Source of the DNA: Closterium sp. NIES-65
Lineage: Eukaryota; Streptophyta; Zygnematophyceae; Desmidiales; Closteriaceae
Length of the DNA: 64,000 nt
Assembly: GCA_948144175.1 (NCBI GenBank)
Contig: CANXME010000897.1
Coordinates: forward strand, 124,001 to 188,000
Direction of reading: 5' to 3'
Both the position numbers and the translations under genes were made by a program. Each line of letters starts with the position of its first letter. The stretch's first letter is position 1. Positions 1 through 64,000 of the stretch are shown here, piece by piece. Below the pieces are notes generated by a model. That model was given only the letters and a program-made list of their open reading frames with translations. It had not been told where the DNA came from and made no database searches.

Positions 1-434
1 GCGGGGCCGCCGAGAGGAGGCGGCGGGGCTGCCGAGAGGAGGCGGCGGGGCCGCTTAAAGGAGGCGGCAGGGCCGCTGAAAGGGCGGCGACGAGGCCGCT
101 GCAAGGGTAGTGGCGGGGCCGCTGAAAGGAGACGGCGGGGCCGCTGAGAAGGGCGGCGACGGGCCGCTGAAGAGGGTGACGACAGAGCCGCAGGAAGGGC
201 AGCGGCAGGGCCGTGCAAGGGCGGCGACGGGGCCGCTGGTGAAAGGGCGGCGAGGGGGGGGGGGGGCGCAGGGGGAGAGCGGCGACGGGCCGCGAAGGGC
301 GGCGGATCGGGGCCGCAAGGGCCGCTAGGGGGCCGTGAGGGCGGCTAGGGCGGCGCGACGCGACCGTTAGGGCGGCGCGACGCGACCGCTAGGGCAGCGC
401 GACGAGGCCGCGAGGGGCCGCTAAGGGCGACGCG
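1..434 (-). repeat. GC-rich leader array of a minus-strand Copia-like element
   Basis: Purine-rich, imperfect tandem repeats around the motif GGGGCCGCTGAAAGG and GGGCGGCGACG fill this stretch. Similar arrays lie just inside the primer-binding site of the full Copia element at 53100-53660 and of the element starting at 63609, so I read this as the untranslated 5' leader of a minus-strand element whose 5' LTR is at 3263-3390. The small open frames on both strands are by-products of the repeats. The element's body lies beyond the left edge of the window. Confidence 0.6.
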
Positions 435-645
435 TGTTAAAATAACTAGCGTGACTTAGGCTTAGGAGCCATGGAAGCTTAGGAGAGAGTTCGAGTTTTA
501 GGGTGTGAGATCAATGTCGAGAAAGTTGAAAGGAGAATGAGTGGTTTCACTAGCAAGAGTTGGGATACAAGTACAACACCCTAAATTGGGCTCTACTCAT
601 TACAGAGTACCCCACTGCAGGCTAGACAGCAAATACATTCCGACA
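435..645 (-). repeat. 3' LTR of element A
   Basis: This 211-bp direct repeat is the 3' LTR in the minus orientation. It is bounded by the TSD ACGCG on its outer side and by the polypurine tract CTATGGGGGTG (minus strand, 646-656) on its inner side. Confidence 0.88.
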
Positions 646-1214
646 CACCCCCATAGCCAAAGTGGGGAGTAATCAGCACAATGAGCAAGCATAGGGCAAG
701 AGTTCACAATAGGTAAGTAAGGCTAGAGCTAATCACAGAGGGCAAGTGAGGAGAAGGAGAGACTGTGGGGGAGAGAAGATGGGAGGCGACTGCTGATGCT
801 GCAGACACACAGACGAGCTGCTGGCTCAGTGGCTACCGGAACAGCGCTCCGGACTACTGGAGTAACTGGCCCCGCGGCTAAAAGTAGCGGCAGACGAGCA
901 ACGGACCCACGGGCGACTGGCGACTACCGGAGATTGTAGCCTCTGGACTGCTGCTGCTGCAGACGACAAGACTGCTGCCTCCACTCAACCTCCCCCAGCT
1001 GCCCAACACCCCTCTCACACACCCCCTACTCAAACCCTAGCCCTACACCCACAGCACCCCCTTAAACCCTAAACCCCAGACTCCCACACATCCACCCCCC
1101 TCAGCGATAGCTGCAGCAGTGGGAGACGAAGGAGGAGGAGGAGGAGGGGACGGCACGCACAATCGACACCCCCACAACTATCACCCCCACACCCACCCCC
1201 CCACGGCTGCACCG

Positions 1215-2475
1215 GGTCCAGGAGCGGCTGCTGCAAAGGCCAGGGGCGGCTGCTGCATCGGCGGTTGCTCCAGCGGCTGCTGCTGCTGGGGCGGCTCCTC
1301 CAGTGGCTGCTGCTGCTGGGGCTGCTACTCCAGGGGCTGCTGCTGGGGCGGCTGCTCCCGGGGCTGCTGCTGCTGGGGCGGCTCCAGGGGCTGCTGCTGC
1401 TGGGGTGGCTGCTCCAGGGGCTGCTGCTGCTGGGGCGGCTGCTCCAGTGGCTGCTGCTGCTGGGGCTGCTGCTCCAGGGGCTACTGCTGGGGCGGCTGCT
1501 CCCGGGGCTGCTGCTGCTGGGGCTGCTGCTGCTGCTCCAGGGGCTGCTGCTGCTGGGGTGGCTGCTGCAGTAGCAGCGGCTCCAGGGGCTGCTGCTGCTG
1601 GGGTGGCCGCTCCAGGGGCAGCTGCTGCTGGGGCGGCTGCTCCAATGGCTGCTGCTGCTGGGGCTGCTGCTCCAGGGGCTGCTGCTGGGGCGGCTGCTCC
1701 CGGGGCTGCTGCTGCTGGGGCGGCTCCAGGGGCTGCTGCTGCTGGGGCTGCTGCTCCAGGGGCTGCTGCTGGGGCGGCTGGTCCCGGGGCTGCTGCTGCT
1801 AGGGCTGCTGCTGCTGCTCCAGGGGCTGCTGCTGCTGGGGCGGCTGCTGCAGTAGCGGCTGCTCCAGGGGCTGCTGCTGCTGGGGTGGCCGCTCCTGGGG
1901 CTGCTGCTGCTGGGGCTGCTGCTCCAGGGGCTGCTGTTGCTGGGGCGGCTGGTCCCGGGGCTGCTGCTGCTGGGGCTGCTGCTGGGGCGGCTGCTCCCAG
2001 GGCTGCTGCTGCTGGGGCGGCTCCAAGGGCTGCTGCTGCTGGGGTGGCTTCTCCAGGGGCTGCTGCTGCTGGGGCGGCTGCTCCAGTGGCTGCTGCTGCT
2101 GCTGGGGCTGCTGCTCCAGGGGCTGCTGCTGGTGCGGCTGCTCCCGGGGCTGCTGCTGCTGGGGCTGCTGCTGCTGCTGCTGGGGCTGCTGCTGCTGCTC
2201 CAGGGGCTGCTGCTGCTGGGGTGGCTGCTGCAGTAGCGGCGGCTCCAGCGGCTGCTGCTGCTGGGGTGGCCGCTCCAGGGGCAGCTGCTGCTGGGGCGGC
2301 TGCTCTAGTGGCTGCTGTTCCTGGGGCTGCTGCTCCAGGGGCTGCTGCTGGGGCGGTTGCTCCCGGGGCTGCTGCAGCTGGGGCGGCTCCAAGGGCTGCT
2401 GCTGCTGGGGCTGCTGCTCCAGGGGCTGCTGCTGCAGCGGCGGCTGCTCCAAGGGCGGCTGCTGCAGCGGAAAGT
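1215..2475. repeat. GCTGCTGCTGGGG minisatellite inside element A
   Basis: About 1.25 kb of imperfect tandem repeats built from GCTGCTGCTGGGGCGGCTGC and GCTCCAGGGGCT units. Repeat lengths are mostly multiples of three, so long frames stay open on both strands: Ala/Pro/Gly-rich on one minus frame (ORF 1101-2858), Gln/Pro-rich on another, and Gly/Ala-rich on plus. I see no domain in any of them. The related element at 20581-22112 has the flanking interior sequence but lacks this array, so it is a variable expansion and not a conserved gene. Confidence 0.8.
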
Positions 2476-2892
2476 AGGAGGGAGGGGAGGGGAAGGGCGC
2501 GGCCCCCATTGTGCCCTGAAGGGCGACGTGCTAGGGAGCCGCGCAGGTCCACGAAAGTGCCTCGACGGGCGACGAGAGGGGACCGCGCGCAGGCCCCTAA
2601 GGCGCCGCGACGAGGCAACGGGAGGGGCCGGCTCGCGGGCCCCGAAAGTGCCGCGACGAGGCGACGGGAGGGACCTGCGTGCGGGCCCCCAAAACGCCGC
2701 GACGAGGCGACGGTCGGGGCCAGTGCGCGGGCCCCCAAGACGCCGCGACGAGGTAGGAACCCGCCGCGCGCCTCGGGGCGCACGGCGGGCAGAAAACCGC
2801 CGTGCGCCATACGCCGCGCGCCCGAGGCGCGCGGCAAGACGATAGGCAGCGGAAGCAAGAAGGCAGCAGGAAGGCAGCTGCTCTGAATACCA

Positions 2893-3103
2893 TGTTAAAA
2901 TAACTAGCGTGACTTAGGCTTAGGAGCCATGGAAGCTTAGGAGAGAGTTCGAGTTTTAGGGTGTGAGATCAATGTCGAGAAAGTTGAAAGGAGAATGAGT
3001 GGTTTCACTAGCAAGAGTTGGGATACAAGTACAACACCCTAAATTGGGTTGTACTCATTACAGAGTACCCCACTGCAGGCTAGACAGCAAATACATTCTG
3101 ACA
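2893..3103 (-). repeat. 5' LTR of element A
   Basis: Right-hand copy of the 211-bp repeat. In the minus orientation it is the 5' LTR, with the tRNA-iMet-like primer site directly inside it (2880-2892) and the TSD ACGCG (3104-3108) outside it. Confidence 0.88.
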
Positions 3104-3262
3104 ACGCGACGAGGCCGTGAGGGGCCTAGCGAGGGCGCGACGGTAAGGAAAGCACACGAGGCGCGACTCGGGCCTAAGCGGTGCGCGCTCCGGGCAGGAA
3201 AAAAAAAAATCGTAGTGGTGGGCCCTAGGAATCGTTCCCGTTAGGGAACCTGCTCGATACCA

Positions 3263-3390
3263 TGAGAAGAAACGAGAAATGAATGCACTGTGAAAGAGTT
3301 GGGTACAAGTTCTAACCCTAATTGGGTTGTACCCCATATAGGCTACCCCACTACAGCCTACACAAAAGCATAAGCTATAATGTTCTGACA
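3263..3390 (-). repeat. 5' LTR of a second minus-strand Copia-like element (element B)
   Basis: This 128-bp sequence begins TGAGAAGAAA and ends TGTTCTGACA. It is the reverse complement, with changes, of the 132-bp LTR at 63609-63740. The primer site lies beside it (3252-3262, complement TGGTATCGAGC), which makes it a 5' LTR in minus orientation. The interior runs left to the window edge and is interrupted by element A. Its other LTR and target duplication are outside the window. Confidence 0.75.
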
Positions 3391-3925
3391 GAGACGTTTC
3401 ATTTCTTGTCTCTTGTCGAAGAATGGCATAGAAGATTGATAGGCGAAAAATATTTGGCGGTCCAGCTGCCTTGTACTTTCTCGTCTCATGTCGTGTGTCT
3501 GTGTTGCTTTCCAGGTTCCAGCTTCGATGATGACTTGTGCTAAGCCTGGGCATTATAGCTTCCTTAGAGCAACTAAATGTCTTGAGCTTAAAACCAGTTT
3601 AAGAACCTGAAAACAGATCTTCACAAGAGGAAGTCACGACGAACCAATGTTCTCTGTTTGAAGATAAAGTGGTGTCGAAATCAAGCCCTTGATGAGTAGA
3701 CCCAAAATATGTATTCAGATCTTGAAGCTGATCAAGGTTAGCTTGACATTACACGAGTTGAAGTTATCGTAGGAGCCATGGCGGAGAGCTTGTCTGAGCT
3801 GATGGATCGGAAAACTGCAGTCGTAGAACAACCTCGCATGATCATCATGATTTATCGTGTCAGTGTAGTAGCGGAAGAAATGGTTGTGCGAAGAGAAAAT
3901 ATATGTGTTTCTAAAATGCTCAGCT

Positions 3926-4325
3926 CGTGTCCGTATGGTTGACATGTCAAGTGAGAGCGCGTCAACCCGAAGCGCATTCAAATTAGAGTGTCAAGCACTG
4001 TAGTGGAAGTGTCAAGTCGAAGCGCAGGTACGAACATCAGCGAAACAATTTCATTGGTTTGAGAATTTGTCATGGCTAGATCTGCTAGGCAACGAACAAT
4101 TCAAAAGACATATTGTGTGCTGATTGGGCAGCATCTGGTCGTGAGATAGGTACCTGCGACAATCTTCTCTCGTTTGTAGGTTTGTCTGTGCCAATTTCAA
4201 AAGTGTCTGACGATTTGTATTGGCTGGCAACCTGCAATTTCTTGACACTCTGCCAACATTGTTGGCAGAGTGTCAAAATGCCAAGTTGACACTGCCCACT
4301 TTGACATGTCATCCCTACGGACACG
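3926..4325. mobile_element. Candidate MITE-like element with 24-bp terminal inverted repeats
   Basis: Positions 3926-3949 and the reverse complement of 4302-4325 match at 22 of 24 bases (core CGTGTCCGTA...TGACATGTCA). They bound a 400-bp AT-rich segment with no open frame of note. I could not see a clean target-site duplication, so the mobile-element reading is tentative. An unrelated inverted repeat is the alternative. Confidence 0.35.
4242..4276. repeat. Perfect 15-bp hairpin
   Basis: TTGACACTCTGCCAA, then the 5-base spacer CATTG, then its exact reverse complement. It lies inside the candidate MITE (3926-4325). No poly-T or gene context suggests a terminator. Confidence 0.7.
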
Positions 4326-5273
4326 ACCTCACTCTCAAACTACAAACTGTTAAAAAGTTTTGCACACTCAACCTGAATGGGGACTCTTTTTGATATAGGT
4401 TTGGTAGCATGGTTACATGAGCTTGTGCTGTACCGTTAGGGTTGTAAATGAAAATTTTACACGCCCTGATTAGTCATCGCCAACATGGCGCCAAGATGGC
4501 GAATGCCAGCATGGCGCTCCTCGCAACATGGATAACAGGCGAATAGAAACAGTCTATTTCAACGTCCACCAACGACTCTCCAAAGCAAGGAGCGAATTGC
4601 CGAATGAAGAACGACACAATGAACGTCACAGCCACAAATTTCTGACGGCCACGTGCCACGGGAAGAACATAATAACTCTCCTGGATAAGCCTCCGTTCCG
4701 AGAATGATGCGCACGTGGCGGTCCGCGTCTGGTTCTTGCTTGCGTTCCAGCTTCAAAAGCGTTCACAGTGCGTAGCAAAAGCGTACAGGTCGCCCATTCC
4801 GACACGAGAAACTGGAACAAGGGTACAGCCTCAACGCTGGGTCGTGTAATTTTGTTTTCTCATGAAGATCTCGTGAATAGGCCTTCGAAAGTTCCATTGG
4901 GATTCCCTTTTCTGAACGACGGGAATCTCCCAGCCCGCACAGCCTCCTAGCAGCCGCACCACACATCTAGAACAGATTCCCTAGAGCTTGGGAGAAATTC
5001 CTGTCAACTCTCTTGCTCACTCCAGTCTCTAGTGCATGTATTTTCTACGTCCAGCGAGCTCCACCTTACCTGCACCTGGCACATCCACTCACACATAGTA
5101 GTCAGCGCGCTTCTTACATTAGAAAATAGTTTGTCCTTCACCTTTCCTTCCGGCGTCTTTTTACGGTATGTATAAAGTGTAAACTATCTCTTTCCGTGAG
5201 CATCACGTAAGCAGATAAAGTGTAAACTATCTCTAAGCTACCACCTATCATAACTCGTTATTATTTCCAGGGC

Positions 5274-8200
5274 ATGTTAAGAAACATCGCGAAGTCCCTC
5301 CCAAGTCGCTTCCTGCTCCCGCACTCCCTATCCACGCCTAGCTGCTGCTTCGCCGATACATTAAGCATCGGCGCGCTAACTTTCCGCAACGAATCAGCTC
5401 TACCATTCGGCACTCGAAATTCGTGGCTTTGCTCATTTCTCGCGTGCGCTTCGCCATCGGCGTTGGCATCGGCGTCGGGTTCAGCTTCGCCGTTGCTTTT
5501 GTCTTATCGCCATTTGCCTTGTGCTAACCTCGTGGCACCAACGGTCTCCTACATGGCCTCCCCTTCTGCTCCATACCATCGACCTCTCCTGAGAATTCTC
5601 ACTCAACCACCACCATCAGTCGCTCCCTTATCGTCCTGCCGTAACGCGGTCCGTACCCTCCCGTCTCCTGTTTCCGCTCAGAGACAATTTCGTTCCCGTG
5701 CTGTTTCCGGACCGCTAGTCGCCTTCCCGCGCTTTTCCTCCTGGGGGAACCACCCTAGATTCCATTCTCGGAAGGCGCACATGCGCTTGTCAGTAGGGAC
5801 GTCTTTAATTCCAATCACCGTCGCCATGTCCGCTTCTTCAGCCTCCTCAGCGGCGTCGAACAGCAACAGCAGCCCCAGCAGCGGGGGTGGAGCGAACAGA
5901 GCGAACAGAGGGATTGGAGGAAGCGGAGGAAACGGAGGAGCTGCATCTTCAGAGTTGCACAGGCAGAGGTTAGGGCCAGCGGGATTTAGATTAAGCTCCG
6001 CTCCCTCTCCGTCTTCTCCTACTTCCTCCGCCACCTCCGCTTCTTCCTCCTCCTCATCCTCTTCTTCCTCCTCTTCCTCCTCCTTCCCATCCTCGCCAGC
6101 GGCACCTGCGGCAGCTGCGTCTGGCTCGTCCTCTCCGTCCTCTCCACTTATTTCTTCTTCTTCCTCCTCGTCTGCTTCCTCTTCTTCCGTTGACGGTATG
6201 ACGAGCAACCCTTCGTCGTTCCTTAGCGCGTTCCGGTCACGCGGGGAGGAGGAGCAGGCGGCTACGAGAGCGGCCATGGTTAGGGAGGCTGGGAGGCAGA
6301 TGAGCGGTGAGAGCGACGGCAGCAGCAGCAGCAGCAGCAGCGGTAGCGACGACGAGTGCAAAGCGACCGGCGAAGACAGCGGAAGCAGCTTCGACGGGCC
6401 GGCGACAGCTGCGACGGCCTCCGCGACGACTGCGACGTCTGCGACGGCGACCGCGACGGCGACGGAGGTCGCAGAGAGGCTCCACGTGTCGTCGAACGAG
6501 GATCTAATGAAGCGTTGGAAGCATCTACCGACCCCCATAGGCCCGGAGCCCACGGCAGGGGCGGAGAAAGACGACGCGACGCACCAGTGGACGAGTGCCG
6601 TGTGGGCTAGCGCGATCGACCCGCGGCGGCATATATTCTGCAATAGGTCCTTAAATATGAAGAGTATTGAAGCGGTGGGGTTCGATATGGACTACACGCT
6701 GGCTCAGTACCGGCCGGACACGTTCGAGTCGCTGGCGTACAGGGAGACGGTTAAGAAGCTTGTGTACAGCCTTAAGTACCCTGATGAGGTGAGATTTCAG
6801 CGCGAGGTGAGGCGACTTTAGAGTCCACCCCTTCCGTCGTGAGTGCTACTAGGTAGTACGTACCATGTACTGCATGTTTCGTTCAGCAAGGTGGGTGTTT
6901 TGTTTCAGCGAGCAACTCTCTTGACTCTCTTGGCCCAACAGCTAGCAAATGAGAGGGAAGGGAGTTGCTAGCGTTTATGCACATGAACGTAAAAAGCCAG
7001 AGACTTTCAAGATTTCAGCCATTTTTTATGCCACAGATCTGATTTTGAAAACCATTTCATATTTCTCTTTTTACACCTTAACTTTCACCATCCCATGATC
7101 TTGCGTCATGTGATGTGCGTGCATGTGCATGAATGTGCGTGTTGGGGTGCAGCTGCTGCTGTGGAATTTTGACTGGCGTTACATGGTGCGAGGACTCGTG
7201 CTGGACAAGAAGCGAGGCAACATTCTCAAGGTACTGTTTTGCATATTTTCTCTAATCTCTGCTGCTCTGGTCCCTTTGCTGCTTCTATCTCTCTTTCCCT
7301 CATTCTTCCACTCCTTTTCCCCCCTCCCCACTCCTCTTTCCGTACCTCTCTCTTTCTCTTGATGTGCTTTTCCCTCTGCATCGTTTCTCTGTCTTCCTTC
7401 AAGCGCGAGTTGAAAAAATGACAGCTGAAATTGGTGATGTTGGAAAACGAAAACACGCACACACACACAAGTCCTTATTGAACCTATTCTTGCCATTTCC
7501 CCCAGTTACCCTGTTTCCCCATTTCGCCCTTTCCCCTTCCCCCCATTCCCCTATCTCCCCCCCCGTTCCCCATTCCCCCCATTCTCCATATTCCCCCATT
7601 CCCCCATCCCCCCCTTCCACCTCTCTTCTTTCTCTCTTCCTCCTACCCGTCACCCATTCCTCTCACACCAACAGTTCTCCTCTCCCCCCCTCCTCCCAGT
7701 CCTCCCACTCCCCTCATTCCCTCCATTCTCCTCCTCATTTCGCCCATCCTCCTCAACTCCCCTCTTCCCTCACAGTCAATGCTACACCCCTCACAGCTAA
7801 TCTCGAACCCCTCATAGTGTCAATCCACTTTCTAACCACTCTCAAGTGTCTTCTCCTTGTCATCCACTCTTTCATCCACTCTTTCATCCACTCTTTCATC
7901 CACCCCTCTCCCCCCCCCCCCGCCGCACCAGATGGACCGGCACAAGTATGTGAAGGTGGCGTATCACGGCTTCCAAGCTCTCTCCCGGGAGGAGCGGCGC
8001 GCCACATACACAGACACGCCGCTGCGCGAGTCCTTTGACGAGCCCGACTTTGCTCTCATCGACACGCTCTTCTCGCTCGCAGAGGCGTACATGTTTGCCC
8101 AGCTTGTGGAGTTCAAAGACGCTTTTCCTGACCGGATTCCGTCCACCAGGTGAGGAGGGCAGAGGGGAACAAGGGACAAGGAACCTGACTCTGTGCTCTC

Positions 8201-11200
8201 ATAGATGTGCTCTTCTCGCTCGCAGTGGCGTACATGTTTGCGCAGCTTGTGGAGTTCAAGGACGCTTTTCTTGACCGGATTCCGTCCACCAGGTGAGGGC
8301 GAGGGGAACAAGGAACTAGAAAACCTGCTTTGTGTGCTCATCAACAAGGGGTCAGGGTCAGGGTCAGGGTCAGGGTCAGGGGTCAGGGTCAGGGGTCAGT
8401 GGTTAGTGGTCAGGGAACAGGTGCTAGGGATGATGAGCTTGCACGCACGATGCCTGCACGACGGGTAAGTGAAAGGGAAGAATGGTTGGGCTGGGAGCGG
8501 TGGTTGGGGGGGGGGGGTGCTGGGAGCAACGGTGGGGTGTGGAAAGGGTGCTGTGTGGGGAGTTCTGCTCATCAACACGCTGTCCTCTCTTGCAGAAGCG
8601 TACGTTTTTGTAGGGCTAGTGGAGTTGCAGAATGTGGGGGTTTCCGACCTGATTCTATCCTCCCTCTTCTTCCCCTCATCCCATTCCCGCCCGGCAGCTA
8701 TGCGGCCATGTACCGGGACCTGCGGGCAGCAGTGGACCTGTGCCACAGAGACGAGTCTGTAGTCGCCCCCCAAAACGTCCCTCCGCTTCCCCCTCCCCCC
8801 CACACCCCTTCCCCCACGCTTCCCCCCCCCCTCCCCCCCCCCCCGCCCCCAACTCTCCATGCCAGCTATGCTGCTATGTACCGGGACGTGCGGGCAGCAG
8901 TGGACCTGTGTCACAGAGACGGCACGCTCAAGAACGCAGTTGCCAATGACCCCGCCAGGTGAGTCTTGTGGGGACACAGGTGTACCTTGTAAGACGTAAG
9001 GTAACCAAGAACCAGGGCGAGGCGGATCAGAGAGAACAGGTGAGGGACGTGCGGGCAGCAGTGGACCTGTGTCACAGAGACGGGACGCTCAAGAACGCAG
9101 TTGCCAATGACCCCGCCAGGTGAGCCGAGCCGAGCGCGTAAGGCGCAAGGCGCCAAGCATGAGGCGCGTAAGGAGCGAAGCGCAGAGCTGCAGGCGTAGG
9201 TTGCAAGGTGCAAGGAGTGAAGTGAAAGGAGTGAAACGCAAGGCTCTAGGCGCAAGGTTGTCGGCACAACGGGGGCCAGGGGAAAAGGGGGGAGGGGGGG
9301 TTGAGTGGGTTTCGGTTCAAGGCCTTTGAAGACTCGTTGATTTATTCGTTTCCGTGTGGTCACCCTCGTGCATGGTCAAGGGACAACGACCTTGTCCCAC
9401 CTTGATTCAGATGCTACGACTGTTTAAGACGTTTCAAAATCCCCCTTCTCCCCTTTCTGACCCTGCTCCCCTTGCTCCCTTTGCCGTCCTTCCTCCTCCC
9501 ACGTGCACGACGGCAGGTACATCAAAAGGGACGATGAGCTACTGGGCATGCTGCAGATGCTGCGACTGCCAAGACATCAGTCAACTCCCCGTATTCTCCT
9601 GGTCTCACCTGCCCTCCCCTCCCCCTCACCTGCGCTGCCAGGTACATCACAAGGGACGACGAGCTCGTGGACATGCTGCAGATGCTGCGGGACTCGGGCC
9701 GAAAGACATTCCTCGTCACCAACAGGTGCCTCCCTGCCTCCCTGCCTCCTTCTACTGCTGCTTCCACCACCCGCTGCCAATTCTTCCTATCCACTGTTCC
9801 CCCTCCGTTTCTGCATCGCGCTACTTCTGCCACCATCCCGTTCTCGTGCCCTGCTCCGCCTCCCCTTCAGCTCTTCTCTTCTCCCCTTCTCCCGTTTCCC
9901 CCGCGGTGATAAACTACCTGGTAGCCTGAGACTTTTCTGAGAGCTCTTTAAGAGTACCAGGTGATAGTTATCTTTCCTAAAGTATCTATCTTTACGCCTG
10001 TTTCTTCGTGTATCCCGTCTCGCTCTCTCTCTTGCGCATCACAGTCTCTGGGACTACACGCGCGTGGTGATGATTTTCTGGTGGGCAACTGCAAGCCTCA
10101 AATAAAAACTCACATCGCTCCCCCCCCCCAACCCAATGTCCATTGCTACCGTCCCCTGTGCACCACCCCACACCCACACGCAGTCTCTGGGACTACACGC
10201 ACGTGGTGATGAACTACCTGGTGGGCAAATGCAAGACTCGTATCAACTCTCACTCCCCCCCACTATTCCCGTTGCTCCCATCCCACCCCACCTCACACCT
10301 GCATGGCAGTCTCTGGGACTACACGCACGTGGTGATGAACTACCTGGTGGGCTGTAGGACCAAACATTTTTTTTTGTTTAACCCTTCCTCTGTACGTCTG
10401 TTTCCTGCATCCCGTCTGTTCCTCTCACCCCTCCTCCCCGCACATGACAGCCTGTGGGACTACACGCACGTCGTGATGAACTGTAAGACTCACATCGTCG
10501 CTCACCCCTCCCCACTCCACCCCACCCGACTCCACACACCCGCATGGCAGTCTCTGGGACTACACGCACGTGGTGATGAACTACCTGGTGGGCAACTGTG
10601 GCACACGGCACGGCAAGCCTCGGGATTACTCCTGGCTCTCGCTCTTTGACCTTGTCATCACCGGCAGGTGTGTGAGTGGCTGGGTTCCAGGTGGGGGGCT
10701 GCTTTTGAGTCTCCTTTTAAGGGGACTGGGCTCATGGCACGGCAATCTCGGGATTACGCTTTGTTTTTGCTCTCATCATGGAAAGGGAGGGAGGGAGGGT
10801 GGGTGAGTTGGTGGATGGGTGGGTGGGTGGGTTGGTGGGTGGGTGGGTGGGTGGGTTGGTGGGTAGGTGGTCTTGCTCTTGTCTGTTTCCTCACGCACTC
10901 GTCTCACCCTCTCACCTCGCCCTCTCATTTCCATCGACATGTATGACGCACCTTTCTTTCGCCTCCCCCGCACAGTGCGAAGCCGGGGTTCTTCCTGAAC
11001 ACGCACCGGGCGCAGATATATGAGGTGGACATTCGCTCAGGCATGCTGTTCAACACTGATAACGGCAGTCCCATGGCCCAGGTGAGAGGGAGGAGAGGAA
11101 GGGGGGGAGGGCAAGCTGCATGACCCAGGTGCACCGCCAACGGCAGCCCGATGGCTCACAGATATACGAGGTGGACACATTTGCTGAGGCATGCTGTTCA

Positions 11201-14200
11201 ACACTGATAACGACAGCCCCATGTCCCAGGTGAGAGGGAGGTGAGACGTCTCAAAACAGCAAGCAAGGGAGCAAGCGAGGGGACAAGCAAGGGGGCAAGC
11301 AAGCTGTATGACCCAGCTGCACCGGGCGCAGATATACGAGGTGGACACATTCGCTCAGGCATGCTGTTCAACACTGATAACGACAGCCCCATGGCTCAGG
11401 TGAGAGGGAGGCAGCGAGGGGGGCAGGCAAGGTGGCAAGCAGGGGGCAAGCAGGGGGCAAGCAGGGGGCAAGCAGGGGGCAAGCAGGGGGCAAGCAGGGG
11501 GCAAGCAGGCTGCAAGGCGCAGGGAAGGTGAGGGATTGGGGTGGGAGGGCCTGATGCATCCCCATTCCCATCCCCATCCCCAATTACCCTACCCTGCCTT
11601 GTTCGCGCGTCCATGTACCATGCCTTTCAACCCACACACTGTGTCGCCATCTCTTGTTACCCTGCCCGAGCTCTGTAGGTGGGCGATAAGGGTGACACCA
11701 CTACGGCTGTGGCACAGTGTGCAGAGCTGCTTTGTTCGTGCGTGCATGTACCGTGTCTTGTTACTAACACACTGTGTCGCCATCTCTTGTTACCCTGCCC
11801 GAGCTCTGTAGGTGGGCGATAAGGGTGACACCACTCCGGCTGTGGCACAGTGTGCAGAGCTGCCTTGTTCGTGCGTGCATGTACCGTGTCTTGTTACTCA
11901 CACACTGTGTCGCCATCTCTTGTTACCCTGCCCGAGCTCTGCAGGTGGGCGGTATGTCTGACACGATAGCTGTGGCACAGCACGCGGAGCAGTCACAGCA
12001 GTGCAGAGTGTTCCAAGGGGTTTTTGAGGCACATATAAAACCGTCTCCATTTCACCCTCTGCCCATCCCCATCAGGTGGGCGGTATGGGAGACGCCATAG
12101 CTGTGGCACAGCGTGCGGAGCAGACACAGCCATGCAGAGTGTTCCAAGGGGGCAGTGTGGCGCACCTACACGGCATGCTTGACATTGCTGCTGGCGCACA
12201 GGTGCATATGAGAGAGGGAGGGGAATTGTGTTTTGTGTTCATACATAGTCTGCAAAGGTAGCCATGCAGAGTGTTCCAAGAGGGCAGTGTGGCACACCTA
12301 CATGGCATGCTCGGCTGCTGGCGCACAGGTGCGAATCGTAGGGTGGATGGAGGGGAAGGGGACCTGTGCTCTGTGTGACACAGGGTCAGCAAGGGTAGAC
12401 GTGCCATGTGTTGTTCCAAGGGTTTGAAGAAGTGTTTTGAGACGTTTCAAAACACTCTGTGTGACACAGGGTCAGCAAGGGTAGATGTGCCATGTGTTGT
12501 TCCAAGGCGGCAGTGTGGCACACCTACACGGCATGCTTGACATTGCGGCAGGCGCACAGGTGCGAATCGTGCTTGGAGAGAAGAAGCAGTGACATTACAT
12601 TCAGTTCAGAAGTCAGCAGGAGTAGCTGTGTTGAGAGTTGTTTCTTCCAAGGCGGCAGTGTGGTGCACCTACACGGCATGCTCGACATTGCAAGAAGGAT
12701 TTCCGAGTTGACTAAAAAAATGTCAGCAGGAGTAGCCGTGCCGTGTGTTTTTTTAATCCAAAGGGGGCAGTGTGTGTGCGCACCTACTCCACATACCCCA
12801 CATTCCTGCTCGCGCACAAGTGTGAATGAGTAGAGGGGGAGGAGGCTGGGAGGCTGGGAAGAGGTGGGATGGGGGAGTGGAGTTTCTAGAGGACGGAAAC
12901 GGTTGGGGGGAGGGGGAGGGGGAGGGGTGGGGTGGGGTGGGGTCGGGTGAAAAGTGAATCTGGGAGGGGATGTTGGGAGGGGGCAGGATGACAGGTCGTG
13001 GTGGAGGGGGCGAAGAGGTGATCGTGAGGTGAGGTTGGGGAGGGTCGTGAGTAGGGATGCAGTTGGGGTGATTGTTGTTGAGTGGTGTTTTCGTTGTAGA
13101 GAATGCAGTTGGGGCGATTGTTGTCTGGGTGGAGATTCACGGCAAGGGCGGATGGATGGATGGATTGATGTGCCTCCGATGGGAGTATGTGCTCATGGTT
13201 CCGTGCATGCATGCATTGATTTATGCTCGTTCTCCATCCCATGCATGTGCAGGTGCTCTATGTGGGCGACCATATCTTGGAGACATCCTTCTGAGCCCGA
13301 TTCTCACCTCGTTTTGAGTCAACTCAAAATGCTTGTGTTCTCCCTTCCATGCATGTGCAGGTGCTCCATGTCGGCGACCATACCTTTGGTGACATCCTTG
13401 AGAGCCGACTCGAAAGTCATCTCATTAGAGCTGGTCATTCAAAATGATGATATTCTCCCTTCCATGCATGTGCAGGTGCTCTATGTCGGCGACCACATCT
13501 TTGGCGACATCCTTTAGAGCCGACTCGAAAGTCATCCCATTTGCAGTCCATTCAAAATGCTCATATTCTCCCTGCTTCCTATGCATGCACATGCAGGTGC
13601 TCTATGTCGGTGACCATATCTTTGGCGACATCCTCCGATCCAAAAAGTCCCTCGGTATGCTGCCATGGGTCATGGGATGGGGGTCACAATCTTTTGTCCG
13701 CCATGCTCCATCAATCTCCACGTTTTTCAACTCCATGTCACCACATACATTCAAGACTCTTATTTAGAACCACTTGCTATTTTCTGAAAGTAATCAAGAC
13801 TCCTCCAGCCAACCACACGTGAGTGTGCCACGCCACCCCCTTTTTTCCCTCTTACCGTTGCTCGATCGATCCTCACTCTGCTCCTCACTCCTCCCACCTC
13901 TCCGTCTGTTCTTCATGAATGTGTGTGTGTGTGTGGCGTCATCCTGTATGAAATGACTCACATGCACTTGTGCATGTGTGTGTGTGCATGGGTCATCCCA
14001 GGATGGCGCACCATGCTAGTGGTCCCTGAGCTTGTGCGAGAGATTCATGTGCTCAAGGCCACTCTCGACCTTCGCCAGGTGACTTGCTCCTCTCTGCTCA
14101 CTCCTGTGTATTGCCTCAAGCGCACATGCCATGACGCATAGCGTCCCTCCCTCGCGCTTGAGTGCATTATTGTGTGTGTGTGCAGCACGCAGGGTTGATT

Positions 14201-16282
14201 GAAGGACATGATCACATCCCGCTCCGCCTCCTCTCCCCCCTCTTCATCATTCTGCTCACGTTGCCTTCCTTCTGCTCAATCCATACTGATCCCCCTCTTC
14301 TATTTGTTTTCAACTGTTTGTTTTTTGTTTCATGCGCAACCCTTGCTTTGTGGAACATCCACCCCAACCCAACCTACCCTGCCCATGATCATCGACTGTT
14401 GAGAGCAGGCGTTTCATGACCTGCGACATCAAATCAACTCTCTCGATGGTGCCATGCAATGTCTTTTGAGCTCGACTAAATGAGCATCTTCTCTTCCCCG
14501 TTGTCCATCGGTCACTACCTGTGCGAGCAGGCGTTTCATGACCTGCGGCATCAGATCGACTCTCTGGATGATGCCATGCAACGACTCAGCTGGGCCATCA
14601 GGTGATTAGCATTGCTGCCTGCACCATGTCATACCATGCCATGCCACGCCATACCACGCTGCCATGTTTGTACTGTCTTTTCACAATACGTTGTCCCATT
14701 TCATCACATAGTTCAGCATTCCTTGCATGCCACAATGATCGACTGGCCCAACTGATGGCACTTTTTGTCAAGCCAGGCTGCAGCACTCACTCTTTTATGC
14801 AATGCCAGCTCATTCGAGGCCGGTGTGTGGCACCGCATTGTTGAATGCTCGTTGCTTGCTGATGCATGGGTGATCGCTTGTTGGGCTGCAGGTTTGAGAA
14901 GATGGACGAGGAGAAGAGGCAGCAAGTAGAGCAGGAAATGTTGTCTCTGCAGGTGAGTTGGGTGCAGCTACGGGAATGCAGCCTCGGGGGATGGGGAGTG
15001 AGGTTCAGTGTGGGGGACGGGTGCAGCCTCAGGGGGTTTCTGCCTTGGGGAGTCAGCTAAAAAAGCCTGGCTTAGAGCTCTCTTGGCTCAAAACACATGC
15101 AGTTTGGGAGAGATACCCTTGAGGAGTGGAATCATTGAATTGATTGAACCTGAGCAGAGTCATGATAACTCATCAGCACGGCGTGATGTGCGTGCTGCTT
15201 ACTGATTGGCTTAAGAGCTTGGGTGTGTGTATTATGTCAGTGCATAAGGCGCCTCGACACCCGAAGAGTTTTATGAAGTGAGGAGTTGAGAGTGCTGTAG
15301 ACCCATCTGTGCCCCAGGGTGTGCCCCAGGGTGTGCCCTAGGGTGTGCCCTAGGGTGTGTCCTACTCTTTCCCCTTGTGACTGTGTCATGAAAGTGTGTG
15401 ATAGGTGTGATGTTTTTTCCATCTGTGAAGCGGGAAAGGCTGAGTTTCAGATTGCCCAAGTAATGACATGTCAGAGACTGGTCGCATGTCATGCCATGAC
15501 ATGCCATTGGCGTGTGTGTGTGTGTCTCTCTCTCTCATTCTCTGTGTTTCGCCCTGCTGGTGTGCAGGCTCAAAGGGAGGCAGCAGGGGTGCAGCGGCGG
15601 GAAACCATGCAGAGATGGCACCAACAAGTGAGTTCAGGAATGCACCAGCCATGCAGAGGTGGCACTTCACCATGTCTCTACTCCCGCCATCTCATTTTCT
15701 GACCACCTTCCAGTTCCTTCTCTTAGAGGCACCATGCTCTTCCCCTTAGTGGGCATCCACCACATGTAGCATATTCTGGCATTCCATCACTACTTTGAAT
15801 ATGTGTATGTGTATGCTTATAATGTGTGTCCCTTGCTTTTCCCCTTCACACCTGCCCTCCACATGGCATCTGACTTGTGTGATCTGTGAACAGTTCCACC
15901 CAGTGTGGGGCCAGTTGATGAAGACTGGTTACCAGAACTCCCGCTTTGCTCACCAGGTCTGCTCCTCCTCCTCCTGCTATGAACCTTTGTTTGTTTGTTG
16001 TTTTTCCCTGCATAATTTTTGGGGAGAGTGCCGGGAAGTGACGTCCAGGTGGTTCTCACACTACCTACCTCCCACTCTTTCCTGGCTTTCGTTCTGACAT
16101 TGGCTGCTTGCTTCTCTTTTCCCCCATTTGTCCAATACTTTTTGCCTGGCATGACACAGGTTGAGCGGTTCGCTTGCTTGTACACCAGCCATGTTACCAA
16201 CCTAGGCTATTATTCTCCGGACAAGAGTTACCGCACATGCGAAGACTTCATGCCTCATGAATTAGACATTCTTGACATTTGA
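5274..16282 (+). CDS. HAD-family purine (IMP/GMP-type) 5'-nucleotidase, 15 exons
   Basis: The product belongs to the 5'-nucleotidase HAD hydrolase family (NT5C2/NT5DC type), which dephosphorylates purine nucleoside monophosphates. Spliced exons: 5274-6788, 7153-7230, 7932-8149, 8866-8958, 9642-9725, 10551-10667, 10976-11081, 12076-12201, 13597-13654, 14002-14078, 14531-14601, 14892-14952, 15568-15627, 15894-15956, 16160-16282. All have GT-AG borders and compatible phases and give about 949 residues. HAD motif I is FDMDYTLA (nucleophile D471), followed by MDRHKYVKVAYHGF, FLVTNS (motif II), and YVGDHIFGDIL with the late acidic pair. The C-terminus (GQLMKTGYQNSRFA...FMPHE) is typical of plant members. 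The first about 440 residues are an unconserved, Ser-rich extension with a basic start that could be an organelle targeting peptide. The start is the first ATG of the open exon; Met 184 or later is possible. Most introns hold partial copies of neighbouring exons, a hazard for gene prediction. Confidence 0.9.
8197..8665 (+). repeat. Partial copies of nucleotidase exon 3
   Basis: 8197-8310 repeats the last about 90 bases of exon 3 with its GTGAGG donor and some intron; it carries small changes such as loss of the in-frame Asp-Thr. 8565-8665 is a more decayed copy of the same LFSLAEAY region. Neither has a matching acceptor that would keep the frame. Confidence 0.85.
8693..9125 (+). repeat. Partial copies of nucleotidase exon 4 on both sides of the real exon
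   Basis: 8699-8752 copies the acceptor side and first half of exon 4 (YAAMYRDLRAAVDLCHRD) and then diverges. 9046-9119 copies the 3' part with its GTGAG donor but lacks the acceptor. The copy at 8866-8958 alone has both borders and the correct phase. Confidence 0.85.
9505..9575 (+). repeat. Decayed copy of nucleotidase exon 5
   Basis: After a GGCAG acceptor, bases from 9517 repeat the start of exon 5 (YIKRDDELLGMLQMLR). The match ends before the donor. The intact exon is 9642-9725. Confidence 0.8.
10035..10495 (+). repeat. Four partial copies of nucleotidase exon 6
   Basis: Copies start at 10045, 10184, 10310 and 10451. Each follows an AG acceptor and encodes the S-LWDYTHVVMNYLVG start of exon 6. 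They diverge after about 40-50 bases. Only the fifth copy (10551-10667) continues to the conserved FDLVITG end and a donor. Copy spacing is about 100-140 bases. Confidence 0.9.
10790..10870. repeat. GGGT-rich simple repeat
   Basis: Tandem GGTGGGTGGGTT-type units lie in the intron after exon 6. Confidence 0.8.
11155..11410 (+). repeat. Two copies of the 3' half of nucleotidase exon 7
   Basis: 11155-11240 and 11320-11410 repeat the QIYEVD...GMLFNTDN segment with its GTGAGAGG donor, but each has an extra base pattern (GGACACATT) that breaks the frame. A palindrome (11242-11253, TGAGACGTCTCA) lies immediately after the first copy. Confidence 0.85.
11430..11515. repeat. GCAAGCAGGGG tandem repeat
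   Basis: Seven to eight near-perfect units of about 12 bases follow the last exon 7 copy. Confidence 0.8.
11670..12035 (+). repeat. Three upstream partial copies of nucleotidase exon 8
   Basis: Copies after AG at 11677, 11811 and 11945 encode variants of VGGMGDAIAVAQRAEQ. The first two sit in a highly similar tandem unit of 134 bases, so that duplication is recent. Confidence 0.85.
12255..12830 (+). repeat. Downstream partial copies of nucleotidase exon 8
   Basis: At least four copies (about 12262-12335, 12485-12565, 12630-12700, 12735-12825) repeat the CRVFQGGSVAHLHGML...AQ end of exon 8 with its donor, at increasing decay. Near-palindrome 12432-12455 lies in the spacer. Confidence 0.85.
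13240..13540 (+). repeat. Three upstream partial copies of nucleotidase exon 9
   Basis: Each copy begins after CATGTGCAG (13253, 13361, 13476) and encodes a variant of VLYVGDHIFGDIL. Each then hits a stop or diverges where the real exon (13597-13654) continues RSKKSLG. Confidence 0.88.
14403..14470 (+). repeat. Partial copy of nucleotidase exon 11
   Basis: After GAGCAG, the copy reads AFHDLRHQINSLDGAMQ and then diverges. The intact exon is 14531-14601. Confidence 0.85.
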
Positions 16283-16533
16283 GCAGTCTAGCCAACAACA
16301 CATACGTATACAGGAGGTTAGCTATTTCACATCTGGTGTAGCACTAGTATGGATGTACTTTAACATGGTATTGGGTTGAAGATTTTTTCTTTAGATTAAC
16401 AGATTCTGCTTCTAAACACAATTGATGATGTCGTGGCGGAGGCGGGATCAATAATCTTCGGAAGCCGAACTCAAAACTCGCTTAATCTCAGATGTGTCTC
16501 CATGCCGCGCATGAGATCTGTAGTGTTGACCAT
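16283..16533. other. 3' flank of the nucleotidase gene
   Basis: The probable 3' untranslated region and flank are cut by the gypsy insertion at 16534. No clear polyadenylation motif could be fixed. Confidence 0.4.
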
Positions 16534-16860
16534 TGTAAGGAATTTTCTTGGCATTCCTTACGGAGCCCGACTACATCGCGTACAGCAACAGCCGTTGTTC
16601 GCCCGTTACTGCTAACGGGGCTTCGCCGACTTCGTGCGCACTGTTTCACCAAACCTCGCACTGCTGGCCTGGCCGTGTCGGCCTACGCTTCGGGACTAGC
16701 CCGAGCCTCGCTTCCAGCGTAGTACTAGCTAGCTCGCACGCACCGCGTTACCGTTTGCATGTTTCGCGTATAAATGTTCGCTCATGCCTTCGCTCACATT
16801 TTGTACTCGTTTGACACCTTAGTGCAATTCTCGCTACTTCGATTCATTGCACCCGTAACA
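16534..16860 (+). repeat. 5' LTR of gypsy-1
   Basis: 327-bp direct repeat that ends in CCCGTAACA. The primer site is two bases inside it. Confidence 0.9.
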
Positions 16861-17043
16861 CTTGGTATTCAGAGCCCCTTTCTTTCGGACCGTGCATCTC
16901 CGCACCCCAGGAAATCAACTTTTGATTTTTCACTCGAAGGGACTCACGTACCTTAGCACCTAGGAGCCGCTGTCCTCGCGCTCTCTCGTAAACGCGTGCA
17001 GCCACGACTGCGCCTAGACTAAGACGAGCCGACGCCCTTCGAA

Positions 17044-18164
17044 ATGGCTGAACATATCGACGTCACGACTCTCACGCAGGAGCACTTGAACGATCTGCTG
17101 CGACAAATCCGCGAGAGCGCCGAGGAAATCGCGACGCTGACGGCAGAACGCTCGTCCCTGCAAAACGACCTCACACTGGCACAATCCCAAACACCTGGCA
17201 CTCCGATTCAGCCCGCACCACAGACATCACAGCACGGAAGTGTGGGGCAGCCCGCGAGCGCCGCAAGTGATGGCGTCGTCCGCCATGACGGAGACGACGA
17301 CCACGGCACGACACACCCCGACGCGACGAATGCGACCAGGAATCAGCCTCGAGTCACGATTTCAGTGCCGGCCGGCGAATCAGCTCTTCCGTCGCCGATG
17401 CCGCTAAAGCCGCAGCGTCCGCCATGCTTTGACCCAAGTCAGCGGGGTGGTCCTACCGTTCAGGCGTGGCTCTTCACGTTGAACGTTTTCTTCGCTCGAA
17501 CTACGTCTCGGAGGATACGGCAAAGATTCGCTACGCCGTGTCGTTGCTGCGAGGACCCGCCATGGTCTGGCGGCGCGTCATCGTCACGAAGCCGGTGGAC
17601 TACGCGACTCTACCGACACGGGAAGGACAAACCGGACCCTGGGCGCCGTCGTATTTCGTGGAGGTTCCCCAGTATCGCACGTGGGACACGTGGTGCGCAG
17701 GTCTCCGCACTCGTTTCGAGCCAATCGCGGCTTCGATCGCGGCGCGACAGAAGCTCCGCACTTGGCGCCAACTCGTTTTCGTCCAAGATTACACGAGCGG
17801 ATTTCTGGCGCTATGCGAGCAGGTGGGATATATGCACGAGAGCGAGCGCATTGACCGCTATATCGGCGGCCTGAAGCAGGACATCGCTCAGGAAATCCAG
17901 CTTCACGGCGTCACCGACTTTCAAGAAATTCTCGCAATGGCGGAGAAACTTGACTTCTTCCGCCGACCGAGACCGGGGTCCTACGGAAGCAGCCATTGGG
18001 GACATCGGCCTCGTGGGACGAACGAGGGCGCCACGATACGTGCCGTCGCCGCAAATGCCGCTGCCGCACCGTTCAAAGGGCGCTGCTTTGCGTGCAATCG
18101 GCCAGGACATCGCAAGAGCGAATGCCCGGAAAACGCTAAGGGAAAGGGGGAAGCTGAGCAGTAG
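17044..18164 (+). pseudogene. gag of gypsy-1 (frameshifted)
   Basis: This is the capsid and nucleocapsid protein of the element. The N-terminal part (17044 onward) has a coiled-coil-like stretch and a Pro/Gln-rich linker. The capsid helices continue in a different frame from about 17466, so at least one indel lies near 17466-17500. A CCHC zinc knuckle (CFACNRPGHRKSEC, about 18085-18126) is close to the end. The stop is at 18162-18164. Confidence 0.85.
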
Positions 18165-18262
18165 AAACAGACCAAGCAGCAGGGAAACGCTGGGAGTCAG
18201 TAGTAGACGGGCCCTCTACTGACAGGTCACGCCGCTCGCCCGACCCAACCGGCCCTCACCGA

Positions 18263-20359
18263 GTGATTGTGCCGGTTCACGCAATCGACCACGCTCGGCC
18301 AAATAAGGAGGGGACTACGGTAGACAGCCCCATACTGCTTAGTGGGAAAACTGGGACGGACTTAGTTAAAATCTTCAGAGACAGGGGAGCAAGTCACAGC
18401 CTCATCAACACTGCTACAGCACGAAAACTGCGATTGCCACTGGACAGATGTTTACCTGAGATCGACGCACGGCTGGTAGACGGCACGCCGCTGGCAATAC
18501 GAGAACGCGTAGACCGGGTTCGGATTCGATGTGAGGGTAACTTCACGTTTAGCCAGGGAATGCTTGCAACTACCCTCGACGGAACCGACATTTTACTCGG
18601 GCGTGATTGGTTGCGACGACACAATCCGCGAATCGACTGGACGACGGGTGACTGCACCGTGCGAGTGAACGGTAACAACATCGCCCTACCTCGCTGGGGC
18701 TCGCCTGAGTCTTCGTCGGTGCGTGTCAACGCGATCACGATGAAACGCGCCGTAGCGGTAGGAGCTAACGTGTACGCGGTCGACATTCGGGAAGCCGAGG
18801 CAGCAGACAAAGGAGGGGATTTACTGAAACTGCTGGCCGACGTACCGAGTGATCTGGCAGCACTGTTGAAGCAGTACAGCGACATTTTCCCGGACGATTT
18901 ACCGACGGGACTGCCACCTCAGCGACCGCACGACCACAGGATAGAGTTAGAACCGGGGGCGCAGCCAACAGTACAGCGACAGTTCCGACTGACCCAGCCC
19001 GAACTGGACGAACTGAGGAAGCAGCTCGATTACCTGCTCGAGAAGGAGTTCATTCGCCCTAGTTTGTCGCCCTTCGCAGCACCGATACTGTTCACACCGA
19101 AAAAAGACGGGGGATTTCGCATGTGCATAGACTACAAAGCACTGAACAGGGTTACCATCAAATCCCGTTACCCCATCCCGCGAACCGACGAACTGATCGA
19201 CCAACTGCGCACAGCCCGGGTTTTCTCGAAAATTGACCTCCGAGGGGGTTACCACCAGATTCGCGTCAATCCGCCCGACCGCCCTAAGACCGCATTCCGA
19301 ACACGCTACGGATCCTTCGAATACACGGTCATGCCCTTCGGACTGACCAACGCTCCCGCCACTTTTCAAATGACCCTGAACGAAGCTTTCCGCCCGCTCT
19401 TGGATAAGTGCGTCATAGTATACCTGGACGACATACTGATTTACAGCCCCGATAGAGCACAGCACTTACAGGACATCGAAGCAGTTTTTAAAATATTGGG
19501 TGAGAACCGCCTACTAACAAAAGCGTCTAAGTGTGAGTTTTTACAGGACCGCCTGGAATTTTTGGGACACGTTATTTCAACTGCAGGAGTGGAAATAGAC
19601 CCAAAGAAAATTGCGACGATTCAAGCATGGCACGCGCCGACCAACTTGACCGAGTTGCAGAGTTTTTTGGGGTTCGTCAAGTACGTGCGCCGGCTCGTCC
19701 CCGACATGGCGAAGCTGACTGCCCCGCTGACAGACCTGCTGAGGAAGGGGGTTGAGTACACGTGGGGGGAGAAAGAGCAAGCTGCCTTCTCGGCCCTCAA
19801 AAACATTTTGTGCTCACCGCCCGTGCTTCACATCGCAGGCCCACACCGTCCGATCGAGCTCGTCACTGACGCAAGTGACATCGCTGTGGGAGCAGTACTG
19901 TTGCAGGATTTTGGGAACGGCCTCCAGCCAATCGCATATGAGTCCCGCAAGCTGCACCCGCCCGAACGCAACTACCCGATACACGACCGCGAAATGTTGG
20001 CGATCGTGCACGCGTTCAAGGTTTGGCGGTGTTACCTGACTGGCGCCGACGTGACAGTACGGACAGACCGACGTGACAGTACGGATAGACCACCGATCAC
20101 TACACTACTTACGCGCCCAACCGAATCTCAATCCACGACAGATTCGCTGGTTGGACTACCTCGAGCCCATCTTCCACTATACGATTACGTACAAGAAAGG
20201 CGCATCCAACATCGCCGACGCACTCACCCGCCCTACCGCCCAACTCCACGCCATCCTACTCGCCCAGACCAACCCGCTTTTAACAAGCCTATTCACCCAC
20301 AGATACCGCACCGACCCATTTTTCACGACTGGAAACTCACAGCAGCTGGCAGAAGCTAA
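18263..20359 (+). pseudogene. Protease, reverse transcriptase and RNase H of gypsy-1
   Basis: This 698-codon frame begins with a retropepsin-like region whose active-site triplet reads D-R-G (residues 40-42) where the family has D-S/T-G. Reverse transcriptase follows, with the catalytic YLDD at residues 397-400, then RNase H with LVTDASD (D536) and E577. At 20048-20091 a 22-bp tandem duplication throws the frame, so the last about 90 codons are out of register and the true continuation is at 20092-20516. Retrotransposon replication enzyme; non-functional copy. Confidence 0.9.
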
Positions 20360-20580
20360 AGGGGTTTATTACGTAAAAACAGGCACCAACCGCATCAGGG
20401 TACCCGCGTACTCACTACTGAGGGAGCTGCTACTGCAGGAGGCACACGACGGAACTACCTCGGGACATTTTGGGGTAGAAAAAACGCGACAGCAACTGCA
20501 GCGGTATTACTACTAGCCGGAGCTGTTGACCGACGTGTAGCAGCACGTGGGCTCGTGCCCCACGTGTCAGGTGATGAAGA
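20073..20580 (+). pseudogene. RNase H end and integrase zinc-binding region of gypsy-1
   Basis: This frame resumes the RNase H C-terminus (RTD/RID HRSLHYL, ADALTRP) and enters the integrase HHCC domain (HDGTTSGHFGVEKTR). Two in-frame TAG codons at 20514-20516 and 20538-20540 stand where the family normally has Trp or another residue. The second half of the zinc motif (CPTCQ) follows, and the nested element then interrupts at 20581. Confidence 0.85.
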
Positions 20581-20756
20581 TGTGAGAAGAGTGGATAGAG
20601 TTAGGAGCCATAGCTAGGTAAGTCCTAGGTAGGCAAGTGAAAGTTTAGGCAAAGAGGGGTTTCACTAGCAGCAATGAGGATACATGTAGCAAACCCTAGA
20701 TGGGTTGTACTCGCTATATATCACCCCACTACAGGCTAGAGAATAACATTCTGACA
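20581..20756 (-). repeat. 3' LTR of the nested element
   Basis: 176 bp, TGTGAGAAG to TTCTGACA. The TSD GAAGA lies directly to its left. Confidence 0.9.
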
Positions 20757-21419
20757 CACCCCCATAGCCAAAGTGGGGTGTAATCAGTACAATGAGCAAG
20801 CAGGTATAGAGCAGGAGTTCACAAAGGTAAGAAAAGCTAGAGCTAATCACAGAGGGCAAGTGAGGAGGAAGAGAGACTGTGGAGGAGAGAAGATGGGAGG
20901 CGACTGCTGAAGCTGCAGACACACAGGAGCTGCTGGCTCAGTGGCTACCGAAGCAAAGGCCCAGACTACAGGAGTAACTCGCTCCGCGGAGATTGCAGCC
21001 TCTAGACCGGAGCAACAGACCCACAGGCGACTGGCGACTACCGGAGATTGTAGCCTCCGGACTGCTGGTGCTGCTAGCGACAAGACTGCTGCCTCCACTC
21101 AACCTCCCCCAACTGCCCAACGCCCCTCTCACACACCCCCTGCTCAAACCCTAGCTCCACTCCCACAGCACCCCCCTTAAACCCTAAACCCCAGACTCCC
21201 ACACATCCACCCCCCTCAGCGACAGCTGCAGCAGTGGGAGACAAAGGAGGAGGAGGAGAAGGGGACGGCGCGCACAACCGACACCCCCACAACCATCACC
21301 CCCACACTCTTACCCCCAAAACCCTAAAACGGGTGGGATAGGGGCAGGAGCGCGGGGGATGGTGAGGGGGGGACAGCGCGAGACCCCCAGGGCGCCAGAA
21401 CGGACGGGCTGGGCGGGTG

Positions 21420-21860
21420 GAGGGGGGTGGCGCGCGCTGCTCCCCAGGGCGCCGCGACGGACGGGCAGGAGGGACGCGCGCGCGGCTCTCCAGGGCGCCG
21501 CGACGGCCTGACGGGGCGCGCGCAGGTTCTCAAGGGCGCCGCGACGAACACGCGAGGCGCGCGCGGGCTCCTCAGGACGTCGCGACGAACGGGCGGGGCG
21601 CTCACGGGCTCCCCAGTGCGTCGCGAGAGACAGGTGGGGCGCTCGCGGGCTCCCTAGGGCGTCGCGAGGGACGGGCGGGGCGCTCACGGGCTCCCCAGGA
21701 CGCCGCGACGGACAAGCGGGGCGCGCGCGGGCTCCCCCACGGCAGGAAACCGCCGCGCGCCTCGGGGCGCACGGCGGGCAGAAAACCGCCGCGCGCCCCG
21801 AGCGCGCGGCGGGATGAAAAATTGGAGGTCGCGCGCCACGGGGCGCGCGACACATAGTAG
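21420..21860 (-). repeat. GC-rich leader array of the nested element
   Basis: Imperfect repeats of CAGGGCGCCGCGACGGACGGG type precede the primer site in minus orientation. They are comparable to the leaders at 1-434, 2510-2880 and 53100-53660. Confidence 0.7.
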
Positions 21861-21936
21861 GGCAGCGGAAGTAGTAGTAGGGCCGCGGAAGCAGTAGTAG
21901 GGCCCACAGGCCGGGAGCGTGAGTGCTCTGAAACCA

Positions 21937-22112
21937 TGTGAGAAGAGTGGATAGAGTTAGGATTCATAGCTAGGTAAGTCCTAAGTAGGCAAGTGAAAGT
22001 TTAGGCAAAGAGGGGTTTTACTAGCAGCAATGAGGATACATATAGCAAACCCTAGATGGGTTGTACTCGCTATAGAGCACCCCACTACAGGCTAGAGAAT
22101 AACATTCTGACA
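21937..22112 (-). repeat. 5' LTR of the nested element
   Basis: 176 bp. The primer site is directly left (21925-21936) and the TSD GAAGA directly right. Confidence 0.9.
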
Positions 22113-23249
22113 GAAGAGCTCGAGGAAGCAGAAGGCGGGTCAATTGCAACCGATACCACCGCCCGAGCGCGCCTGGCAGCAGGTCACCATAGACTTCGTC
22201 ACAGGGTTACCTTCGAACCCTGGGGGTAACGACGCGGTGATGGTCGTCGTTGACAGGTTGACGAAGATGGCACACTTCACTGCGTGCAAAAAGTCGATCT
22301 CAGCCGATGAAATCGCTCGTCTGTTCATCGCAGCCGTTGTTCGCCTGCACGGGATACCAGCAGCAATTATCAGCGACAGGGACACGAAGTTCACCAGCAA
22401 CTTCTGGAAGAACCTCTGGGAGCAGTTCGGACCAGGCTACAGTTCAGTTCGTCGTACCACCCCGAGACCGATGGTCAAACGGAGCGGACGAATCAGACGA
22501 TGGAGCAGTTGATTCGTGCCACGTGCGACGATCCCACGACCTGGGAGCAGCAGCTGCCACTGATCGAGTTCGCGTACAATAATGCCACATCAGCGACAAT
22601 GCAGCAGTCCCCCTTCTACCTGAACTACGCGCAAAACCCTACAGTGCCCATGACGCCGAGTCCGGACAACCCAACACCACGTGCACAGCAATTCACCGAA
22701 ATTCTGCAAGCTGCCCGCACCAGAGCCGCAGAAGCAATTACAAAAGCAAACGACATCGGTAAGCGCAACGCTGACCGCCACCGCCGCCCAGTCACATACC
22801 AGTCAGGGGATTACGTACTACTCGACACGCAAAATCTGCGACTGCCCGACGTACCAAAACTCCGACCGCGCTACTGTGGCCCATTCCAAATCAGCCACAT
22901 GATCACGCCAGTAACCGCGCACCTATTGTTACCGACCGACTGGTACATCAGCCCTTCGTTCCACGTCAGCTTGCTTCGCCCCTACATCCCAACCACAAGC
23001 CAACTGCCTCGCCACCGCCCGCCATCCATGACTCGCCTTGCATCGGAGCCGATCATCGCGCCTGAAAAAATCCTGAGCCATCGGATTCGACACCCCACGG
23101 GAATCAAGAGGATTGAATTCCTCGTTCGCTGGAAGGATCGCACGCCAACTGAGGACAGTTGGGTGCCTCTGGCCAACATCGAAAACCACCCTGCCCTGCA
23201 AGTGTACCTGAGGAGCCAGGGATTCCGCGATATACACGCACTCGCGTAG
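22113..23249 (+). pseudogene. Integrase core and chromodomain of gypsy-1 (frameshifted)
   Basis: The integrase catalytic core resumes after the nested element: TIDFVTGLP (first Asp) and SDRDTKFTS (second Asp) in the frame 22144-22512. The segment carrying the final Glu and NQT motif is in another frame, which continues from 22500 to the stop at 23247-23249. The C-terminal about 50 residues (IEFLVRWKDRTPTEDSWVP) form a chromodomain, the targeting module of chromoviruses. At least one indel near 22440-22500 breaks the protein. Confidence 0.88.
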
Positions 23250-23290
23250 CGGAGGGGGCTTCTTGAGGGGGGGGGGGGGGGGGGGGGTAG

Positions 23291-23617
23291 TGTAAGGATT
23301 TTTCTCGGCATTCCTTACGGAGCCCGACTACATCGCGTACAGCAACAGCCGTTGTTCGCCCGTTACTGCTAACGGGGCTTCGCCGACTTCGCGCGCACTG
23401 TTTCACCAAACCTCGCACTGCTGGCCTGGCCATGTCGGCCTACGCTTTGGGACTAGCCCGAGCCTCGCTTCCAGCGTAGCACTTGCTAGCTCGCACGCAC
23501 CGCGTTACCGTTTGCATGTTTCGCGTAGAAATGTTCGCTCATGCCTTAGCTGACATTTTGTACTCGTTTGACACCTTAGTGCAATTCTCGCTACTTCGAT
23601 TCATTGCACCCGTAACA
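23291..23617 (+). repeat. 3' LTR of gypsy-1
   Basis: 327-bp repeat preceded by a long poly-G tract and followed by the TSD ACCGT. Confidence 0.9.
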
Positions 23618-24288
23618 ACCGTCCGATATCTCCATCCGTCCATTCAATTCCATCAATCTAGGAGTGGTTGCGGGGGGATCCAAGTTTGTGTTTTCGTGCA
23701 TTCAGTTCTAAGTATGAAATAAAGAGAGTTTTTTAGTGCACGCAGTACCCCGCGATTTAACCCCAGAAAGGCTAACATTGATCATAAGATGAAGTGACTA
23801 GCTTCTAGAAAATGAACTGAACTGGGAGAATCAGGGTTGTGTAAACTGCCGCCGCGGTGTTGAGATACGAGATGCCCTCGCGCTTCTCGAAGCATCAGTT
23901 CAGCCGTTGGATTTAGTGATCCGAGGGCCCTGCTGCTTCCTTCCAGCCCTCCACTCCACCCTCCTCCCTCCCATCCCATCAACGCTTCCTCGTCCTATTC
24001 CTATGATTCAACTCCCCCTTTCTATCGCTCTTCGTTTCTACTGATCCAAGTAACTTCTTGTTACTCTTGGGAACTACGCTGATCTGTGGCTTTACCTACG
24101 CATCCTTGCAGTCCACTGATCCGGATTCGTCGTTCCTCAGCCGTCGGCCGCGCCGACTGGCTTTAACCTTCTGATTGTGCCTGTTTAGTTCCTCAGACAT
24201 CGCAGCAGAGGGTGTTTCCCGCGAGTTCTTTCTAGGGGGAGTTGGACGGTGGAGATTCGCGTTTGACCGTTTTTGTTGATAGTCAACC
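23618..24288. other. Upstream region of the VAP gene
   Basis: No coding exon is seen. This should hold the promoter and 5' leader of the VAP gene. No TATA box or other element could be assigned with confidence. Confidence 0.4.
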
Positions 24289-26012
24289 ATGTTGGGGGAG
24301 ATCCTTAGCGTTCAGCCAGGGGAGTTGAAATTTCCATGTGAGTATGACTCTTCCCCTATTCTAGCTCATACAACGTGTATGTTGCCACTATCGGCATGTT
24401 TCGTCTCCCACAGACCACTTTTCTCGCCGTAGAGTTTTGAGCTGCTTCAGTCACCAGCCATTTCAGCGATCCCCGTGTTCCTAGTATGTATGTGTGATTT
24501 CGTTTCTGCCGCACTTCGAGTCGCGATGGTCAGTGTTGAAAATCTGCTGGTTCATTTTTCTCATAGTTTTTTTACACTTTGTAAATTCCCGATCAGCGTC
24601 GCCTGAGCTCTGCGCTGTCCGAACGATTCCTTAGCAAGATTCGCATAACTTCGGACGCGATCCATGAATCTGTGCACCCAAACAAACGTCGTGCGTGTGC
24701 GATCGCGTCATCTGTGCAGTTGAGCTCCGTAAACAAGTCTCAACGTCTCTCCGACTGGTGAACGTCACTTCGGAATATGTCGCCTTCAAGGTGCGTTGCA
24801 CTAGCAACTTTAAACACCCATTGCAACGCCGCCTTGTCTCATTCCTTTCCGCGGCTATCGTTGTTCACTTTCCCGTGCTGTTCTGACAGATCTGTCTCAC
24901 TATCTCATTTTGTTTTTTGCTCTGCCTCCTTCCTTCGTGCTGTCTTCGTCCCTCCGTTTTCACCCCTCTTCTTCCTCTCAGGTTAAGACGACATCTCCAA
25001 AGAAGTACTGCGTGCGGCCTAACACGGGTCTGGTCCCCCCTCAAAGTAGCGCCGAGGTTGTGGGTACGTATTCCCTCATCCGATCCCGCTCTCGATCATC
25101 TTTCAAGCCCTACTGTCGCTGTTTTTTCGACGCTTCAAACCCGCTGCTAGCTGCCGTCGCTGTCGGCTCATTGTGTGTGTTTCATCGTCGCTTCGTCTCA
25201 GCTTTACGATCCGCGATATCTCCTAGCGTGTGATTAGTGGCGTGTGGCGTATCGGCGTGTGGCCTAATATCATTGACGTTTGGCTCTGTTTCGCTATGCT
25301 GCAACGCGTTACAGTGACGATGCAAGCGCAGAAGGAGATGCCGGCGGATCTGCAATGCAAGGACAAGTTCCTCGTCCAGAGCGTGCTCGTGCCGGGGGGA
25401 GCTCCCAAGGAAACCACGCAAGACTTCGTACGTTGCTCCTGCATGCCGTTGCCACCACATTCATGCGTGGTCGAGAAAGCGGTTGTTCCTTCCGTTCAGT
25501 CGTAGTCATTCAGTCTGCTCGTCGCCGTGCTTCCACTGTCGCACAAGGGTCCCTTTACCTACATGTACTAGAGAAATGGACCATTTTCTCTTCGTGCTGG
25601 CGTCCGCTAAAGAATTTTTGTTGACAATTTCATCCGTTTTTCGCGAATTGATGGGGATTGACGGGTTTGCAGTTTAACAAGGAGAACGGCCGGGAGGTTC
25701 ACGAGGTGAAATTGCGGGTGATCTACGTGGCGCCACCTCAGCCGCCGTCTCCGGTGGCTGAGTCAGCAGAGGAGGGTGTCATTTCGCCCAGCCCCTTCCC
25801 CTCCAGCACCAAGGGCCTCACCCCCGCTGATCCTGTACGTTCGATAGCTGCCTTCCCTGGATTGTGTTGGATCATCTTTAGCTTTCTTCTTTGTTGCTCT
25901 TGCAACCCTGACCTTTCTGCTCCATGCGTCATGTGAATTGTCTCTTTTTTCGCCCACCCTGGTGTCACCCAACCTCTCTCGCCCTCCCCCTTTCAGTCTC
26001 CCACACACACAA

Positions 26013-26090
<78 letters not shown>

Positions 26091-27107
26091 ACACACACAC
26101 ACACGCACACACAACACACACGAAGAAGTGCACACTAATTGAACCCAGCTAAGCGCAATCACTGCGTTATTGCAGCCTTTCGAGCCTTGCAGCATTGTCA
26201 CACGTGCTCTTCCCGTGGGCGTATCAACGAATTTTCTTCCCCGGCGCTCGATTCGCTATGCCTGATGTTTTTGACTGCAGAGTGCAAAGGACGTGGTTGA
26301 GCTCAAGGCAAAGCTTACAGAGGTATGTGTCATATCGCGTATCTCTTACTGCTGCTCTGCTCTCCCCACCACCCCCCAGCCCAACCACCAACACCCCCCC
26401 CCCCCTCATCCCCTACCTCTTTTGCCCCCCCTTTCTCCCCTCCCACCCGTCCACCCACACAACGCCATTTAGTTGTCCCTTTAAAGCCATGCCCGTTTCT
26501 TCATATGCTTCCTAATTCATCACTCTTGCACCCGCTATTGTGTTATCATGCTTATTCGATGTAGTTGGTCGTCCCTGGGTCCACCACTCATAACAGCTCT
26601 CTGTTTGCTCCGTGGTGTGTACAATTTGAATCAGGCCAAGTCTGCTCTTGCTCAAGCCACGGACGATCGCAACAATGCAGTGCGGGAGGTGCAACGCCTC
26701 AAGGTCAGTGTGCTTGCTGATCTTGTGCTTTCCCACAATTACGTTTCCCACAATTACGGTGGTGGAATTCTGATGGCTCATAGAAGAAACACGGCAGAGA
26801 CAGCAGGTTGATTGTTTCGTGCCGTTTTTGCTAACTTTCTGAAGCTGAGTTGATTGGGAGTCGCTCGGAGTGAAATGCATTTGCTCGTGTGCTCACTTTC
26901 CCCTCATTCCATTCCTCCGCTGTTTCCACTGTTCCTTTTCAGAGCAACTTGTCAGGACAGGGTCAGGGAAAGCAGGGTGGGGGCGGGTTCTCCTTCATGA
27001 CGATGCTTGTAGTTGCACTCATCTTCTTCCTCCTTGGATTTCTTGGAGCCAAGGGCATTCTGCCGCTGCCCGGCCTCTCCCCCGCTGGCTCAGCAGGCGA
27101 GCTATGA
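24289..27107 (+). CDS. VAP27-like vesicle-associated membrane protein-associated protein, 8 exons
   Basis: VAP proteins are tail-anchored ER proteins that tether membrane contact sites through their cytosolic MSP domain. Exons: 24289-24337, 24720-24790, 24982-25063, 25315-25427, 25673-25834, 26281-26322, 26635-26703, 26943-27107. All borders are GT-AG and phases agree, giving 250 residues, the usual family length. Residues 5-115 form the MSP domain, with the conserved core KTTSPKKYCVRPNTG that binds FFAT motifs and the following TMQAQKE and LQCKDKFLVQS. A Pro/Ser linker (about 120-160) is followed by a short coiled coil (about 160-196). A single hydrophobic anchor (about 214-236, FMTMLVVALIFFLLGFLGA) lies near the C-terminus, followed by a Pro/Gly tail. 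Unlike its neighbours, this gene has no exon-copy clusters. The start ATG is in an ACC ATG context. Confidence 0.95.
25993..26118. repeat. (CA)n microsatellite
   Basis: A nearly pure CA repeat of about 120 bases lies in the intron before VAP exon 6. Confidence 0.95.
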
Positions 27108-27531
27108 GCCATGAGCTATCAGCACTGGGGTTTGTGGGGTGGAGTGGAAGCACGATCGAATTATGGAGTTGAAACTGTTAATTGCAGGTGGTATAGAAGA
27201 TACGCATGTGTGGTATGTGTTATGTATGTGGGTTTTTGGTGCCTTATTTAGGGTTAAAGATGGTATAGTTGCAGGGAGTAAATGTAGTTTTCCATAGTGG
27301 TTGGGTAGACTGGGTCAATTCACTGGCGTAATGAAGTCACCTATGTATACAGTACCAGTACCTGACGAAGTAATTAAGATTAAAAAACGCGGTCTAGCCA
27401 CCAGAGAAAGATAGGTTCATACCTCGTTTCTAGTGTACTATTTGAGACAGTTGATTTCAATATTCAATAGCACGTATTAGTCGTATTTTCTACCAAAATC
27501 AAACGAATCACACTCGTCCCCGCGCAGTGGC
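27108..27531. other. Spacer between VAP and RNA methyltransferase genes
   Basis: 424 bases hold the VAP 3' untranslated region and the upstream region of the next gene, both on plus. No further feature is seen. Confidence 0.5.
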
Positions 27532-30500
27532 ATGTGTCACACAACTCACAATGCTGGCGCTAGTGATGCATGCTGCAAACCACCTTGGTTCCTCATGCTC
27601 GCTCGCAGTTCCACCGTCGTGAATACGCTCCGCCGATCTCTCACCTGCCATCATCGCCGCACCACCATGGACGTAGTTAGTCGCTCGCGTCTACACCTCA
27701 CCGCGCAAACCCCCTCGCACGTGCTCCGGTTATTAAATTCCGCGGGTTCGTATAAACCGTCAGCCGAGGATCAATCAACGGCACTCCGTGCAGCAGTTAC
27801 TAACGGAATTCCGTTTCTTTCCGGAATTTTCTCTGGGTTTCGCGTAGGGCAGCTGCCACGTCAGACATATGTCGCCGCAGCTAGAACCGTCGGCCAGCGG
27901 CAGCTCGGCGCGCAGCAAAGCGCGCTGGGGGGGCTGCGGTTGGCGGAAGGGATCCGCGCGCCACATGGGTGCGCGTACTCTAGTCGCCGCGGCGCATTCT
28001 CCGGCGCACGGGTTGCGCCCGCTGGCGGGATTTCGCGCGCCCAGATACCTGGCGCGGAGGAAGCAGGCGCAGCGGTGGCGGAAGTTGCGGAACCAGCGAA
28101 TGGAGGTGCGGACGCGGGGGAAGGTGGACGCAGGAGGAACAGTCAGGGGAAGCCGCGGGGAGGGGCAGGTGCAGGGAGCTGGCAAGAGGGGGAGGCGGAA
28201 CAGTGGGTGCGCGCAGTGCAGGCGCGGGGGGACAGCAGCGGGGAAGGTACCGTTGGCGGAGATCGGGTTGCGGGTACGCGGAAGCCGCGGAAGGGGGAGG
28301 AGCTGGAGCTGGTGTGCGATAGCCTTGCGTTCAAAGTGAGCCGCTTTTGAGTCCTTTAAACCAATTCAAACTTATCCAAACCCCTTCGAAAGCGCTGAAC
28401 ATGTTTTAACCCCCTAAAATTGCCAATGCACTTCGAAACCCTCACAGGACTTTCTCATTTTCTTTTCTCCACCAACCCTGTGCACTAGTCTCTGCTGTGC
28501 TCTCACGCTAGTATGCCCGCTCAGCTAAACCCCCCTTTGAACCCGATATTCCCTAAACCCTTTACCCACGCCTCTCAGGGTTTGGGCGTGTGCCGCGTGC
28601 CTGAGAGCGGGTTTGTGGTTCTGTGCGAGCGCGCATTACCAGGGGAACGGCTGGTGGCTCGTATTGTGAAGGCCAAGCGACAGTACGCAGAGGTGAGGTG
28701 ATGTGATTTTTGAGGCGCCTCAAAAAGAACGGCTGGTGGCTCGGATCGTCAAGGCCAAGCGGCAGTATGCAGAGGTGAGGTTATTCTGAAAAGACGTCTC
28801 TTTATAATCACAAGTGGTATGCATGGATGATTTGATTCGAAAGAGGTGCTTGTAGCCTTGTAGATAGAGACGTAGAGACACTTACCGGCCCCATACATGC
28901 TGGCACACATGTTTCTCGCGCTTGTTTCCCCCACTTCCCGTTCTTCCCTTGCACTCCGCTTTCCCCAGATTTCCCTCGTTCCTCCTTTCCCTGCTCCCCC
29001 TCCCCACTCCCCCTCCCCTCCCCTCTTCCCCCCCCCCCCCAATTCCCCCCGCCCAGGCATACAAGGTGCACGTGCTCTCGCCCCACGACCACGCCACCAC
29101 CCCCCGCTGCCAGCACTTTGGGCACTGCGGGGGGTGCCGCCTGCAGAATCTGGAGTACGAGGCTCAGCTGCGCATCAAGCAGCAGCAGGTGGGTGGTTGG
29201 GGTGCAGGGTTGGGAACTGGGTGAGTGCGGATTGGATCTGGGGGGAAGAACACGGAAAGCACACTGCGGGGGGTGCCGCCTGCAGAACCTGGAGTACGAG
29301 GCTCAGCTGCGCATCAAGCAGCAGCAGGTGGGTAGCTGGGGGAGGGGACTGACTGAGGATGTGGGGATCAAATTTGTGAGAAAGAGAACGTGAGTACACT
29401 GCGGGGAGTGCCGCCTGCAGAACCTGGAGTACGAGGCACAGCTGCGCATTAAGCAGCAGCAGGTGAGAGGGGTTTGGGACGCCTCGTAAAGGGGTTGGAA
29501 GAGTCGGGCTTGCAGGGCTGGTCCGTGCGTGTCAGCCTTGCTTGCATTTTTTAGGCGCCTCAAAGGTGAGGGGTGTTGATGAGTCTCAAAACAGGGTTGG
29601 AGGATTCGGGCTTGCGTGTCAGCCGTGCTTGGATTTTTTCTAGGCGCCTCAAAAGTGAGGGGTTTTGAGACGCCTTGAAATAGGGTTGGAGGGGTGGGGC
29701 TTGCAGGGCTGGTCCATCTGTGTCAGCCTTGCTTGCAGCGCCGCTCCTCGTTTGTTGCCACCGGCATTTGAGGCGCCTCAAAACAAAAGGGTTGGAGGAT
29801 TCGGGCTTGCAGCGCCGCTCCTCATTTGTTGCCACCGGCGTTTCTTCTGTCCTTCCTCTTTCAACCATTGCGTCAACTTATTCTGTTTTCTCTCATTCTG
29901 TTTGCCCGTTCTTGCACGTGCGACTCTATGTGTGAATGTGTGAATGTGTGTGTGTGTGGGGTGGGGAGGAGGGGAGGGGGGGGCGGGGGAGGGGGGGTGG
30001 GTGGGTGGTGGGTGGGGGGGTGTGCGTGCGTGCGGGCGTGCGTGTGTGTATGTGTGTGCGCGTGCCCGTGTGTGCGTGCGAGCGTGTGTGCACACCAGGT
30101 AGCAGAGCTCATGGTTCGGGTGGGCAAGTTCACCCTAACGCCATCTTCTGATGCCCCAACCGCAGCACCAACACCATCACCAGCAGCAGCAGAAGGAGAA
30201 GCAGAACCACCACAGGAACAGCAGCAGCAGCAGCAGCAGCAGCAAGGTGACGCTCCTGTGGAGCTAAGGGAAATCATAGGCTGTACCGAGCCGTACCACT
30301 ATCGCAACAAGGCAAGATGCACCTCTTTCCGTATCACTCTCCATCCCACTCTTCTCTATCCCACTCCTCTCTATCCCACTCCTCTCTATCCCACTCCTCT
30401 TTATCCCACTCCTCTCTATCCCACTCCTCCCTTGCCCACTCCTCCTCGCCCTCTCTCTCCCCAAGTATCCTATTCCTCTCCATCCGTTTTCCCCCAGATA

Positions 30501-32760
30501 CTCTCTTCCTCTCCTCTTTTCTCCCATCTACTCTACAGTCTCTCCCGTTTTCCACTCGTTCTTCCACCCACCCTCGCTCACCCTCTCACCTTTCCTCACT
30601 CTCAGTCACCCCCTCTTCCCCTCTTCCCATTCTCTTCGCCCCTGTCACCCACAAACGGATTTCTCTGTTGATACACCTTTCAAACACTCTTCTGCTCCTC
30701 CAATTTTCTCCTACACCCCTCTCAACCACCACGTGGAGTTCTCTCCGCACCAACGTGTTTAACACTCGGCCTCCGCACCCTCCTGACCCTCCCGATTACC
30801 TTTGCCCTTCCCATGCTCTCCCCACCCCTTTCACCTCTAGATAGAGTCTTGACATATCTCAAGACGCTTCCTACGCTCTCTCCACCCCTCTCACCCCCCT
30901 CAGATTGAGTTCTCTTTCAACTCTCGTGTGTGGCTCTCCTCCTCGGCACCCTCCCAGTCTTTTGAGACGTCTCATGATTACCTTTCCCCTTTCCGTGCTC
31001 TCTCCTCTCCTCTCACCCCCCTTCTCTTTCAACTCTCGTGTGTCGCTCCCACCCCCTTCGCATCATCCCAGTCACCTTTCCCCCTTCCCATACTCCCTCC
31101 CCAAACCTCTCACCCCCTTCAGATGGAGTTCTCTTTCAACTCTCGTGTGTGGCTCCCCCCTTCCGAAATGCCCGAGAAACCTCCTCGCTTGCACACGGGA
31201 GCAGCAGCAACGCCAGGAGCAGACGCAGCAGCATCAGAATCAGCAGTACCAGCACCAGCAGCAGAAGAAGCAGCAGCAGCTGCAGAAGCCGCCACTGGAG
31301 GAAGCGGGAGCGAGAGCGAGGGGGAGGGAGGCGGCGAACCGAGGGAGGAGAGGCAGAAGCAGAAGAAGAAGGGCCGGGGCGGCAGAGGCCAAAACGTGAC
31401 CCCAAACCCAGGGGGCTTCGCCCTGGGGCTGCATGCACCGCGGCGGTTTGACAAGGTGCTGCCGATCGAGGAGTGCCACCTGCAGCACCCCACCGCCAAT
31501 GAGGTCAGTCAGTGAGTTGTTGTTTGGTTGCCTTGTCGGCCCGCTATTAAGGTGCTTTATTGAACGGACTTCACAGTCCCCAGCGGTCAGACAAGGTGCT
31601 GCCGATCGTGGAGTGCCACCTGCAGCACCCCACCGCCAATGAGGTCAGTCAGTGAGTTGTTGTTTGGTTGCCTTGTCGGCCCGCTATTAAGGTGCTTTAT
31701 TGAACGGACTTCACAGTCCCCAGCGGTCAGACAAGGTGCTGCCGATCGTGGAGTGCCCCCTGCAGCACCCCACCGCCAATGAGGTCAGTCAGTGAGTTGT
31801 TGTTTGGTTGCCTTGTCGGCCCGCTATTAAGGTGCTTTATTGAACGGACTTCACAGTCCCCAGCGGTCAGACAAGGTGCTGCCGATCGTGGAGTGCCCCC
31901 TGCAGCACCCCACCGTCAATGAGGTCAGTCAGTGAGTTGTTGTTTGGTTGCCTTGTCGGCCCGCTATTAAGGTGCTTTATTGAACGGACTTCACAGTCCC
32001 CAGCGGTCAGACAAGGTGCTGCCGATCGTGGAGTGCCCCCTGCAGCACCCCACCGCCAATGAGGTCAGTTCCTTGCCCGCCCATTCACCCAGTCGGTCAG
32101 TCAGCTAGTGAGGTCCGTTCGTGAGCTAGTCGCCTGAGAAATAAACTCCACAGAGGTTTGACAAGGTGCTGCATAGAGGAGTGCCACATGCAGTACCCCA
32201 CCGTGGTTAAACAGTCAGTGCGTCGGTCACTCTGTCCAGTTGGCTAGTTAACCAGTCAGTCGGTTATTCCGTCGGCAAGACAATCAGTCAGCCATGCTTC
32301 CCCCTGCTTTCCTCTGCCCCCCCCCCCCCCCCCCCTGCTCCACCCCTGCTTTCCCTCTACCCCCCCTGCTTGTCCCGCCTCCCCCCCCTCTAACAACTTC
32401 CCCTGTACGGTGCTTGCAGATCCTGGCGCATGTGCGGCAGTGGAGTGCGCAGCACCAGCATGTGCTTATTTTGAGTCGACTTAAAAATAGGCCCCCCCTA
32501 CATGCCGTCATGGCAGATCCTGGCGCATGTGCGGCAGTGGAGTGAGCAGCATCAGTTTTCAGACGTCTCGAAACTTTCACCCTCCCTTCCCCTGCGCTCT
32601 TCTACATGAGCCATGGCAGATCCTGGTGCATGTGCGGCAGTGGAGTGAGCAGCATCAGCATGTGCTGCCGCCATACGACCCCATCACCCATGAGGGCGTG
32701 CTCAGACATCTCACCATCCGCAAGGGCCGGTGAGAGGATGAGAGGAGGGGGTTTATATGC

Positions 32761-32814
<54 letters not shown>

Positions 32815-35337
32815 ATGTGTGTGCGTGTTTGAGTCTGCCTGTGAGTCCACACATTCCCCCCATCACCCACGAGGGCGCGCGCAGACACCTCACCATCCGC
32901 AAGGGCCGGTGCGCGGGTGGGTGGATGGTTTGTGTGCATGTGTGTGTGTTTGCGTGTTCGAGTCTGCCTGTGATTCAGCACATGCCCCCCATCACCCACG
33001 AGGGCGTGCGCAGACACCTCACCATCCGCAAGGGCCGGTGCGCGGGTGGGAGGGAGGGAGGGTGCATGTGTGCGTGTCGAGTTGCATTTTGAGGCGCCTC
33101 AAAAGTGAGGTGCATTTTGAGGCGCCTCAAGGTGCGCGGGTGGGAGGGAGGGAGGGTGCATGTGTGCGTGTTCGAGTCCGCCTGTGAATCCACACATGTG
33201 CCCCAATTACCCATGAGGGCGTGTTGAGACACCTCACCTCACCATCTGCAAGGGCTGGTGTGTGGGTGCGTGGGAGGGAAGGAGGAAGGGTGCGTGGTTG
33301 TTTGTGTGAATAAATGCGTGTTTGAGTCTGTGCGTGCACTCACTTTTCCTACGCCATGGAGGCGTGCTCAGACACCTCACCATCCGCAAGGGCCGGTGAG
33401 AGGATGGGCGCGTGGGTGCGTATTATCGTATATGCATGAGTGCGTGTTCGAGTCTGCCTGTGAGTCAACACATGGACCCCATCACCCATGAAGGCGTGCT
33501 CATTCCATCCCTTCCATGTGTTCCGTATGTTCATATGTGCCCGTGTGCGTGCCTGCCTGTATGCGTGCAGGGATGAGCTGACAGGAGAGGAGGAGTCATG
33601 GTGGGGTACTGACTGGTGACCAACACCGTTCGTTTGCCTTCCCCCAGGCTTTCTAACCAACCAATCATGTGCTGCATGTGACAGTGTGCTGCATGTGACA
33701 CTGTGTGCTGCATGTGACACTGTGTGTTGCTTATCTGACATGGCCTGCTGTATGCGCCCAGGGATGAGCTGACAGGAGAGGAGGAGTTCTGTCGGTGTAC
33801 TGGTGACCAAGACTGACTGACTGACTGACTGACTGACTGACTGACTTCTTCCAGTCTTTAAACAGCCAATCACCTGCATGTGACGTCCCCCCCCCCCTGT
33901 GTGCGCCCAGGGATGAGCTAACAGGGGAGGGGGAGTTCGTGGTGGTGCTGGTAACAAAGACTGACTGGCTTCTTGCACGCTTTAACCAACCAACCATGCC
34001 TATGTGACTGTTGGTATGCGTGCGTGCAGGGATGAGCTGACAGGAGAGGAGGAGTTCATGGTGGTGCTGGTGACCAAGACTGACTGTCCGCTCTGCCCTG
34101 CATTCCCTACCTGCCTCTTCACAAACTGCGTGCCTGCCTGTGTGCCTGCCTGTGTGCGCCCAGGGATGAGCTGACAGGAGAGGAGGAGTTCATGGTGGTA
34201 CTGGTCACCAAGACTGACTGTCCGGACCTCCTGCAACCGCTCGTCGACCACCTCTCCCACGCCTTCCCTCGTTTGGTACGCTCTCAGGTGTTGGTACGCT
34301 CTCAGGTGTTGGTACGCTCTCAGGTGTTGGTACGCTCTCAGGTGTTGTCTTGTAAGCTTTCTCAATTCTGAGTCACCCGCCCGCCGCTTAGTTCTCTCTT
34401 TTTGTGTCATGTTGGCTCCATCAATTCTTCTTCTTCTCCTCCTTTTTTTTCTCTGTGTGGGAATGTTAGTCAAAACGCTCTCAAGTGTCCTTTGAGTTGA
34501 TTCACAAGCCACTTGTAGTTCGGTTGCAGACGCCACACCCCCCAACGCCTTGGAGCGGCATGTAATCAGCGACACTCTACTCCCGCTCTTCCCTTCCCTC
34601 TTCCCTTCCCTCTTCCCTTCCCTCTTCCCTTCCCTCTTCCCTTCCCTCTTCCCTTCCCCTTCCCCCTCTCCCCCGCTTCTTCCACACAGGTCAGTTTCAT
34701 AATGACCGTGAACCCCTCGCTAGCCGACGCCACACCCCCAAACGCCTTGGAGCGACTCCTACTGGGGCGCCGTGTGATCAGTGACTCGCTGCGCTCTCTG
34801 CACTTTGACATCTCCCCTCTTTCCCCCTTCCATCTCCTCCCTCCCCCACACAGGTCAGTTTCATAATGACCGTGAACTCCTCACTAGCAGACGCCACACC
34901 CCCCAACGCCTTGGAGCGGCTGCTGCTGGGTCGGCGGGTGATCAGCGACTCGCTGCGCTCTCTGCACTTTGACATCTCAGCAGCCTCCTTCTTTCAGACC
35001 AACTCAGACCAGGTCAGTTCCCCTTCCTGTCTGCCTGCCTGCCTCCCTTGTGTTGAGGCGTCTTATGAGGTAGCTACTTCCACTGCCTGTGCTGCGCTCT
35101 CTGCACTTTGACATCTCCGCCGCCGCCTTCTTTCAGACCAACTCCGATCAGGCCAGTACCCCTGCCTATCTGCCCGCCTGCCTTGTGTTGAGGCGCCTTA
35201 TGAGGTAGCTAGTTCCACTGTCTCCTTCTTTGACATCTCAGCCGCCTCCTTCTTTCAGACCAGCTCCGACCAGGTCTGCGTCCCCCTGCCTGCCTGCCGC
35301 CCGCCTACCTGCTTTCCTGCTCGTTTTTTTAGGCGCC

Positions 35338-35377
<40 letters not shown>

Positions 35378-38066
35378 CGTTAATAGAACTGCCCGCCTGT
35401 TGCTTTCATGCTTGCTTGCCTTGATTCTGGTGCTTGTTTTTTACTTTCTTATTGCCTTCTGTTTCGTAGTTTCCATAAGTGTCCTAGCTAGCGTTTTACC
35501 TGATTTAACAGTATAAGTATAATTGTGCCGTTAAACGTTGGTTTGTGCGCTCAATGCGGAGGTACTTTATGAGCTGGTGGAGCAGGCGTGTGCACTCAAG
35601 GGCAACAATCAGCAGCAAGCTCATCAACTTGCTTTTCTGTCGGCTGAAATATTCTTCCTCCCTTTCCTCCCATTCCCCGCGCCCCTCCTCGTCTCCCTCA
35701 TGCCAGGCGGAGGTGCTATATAAGCTAGTGGAGCAGGCGTGTGCGCTCAAGGGCGACGGCAGCGAGCTGCTGCTTGCATTTGTATTATCAACTGTACGAA
35801 TTCTCCCCCATATCCCGTTTCCCGTGCTGCTCTCTCATCTCTCACAGGCGGAGGTGCTATATGAGCTGGTGGAGCAGGCGTGTGCGCTCAAAGGAGACGG
35901 CAGCGAGCTGCTGTTGGACCTCTTCTGCGGCACCGGCACCATCGGCCTCTCGTTGGCCTCGCGGTGAGCAGCTTGGCCTTCCGTGTGCTTGCTCCCGCTG
36001 CTGCTGCTGCTGCTGCTGTGGGGGAGAGGCACCAACAGTATGGCAGAGCAAGTTGCCGCTGGAACTTTTCTGTTGCCCCGGCACCATTGCCCTCTCTACC
36101 TGGCCTCCCGGTTAGTGCTGTCATGCGACCGTCAAGAGCAGCACGTGCATGTGCGCTTGCTGCTGCAATGCAATGCATACTCTGTAACGCACGCACACCC
36201 CTCATATGCGCAACGCACACCCCTCATATGCGCAATGCACACCCCTCATATGCGCAACGCACACCCCCGTCCCCTCCCCTCCATCCACCCACCCACCCGC
36301 CGTCCAATCAGAGTGCGCCACGTGTACGGGTTCGAGCTGGTGCCAGAGGCAATAGCGGACGCGCGTCGCAACGCGGACCGGAACGGCATCACCAACGCCA
36401 CGTTCCTCACAGTCGACCTCAACAAGGCGCTGCCCACCCTGCCCAGCGCTGCTGCTGCTGGGGACAACAAGCCTGATGTGATCATCACAGGTACGACCTG
36501 TAGGAGTCTTGTAAGCGTCACAGCCGCAACGGCATCACCAACGCCACCTTCCTTCCTCACAGTCCACCTCAACAAGGCCCTTCCCACCCTGCCCACCTCT
36601 GCAGTTGGAAAGAGTAGTCCTGATGTGATCATCACAGGTACGATCTGTAGGGGTGACAGGGGGGTGGATCCCTCAACCCTGAAAAAAGGGGAGAAGTTTT
36701 TGAGTCGAATCGCCAGTCTCTTCCCCCGAGCTGTTGCTGCTTCTGGGCTGGGAATAATACCAGAGCTGGTTTGCTCATCACAGGTACAGCCGGAAAGGGG
36801 GCGGCAAGCATTTGCGGCTCTTGGAGGGCTTTGGCGTGCATCCCAACTCTTCTTCCCCACTACCCCGCTCCCGCCCTGCTCCCACTCCCGCTCCCTCTCT
36901 GATCCCTCCCCATCCCCCTCCCCCTCCCCCTCCCCCTCCCCCTCCCCCTCCCCCTCCCCCTCCCCTGCTCCTTTCCCCCTTCCATTCCGGATCCCTCCCC
37001 CCCTGCCCCCTTCCCCATCCCCCTCTCCTCCCCCTTGCCCATCAGACCCGAACCGGCCAGGCATGCATCCGCGGTTGTTGGAGCACATGGCGGAGGTGAG
37101 GGCGCCGCGCATCGTCTACGTCTCCTGCAACCCCTCCTCCATGGCCCGCGACCTGCACGCTCTCTGCCACCAGCTCCCCGTAAGTCCCTCCCTCTCTTTT
37201 GATTCGGCTCGAAAGCACCCGCGTGTGAGTTTTGAGAATTCTCAAAAAGCACCCGCGACCGCGACCTGCACGCCCTCTGCCTCCAACTGCCCATAAGTCT
37301 GCTTTTGAGTCGACTCAAAAGCGTCTCCTGCAACCCCTCCTCCATGGCCCGCGACCGGCACGCACTCTGTTACCAGCTGCCCCTGAATCCGTCCGTACGT
37401 TCCACACGAGTTACTTACAGACCAGTAACACACCACTAGTGCTCCACCAGAATCTCACGAGTATCCCATGAGCTCACGCTGTACCGAACGAGTATACCAC
37501 ACGTACCACCGGATTGGGTATCCACTCGTGTGCGTGTGCGTGTGCGTGTGCGTGTGCGTCCCATGCAACCTCGCCACCATGGCTCGGGATCTCCATTTTT
37601 CCACTCCACATGCTCTGCGTCCAGCTCTTGCATTCCATGCCCTCTTTCAGCAACTCAGTTATGCCCTTGCCCCGATTGTCCCCTCTGACTTTTCCTTTTC
37701 TCTGGTATCTTGCAACTCCCCTGACCATTCTTCTCTCCTCTCCTCTCCTCTCCTCTCCTCTCCTCTCCTCTCCTCTCCTCTCCTCTCCTCTCCTCTCCTC
37801 TCCTCTCCTCTCCTCTCATCTCCTATCCTCTCCTTTCCTCTCCTCTGCTCTCCTCTGCTCTCCTCTCCTCGCCTTTCCTCTCCTCTCCTCTCCTCTCTTC
37901 TCTCCGCTTCTCTCCTTTCTTCTCCCTGCCCGCCTCTCCTCTCCTTTCCTCTCGTTCTGAGCAGAGTGGTCGTCCGGGGCCGTACCGATTGGAGTGGATA
38001 CAGCCTGTGGACATGTTTCCGCACACACCCCACGTTGAATGTGTGGCTGCTCTTGCACTTAGATAG
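27532..38066 (+). CDS. TRAM-domain RNA (uracil-C5)-methyltransferase (RumA/TrmA family), 12 exons
   Basis: The product is an S-adenosylmethionine-dependent enzyme expected to make 5-methyluridine in tRNA or rRNA. Exons: 27532-28335, 28579-28692, 29057-29188, 30099-30311, 31123-31503, 32620-32729, 34164-34275, 34854-35012, 35848-35963, 36312-36490, 37046-37179, 37965-38066, giving about 851 residues in one frame. The TRAM domain is at about 258-330. Four cysteines (C324, C330, C333 and C412) match the RumA iron-sulfur site. The SAM motif is DLFCGTGTIGLSLA (from D699). The catalytic loop is SCNPSS with nucleophile C801, and the general-base Glu is E843 near the end. The intron after exon 4 has a GC donor (AAG|GCAAGA); the rest are GT-AG. 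The first about 250 residues are variable, Ala/Gly-rich and basic at the start, possibly an organelle transit peptide; Met 46 is another start. Exon 4 has a polyglutamine run. Confidence 0.9.
28707..28780 (+). repeat. Palindrome plus partial copy of methyltransferase exon 2
   Basis: A perfect 20-bp palindrome centred on GGCGCC (28707-28726) is followed at once by a copy of the last about 45 bases of exon 2 (RLVARIVKAKRQYAE) and its GTGAGG donor. Confidence 0.88.
29255..29470 (+). repeat. Two copies of the 3' half of methyltransferase exon 3
   Basis: 29261-29327 and 29397-29462 repeat CGGCRLQNLEYEAQLRIKQQQ with a donor; the second has Glu for Gly in the cysteine motif. Neither has an acceptor. 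Confidence 0.88.
29500..29850. repeat. Tandem intron units with GGCGCC palindromes
   Basis: Units containing GGGTTGGAGGATTCGGGCTTGCAG recur four times. Palindromic or near-palindromic motifs (29550-29564, about 29640-29655, about 29663-29680, 29767-29782) lie at the unit borders. Confidence 0.75.
30343..30440. repeat. TATCCCACTCCTC tandem repeat
   Basis: Six to seven copies of a 15-base unit lie in the intron after methyltransferase exon 4. Confidence 0.85.
30728..31060 (+). repeat. Upstream partial copies of methyltransferase exon 5 start
   Basis: Copies near 30731, 30904 and 31023 carry the EFSFNSRVW start of exon 5 in decayed form, with common flanking intron sequence. The palindrome TGAGACGTCTCA (30963-30974) interrupts one unit. 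Confidence 0.8.
31451..32070 (+). repeat. 140-bp tandem array copying the end of exon 5
   Basis: The last about 53 bases of exon 5 plus about 87 bases of intron are repeated every 140 bases (starts 31451, 31591, 31731, 31871, 32011), with only a few substitutions among units. A sixth, diverged copy is near 32157-32205. The first copy belongs to the real exon. Near-identity points to recent expansion or gene conversion. Confidence 0.95.
32413..32560 (+). repeat. Two upstream copies of methyltransferase exon 6 start
   Basis: Copies beginning 32421 and 32517 encode ILAHVRQWSxQHQ. The first ends exactly at the near-palindrome 32469-32486 and the second at a palindrome-like motif near 32556. Confidence 0.88.
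32762..32815. repeat. (GT)n microsatellite
   Basis: About 50 bases of GT repeat lie just after methyltransferase exon 6. Confidence 0.95.
32850..33502 (+). repeat. Downstream copies of methyltransferase exon 6 end
   Basis: Five copies (about 32857-32910, 32986-33039, 33200-33258, 33345-33400, 33476-33501) repeat PITHEGVLRHLTIRKG with the donor or part of it. Two GGCGCC palindromes (33087-33104, 33117-33130) sit between units. Confidence 0.88.
33562..34105 (+). repeat. Four upstream copies of methyltransferase exon 7 start
   Basis: Each copy follows CAG and begins GGATGAGCT (33571, 33761, 33911, 34030), encoding RDELTGEEEFMVVLVTK with increasing completeness toward the real exon (34164-34275). 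A (GACT)n run lies at about 33812-33845. Confidence 0.9.
34275..34346. repeat. 18-bp tandem repeat at the exon 7 donor
   Basis: GGTACGCTCTCAGGTGTT is present four times. Each unit contains a potential GT donor and the first begins at the real exon-intron border. Confidence 0.9.
34525..34850 (+). repeat. Upstream copies of methyltransferase exon 8
   Basis: A short copy near 34529-34577 is followed by a long one at 34690-34815. The long copy encodes VSFIMTVNPSLADATPPNAL and onward and lacks only the last about 30 bases. It could in principle be spliced in, which would duplicate about 40 residues. Confidence 0.88.
35085..35278 (+). repeat. Downstream copies of methyltransferase exon 8 end
   Basis: Two copies repeat HFDISAASFFQTNSDQ with their flanks (about 35090-35152 and 35230-35273). 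Confidence 0.85.
35345..35373. repeat. (AT)n microsatellite
   Basis: About 28 bases of pure TA repeat lie in the intron after exon 8. Confidence 0.9.
35550..35795 (+). repeat. Two upstream copies of methyltransferase exon 9 start
   Basis: 35557-35610 and 35707-35785 encode AEVLYxLVEQACALKGD. The second is preceded by a good acceptor (TGCCAG) and has no donor. Confidence 0.88.
36520..36650 (+). repeat. Copy of methyltransferase exon 10 end
   Basis: Repeats RNGITNATF...VDLNKALPTLP...PDVIIT with the GTACG donor. It has a short insertion and one base-level change of phase. Confidence 0.88.
36897..36970. repeat. (CCCCCT)n simple repeat
   Basis: About ten hexamer units lie before methyltransferase exon 11. 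Confidence 0.9.
37230..37605 (+). repeat. Copies of methyltransferase exon 11 end, headed by palindromes
   Basis: 37248-37295 and 37321-37390 repeat parts of VSCNPSSMARDLHALCHQLP. Each begins right after a perfect palindrome (37230-37247 centred on GAATTC; 37301-37322 centred on GTCGAC). A third, weaker copy is at about 37556-37605. Confidence 0.9.
37728..37915. repeat. TCCTC pentanucleotide array
   Basis: About 35 imperfect units lie in the last intron of the methyltransferase gene. Confidence 0.95.
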
Positions 38067-39300
38067 GCACTAACAAAGACGATTAAGCAAGCTCTTTCAC
38101 ACTTCTGCTCATTTACTTGTGTACAATGGATCCAAATTGACCACTCTCACAATCATAAATTTGCCCAATATAAGCACGCAAACATATGCTTGCCTACCTT
38201 AGTAGCAGTTTCTCAACCATATACATACAAGCGCAGTCACCGATTATGAATGTTAATTGAAAAGCAACAAGATTCGACGTTAACGTCGGAAGGGTTGCGT
38301 AGCTGTTACATCCTGCAGAAAAAAAGGAAGGACGATTGGAAGTGTATATATAGAACGCCAAGTTTGCGTTTTCCCATATGCATAATTCAGTTCGTTGATT
38401 AATAATGATGTAACTTCAGAATATGTATTTTGTACTAATAAATACCATGACGTAGATTTATAACGTCTGCAATAGTTGTTGTAATTACAACTTACAATGT
38501 CGTTTTTATAGCGCTTACCCTTCGTTGTTGTTAAAACTAAAAGCAATATGTACGTGATAGCAGTAACGTTTATTTTGTTATGTAGTCGAGTTTCAACGAT
38601 ATAGTCGAAAGGGTTGTGTAGAAAGTTAAGTTAATATCATTAATCATTTTAGGACGTGTTTGTATCTGATCAGTGATATTCATTTATCATATGCTAAACT
38701 TTGAGTTATGGATACAAACTCTTTATATGCTATTCATATGCTTACATTGTTAATTTTAAATGATGTACTATTGAGATGATTTTTTTGGAGACCATAGCAC
38801 ACTCATTGGGGACCACACCAATTTGGGATGACTCATCCATAGCTTGAGGCGTGTCAATTCTGTCTTGAAGATGTGGTTGAGATGATTTTTCACGTGACCA
38901 ATTGTTTTGCTGACAAGACAAATTCCAGCCAAAACGTTTCTAGGGTTTACCCGTCATACTGAAGATTTGTGAACTTTAAAAGTTCACACTTGTTGCCTCA
39001 TTGTTGAACTTCGGAAAAACAAAAACGAAATCAACACATCTCGAAAACATCTCGAATCCCAAATTCTATTTCTTCCCTACAAACCCATCCCTTCGAACCC
39101 CCCTTCGCCGTCTCTCCCTTCCCAATCAACTGCATAGCTCTCTCGCTACTTCGCTAGTACTACCTCCAGATTCAGGACAGCAGCTACTACATCGCTAGTT
39201 AACTACTAGTTACAGCACTACGTCGCTGCTATTCACCAAGGAAACTTATCGAGAATCTCTTAGGTAAGGAACAACTTTCAAAAGGTACCTACTGTACGGA
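38067..39300. other. AT-rich intergenic region
   Basis: The base composition drops in GC compared with the neighbours. No supported exon, LTR or RNA gene is seen. A perfect 14-bp palindrome CGACGTTAACGTCG lies at 38275-38288. Confidence 0.5.
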
Positions 39301-39317
39301 TAGTTTGCATGCAATCG

Positions 39318-39920
39318 TTCGTACTAGAGCACTAGCGCCTTCGCGCCTTGAGCTTTCGCGTGGGCGATGGCGCAATGTTTGCTGGCGCAATGGCGCAATG
39401 TTTACTAGCGCCTTTGGCGCCTTGAGCTCTGGCGCCTGGGCGCTGGCGCAATCTTTGCTAGCGCCTTTGGCGCCTTGAGCTATGGCGCCTGGGCGCTGGC
39501 GCAATGTTTGCTGGCGCCGGCGCCTTCAGCTATGGCGCCTGGGCTCTGGCGCATTGTTTGCTGGCGCCGGCGCCTTGAGCTAGGCGCCTGGGCGCTGGCG
39601 CAATGTTTGCTGGCGCCGGCGCCTTGAGCTATGGCGCCTGGGCGCTGGCGCAATGTTTGCTGGCGCCTTTGGCGCCCTGAGCTCTGGCGCCTGGGCGTTG
39701 GCGCAATCTTTGCTAGCGCCTTTGGCGCCCTGAGCTCTGGCGCCTGGGCGTTGGCGCAATCTTTGCTGGCGCCTTTGGCGCCTTGAGCTCTGGCGCCTGG
39801 GCGCTGGCGCATTGTTCCCTGGCGTCTTTGGCGCCTTGAGCTATGGCGCCTGGGCACTGGCGCAATGTTTGCTGGCGCCGGTTCCTTGAGCATGGCGCCT
39901 GGGCGTTGGCGCAATGTTTG
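39318..39920. repeat. GGCGCC-rich minisatellite
   Basis: About ten imperfect units of 50-65 bases contain GGCGCCTTGAGCTATGGCG and CTGGCGCAATGTTTGCTGGC. GGCGCC occurs many times and is self-complementary. A shorter related array lies at 43720-43900. No coding function is apparent. Confidence 0.88.
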
Positions 39921-39934
39921 CTATGTATTCTTCA

Positions 39935-40030
39935 TCCAGCGCATTGTTCCATCAACTATCCATTATTCTCATGCTTCACAAGCCCTTCTCTCTTCTCCCC
40001 TTTTCAGGAAGAAGCCATCTGTTGAGCCTT
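39935..40030. repeat. Unique module, copy 1
   Basis: About 95 bases containing ATCAACTATCCATTATTC and CTTTTCAGGAAGAAGCC recur at about 43935-44040, again directly after a GGCGCC-type array. The CTTTTCAG/GAAGAAGCC border looks like a 3' splice site, but no gene was found. Confidence 0.75.
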
Positions 40031-40047
40031 TTCATCCCAGGTCAGAG

Positions 40048-43000
40048 GTCTGCGCCCTCATCCGAGGTGCGCCCTCGTCTCTGCGCCTTCATCCGAGGTG
40101 CGCCCTCGTCTCTGCGCCTTCATCCCAGGTGCGCCCTCGTCTCTGCGCTTTCATCCCAGGTGCGCCCTCGTCTCTGCGCCTTCATCCCAGGTGCGCCCTC
40201 GTCTCTGCGCCTTCATCCCAGGTGCACCCTCGTCTCTGCGCCTTCATCCCAGGTGCGCCCTCGTCTCTGCGCCTTCATCCCAGGTGCGCCCTCGTCTCTG
40301 CGCCTTCATCCGAGGTGCGCCCTCGTCTCTGCGCCTTCATCCAAGGTGCGCCCTCGTCTCTGCGCCTTCATCCCAGGTGCGCCCTCGTCTCTGCGCCTTC
40401 ATCCCAGCTGCGCCCTCGTCTCTGCGCCTTCATCCCAGGTGCGCCCTCGTCTCTACGCCTTCATCCCAAGTGCGCCCTCGTCTCTGCGCCTTCATCCCAG
40501 GTGCGCCCTCGTCTCTGCGCCATCATCCGAGGGTGCCCTCGTCTCTGCGCCTTCATCCGATGTGCGCCCTCGTCTTTGCGCCTTCATCCGAGGTGCGCCC
40601 TCGTCTCTGCGCCTTCATCCGAGGTGCGCCCTCGTCTCTGCGCCTTCATCCTAGGTGCGCCCTCGTCTCTGCGCCTTCATCCCAGGTGCGCCCTCCTCTC
40701 TGCGCCTTCATCCCAGGTGCGCCCTCATCTCTGCGCCGTCATCCCAGGTGCGCCCTCCTCGCTGCGCCTTCATCCCAAGTGCGCCCTCGTCGCCGCGCCT
40801 TCATCCGAGGTGCGCCCTCGTCTCTGCGCCTTCATCCGAGGTGCGCCCTCGTCTCTGCGCCTTCATCCCAGGTGCGCCCTCGTCTCTGCGCCTTCATCCC
40901 AGCTGCGCCCTCGTCTCTGCGCTTTCATCCCAGGTGCGCCCTCGTCTCTGCGCCTTCATCCCAGGTGCGCCCTCGTCTCTGCGCCTTCATCCCAGGTGCG
41001 CCCTCGTCTCTGCGCCTTCATCCCAGGTGCGCCCTCGTCTCTGCGCCTTCATCCCAGGTGCGCCCTCGTCTCTGCGCCTTCATCCCAGGTGCGCCCTCGT
41101 CGCTGCGCCTTCATCCCGGGTGCGCCCTCGTCGCTGCGCCTTCATCCCAGGTGCGCCCTCGTCTCTGCGCCTTCATCCCGGGTGCGCCCTCGTCGCTGCG
41201 CCTTCATCCCAGGTGCGCCCTCATCTCTGCGCCTTCATCCCAGGTGCGCCCTCGTCGCTGCGCCTTCATCCCGGGTGCGCCCTCATCGCTGCGCCTTCAT
41301 CCCAGGTGCGCCCTCGTCTCTGCGCCTTCATCCGAGGTGCGCCCTCGTGTCTGCGCCTTCATCCGAGGTGCGCCCTCGTCTCTGCGCCTTCATCCGATGT
41401 GCGCCCTCGTCTTTGCGCCTTCATCCGAGGTGCGCCCTCGTCTCTGCGCCTTCATCCGAGGGTGCTCTCGTCTCTGCGCCTTCATCCGATGTGCGCCCTC
41501 GTCTCTGCGCCTTCATCCGAAGTGCACCCTCGTCTTTGCGCCTTCATCCGATGTGCGCCCTCGTCTCTGCGCCTTCATCCCAGGTGCGCCCTCGTCTCTG
41601 CGCCTTCATCCCAGGTGCGCCCTCCTCTCTGCGCCTTCATCCCAGGTGCGCCCTCATCTCTGCGCCGTCATCCCAGGTGCGCCCTCCTCGCTGCGCCTTC
41701 ATCCCAGGTGCGCCCTCGTCGCTGCGCCTTTATCCGAGGTGCGCCCTCGTCTCTGCGCCTTCATCTCAGGTGCGCCCTCGTCTTTGCGCATTCATCCCAG
41801 GTGCGCCCTCGTCGCTGTGCCTTCATCCCGGGTGCGCCCTCATCGCTGCGCCTCCATCCCAGGTGCGCCCTCGTCTCTACGCCTTCATCCGAGGTGCGCC
41901 CTCGTCTCTGCGCCTTCATCCGAGGGTGCCCTCGTCTCTGCGCCTTCATCCGATGTGCGCCCTCGTCTCTGCGCCTTCATCCGATGTGCGCCCTCGTCTT
42001 TGCGCCTTCATCCGAGGTGCGCCCTCGTCTCTGCGCCTTCATCCGAGGTGCGCCCTCGTCTCTGCGCCTTTATCCCAGGTGCGCCCTCGTCTCTGCGCCT
42101 TCATCCCAGGTGCGCCCTCCTCTCTGCGCCTTCTTCCCAGGTGCGCCCTCGTCTCTGCGCCGTCATCCCAGGTGCGCCCTCCTCGCTGCGCCTTCATCCC
42201 AGGTGCGCCCTCGTCGCTGCGCCTTCATCCCAGGTGCGCCCTCGTCTCTGCGCCTTCATCCCAGGTGCGCCCTCGTCTCTGCGCCTTCATCCGAGGTGCG
42301 CCCTCGTCTCTGCGCCTTCATCCCAGGTGCGCCCTCGTCTCTGCGCCTTCATCCCAGCTGCGCCCTCGTCTCTGCGCCTTCATCCCAGGTGCGCCCTCGT
42401 CTCTGCGCCTTCATCTTAGGTGCGCCCTCGTCTCTGCGCCTTCATCCCAGGTGCGCCCTCGTCGCTGCGCCTTCATCCCGGGTGCGCCCTCGTCGCTGCG
42501 CCTTCATCCCAGGTGCGCCCTCGTCTCTGTGCCTTCATCCGAGGTGCGCCCTCGTCTCTGCGCCTTCATCCGAGGTGTGCCCTCGTCTCTGCGCCTTCAT
42601 CCCAGGTGCTCCCTCGTCTCTGCGCCTTCATCCCAGGTGTGCCCTCGTCTCTGCGCCTTCATCTCAGGTGCGCCCTCGTCTCTGCGCCTTCATCCCAGCT
42701 GCGCCCTCGTCTCTGCGCCTTCATCCGAGGTGCGCCCTCGTCTCTGCGCTTTCATCCCAGGTGCGCCCTCGTCTCTGCGCCTTCATCTCAGGTGCGCCCT
42801 CGTCTCTGCGCCTTCATCCCAGGTGCGCCCTCGTCGCTGCGCCTTCATCCCGGGTGCGCCCTCGTCGCTGCGCCTTCATTCAGGTGCGCCCTCGTCTCTG
42901 CGCCTTCATCCCAGGTGCGCCCTCGTCTCTGCGCCTTCATCCCAGCTGCGCCCTCGTCTCTGCGCCTTCATCCCAGGTGCGCCCTCGTCTCTGCGCCTTC

Positions 43001-43185
43001 ATCCCAGGTGCGCCCTCGTCTCTGCGCCTTCATCAGAGGTGCGCCCTCGTCTCTGCGCCTTCATCCGAGGTGCGCCCTCGTCTCTGCGCCTTCATCCGAG
43101 GTGCGCCCTCGTCTCTGCGCCTTCATCCGAGGTGTGCCCTCGTCTCTGCGCCTTCATCCGAGGTGCGCCCTCGTCTCTGCGACGA
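40048..43185. repeat. 31-bp minisatellite, about 100 copies
   Basis: The unit GTGCGCCCTCGTCTCTGCGC plus CTTCATCCCAG is 31 bases and is repeated about 100 times over 3.1 kb with scattered substitutions and rare one-base losses. Because 31 is one more than a multiple of three, each forward frame reads the unit in all three phases and stays open, producing overlapping frames of 1120, 773 and 913 codons with a 31-residue period. This is expected from the repeat and is not evidence of a protein. Larger blocks (for example around 40660-40860, 41590-41760 and 42100-42260) look alike, suggesting higher-order duplication. Confidence 0.95.
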
Positions 43186-43389
43186 AGCCACCTCACTGCC
43201 ACACTCGCGCCTGTGGTGGCGAATTGAATCACTGCCTCAGGCTGAGCGTGTGCGTCGACTGGCACCCTTCGGCCCTTTGGCGCAACAGGGCTCGGGCTCA
43301 TGGCCTCGAGCCTTGACCAGCGCGAGTCTGGTCAAAGGGCCTGGTCAACAGACTGGAGTCCCCAAACACACTCGACACTCACAACAGCG

Positions 43390-43560
43390 CTCATGAAAAT
43401 GACTCGACATTCATGAAACACAGAACATTCATGAAACACAGAATATTCATGAACGCACATGTTCGTCCATGAAAAAGACATGAACGTACATGAGCCGACA
43501 TGAACGAACATGACTCGTCATGATCCGTCATGGCTGATCATGATTCCACAGCAACAGCAC
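43390..43560. repeat. CATGAAnn-type degenerate repeat
   Basis: The motif CATGAA or CATGA recurs every 8-18 bases. Nothing else is recognised in it. Confidence 0.6.
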
Positions 43561-43719
43561 ATGAAACAAAATGCATAAATGAATGCACACAGAACACACA
43601 CAAAATGCATAACGTCATGCAGGCGGCTGGTTGCAGTGCAAAAATAATATTTTGCACCCAACATATTTTGCTGCCCGTTTACTAGATTGTTTAGAATTGA
43701 AAGCTCATAGAAATAACGT

Positions 43720-43905
43720 TCGGGCGCTAGCACTTTGGCGCTTTGGATCCTTGGCGTCTTCAGCGCATTGGGTGCTGGCGCCTTGGTGCCTTGAGCGCAT
43801 TGGGCGCTGGCGCCTTGGCGCCTTGAGCGCCAGCGCATAGGGCTCTGGTGCCTTGGCAGTTTTAGCGCCAGAGCATTGGGCGTTGGCGCCTTGTCGCCAT
43901 GATTG
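43720..43905. repeat. Second GGCGCC-type array
   Basis: Several units of GGCGCCTTGAGCGCATTGGG are related to the array at 39318-39920. Confidence 0.8.
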
Positions 43906-43934
43906 CAAGCGCATTGGTATAGATGATTTTCATC

Positions 43935-44042
43935 AACTACCTATTCTTCATCCAGCCCATTGTCCATCAACTATCCATTATTCATGCTTGACAAGCCTTT
44001 GTCTCTTCTTCCCTTTTCAGGAAGAAGCCTTCTGTTGGGCTG
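43935..44042. repeat. Unique module, copy 2
   Basis: Copy of the 39935-40030 module. It ends in CTTTTCAGGAAGAAGCCTTCTGTTG. Confidence 0.75.
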
Positions 44043-45249
44043 CAAGCTGTTTCAGCGTACCCAGCACTCACCCTTGCCGTGTCTCTCACCCGTGCCGTGT
44101 CTCCTACTCTTGCCATGCACTCCATGCACTTGCCTTCCCTTCTGAACGAAGAAGCCAGCACCCATCACAAGCCTTCCGTGGACCTGCAAGCCGCCTCATC
44201 GTGCGTATGCCTTTATATGCTTCCATTTTTTTTTTCTATATATTTCGACATCGTTGTGTTTTCATGTCTGTTTGTATGTACTTCTCTGTCTGCCTCTTTA
44301 CAATGGAATTGGAGTGCGATTTGTTTGCACAATCTCCCTCTTCATGTCACTTTTCTTACTCACTTTTGCCATAAGCTCCATATGATGTCTTCATTTCATA
44401 ATGGTGCCTGCACTTGCCACAAGCGTTCTTAAAGCCGCATGAGCGTACGCGGCACTCAACCATCCCGTGCCTCTCACTCTTGCCATGCGCTTCGCTCGTC
44501 ATCTCCACCCGTCATTGCCTCGCCCTTCATCTGCCTCCTTTCCTCACTGTTTACCCCTTCCCCACTTTCACCATGTGGCAGGCCGTCAGTAAGCGTGGTC
44601 TACGATTGCACTGTAATCTTGGTACTTGAGTAGATGAAGACTTGTACGTGCGTGCATGGTTGCAATCAGTCTTGTATTTTCATTTCTTTAAGAACATTTT
44701 TTAAAGAGATTTGGTACTCTCGTAACTTGTACAACGGTTCTTTAATAACCATATCTTCTTTCTAACCTTTCCGTGAATAATTAAGATAAATTAGATTACC
44801 ACACTTTCTGCAATTAGATTGCTGTCATGTGTGCACATCTCTGCGTGAGTGTGCTCATTCAATCTTGTTGCCATGTTTATGCTCAACGAGACATGCTCAT
44901 ATGTTCCGTTCCATGCCGACGTGTTTATTTTGATTGCTCACCCAGTCGTCTTCGTTCTCTTAATGGCTCATCCCACCGTCGAAGTTTTTTTTTTTTTAAT
45001 TACTATCATCTCTTTCTCTTTATCTTTACCCCCTGTTTCCTCGTGCTTCAACATCAGGAAACTTTCCAGCATCTCCTTGTTTGACTCCCTTTCTCCATTG
45101 CTATTTACTCTCTCATCCCTCAATACCCTGTAAGCCGGCTTTTTTATCTTAAAATTTTCAGGTAGACTAGCTGTGCTCTGCTTGCTACTGGAAAGAAACA
45201 GAGTTGATTGTTATGCTCTCGTGTACGCTTTCTCGATTCTACACCTTTA
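44043..45249. other. Intergenic sequence without a recognised gene
   Basis: Two diverged segments (about 44052-44130 and 44443-44500) share GTACNCNGCACTCANCC and CTCTTGCCATGC. They may be old duplicates of an exon or repeat. No domain, RNA gene or LTR was recognised. Confidence 0.4.
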
Positions 45250-45253
45250 ATAT

Positions 45254-45769
45254 ACCGTCTCCCCCCGGATATAAGCGCCACCCTAGGATAAGCGCCTGGC
45301 GCTTCTAATTGGCATATGGCGCTTATATCCCCTCCTCGATTATAAGCGCACCCCTTGAAAAAACTTGTTTTATTATAAGCGCACGTAAACTTTAAAATTT
45401 GAAATGTGTTCAAAAAGCTGTAACGATTTTTACTTTAGCAGGCGGATATGTTGCAGATTCGGTTCCCTTCACATTCGGACCCTGCACTGGATGCGGGTCC
45501 AGTCAGCAGGACCTATCAGGAGCTGGATGTGAGTCAGATTGGGTGTATCTCCCAGCGCGCGCGAGAATTTCACAGACGATCCCATGTAACTTCGACTCGA
45601 TTGAAAAGGCAAGCACGAGACCTACAGTTTGGTGTTAAAAGATATAAAAAATATGTATGTCATTTTATAAACGCCGGCGCTTATAAATTTACTCGATTAT
45701 AAGCCCACCCCCATGAAAAAACCTGTTTTATTATTGCCCCCCATGGGGGTATATCCGGGGGGATACGGT
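45254..45769. mobile_element. MITE-like element with captured sequence
   Basis: The ends are near-perfect inverted repeats: ACCGTCTCCCCCCGGATATA at the left and, on the complementary strand, ACCGTATCCCCCCGGATATA at the right. ATAT flanks both sides (45250-45253, 45770-45773), which could be a TA or ATAT duplication. A subterminal direct repeat (about 45331-45377 and 45689-45737, CTCGATTATAAGCNCACCCC) lies inside each end. The centre (about 45440-45660) is less AT-rich and has an 84-codon open frame. The element is 516 bp and has no transposase. Confidence 0.75.
45440..45702 (+). other. Open frame inside the MITE-like element
   Basis: An 84-codon frame from ATG 45448 contains PALDAGPVSRTYQELD and a basic region (TRLKRQARDLQFGVKRYKKY). 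It may be a captured gene fragment, but I do not recognise the family. The frame runs into the subterminal repeat at its end. Confidence 0.3.
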
Positions 45770-46069
45770 ATATGTTTCCACCACACACATGGTAGTCAAC
45801 TCCTGTTTGATCACACCTCTACATACATTCTCACACATCCGTTCATATCAAATCGCATTTTTGTGCACCCCTCTGTATCGTTCCACATGCGTATAGACTC
45901 GAACCAATTCACTTGCTCCATCCCATCCAGCAACCTTGAAGCTACCAGCTCTAACCATACTGTAAGCAGTTACTTTGTGCTCTATTTCGAGACACTTGAA
46001 AAAAAAAATCATTTTTAATCAACCTATCTTTTGTTAATTTCTCGGCAAACCCTAAACCTTAAACCTGGC

Positions 46070-46476
46070 GCATGGTGCCCGGTGCATGAGCCCGGGTCAT
46101 GGTGCCCGGCTCATGGTGCCGGGTTCATGGTGACCGGGCATGGTGCCTGGAAAATCACATGTTGCCCGGCTCATGGTGCCCGGCTCATGGTGACCGGCTC
46201 ATGGTGCCCAGTACATGGTGCCCGGCTGATGGTGCCCGGGTCATGGTGCCCGGCTCATGGTGCTCGACTCATGGTGCCCGGGTCATGGTGCCCGGGTCAT
46301 GGTGACCGGCCCATGGTGCCCGGCTCATGGTGCCCGGCTCATGGTGCCCGGGTCATTGTGCCCGGCTCATGGTGCCCGCGTCATGGTGACTTGCTCATGA
46401 GGCCCGGCTCATGGTGACCGGATCATGGTGCCCGGGTAATGGTGCCCGGGACATGGTCCCGGCTCATGGTGCCCGG
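46070..46476. repeat. 14-bp minisatellite (CATGGTGCCCGGCT), left part
   Basis: About 28 units, mostly 14 bases, with small variants (GACCGG, GCCCGGG). The array is split by the Copia element and continues at 53803-53965. Confidence 0.93.
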
Positions 46477-46601
46477 TGTTACGAAGAAGAAGTGATTGCA
46501 CTATGAAAGTTGGAGTACAAGTAGGAAACCCTAACTTTGTGTACCCCCTAAAGGCTAACCCACTATAACCTACACAATAATAACACATACAGTGTTTGAC
46601 A
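46477..46601 (-). repeat. 3' LTR of the Copia element
   Basis: 125 bp, TGTTACGAAG to GTTTGACA. The polypurine tract is directly inside it. Confidence 0.92.
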
Positions 46602-46831
46602 CACCCCCATAGGCAAAGTGGGGGAGAACAATGGGTCACAAGACCAGTCAAGAAAGGCAAGCAAGCTCAGGGTGGATCACAACGTCACCACACACTCCGA
46701 GCACAAGCAAAGGGCCACAAGGCCAGTTCACATGCAGAAGTATATATAAGTAGTACAGACACCAGGGGTGATCTCAACCTAGCAGTGCAAACAGGCAGGA
46801 GTAAATATAGAGATCACAATAAAGGCAAAGC

Positions 46832-47365
46832 CTACAACAAGTGAGGCAAAGTGGGCACTAGCCCCAACAAAGTACAGAAGCGCTGATGATTACTAGGCTG
46901 AAGTGCCTTGGTGAAAATATCAGCGGTGTTGGCCTGAGAGGCCACGTAGCGCAGACGAAGCTGACCACGCTGCTGCAGCTCACGAGCAAGGAAGTAACGG
47001 AGAGCGACGTGCTTCGTTCTGTGCTCCAGTCTGTGCTCTCGACACAAGACAATGGCAGCCTTGTTGTCGACGTACATCACTGGAGGAGAACTAGGCCGCT
47101 CTCCAAGGTCGGTCAGCAGGTAGGTGAGCCAGCGTAACTCCTGTGCAGCCATGGCTGTGGCGTAGATCTCAGCCTCACAACTGGAGCTGAGAACCGAAGA
47201 CGAACGAGTAGAGCGCCACGAAACTGAACCAGAGCCAAGGCTGAAGGTGTAACCCTGTGACGACCGCTGAGTAGCCTGGTCGTCAACCCAAGAAGCGTCT
47301 GAGTGCCAGTGAGAACAACTGAGCTCCCTCCTCCAAGCACGAGCCCCATGCCTGATGTACTGCAC
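46832..47365 (-). pseudogene. RNase H of the Copia element
   Basis: Minus frame with DASWVDDQATQRSSQGYTF (first catalytic Asp), SSCEAEIYA (Glu) and YVDNKAAI (Asp), the standard Copia RNase H signatures, and TADIFTKAL near the end. It is out of frame with the reverse transcriptase upstream, so an indel lies near 47345-47365. Confidence 0.9.
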
Positions 47366-48783
47366 AAGTAGCGCAATACCCTCTTTGCAGCATCCCAGTG
47401 CACCTTTCGGTGACGACCAGGAGCCACGTAGCGAGCCAGAAGGCCAAGAGGGTATGCTAGGTCAGGACGAGTGCAAGTCATCAGGTACATGAGGCAACCA
47501 ACTAGCTCTGGGTAAGGACCACTCGACTCTACGGACTCATCCGAAGGCAGAGCTGAGAGCGAGTGACCTATAGCCAGAGGAGTGGCCTGTGCTGAGGACC
47601 AGGTGAAACCGAAGCGCTGAAGGACCCCCTGCACCATGTGTGACTGAGTCAGGGTAATGGTGCGGCGTGCTCTGTCCCGGGTGATCTGCAAGCCAAGGTA
47701 GCTGCGCAGCTCAGCCAGGTCTGTGCACGTGTGTCTCTTCTGCAGCTCCGACTTCACGTGGGCGAGAGACTCAATGTCAGCTGTGGCAAAGACCAAGTCG
47801 TCGTCGTACACGAGGATGTAGAACGGCGGCAGCGAGGTGTCGGTGCGTAGAAACAGCGACGGGTCAGCAGTAGAAGGAGAGAACCCAAGTGCCGCAAGAG
47901 TAGTCCTCAGTGTGTCGTGCCACTCACGTGGCGCCTGGCGGAGATCGTAGACCGGCCGGCGGAGGCTCCACTGGGTACCACGAGGGAACGACCCAGTGAA
48001 GCCAGGAGGGCGGCGCAGCCTGATCTGCTTGTGCAGACTGCCCTGCAAGAAAGCTGTGCTGAAGTCAAGAGAGTGAAGCTTGTAGTCGCGCTGAGCAGCA
48101 ACGTGCAGTAGTACCCGAAGAGTGGTCATCTTCGGGGTGGGGGAGAAGGTCTGGAAGAAGTCTACTCCCTCTCGCTGACTGAAGCCTCGAGCAACGTAAC
48201 GAGCCTTGAAGACAGGCGGAGAACCCGGCGGCCGCTTCACCCTGAAAATCCACATGCCACTGACGATGTTCGCCCCAGGTGGGGGAACCTCGTCGATGTA
48301 GGTTCCTGTGGACTTCGAGGAAGCCATCTCTGTGTCCATGGCTGACTGCCACTGTGAGGAGTAGGGACCCTCGATCGCCTCAGCGTACGATCGAGGAGTC
48401 GGGATGTCTGGTGCATCCGGGTCTCCCTCAGGGGTAACTAGCATGGACACGAGATGGGGCGCAGCGGCTGCAAGACACTCAAGATCCTCCTGTCTGTCCT
48501 CAAGGACGTCCGTGATAAGAGCACACGCACCCCCGACAGACGGAGGACAGACAAACTCAGACTCAGCGACAAGTCTGGCAGCGTAGTCTAGACGACAGCG
48601 AGCAGCTAAGTCGACAAGCTCAGCAACTAGGGCACACGCAGCAGCAGACTCAAAGGAAGGGTCAGTGACAGCAGTGGCCAGGAGACGCGTGACAATAGGA
48701 CTGGCATCACGATGAGAGTCAGACTCAGGGTCAGCAAGAGTAGGAAGAGAGGACTCAGGAGGAGACGGCAGAGGGACACACTA
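47113..48783 (-). pseudogene. Reverse transcriptase of the Copia element
   Basis: The RVT_2-type domain reads, from Met at 48450: WIFRVKR, KARYVARGFSQREGVDF, LDFSTAFLQG (D129) and the catalytic block VYDDDLVFA (residues 214-222). The frame upstream of 48450 is open to a TAG at 48781-48783, which separates it from the integrase in the same frame. The last about 80 codons are shifted out of the RNase H frame. Confidence 0.92.
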
Positions 48784-50916
48784 TGGAGCAGTGGAGGGAC
48801 GCAGTGACATCCGGTGTGTGCCAGGGACTGGTGGCGGACGCTCACGCGGAGTACGGCGACTGGTGGAAGTAGTACGAGCAGGGGACTCAGGACGGGACAC
48901 AGGCGACACAGGGCGAGACTCAGGCTGACGACGCTCTGTGAGACCGCCTGTAGGACCAGTGTAGGGAGAAGGACGAGGAAGTGGCGAGGCAGGCGGTAGC
49001 TCTGACTGCGACTGGACCGGCGGTGGACACTCTACAGAGGGAGGGGGACAAGGCGGAGGTGATTGACCAAGAACCTGCTGAAGGAGTGGAACAAAGTACG
49101 GCCGCGGCCGTGAGGTGCCCCCTGCAGCAGCAGAGAGAGCACTTGAACCTCCAGCAGCTCCAGCAGCACCCCCAGCACCTCCAACGCCCGGGTCTGCAGC
49201 ACCAGCAGCAGCTCCAACGCCCGGGTCCACAGCACAAGTAGCAGCTCCAACTCCAGGGTCCGCAGCACCAGTAGCAACCCCAACTCCAGGGTCCGTAGCA
49301 CCAGCAGCAGCTCCAACGCCCGGGTCCGCAGCACCAGCAGCAGCTCCAACGCCCGGGTCCGCAGCACCAGTAGCAACCCCAACTCCAGGGTCCGCAGCAC
49401 CAGCAGCAGCTCCAACGCCCGGGTCCGCAGCACCAGCAGCAGCTCCAACTCCAGGGTCCGCAGCACCAGTAGCAGGGTCCGCGACACTAGGAGCGCCACT
49501 CCTGAGACTACAGCGTCGTGCGTACCACTCACGAAGACGCTGGGGAGAGGGCAGCTCCCGCTTAGGCGAGGAAGCACGAGCACCAGCTCCAGCAGCACCC
49601 CTAGCTCCAGAAGCGCCTCTCCTGAGGCTGCAGTACTGTAAGTACCACTCACGCAGCTGCTGTGAGGAGAGAGCTCCTCCAGGCGTAGCACTCCCAGGCT
49701 CAGCACCCCCAGACTCAGCACAAGTAGGCTCTGTACTCCCAGGCTCAGCACCCCCAGACTCCGCACCCCCAAGCTCAGTACCCCCAGACTCTGCACCCCC
49801 AGGCTCAGCACCCCCAGTCTCCGCAACCCCAGGCTCCGCACGCTCAGGCTCAGCACCCCGAGCAGGACGAGAGTCGACAGCTACCTCGACAGGCTCAACC
49901 GGGTCTACCTGGGACACACCTGAGGGAGCGGCACCCTGAGGGGGGAGGGGGTCTACCACAACAGCACCTGGCGCGAGGAAGAGAGGCGGGGGAGGGAGCG
50001 GGGCAGTGCGGTAGGGGAAGAGGCGGTAGAAGGGTACCGACTCGTCAAAGGTGACGTCCTGAGAGGCGAGGACACGGCGCGAGGTGGGGTGGTAAAACTG
50101 CCAACCAGACGCGTCCGGAACAAAGCCTAGGAAGACACACGGAACAGCGCGGGAGGAGAGCTTGTCCGCGGACGTATCGCGAACAAAAGCTCGGGATCCC
50201 CAGACCCGAAAACGCGACGCATCGCCAACCTCTCCCGTCCAACGCAGTGTCGGGGAGGTCTCCGGCAAGGAGACACGGGGCCAGAGGTTGAGCTGATGCG
50301 CAGCGTATCGGAGCGCAAATGGCCACAGAATGTGGGGAGCAGCCGCATGGATCAAGGAGGTACGAGCAACCTCCATGACCAAGCCAATGCGGCGCTCAGC
50401 AACCCCATTCTGTTGTGGAGAGGCCGGAAGCGTGAACGACTGGCGGATGCCGTGCTCCGCACAGTAGGCTGCCAAGAGGTCGGAAGAGAACTCACCACCT
50501 CTGTCAGAGTGCAAGCGCAGGACAGGAAATTCCGAGTGGAAATGCTCGCTGAGCTGAAGACGAGAAGCGCGGATCCAAGGGATCAAAACATCAGGGACCT
50601 CACCCTTGGTGCGCAAGGGGAAGACCGTGGTGTAGCGCGGGTAGTCGTCAACAACTATCAGAAAGTACCTCTCCTGACCCTGACCACGGACGCGGGCGGG
50701 GCGCCACACGTCCATGTGGAGCGTCTGCAAGGGAGCAGTCGTCGGGGGAAACGAGGAGGAGTGAGGAGCAGCGCGCTGCCGCCCCTCGACACAGGGAAGG
50801 CTGGGAGGAGCAGGCGAGGGTGGGAGGGGAGGGAGAACCCTGGGAAGACGAGAGACAAGGTACCGTTTGTGCATTGCCCGAAGGCGCTGCACGGACGGGT
50901 GACAAAGTCGGTGGTG
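48784..50916 (-). pseudogene. Integrase and linker of the Copia element
   Basis: The integrase core shows MDVW (D61), LHSDRGGEF (D130) and SPQQNGVAE (E166), counted from Met at 50892. The GAG-pre-integrase motif HHRLCHPS just upstream follows a TAG at 50917-50919 that replaces the expected codon. After the core, an Ala/Gly/Pro-rich linker contains 33-bp tandem units encoding GAADPGVGAAA (about 49180-49480). It ends at a TAG (48781-48783). Confidence 0.92.
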
Positions 50917-51525
50917 CTAGAGGACTGTCTCGTGCGTCAGAAAGCGGCACGAGCAGGGGGCCGACAGCTGACGTGAAGCAGACGCAGACGCAGCTACCTG
51001 AGGGGACTCAGTAGTCAGTGTGTACAGGTCCGACCCCGGCTGCCGTGTGAAGGTTGCCAGGTGACGGCCCGTCCGAGCACACGTGCAGTGTGTCACGCGC
51101 TCGTAGACAGGGGTGAACTGGTGGACACCTCTGTCCTGGAGCGCACTACCCGCCACCAAGTTCGTAGAGAACGAGGGGAGGTAGAGACCGGAAAGATTGC
51201 CCGACGGGACGGCCGGACAGGGGAGGACAGTGGAGGAGGTCGCAAGGACTGGATCCCCAGAGGGGTCAGCGAGAGAGACTGCAACGGGCCGAGCAAGCTG
51301 CTCAAGAGCCGTGCAGTCACGAAAGAAACAGCGGGAGGCACCTGAGTCTAGTGTAAAGGTGTGCAGTGCCTCAGTCGACTCAGTACCAGAGGGCGCAGAC
51401 GCACCAGCACCTAGAGAAGCAGCCTCACCAGCACCTGGGGTAGTAGACACTCTAGCACCTAGAGCGGTAGCCTCACCGGGTCGAATGCCCGGGTCGGGCA
51501 GAACACGCAGGTACTGGGCACCCTA
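50917..51525 (-). pseudogene. Protease region of the Copia element
   Basis: Minus frame with the retropepsin active site LDSGASRCFF and downstream conserved hydrophobic patches (SGLYLPSFSTNLVAGS). It is bounded by in-frame TAG codons at 51523-51525 and 50917-50919 and shares the frame of integrase and reverse transcriptase. The original product was probably one Gag-Pol polyprotein. Confidence 0.88.
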
Positions 51526-52849
51526 TCCACTAATAGACATCACATACATGGCAGAGAGAATAGCATCAAAGTCTAGAGCAAAGATATCAATGTTTCGCTT
51601 CATCAGATCAGCCCAGAAGGGCAGCTCAGTGGCGTTAGGGAACTGAGTACGCCAAGCGTCGTCGAGGCGTGAGAAGCAGCGCTGCGTGGGGTGCGCCCTC
51701 CCATACGTCTGACCAGTGCGGTCACCAGTGCGGATGACGTACGTGTAGCTAAGGCCACCCCACCCCCCCCCCCGTGCTGAGCGTACCACTCACGGAGCTC
51801 CTGGGGCGACGGAGAGTGCTGCAGGCTCTGGCCACCGCCAGTGCCTCCACGACCACCACCGCCGCCGCCACCTCCTCGACCACCTCCTCCCCTGCTGCCG
51901 CCGCGTCCACCGCCGCCCCCACCACCGCCCCCGCCCCTGCCACCGCCCCCGCCGCTGCCGCCACCACCCCCACCGCTGCCACTAGCCCCACCAGTCTCCT
52001 CACCACCCCCACCGCCGCCACCACCCCCACCACCGCCTCCCCCGCCGTCACCTCCGCCTCCCTTGCCCCCTTTGCCCTTGCCGCTGCGGCGCCCGCTCGA
52101 GGCAGACGTAGCCCCGAGCTTCTCAGAACCAAGGAGGTCGACAGCAGAAGCAGAGGCTACAGAGGGAAGAAGGTGGCAAGGGAACACCCCTCAAAGAAAG
52201 GGGTGCGGGAGTCGCCACGAGAGGCACCTACAGCGACTATGCTAGCCTCAGCTGCAAGCAGTTCCTTCTCGAGGAGGGCAATGGTGAGCTCAGTAGGGCA
52301 GCGAGCTAGGAAGTGATCCCTGACAGCACGCAGAGTGTCAGGGAGGCGAGTGACTAGGTGGTAGAGAGTGAGCCAGAGCGGGGGAGGGTTCTTCGCAAGA
52401 AACTCATCGGGCATGGCGGCACGGAAGCGGGCCTCACTAGTACGGAGGTGCGTGATGAGGTCAGCGACTGTGTGGAACGAGGCCAGGTCGGGAAACAGGT
52501 AGGGGAGTAAGAGACGGCCTAGCGCGGCAGAGGCAGGTGAGGAGTAGCGGGCAACGATAGCGGTGTACAGTGCCTGTGCAGTCTTGTGCTGGCCAAAGTG
52601 CTCGCGCTCGTCTATCGGCAGGGAGTTGCGAATAGCGAAGCGAGCGTGGGCGTCACGAGTCTGCCACTGTGAGCGGGCAGTGCTGTCAGCACTAGCAGCA
52701 GGAGCAGTAGCATGGCCTAGGGCGTGATCGTACAGTGAGATGTCCTTCTTGGCAGTGAGCTGTAGGAAGAGGTGTAGGTCATCTAGCCAGGTATCGAACT
52801 TCACTGGGCGGCCCTCAGCATCGAAAGCTAGCACAGGAGGGCTAGCCAT
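51523..52849 (-). pseudogene. gag of the Copia element (frameshifted)
   Basis: The Copia-type gag begins MASPPVLAFDAEGRPVKFDTW at 52849 and includes helical capsid sequence (LYDHALGHAT, HKTAQALYTAI, FHTVADLITHLR). After about 52190 the reading moves to another frame encoding a glycine-rich, basic segment (GKGKGGKGGGGDGG) and then to a third frame after a C/G homopolymer near 51766. No intact CCHC knuckle is visible. The indels make it non-functional. Confidence 0.88.
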
Positions 52850-53099
52850 AGCAGCAGTAAGAGAAGCAGTAGAGTAGCAGTAGTAGCAGTAGGTGCACCC
52901 TGAAAATAGTAGGCAGGGCGACTCAGGTAGGGCGGCTCAATCCAGTACGGGCGGTGCGGCTCGGTTCAGGTAGGGCGGCTCGGCTCGGGTAGGGCGGCGC
53001 GGCTGGGTTCGGGCGGCGCGGCTCGGTTCGGGCTGGGCGGCTCGGTTCGGGCGGCTCGGTTCGGGCTGGGCGGCTCGGTTCGAGCTGCTCGGTTCGGGC

Positions 53100-53665
53100 G
53101 GCTCGTTCTGGCGGGGCCGTGGGTGTCGCGGCGGGGTGCTAAGGGGCGGCGCGCGGGTCGAGAGGGGGCCGACGGGGCCGCTAAGGGGCAAACGGGGCCG
53201 ACGGGGCCTCTAAGGGGGGTCGCGCGTGGGTTCGACGGGGCCAGCGGGGCCGCTAAGGGGCGGCTCGTGGGGTCGACGGGGCCGGCTGGGGCCTCTAAGG
53301 GGGGCGACGCGTGGGGTCGACGGGGCCAGCGGGGCCGCTAAGGGGCGGCACGTGGGGTCGACGGGGCCGACGGGGCCAGTAAGGGGTGGGCGCGCAGGGC
53401 AAACGGGGCCGACGGGGCCTCTAAGCGGGGCCAGCGGGGCCTCTAAGGGGCAGCGCGCGGGGTGGACTGGGCCTCTAAGGGGCGGCACGCGGGTTGCTAA
53501 GAGGGGGCGGGTCGCGGGTCGCGGGGCCTTAGGGGGCCGTGAAAACGAGGCGCACGAGGGCGCTAGGGGGGAGGCGCTCGAGGGCGCTCCGACAGTAGGG
53601 CGCACGAGGGCGCTAGTAGGCAGCAGTAGTGGTGGGCCCTAGAAATCGGTCCTAGCAGAGGACCT
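53100..53665 (-). repeat. GC-rich leader array of the Copia element
   Basis: Tandem units of GACGGGGCCGCTAAGGGGCGG type lie between gag and the primer site. The same architecture is seen next to the primer sites of the other elements in the window. Confidence 0.8.
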
Positions 53666-53677
53666 GCTCTGATACCA

Positions 53678-53802
53678 TGTTACGAAGAAGAAGTGATTGC
53701 ACTATGAAAGTTGGAGTACAAGTAGGAAACCCTAACTTTGTGTACCCCCTAAAGGCTAACCCACTATAGCCTACACAATAATAACACATACAATGTTTGA
53801 CA
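53678..53802 (-). repeat. 5' LTR of the Copia element
   Basis: 125-bp repeat. The primer site TGGTATCAGAGC (minus strand) is immediately inside it. Confidence 0.92.
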
Positions 53803-53965
53803 CCCGGCTGATGGTGCTCGGCTCATGCAGGTTGGATCATGTTGCCCGGGTCATGGTGACCGGCTCATGGTGCACGGCTCATGGTGCCCGTCATAGTGCC
53901 CGGGACATCACATGGTGCCTGGCTCATGGTGCCTGGCTCATGGTGCTCGGCTCATGGTGCCCGGC
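53803..53965. repeat. 14-bp minisatellite, right part
   Basis: Continuation of the CATGGTGCCCGGCT array after the Copia insertion. The units are more diverged than on the left side. Confidence 0.9.
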
Positions 53966-54124
53966 TCATGGTGTATGCATTATGTAAATGTGTTTTCCTT
54001 TCCTTCTTGTTTCGTGAATTATTTTTGCCCCATTTTTGTTGTCAATGGCAGTGATTCCTGTGGGTTTTCGTGTACAACACAGGCGGTATCGTAAGGAGGG
54101 GGGTCGCACTGCTTATGATTCAAG

Positions 54125-54610
54125 ATGACAACTCCATCATCAAGCATAATTTGCACAGGCGAGGGTGTTGCTGGTGAGTTTGAAAAGACGTATCGTTTTA
54201 TTAAGTTGGACATTAAAGGCGATGGAAATTGTTTGTATCGAAGTATGTCCATGTGCCTTTACGATACACAAAGCAGGTATGCAGAAGTTAAACTTGCAGT
54301 GTTGCACTATGTTGTTTCTAACTGAGCTAATCCCGATTATAAATACCCTGATCACGCAAGTGTGGCACATGGTCGCGTTTTTAGATCTGCCGACGAATAT
54401 ATTTTTTGTGTTTCATCCGATCGTGTTTGGGGGTCCATAAATGAGGTGCATGCTTTTTCCAAAGTGTTCAATACTACATCAATTATTTGGCTAGGTACGA
54501 CCCATTTTGTTGCTTGTTTTAAACCTGACCAAGGTACGTCGACTGGCCGAGTAATGCATTTGCATTACGACTTCATCAATGTCACACTATTCATTGTTGG
54601 TCCCTTCTGA
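54125..54610 (+). pseudogene. OTU-domain cysteine protease-like copy 1
   Basis: The 161-codon frame reads an OTU (deubiquitinase-type) fold: KGDGNCLYRSMS with catalytic Cys36 and its preceding Asp, then VAHGRVFRSADEYIF, and the late motif WLGTTHFVACF with the catalytic His. One in-frame TGA (54323-54325) replaces the Trp present in copy 2 (SNWAN), so it is broken unless read through. Upstream exons, if any, are not identified. OTU domains occur both in host deubiquitinases and as cargo of plant transposons; which applies here is open. Confidence 0.75.
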
Positions 54611-54749
54611 ACATGGCGTGCTTTATGGAACTCGATTTTTGCCGGGTGAGAACTTGCAAAATTTGCCCACGCCCTTACCTTTAGACGTTTGTTCGATTGA
54701 GAGAAATGTCTCACACACAATTTCGTAAAAAAACGCAGGAGTCGTTGAG

Positions 54750-55217
54750 GTGTCCGTCGATGATGGCTTGTCACATGCCGCGACTTTATCTACAAACGAT
54801 GTCGATAATAGTAACATGAGTGATGCAACTTTTAGTTCAAACAAGATGACAACCTCATCTTCAAGCATAATCTTGGAAAGTGAGGGAGTTGTTCGTAAAT
54901 TTGAGAAGCCGTATCGTTTTCTTAAGTTGAACATTAACGACGATGGCAATTGTTTGTACCGAAGTATGTCCATGTGCCTTTACGATACACAAAGCAGATA
55001 TGAAGAAGTTAAACTTGCAGTGTTGCACTATGTTGTTTCTAATTGGGCTAATACCGATTATAAGTACCCTGATCAGGCAAGTGTGGCACATGGTCGCGTT
55101 TTTAGATCCGCCGACAAATATTTTTTTTGTGTTTCACCTGATCGTGTTTGGGGGTCCATCAATGAGGTGCATGCTTTTTCCAAAGTGTTCAATATTACCT
55201 CAACTATTTGGCTAGGT
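54750..55217 (+). pseudogene. OTU-domain cysteine protease-like copy 2, truncated
   Basis: A second copy about 720 bases downstream of the first is very similar in protein and DNA. It retains DGNCLYRSMS and SNWAN but ends at TIWLG (55217), where gypsy sequence begins. The catalytic His segment is lost. The open frame runs on into antisense retrotransposon sequence to 55331, which is not meaningful coding. Confidence 0.78.
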
Positions 55218-56115
55218 GCCCTAACCTCGGCCAGCCCCACCCAGGCGTCTTCCGAGCTCACTGTGACCACATCGGTCAGTACCCGTGGCGCGTCTATGGG
55301 CAAGATAGGCTCTCTTCCCAGCAGCAGGTAGTACAGCGAGAAGTCCTTTAACGCCGCCTGCTTCTGAAGCGGTAGCCTGCGACCACCCACGGGAGTCTCG
55401 TGTCCCAGTCCCTCTTGAATTGTTCCCCGTAAGCTCTCAACCCTCTCTTCACAGTCTGCACAAACCGCTCCGTGAGCCCGTCGCTCTGCGGGTGATACCT
55501 TGAGGTCCGCCGATGAGTAATACTGCTGGTTTTCAGTAGCTTCTCGAATTCTCCCAAGAATTCCGTGCCCTGATCTGTCAATACTTCCCCACATGCTCCG
55601 AAGCGAGTCAACACTTGATCCTCAAATGCCTCAGCGATCCGGGCCGAGCTCTTGCTCGGCAGCGCCTTCACCTCCACCCACTTACTGCCGTGCTCGATCA
55701 TGATGAGTATGAACCGCTTCCCCCTTCGACTGAGCGGCATTTCTCCGGCCAGGTCTAATGACCACCGGAACCCTAGGCCTCTGATAGGCAGCGAGTGCAG
55801 CTCTTCCCTCCCTCTCTCCATCTCTGCTTTGTTCCTGCTGCATAGTTCGCAGGAGCCCACCCACTCTTTAATGTCTCCTCTCATTCCGGCCCACCACCAG
55901 CCCGTCTCTATTAACTGGCTCGTCCGTAGGCTGCCATAGCGCCCAAGCTGCCGATGCACCTTCGCTATGATCTCTTCCCGCTCCTCTCGCCTCGGGACCA
56001 GCTTCCATCCTTTGTGTTTTTCTGAAGCTGATCCTGGAACCACCGGTAATGCAGGCCCCTGGCTCTGGCCCTCTTGCTTGCAGGTTCTGCTTCCAAGGTC
56101 TTTCCTTGGATCCAC
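55218..56115 (-). pseudogene. Integrase of gypsy-2
   Basis: The zinc-binding HHCC region (VHRQLGRYGSLRTSQLI, SCELCSRNK) precedes a DDE core: WSLDLAGEMP, LTDQGTEFLG and YHPQSDGLTERFVQ. Near 55370 the frame shifts and the C-terminal segment (LYYLLLGREPILP) continues in another frame until it is cut at 55218. No chromodomain is seen. Confidence 0.88.
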
Positions 56116-57074
56116 CTCAGAGTCTCTTCATCCTCCCAGACGTCTTCGGCTCCCTTCTGAGCTTTCCGTTTGGCTCCTTCCCCATCGATTTCTCTTGCCA
56201 ATGCCACTAGGCACGCCTCTGGGCTCGAGGGTGGCGGGTTGCGCGATAGCCCGTCCACATGCTGCAATGTCTTCCCCGCTCGGTGGCGAATAGTGAACTC
56301 ATATTCCTGCAGCCGCATGGCCCATCGAGCGTTCCAGCCTGTCAGGGCCTGGTTGGTCATCAGCCACGTCAGCGGCTGATGATCTGTAACTAACACGAAC
56401 GGCCTCCCCTGTAGGTACACTCGGAAGTGGGTGATAGCCCAAACTGCTGCGAGCCCTTCCCCTTCGTATGAGCTATAATTGGCTTCTGCAGGGTTACAGC
56501 TTCGGCTCGCAAAGGCCACCACCATCTCTTGTCCGTCCCTCTCCTGGCATAGAATCCCACCCATGCCTGCGCTACTCCAGTCGGTGTAGAGTACGGACGG
56601 GTCCTCCTTACTGGGCAGGGTAAGGACGGTCCCTGTCTTCACCGCCTTGAGGAGGGCTTTGAATGCCCCCTGTTCTTCCTCTCCCCATTGCCACGCCTGG
56701 TCCTCTCGCAGTAACCTGTTCAGTACCGAGGCGGTGCGGCTGAAATTGGGTACAAACTTCCTGTAGTAGTTCAGGAAGCCCAATACCGCCCTCAGTGTAC
56801 TGCGGTCCTTAGGAGCGGGGACTCGATCCAGCACCTCCACTTTCGCCTGCTGGATGCTCAGTTGCCCCCCTTGTACTTCGAAGCCCAAGTACTTCACTGT
56901 GCTGTTCCCGAAGCCGCATTTCTTCGGGTGGCATGTCAGCCCTGCTGATCGAATGGCGTCCAATGTGTCGCTCACGTCCTTCACGTGCTGCTCTGCGGAG
57001 GCACTGAACACGACTACGTCGTCGATGTAGCAGGCTGCCGCTGGCACGTGCCTCAGCACGGAGTCCATCACCCG
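55965..57074 (-). pseudogene. Reverse transcriptase end and RNase H of gypsy-2
   Basis: In frame with the upstream polyprotein but after its TAG. Contains YIDDVVVFS (catalytic Asp pair), the connection domain (LGFLNYYRKFVPNFS), and RNase H with LYTDWSSAGMGG, SYEGEGLAAVWA and LVTDHQPLTWL. It ends with HVDGLSRNPP and a spacer in which the frame is lost before integrase. Confidence 0.9.
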
Positions 57075-60000
57075 CTAAAATAGTGCTGGCGCGTTCTTCA
57101 TGCCGAAGGGCATGAACTTCCCCTCATACAGCCCGTCGGGCCCATGAAAGGCCGTTTTCTTCCGGTCCTCCTCCTTGATCGGTATTTGATTAAATCCCTG
57201 CCGGAGGTCCAGCGTGCTAAACACCACTGCTCCTTGCAGCTGATCGAATATCTCTTCCGCCGATTGCATGGGGTACCTGTCCGCCACCGTCACTTTATTA
57301 AGCCCTCGGTAGTCCCCACACATTCTCCTGGCTGATACCTCTCCAGTGAGATCCTTCCGCGCCGCTACCACTGTCGCCGTTGCGTAATCACTGTCAGAAA
57401 TATGGATGAGGCCTGCCGCTAACAGCTCCGCACACTTCTCCCGGCAGATGTCCAAGTCGCCTGGGCTCATTCTCCGTTTCCTTATGTATATAGGCATCTC
57501 CGTATTCAGCTTCACCTGCATTTGATGAGAGTTGCATTGCCCCAGTTCGGCTAAGGTGTAGGCGAACGTCTTGCGGTGCTGCTTCAGCACTTCCTGTAGT
57601 ACCTGTGCTGCCTCTGCCCCCATTCCGGAGCCTATGGGCCAGGCGTCCTCTGGTCCCCTCTCCTGGCTTGGCTTTTCCGTCATAACTCTATTCTCCCCGT
57701 CTGGCGGCAGTACTCCTTGGTCCGTAGACCTGCTCCCTGCTTCCACGGCCATGTAGGCCCATCCTTCCAAGATACGAGCTTCCTGTTGCTCCTCTATGGC
57801 TCTCAGTTGGCGTTTCCGCTCCTCCGTCTCCTCCTCCTCCTGGTACAGCTCACTGACTTCAATGCCACGTTGGAGCTTTTTCCTCTTTAGGTGCATGCGA
57901 ATGGTCTCCACCAGCCACGCCATGACGTTCAGGTCCATGGCTCTACCCAGCGCTGCCCTCCTTTGCGGCTCCGTCACTCGGGGGTGGGCGGTAGCTCCCG
58001 GCTGATGCCCCATGGCTAACTCCCGCTCCTCGGCCGTTGGTTGCTCCCACCTTTTTCCGATGACGTCGTAGATCATTCCGGGCCCGGGCAAGTCTCCCTC
58101 CATCACGAATCCGTAGGCGTCCACGTAGGACACGAGTGTCGGCAGCGCCTCTCTCGGCTTCCTAGGCACATTACACTGGTACTGGGACGGGTGGTCTGGC
58201 ACAGTGACCGGCGTTGGCAGACGGTTGGGGCCCAGAATGTCACTAACCAGTCTCGGTTCCGGCCGCTGCATCTGAGCCAGAGAGTGGCGTAAACTTGCTT
58301 CTGAGATCCCGTTCTGCCAGTACCTCCTGGGTCGGTGCGCTCTGAACCCCAGCTGCGCCGCGTCAACCGCTTGCCCCCTGCCGACAGCGGCTTCTAATTC
58401 GGTGAACGCCCTGCGCACGTGCTCCCTGCGATCGTCAGCAAAGTCCACGTTCTCCAGGATGTAGAGCACTTCTCCCTGCTTCGCCTGGACCATCTCCAGT
58501 ACCCGCTTTAAGTCCCTGAAAGAGGCCCCGCGAATGTCTTCCATTCCCATCCCCTCTCCAGCCCGAGAATAACCCTGACATTCCCATCCCGCCACAATGA
58601 CGTCAATCTGCCCCCACATCTCGAGTGTCTCCTCCGAGATATCCCTGACATCGTCCACCACCTCCTCATGTTCAGCGGGTAGGGCGGATTCGGCCAGCTG
58701 ATCAGGATATTCAGCTAGCAGCCGCCGGGCGTGATGCTTAGCCATCCGGCGCACCACTGGATCTCTCTCGACGTGAATCCACTTCCGCACCCTGCAACCA
58801 GCTCGCAACACCGCTGCCAATCCAGTGCCGATGCCGCCGTACAGCTCCATGATGCACACTGCTCCTTCTAAGGTCCAGAGCCGGGTCACTCTTTCTTTCA
58901 GCGAGGTCGGTTCTCGCCCTTGCCTCCTCCTCTCTATTCGTCGTTCGTACTCCTCCGCGTATCTCTCCCAGCTCCAGTCGTCCAGCACTGGTCCCAGGTC
59001 AGCAGCCCGCGCTCCGTAAGCTTCTCGAGGCTCTTGCTTAACGAACTTCACGGGCATAGTACCCACGGAGCTTGCAGCGTCCCAGTAGTGCACGCGGTAC
59101 AGCACTTTCTCCTGCCAGGTACAAATGGTGGCGCCAACTCGGTAAAGCAAATCCATGCCCACTAGCGCATCATAATCCTCGGACTCTGACACGCCACAAG
59201 TCACGCGGATGCAGCATTCTTTGTCTGTGCCGGGAAGCAGTACTATCTCGATGGGTCTTACTGTCCGCGGCATCCATTTTGGCTCCCCTCCCTCGGCGGT
59301 CATGAGCAGGATGCCCCTTGGCACGAGCCTCCCGGGCATGTCTAGCTTCAGTTGCCTCGCTAGTCCCTTCCCGATCAACACGTGGTGAGCCCCAGTGTCA
59401 ATGATCGCTTGCCCCACTAGCAACCCACCCACCGTCATGCTCCCCTTTTTGGCTATCAGGACGGAGGCCTGGCACACGAGTCTCTCGTTAGGGTGGCGCC
59501 TCAGTTCGGAGGTACTGCTTCCCTCATGCACGTTGCCGCGTGGCTCACGCACTCTGCTCGTACGGCTCTCGGACGACTGGCTCCCTCGGAGCCGAAGATC
59601 GAGGTCCTCTCTCTCCCTTGGGAACGCCATAAAGCCGCTGGCTCGCAAATACTCGCCCTCGCCTTCTTCCTCCCCCTCGACCTCCTCGTATGCCAGCATA
59701 GCTCGGGCTTTCGGCTCCACTTTAGGCTTCGCCTCCAATCGCAGTTGTAACCGTTTAATCTCTGCCTGTAGCTCTTCTTTACTGGGGGTCTCCTCGGAGC
59801 GGCGCCGGCTATAGCATGCGTCGTCCTTGTGCCCCTTCCGTCCACAGTTCCCACACACTGGCAGCTTCGGGCAATCTCGCTTCAAATGGCCCACTTCCCC
59901 ACATTCGTGACACCGCCGTGCGTCGGCCCGCTGTAGTCCACCGAGAGGCGACTCCGCCAGCGCCGCCGCCGCCCATGAAGACTTCGTTTTAGGACGCACT

Positions 60001-61265
60001 TCCCCGCCTTCCAAGTCCAACATCCTCTGCGCGTGCTCCGTCCTTTTAGCCAATCCGTAGACGTCCTTCAGAGTAATATCTGCACCCATGCCGTACACTG
60101 TGTTCCGCACCACATTCCGCAGATCTTCATCTAAGCCTCGGACGAACTTGCGCACCAGTAGCCGTTCGTCTCGGCTTTCTAGATCATCCGCAAGCTCCCT
60201 CAGTCGGCAGTAGTAGGCTAGCAAGGACTCGTCTTTTCCTCGGCGAAACTCGCGGAATTCCTCGACTCTCGCTTTAGTTTGCCCCAGAAATTCCTTCTTC
60301 CGCAGCTCGACAAACCGCACGGTCGGGTTTCCGATCTCTCCGCACGCCAGCTCCTCAAGCACTTCGTCTCGCGTCATGCGATAAAAGGTCTCGGCCTCGC
60401 CCGCTAGCGTTACTACCATCCGCCGGAAGAATTCTGCCGGGTCCAGCCCGTCCCGTTCCCAACAGTAATGCACCGTCTCCAACTGCATCAGATAGTTCTT
60501 CAGGGTGGGACCCACGCCGGGAATTCCGGTGAACCGCTCGGCTACCTCCAGCTTCGGCAGGGATCCTGTCTGCCATCTCTTGTCGGTAGACCGGTCTGGT
60601 GGGGCGGCTGTTGAGGGTAGCTCCGCAGCTCGACTCGCTATAATCTCTCGATGCATCGGCGACCGGAAATCTCCCTCCGGCTGGCGCCGCAGCCAAGTCG
60701 TCTGTGCCCGCACTCGGTCGGATTCCATCCCCGGCATCAACCCAGGGGAGTTACTAGCTGGGCGGCTCGCCCACCGTGCTCTCGCTTCCTGAGCCCAGCG
60801 CGGATCGTGAGGTGTCTCTCCTGGATCCGACGCGACGGTCCGCGAAGGCTCCATATCCTCGCGCCGCCCTCGTTCCCGTTGGTGCGGGGTCCGGTACGCT
60901 CCGGTAGTCGGAGCTGGCGAGCGCCTTGTCTCCACCGCTGACACTCGGTCCAAAGAGGTTGTCGCAGCGGCGCGCCAGCTTGGTTCAGCTGAAATATCTT
61001 CTTTTCGGTAGCTCTGCCCCGATCGTAGTCTAAACCTATCATTCATCCTAGCTTGAGAACAGCGATCGGTCGCAGTCCTTGCTTGTATGTTGCGTGCTCC
61101 TTGCTCCTTGGACTCTCTCTGGGTCTTCCTAACTCGGCTGACTGCCGGAAAGCAATGAGTGGAAACCCTCAAAAGGCTTGCTGGGATTGGCTCCTCCCCT
61201 TTGCGCAAATACGAGTATGGTTGTAGGTAGCTCTTAGCTGATAGAGGAAACATACAAGCAAGCAA
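57075..61265 (-). pseudogene. Gag-protease-DNA methyltransferase-reverse transcriptase polyprotein
   Basis: A single 1396-codon frame. Residues about 235-420 are the gag capsid. Two CCHC knuckles follow (452-465 CHECGEVGHLKRDC; 471-484 CGNCGRKGHKDDAC). A retropepsin has IIDTGAHHV (Asp623). Residues about 795-1125 are a cytosine-5 DNA methyltransferase (separate entry). Reverse transcriptase begins at about 1250, with SARRMCGDYRGLNKV, STLDLRQGFNQIP and the MPFGMKNAPALF block at the very end. A TAG at 57075-57077 then stops it; the frame continues beyond the stop with the catalytic YIDD. The family normally has Gln at this place, so CAG to TAG is likely. The true start may be a later Met such as residue 74. 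Confidence 0.9.
57902..58880 (-). other. Cytosine-5 DNA methyltransferase domain within Gag-Pol
   Basis: The domain transfers a methyl group from S-adenosylmethionine to cytosine C5. Motifs seen in canonical order, residues of the Gag-Pol frame: I MELYGGIGTG (806-815, SAM binding), II VERDP (832-836), IV GWECQGYS (893-900, with catalytic Cys896), VI LENV (937-940), VIII HRPRRYW (977-983), then a variable target-recognition stretch (about 985-1074), IX-like QPTAEERELAMGHQPG (1075-1090) and X-like LGRAMDLNVMAWLV (1106-1119). Motif IV has Glu-Cys where most family members have Pro-Cys. The domain is complete and free of stops, and lies between protease and reverse transcriptase. Confidence 0.9.
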
Positions 61266-61454
61266 ATGATACTGCTCGTGTTGCTTGCCTAAGTATGTGC
61301 ACTTGGTTACCGTTGCACGGCAACGGTTGGTTTTGTTCCGTCAGTTCCCGATTTGGCGCTATTCGCCTCTGCCTCACCCCGCTTGAATACTACTCACTAC
61401 GGTACCCTGTCATGCATTTATATTGATATGCCCTACTCACTATTCTTCAATTAA
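61266..61454. other. Short spacer between gypsy-2 and the interrupted gene
   Basis: It contains an 8-bp hairpin (61309-61316 with 61320-61327). It could hold the promoter of the plus-strand gene or the remnant of a gypsy-2 leader. No LTR was recognised. Confidence 0.4.
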
Positions 61455-61523
61455 ATGTATGACAAAGTCGAGAAGCCAACATATCCTGCGAAGCTGTTTC
61501 TACTTGACTCTGAGGGTGTTGTA

Positions 61524-61664
61524 TGTCAGTAGATCTACACTGTGGATGCCCGATTGATCCTGGAGAGGGTTACAGGCGCGTTCGCCTGGGGGGTTATGGG
61601 CGCACTGACCCGCTACTGAAACAAGCCCTTTTATCCCAATGGTCTAGTGGTTGGGATTCTGACA
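61524..61664 (+). repeat. Solo LTR of a TRIM
   Basis: 141-bp LTR (TGTCAGTAG to ATTCTGACA) with perfect target duplication TTGTA at 61519-61523 and 61665-61669. There is no internal region or partner LTR, so it is a solo LTR left by recombination. Confidence 0.92.
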
Positions 61665-61725
61665 TTGTAATGGAGCTGATTTTTTTGGCTGAGACCCGAT
61701 GTGCATTCCCGTGGACTCTAGAGAA

Positions 61726-62102
61726 TGTCAGTAGAGCTACACTGTGAGATCCCCGATCGATCCTAGGGAGGGTTACAGGCGCGTTTGCCTGGGGGGTTAT
61801 GGGCGCACTGACCCGCTACTGAAACAAGCCCTTTTATCCCAATGGTCTAGTGGTTGGGATTCTGACATGGTATCAGAGCGGTCTCGGGTTCGATTCCCTG
61901 TGTATGCACATGTAGGCCGTTGCCGCTGTGCTTAGTCCTGGGCCTCCCAGTGTGGGGGGGTGTCAGTAGAGCTACACTGTGAGATCCCCGATCGATCCCA
62001 GGGAGGGTTACAGGCGCGTTTGCCTGGGGGGTTATGGGCGCACTGACCCGCTACTGAAACAAGCCCTTTTATCCCAATGGTCTAGTGGTTGGGATTCTAA
62101 CA
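61726..62102 (+). mobile_element. Complete 377-bp TRIM retrotransposon
   Basis: Two 142-bp LTRs (61726-61867, 61961-62102) flank a 93-base interior with primer site TGGTATCAGAGC (61868-61879) and polypurine tract TGTGGGGGGG (61951-61960). A perfect target duplication GAGAA flanks it (61721-61725, 62103-62107). No protein is encoded. The two LTRs are almost identical. It is among the smallest possible complete LTR elements and must be moved in trans. Confidence 0.95.
61836..61905 (+). promoter_or_regulatory. tRNA-like A-box and B-box across LTR and primer site of the TRIM
   Basis: TGGTCTAGTGG (61843-61853) matches a Pol III A box and GGTTCGATTCC (61887-61897) matches a B box. They start 44 bases apart, as in a tRNA gene. 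The acceptor stem does not pair, so this is not a tRNA gene. The B box lies in sequence beside the primer site and may partly reflect complementarity to the primer tRNA. Confidence 0.5.
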
Positions 62103-62879
62103 GAGAAGTGCCGTTCAACAGTGGGAGAGTTTTTTCTTAGAGGCACGTACAATTTCTGCACTGTGAAAATCAATCGCGCCAAAGATCGGAAGTAAGTTTA
62201 TAACAAGGTATTTGATTGTCAATGTATGCTTATATAATCGTTGTTTGTTTGCATTGCTTCTTGTACTACTATATTGCATCGCTTTCTTCATCATTGTAGT
62301 TTGCTTGTTCATTAATGCAACACTAGTGCCATTCCATTAGTTTAAGTTTTTCATCACAATGTTTTATTTTTGTGTTTCTGTTCTTGACTTGTTTTTCTTC
62401 CTTATCTAAGCAACATTGTTGTCTTTGTTCTTTTTCGAATTCTTAGCAATATTATTGTTGTTGCTGGCATGTTTCTAAATAATCATCAATTACTTCATCA
62501 TTCGTATTGTTCCTTTCCCTTCTTTTTAACAATGATTGCCTCACATTCGTGTCTAGGTATTCTATTGGTGGGCTGGAAGGGGTGTTAACTTGGGAGCATC
62601 GTAAATCACATGCTCACTTGACGGCGAAGGAGAATAGCATTCCTCTGAGTGCATTCACTCCCACACCTCTTTTGTCGCTGTTTTCAACGAATTCGGGCGC
62701 ACCGCTTCAGGTTTATCCAAAAAAACTTGTTCTTATCATATTATGTCTTGACTGTACCCACATTTTTGTTAGACCACGATCTTGCATCGCTAGTTTTGAT
62801 GTTAAATGTAACATTACGCGCGGTTTATGGTCTGAGAAGTACGTGATTTCCATCCTCTTTTTTCTTCATGTACCCCTCT

Positions 62880-63345
62880 TTCGGCTCAAAGTCAGAGGAA
62901 GGGCGTATGACCCCTTCACCTCAACTTTCCTCCCGTGCTCTTTCCTCCCTTTTCCCCCGCGTATTCGTCCCTCAGTTTACGGACAGCAAAAGAGCGTATG
63001 ACCCTAGCACGTTAGCCTTCCTCCCATGTCGTTTCCTTCTCTTTCTTGCCCCTTTAACTGTTTTCCAGCACACGAGAAGAAAATGGGCATGTCCTGCCAT
63101 CACCCCAACATTTTTCGATGATCTTTCTTCCCCTTCCCTCCTCTGTACTCGTCTCTTGGCTCACAGGCAGCAAGAGGGCGTATAACGCCAGCACGCTAGC
63201 CTTTTTGTCGTGTTTTTTTTTTTGTTTTTTTTTTTTGTTTTTTTTTTGTTTTTTTGTTTTTTTGTTTTTTTTCATTTTCCCCGCCTTTACCCGTCTCTAA
63301 GCTCACATGCAACAAGAGGGCGTATGACGCCACCGAAATCTCACA
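62880..63345 (+). repeat. Intron repeat units in the interrupted gene
   Basis: A unit with GGCGTATGAC preceded by CAGCAAGAG occurs four times (near 62898, 62990, 63175 and 63318), each with pyrimidine-rich sequence after it. The pattern resembles the exon-copy clusters of the other genes, but no matching exon was found here. Confidence 0.6.
63210..63278. repeat. Poly-T rich tract
   Basis: Runs of T interrupted by single G bases lie before the last visible exon of the interrupted gene. Confidence 0.9.
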
Positions 63346-63608
63346 TTCCAGATCTCCTTTCTCATTCATACCTTTTACATTCTTTTTTCTCCCCCCAAAT
63401 CCGTTATATAGGTGCCGTCGTTCATTGTGGAGCTTTCTGTTGCAAGGATGGACTTAAACTATTTTCCACGAGCTGTATGCAGAGTGCGTGATGGGAGTGG
63501 CACCTTTAGCTTGACCACGCTGGGCTCGCTTGCAAACGGTACCAAAATGATCGTGGCAGAGGAGCAGATGATCACGAACACGCTTTTCAATGAAACGAAA
63601 GTTGTCCT

Positions 63609-64000
63609 TGTCAGAACATTATAGCTTACTTATTTGTGTAGGCTATAGTGGGGTATCCCATAGGGGGTACAACCCAATTAGGGTTTCATATTTGTACTCA
63701 CTTCATTCATAGTTCATTCATTCTCGTTCACTTCTTCTCATGGTATCGAGCAGGTTCCCCTGTGGGACCTGTGCTTAGGGCCCACCACCTCGAAACGTCT
63801 TTTTTTTTCTGCCCTAGCCGCTAGCGCACCGCCCGCCCTCGAACGTGAGCGCCGCCCCTAGCGCCCTAGCGCCCGTCCGCTGCCTGCTCTAGCGCTAGCC
63901 GCCCGACGCGCCGCCCACAGCGCTGCCCGACGCGCTGCCCTAGCGCCGCCCTAGCGCCGCTCGACGCGCCAGCCTAGCGCCGCCCGACGCGCTGCCCGAC
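63609..64000 (+). mobile_element. 5' end of a plus-strand Copia-like element
   Basis: A 132-bp LTR (63609-63740, TGTCAGAAC to CTTCTTCTCA) is followed by primer site TGGTATCGAGC (63741-63751) and a GC-rich leader of CTAGCGCCGCC units up to the window end. The LTR matches, in reverse, that of element B (3263-3390). It interrupts an exon. The other LTR, the target duplication and the coding region lie outside the window. Confidence 0.85.

What the first reader, a model, noticed from the sequence alone, without database searches (positions are those of the whole stretch)
57902..58880. A Ty3/gypsy Gag-Pol polyprotein contains a complete cytosine-5 DNA methyltransferase
Motifs I, IV, VI, VIII and X-like of a C5 methyltransferase are in order inside one uninterrupted frame with two gag zinc knuckles and retropepsin on one side and reverse transcriptase on the other. 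The element could methylate its own cDNA or the integration site, or recruit host silencing. From memory, such fusions have been reported in charophyte and dinoflagellate retrotransposons, so the class is probably known, but this member and its placement between protease and reverse transcriptase deserve study.
Basis: partly seen in the sequence, partly recalled or inferred. Interest (0 to 1): 0.92.

Follow-up and report, generated by a model that had tools for sequence, protein, structure and literature searches.

The report
Retrotransposon carrying its own DNA methyltransferase
A jumping gene in a green-algal genome (probably the desmid Closterium) encodes, in one frame with its gag, protease and the start of its reverse transcriptase, a DNMT3-like DNA methyltransferase domain that would likely mark the element's own freshly copied DNA; such elements are already known, but this one has a glutamate where the proline beside the catalytic cysteine normally sits.

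The parts
55217..61464 (-). the retrotransposon copy; left terminus TGTC at 61464, 3' end missing beyond 55217
   Evidence: 98.1% identical over 6253 columns to own-genome copy L085, which goes on ~609 bases further
57075..61265 (-). gag-PR-DNMT-partial RT open frame, 1396 codons; stop codon 57075-57077 lies inside RT
59793..60578 (-). Gag-like region
   Evidence: tblastn of polyproteins P0004 and P0014
59814..59912 (-). two CCHC zinc knuckles
   Evidence: PF00098 23.4 bits for the first; second CX2CX4HX4C read by eye
59061..59465 (-). retropepsin (DTG within 59405-59376)
   Evidence: PF13975 and PF13650 below cut-off; blast matches to this stretch of 48-67% in 20 own-genome copies and 96-98% in L085 and L086
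57906..58886 (-). DNMT3-like cytosine-5 methyltransferase domain
58566..58589 (-). motif IV GWECQGYS: catalytic Cys kept, preceding Pro replaced by Glu
58440..58463 (-). motif VI YILENVDF (ENV Glu)
   Evidence: Glu in 150 of 150 proteins readable there
58323..58361 (-). motif VIII, ...AHRPRR, DNMT3-type AHRxR
57078..57413 (-). reverse transcriptase, N-terminal part in the long frame
   Evidence: PF00078 47.9 bits
55965..57071 (-). rest of RT and RNase H in a second frame
   Evidence: PF00078 42.1 bits, PF17917 114.1 bits
55217..56010 (-). integrase (H2C2 and rve), frame-broken and cut at the 3' end
   Evidence: PF17921 50.2, PF00665 37.1 bits

Best explanation
The window holds a broken, 3'-truncated copy of a multi-copy Ty3/gypsy-like retrotransposon whose Gag-Pol polyprotein has a full DNMT3-like cytosine-5 methyltransferase domain between protease and reverse transcriptase, and this domain is predicted to methylate the element's own new cDNA before or as it integrates. 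Shown: the domain, its place, its kept catalytic Cys and Glu, its DNMT3-like profile and predicted fold, purifying selection in the few copy pairs that can be measured, and recent movement of sister copies. Inferred: that protease frees the domain or leaves it beside RT in the particle, that it takes double-stranded cDNA as substrate, that CG is its site, and that the mark helps the element, most plausibly by making new copies look like already methylated host DNA and so escape recognition or damage. The Glu next to the catalytic Cys is fixed in the copies read and is predicted to tune, not abolish, activity.
For: PF00145 above cut-off in one frame with zinc knuckle and RT. A profile of 13 sequences hits DNMT3A at E 6.5e-24, ahead of DRM 2.8e-13 and HhaI 5.8e-11; the fold of the whole domain is DNMT3-like. 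20 of 20 own-genome copies, picked for long frames, keep GAG-PR-DNMT-RT/RH-INT and show no stop in the aligned DNMT and RT stretches. Ka/Ks 0.08-0.10 (DNMT) and 0.11-0.12 (RT) in the two copy pairs with Ks between 0.05 and 2 in both domains (L057/L068 and L058/L068, which share a copy; 91 pairs of 14 sequences compared). Catalytic Cys in 145 of 145 and ENV Glu in 150 of 150 proteins readable there, the window's included. A repeats 97.3-99.8% identical in 14 copies. Differences between the repeats of a copy are commoner at CG sites (26 of 726 against 82 of 9579; transitions 20 against 45; Fisher p 2e-8 and 1e-8; 14 copies), as expected if integrated copies are CG-methylated by the element or the host. 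Published relatives: two SymbioDIRS-Dnmt3 enzymes methylate CG de novo in yeast (PMC5890265).
Against: No activity was measured here. The Pro before the catalytic Cys, present in DNMT3A and in the eight phage enzymes read, is Glu. The closest published analogue, KnitGypsy-Dnmt3, showed no activity in yeast, called inconclusive by its authors. Elements are not CpG-depleted: mean observed/expected 0.76 against 0.77 in their flanks (16 copies), 0.86 in the window copy against 0.78 for the window. Not all copies keep the domain intact: among the ten nearest in DNA, the window's included, two have a gap in it and two of the other eight a stop; of eight other 3.2-kb loci three show it frame-shifted or in part (L047, L049, L053). 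Among those eight gap-free domains Ka/Ks is higher (ratio of means 0.31; 1.11 for the window and its nearest copy), as for decay after insertion. The selection estimate rests on few pairs. The CG-site excess cannot tell self- from host methylation, and counting a site as CG when either copy has CG inflates it somewhat.
Confidence: 0.55

Rival explanations
1. The domain is a self-restraint device: it methylates integrated copies or target sites so that host silencing keeps the element's copy number tolerable.
For: CG-site excess of differences between repeats; a slowing of retrotransposition is named as a possibility by de Mendoza et al..
Against: The family is abundant and has young copies (about 160 methylase places as a lower bound; A repeats 97.3-99.8% identical), which is not what strong restraint gives; CpG is not depleted.
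Confidence: 0.18
2. The domain has lost or changed catalysis (Glu for Pro beside the nucleophile) and is kept for binding nucleic acid or for polyprotein assembly, or acts on RNA or RNA-DNA hybrid.
For: Glu in 68 of 145 proteins readable there and in 20 of 20 own-genome copies; Pro/Glu changes 7 and 6 times on the two trees; yeast test of the KnitGypsy enzyme negative though inconclusive.
Against: Catalytic Cys, ENV Glu and the AHRxR arginines are invariant or nearly so, which a mere binding domain would not need.
Confidence: 0.2
3. A chance fusion or assembly artefact: a host methyltransferase gene fragment fell into this one copy.
For: The window copy itself is broken and truncated.
Against: 20 of 20 copies on 20 contigs (two of them one duplicated site) have the same order, most with repeats and target duplications; 39 other places match the domain's DNA; homologous polyproteins exist in other species.
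Confidence: 0.01

Closest known systems
KnitGypsy-Dnmt3 of Klebsormidium nitens (de Mendoza et al. 2018, PMC5890265; main text parts 1-4 of 7 and search passages read)
   Same: Gypsy-type polyprotein with a DNMT3-type domain in pol; kept catalytic residues; purifying selection; repeats described as arranged like those of DIRS (Fig. 4 legend)
   Different: No hit of mine bore its name, so homology, motif IV state and exact position could not be compared; its ends and target duplications are not given in the text read
SymbioDIRS-Dnmt3 of Symbiodinium (same paper)
   Same: DNMT3 in pol, A-coding-B-A-B repeats, presumed cDNA methylation; two copies active on CG in yeast
   Different: Tyrosine recombinase instead of an rve integrase; the paper places DIRS far from Gypsy elements
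Chlorophyte and metagenome polyproteins RNaseH-DNMT-integrase, often with PHD (Scenedesmus P0084, Haematococcus P0138 and P0153, Monoraphidium P0141, Chromochloris P0148; the last genus name recalled from the code Chrzof)
   Same: Homologous DNMT (33-40% to the window's in six of them), sister RT clade
   Different: DNMT lies after RNase H, not after protease; PHD behind the integrase, in P0028 also a sub-threshold Tudor match
Vertebrate DNMT3A/3B
   Same: Fold, motif order, AHRxR motif VIII
   Different: No PWWP or ADD found by Pfam in this polyprotein; SPCN instead of WECQ; about 19-20% identity in the structural alignment

Membership tests
C5 cytosine DNA methyltransferase (PF00145) | Profile match above curated cut-off | tested here: met
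   33.5 bits against 22
C5 cytosine DNA methyltransferase (PF00145) | Motif I glycine loop, catalytic Cys of motif IV, ENV of motif VI, arginines of motif VIII | tested here: met
C5 cytosine DNA methyltransferase (PF00145) | Pro immediately before the catalytic Cys (usual in the family, recalled); because it is absent I file the domain as a C5-methyltransferase-like variant | tested here: not met
   Glu in the window and in 20 of 20 copies; 72 Pro, 68 Glu, 5 others among 145 readable proteins
C5 cytosine DNA methyltransferase (PF00145) | Methylates cytosine | not testable with these tools
   Needs an assay
DNMT3 family | Closer to DNMT3 than to DRM, DNMT2 or bacterial enzymes by profile and fold | tested here: met
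DNMT3 family | Unrearranged motif order I-IV-VI-VIII-X, unlike DRM | tested here: met
DNMT3 family | Groups inside DNMT3 with host plant and algal DNMT3 genes | not tested
   Only one DNMT3A row and phage enzymes as outgroup; no host green DNMT3 was retrieved
Ty3/gypsy LTR retrotransposon | Order PR-RT-RNaseH-integrase | tested here: met
Ty3/gypsy LTR retrotransposon | Two identical terminal repeats bounding the insertion; because this fails I call the element Ty3/gypsy-like | tested here: not met
   13 of 20 copies have A-ORF-B-A-B and the insertion ends after the second B; four are single units
Ty3/gypsy LTR retrotransposon | Short target-site duplication | tested here: met
   Exact 4 bp or more in 16 of 17 copies with both ends located; not visible in the truncated window copy
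KnitGypsy-Dnmt3 | DNMT3 in a Gypsy pol with DIRS-like repeats | tested here: met
   Own-genome copies, against the legend of Fig. 4; the window's own subfamily copies L085 and L086 have no such repeats
KnitGypsy-Dnmt3 | Sequence homology to the K. nitens element | not tested
   No K. nitens sequence was returned by name
DIRS (tyrosine recombinase) retrotransposon | Tyrosine recombinase and no target duplication | tested here: not met
   rve integrase and 4-bp duplications

The most novel reading that the evidence does not exclude
A DNMT3 offshoot that lives only in green-lineage retroelements has been kept through deep time in two different slots of the polyprotein, has repeatedly swapped the proline beside its catalytic cysteine for glutamate, and works on a circular, split-repeat cDNA intermediate. 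Methyltransferases would then recur in elements with split direct repeats (DIRS and these gypsies) because that intermediate needs marking, and the Glu enzyme would be a new substrate variant of the C5 methyltransferase reaction.
Probability: 0.15. Interest if true: 0.85.

Novelty: new variant of a known kind. Interest (0 to 1): 0.6.

Why it matters
Retrotransposons are usually the target of DNA methylation, so one that carries a methyltransferase-like domain under selection is a handle on why a parasite would methylate itself. This family has many and young copies in an alga of a group close to land plants, with relatives in a liverwort and in chlorophytes, and it offers a natural experiment: about half of the proteins seen have Glu, half Pro, beside the catalytic cysteine. 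Its ends (TGTC...GACA, 4-bp duplication) together with split direct repeats also pose a concrete replication puzzle.

Tried and rejected
Phage origin: tblastn in phages gave 90 records, at most 28% identity in the 20 rows listed. Eight were read: all have Pro before the Cys, and motif VIII is AQNRxR in seven and FRRNR in one, not AHRxR. Pattern scans that allowed Glu or Pro in motif IV gave 16 viral and 22 prokaryote loci confirmed by tblastn. In the 32 whose motif IV my script read it was Pro, in 6 it was not read. One of the 32, L025, is itself a gag-PR-DNMT-RT-integrase element in a contig filed under a cyanobacterial MAG, probably contamination.

DNMT-less members: 104 RT places were scored of 13454 candidates. 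30 of 104 have a DNMT place within 3.5 kb upstream in my lists; 74 are undecided because those lists (163 entries, 160 distinct places, the window's included) are lower bounds. Twelve of the 74 have stop-free frames over 2000 codons, long enough to hold the domain, but they were not read. So I do not claim that no member lacks it. Nor were the ~160 places all read; some could be host genes or duplicated contigs.

CpG depletion as a footprint of self-methylation: none. LTRs of the window copy: none found by comparing its two sides; its subfamily copies L085 and L086 show no long terminal repeats. By eye L086 has a 4-bp duplication; in L085 3 of 4 bases agree. L085's DNMT frame is broken near its end.

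Single origin of the domain in both architectures: RT trees put the two architectures in separate clades, but architecture A is not one clade in the best DNMT tree (one clade in 6% of bootstraps), and only two RT outgroups were used. One capture plus relocation and two captures stay open. Rows dropped: 16 of 61; 4 A and 10 B rows of 49.

Not done: Klebsormidium comparison, second AlphaFold job.

Full report
WHAT IS THERE. The minus-strand frame at 57075-61265 encodes 1396 residues. Pfam finds a zinc knuckle (23.4 bits), C-5 DNA methylase (33.5 bits, cut-off 22, residues 865-947) and reverse transcriptase (47.9 bits) in it, with sub-threshold retropepsin matches. A second CCHC knuckle and the DTG of the protease are read by eye. 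RT continues with RNase H in the next frame (55965-57071) after a stop at 57075-57077, and H2C2/rve integrase follows with more frame breaks. The copy matches own-genome copy L085 at 98.1% from its terminus TGTC at 61464 to 55217, while L085 goes on for about 609 bases. So the window copy is 3'-truncated and broken in RT, with the gag-PR-DNMT part still open.

HOST. The nearest proteins are 'unnamed protein product' or 'hypothetical protein' of Closterium sp. NIES-53, NIES-54 and NIES-68 (best 73% over the full domain), later also Naga37s-1. The genome holds 874 Mb in 2400 contigs. That it is a Closterium is inferred.

THE ODD RESIDUE. Motif IV is GWECQG. In 154 proteins (the window's and those listed; one search listed 120 of 159 hits) the catalytic Cys is kept in 145 of 145 with a letter there; the residue before it is Pro in 72, Glu in 68 and something else in 5, and Pro and Glu occur in both architectures. 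All 20 own-genome copies have Glu. Pro/Glu needs 7 changes on the quick tree and 6 on the careful one with that column left out, where many branches are weak. Both states lie inside the well supported B clade (100/99) and outside it, so more than one change is needed. DNMT3A and the phage rows have Pro. That Pro is the rule in C5 methyltransferases at large is recalled knowledge.

TWO ARCHITECTURES. Of 197 proteins (the window's and 196 found), all with the domain, 25 have it before RT, 102 after RT, and 70 show no RT; none of the 125 with an integrase has it behind the integrase. 'A' (PR-DNMT-RT) holds Closterium and Marchantia proteins, though in some of the latter protease or RT was not detected. 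'B' (RNaseH-DNMT-integrase, often PHD) includes named chlorophytes: Scenedesmus, Haematococcus, Monoraphidium, and Chromochloris by its code; of B only P0028 was scanned by me in full. RT trees separate A and B: 98 and 98 on 13 A and 34 B rows (quick), 100/99 and 96/97 on 9 A and 24 B rows (careful, bootstrap not settled), with Ty3 and a second gypsy from the window outside. In the DNMT tree B is one clade and A is not clearly one. The retro-DNMTs stand apart from DNMT3A and phage enzymes (100/99), but with a long-branch warning and no host green DNMT3 in the tree.

COPIES. PF00145 scored 123 places in the genome, 123 over the cut-off (902 candidates). The window domain's DNA scored 40 places, itself included (284 candidates; the others 89-98%). 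Together 160 distinct places, a lower bound; most were not read, and a few may be host genes or duplicated contigs. I read 20 ten-kilobase copies, chosen from the 123 for long open frames. 20 of 20 have GAG, PR, DNMT, RT/RNaseH and INT in that order, and none has a stop in the aligned DNMT or RT stretch. Nine have one frame over 2130 codons that spans these domains. This choice favours intact copies. Elsewhere decay is plain: of eight 3.2-kb loci three have the domain frame-shifted or in part, and of the ten nearest copies two have a gap and two a stop in it.

SELECTION. Of 91 pairs (14 of 21 sequences), only two have Ks between 0.05 and 2 in both domains, and they share one copy: Ka/Ks 0.08-0.10 for DNMT, 0.11-0.12 for RT. 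Deep pairs have saturated Ks, with DNMT Ka/Ks at most 0.27 in the 45 pairs printed. Very young pairs range higher (0.18-0.47 where defined; 1.11 for the window and its nearest copy), as for decay after insertion. So purifying selection is supported, on few informative pairs.

REPEATS AND ENDS. 13 of 20 copies have both repeat pairs in the order A-ORF-B-A-B (for example L068: A 1121-1679 and 8318-8876, B 8062-8316 and 8877-9131). L059 and L060 show one pair, L063, L064, L066 and L072 are single A-ORF-B units, and L069 is arranged otherwise. The inner B-A joint reads GACA-gc-TGTC in seven copies printed, like joined ends of a circle. Insertions run from TGTC to GACA with an exact duplication of at least 4 bp in 16 of 17 copies with both ends located; L072 has none, and L055/L056 share flanks and are one site. 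Both split-repeat and single-unit copies carry it. This joins a DIRS-like repeat plan to integrase-type insertion. A1/A2 identity is 97.3-99.8% in 14 copies, so some members moved recently. The window's subfamily (L085, L086) shows only the single unit.

METHYLATION TRACES. In 14 copies the repeats differ at 26 of 726 CG-context positions and 82 of 9579 others (Fisher p 2e-8). CpG observed/expected is 0.76 in elements and 0.77 in flanks (16 copies). This fits CG methylation of integrated copies with little long-term depletion; it cannot say who methylates.

MECHANISM. The likeliest reading is the one de Mendoza et al. proposed for their elements: the enzyme travels with RT and methylates cDNA. 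Shown are presence, place, some constraint and mobility; activity, substrate and benefit are inferred.

NOVELTY. The class is published: de Mendoza et al. 2018 (PMC5890265, parts 1-4 of 7 and search passages read) describe Klebsormidium gypsy elements with DNMT3 and DIRS-like repeats. A 2025 paper (PMC12344493, passages read) cites it. Passages of PMC8226300, PMC10407611 and PMC9289625 said nothing of DNMT-bearing elements. In the rows listed by eight searches of the open-licence library (at most 20 rows each, often of hundreds) I saw no paper on DNMT-bearing gypsy elements in Closterium, Marchantia or chlorophytes, nor on the Glu variant; subscription papers are not covered. New here, as far as those listings go: the Closterium family, the two architectures and their spread, the Glu, and the 4-bp duplications.

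Noticed in passing
window 48781-52849, minus: Copia-type element remains: integrase and retroviral SH3 domains in 48781-50892 and gag-like frames beyond it (by eye).
   Followed up: partly
window 18941-22660, plus: A second Ty3/gypsy element, RT about 35% identical to the DNMT family; the polyproteins searched found no DNMT match beside it; grouped with Ty3 in the RT tree.
   Followed up: partly
window 54750-55331, plus: OTU-like cysteine protease frame (27.1 bits, cut-off 23.3) whose end runs into the truncated 3' end of the element.
   Followed up: partly
window 61523-62102: Three direct repeat copies (83-94% identical) close to the element's left end, with a TGGTATCAGAGC-like stretch.
   Followed up: no
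L025 (contig of a cyanobacterial MAG), 87-5978: Gag-PR-DNMT-RT-integrase element with GWPCQG motif; probably algal or plant DNA in the MAG.
   Followed up: partly
L055-L074: Split direct repeats with integrase-type ends and 4-bp target duplications; single-unit copies also occur.
   Followed up: yes
P0028 and relatives: P0028 carries PHD and a sub-threshold Tudor match behind the integrase, and many B proteins a precomputed PHD: a possible chromatin-targeting tail.
   Followed up: no
window 63608-63790: Short stretch repeated at 78-86% in loci L060, L061 and L062, another repeat family.
   Followed up: no
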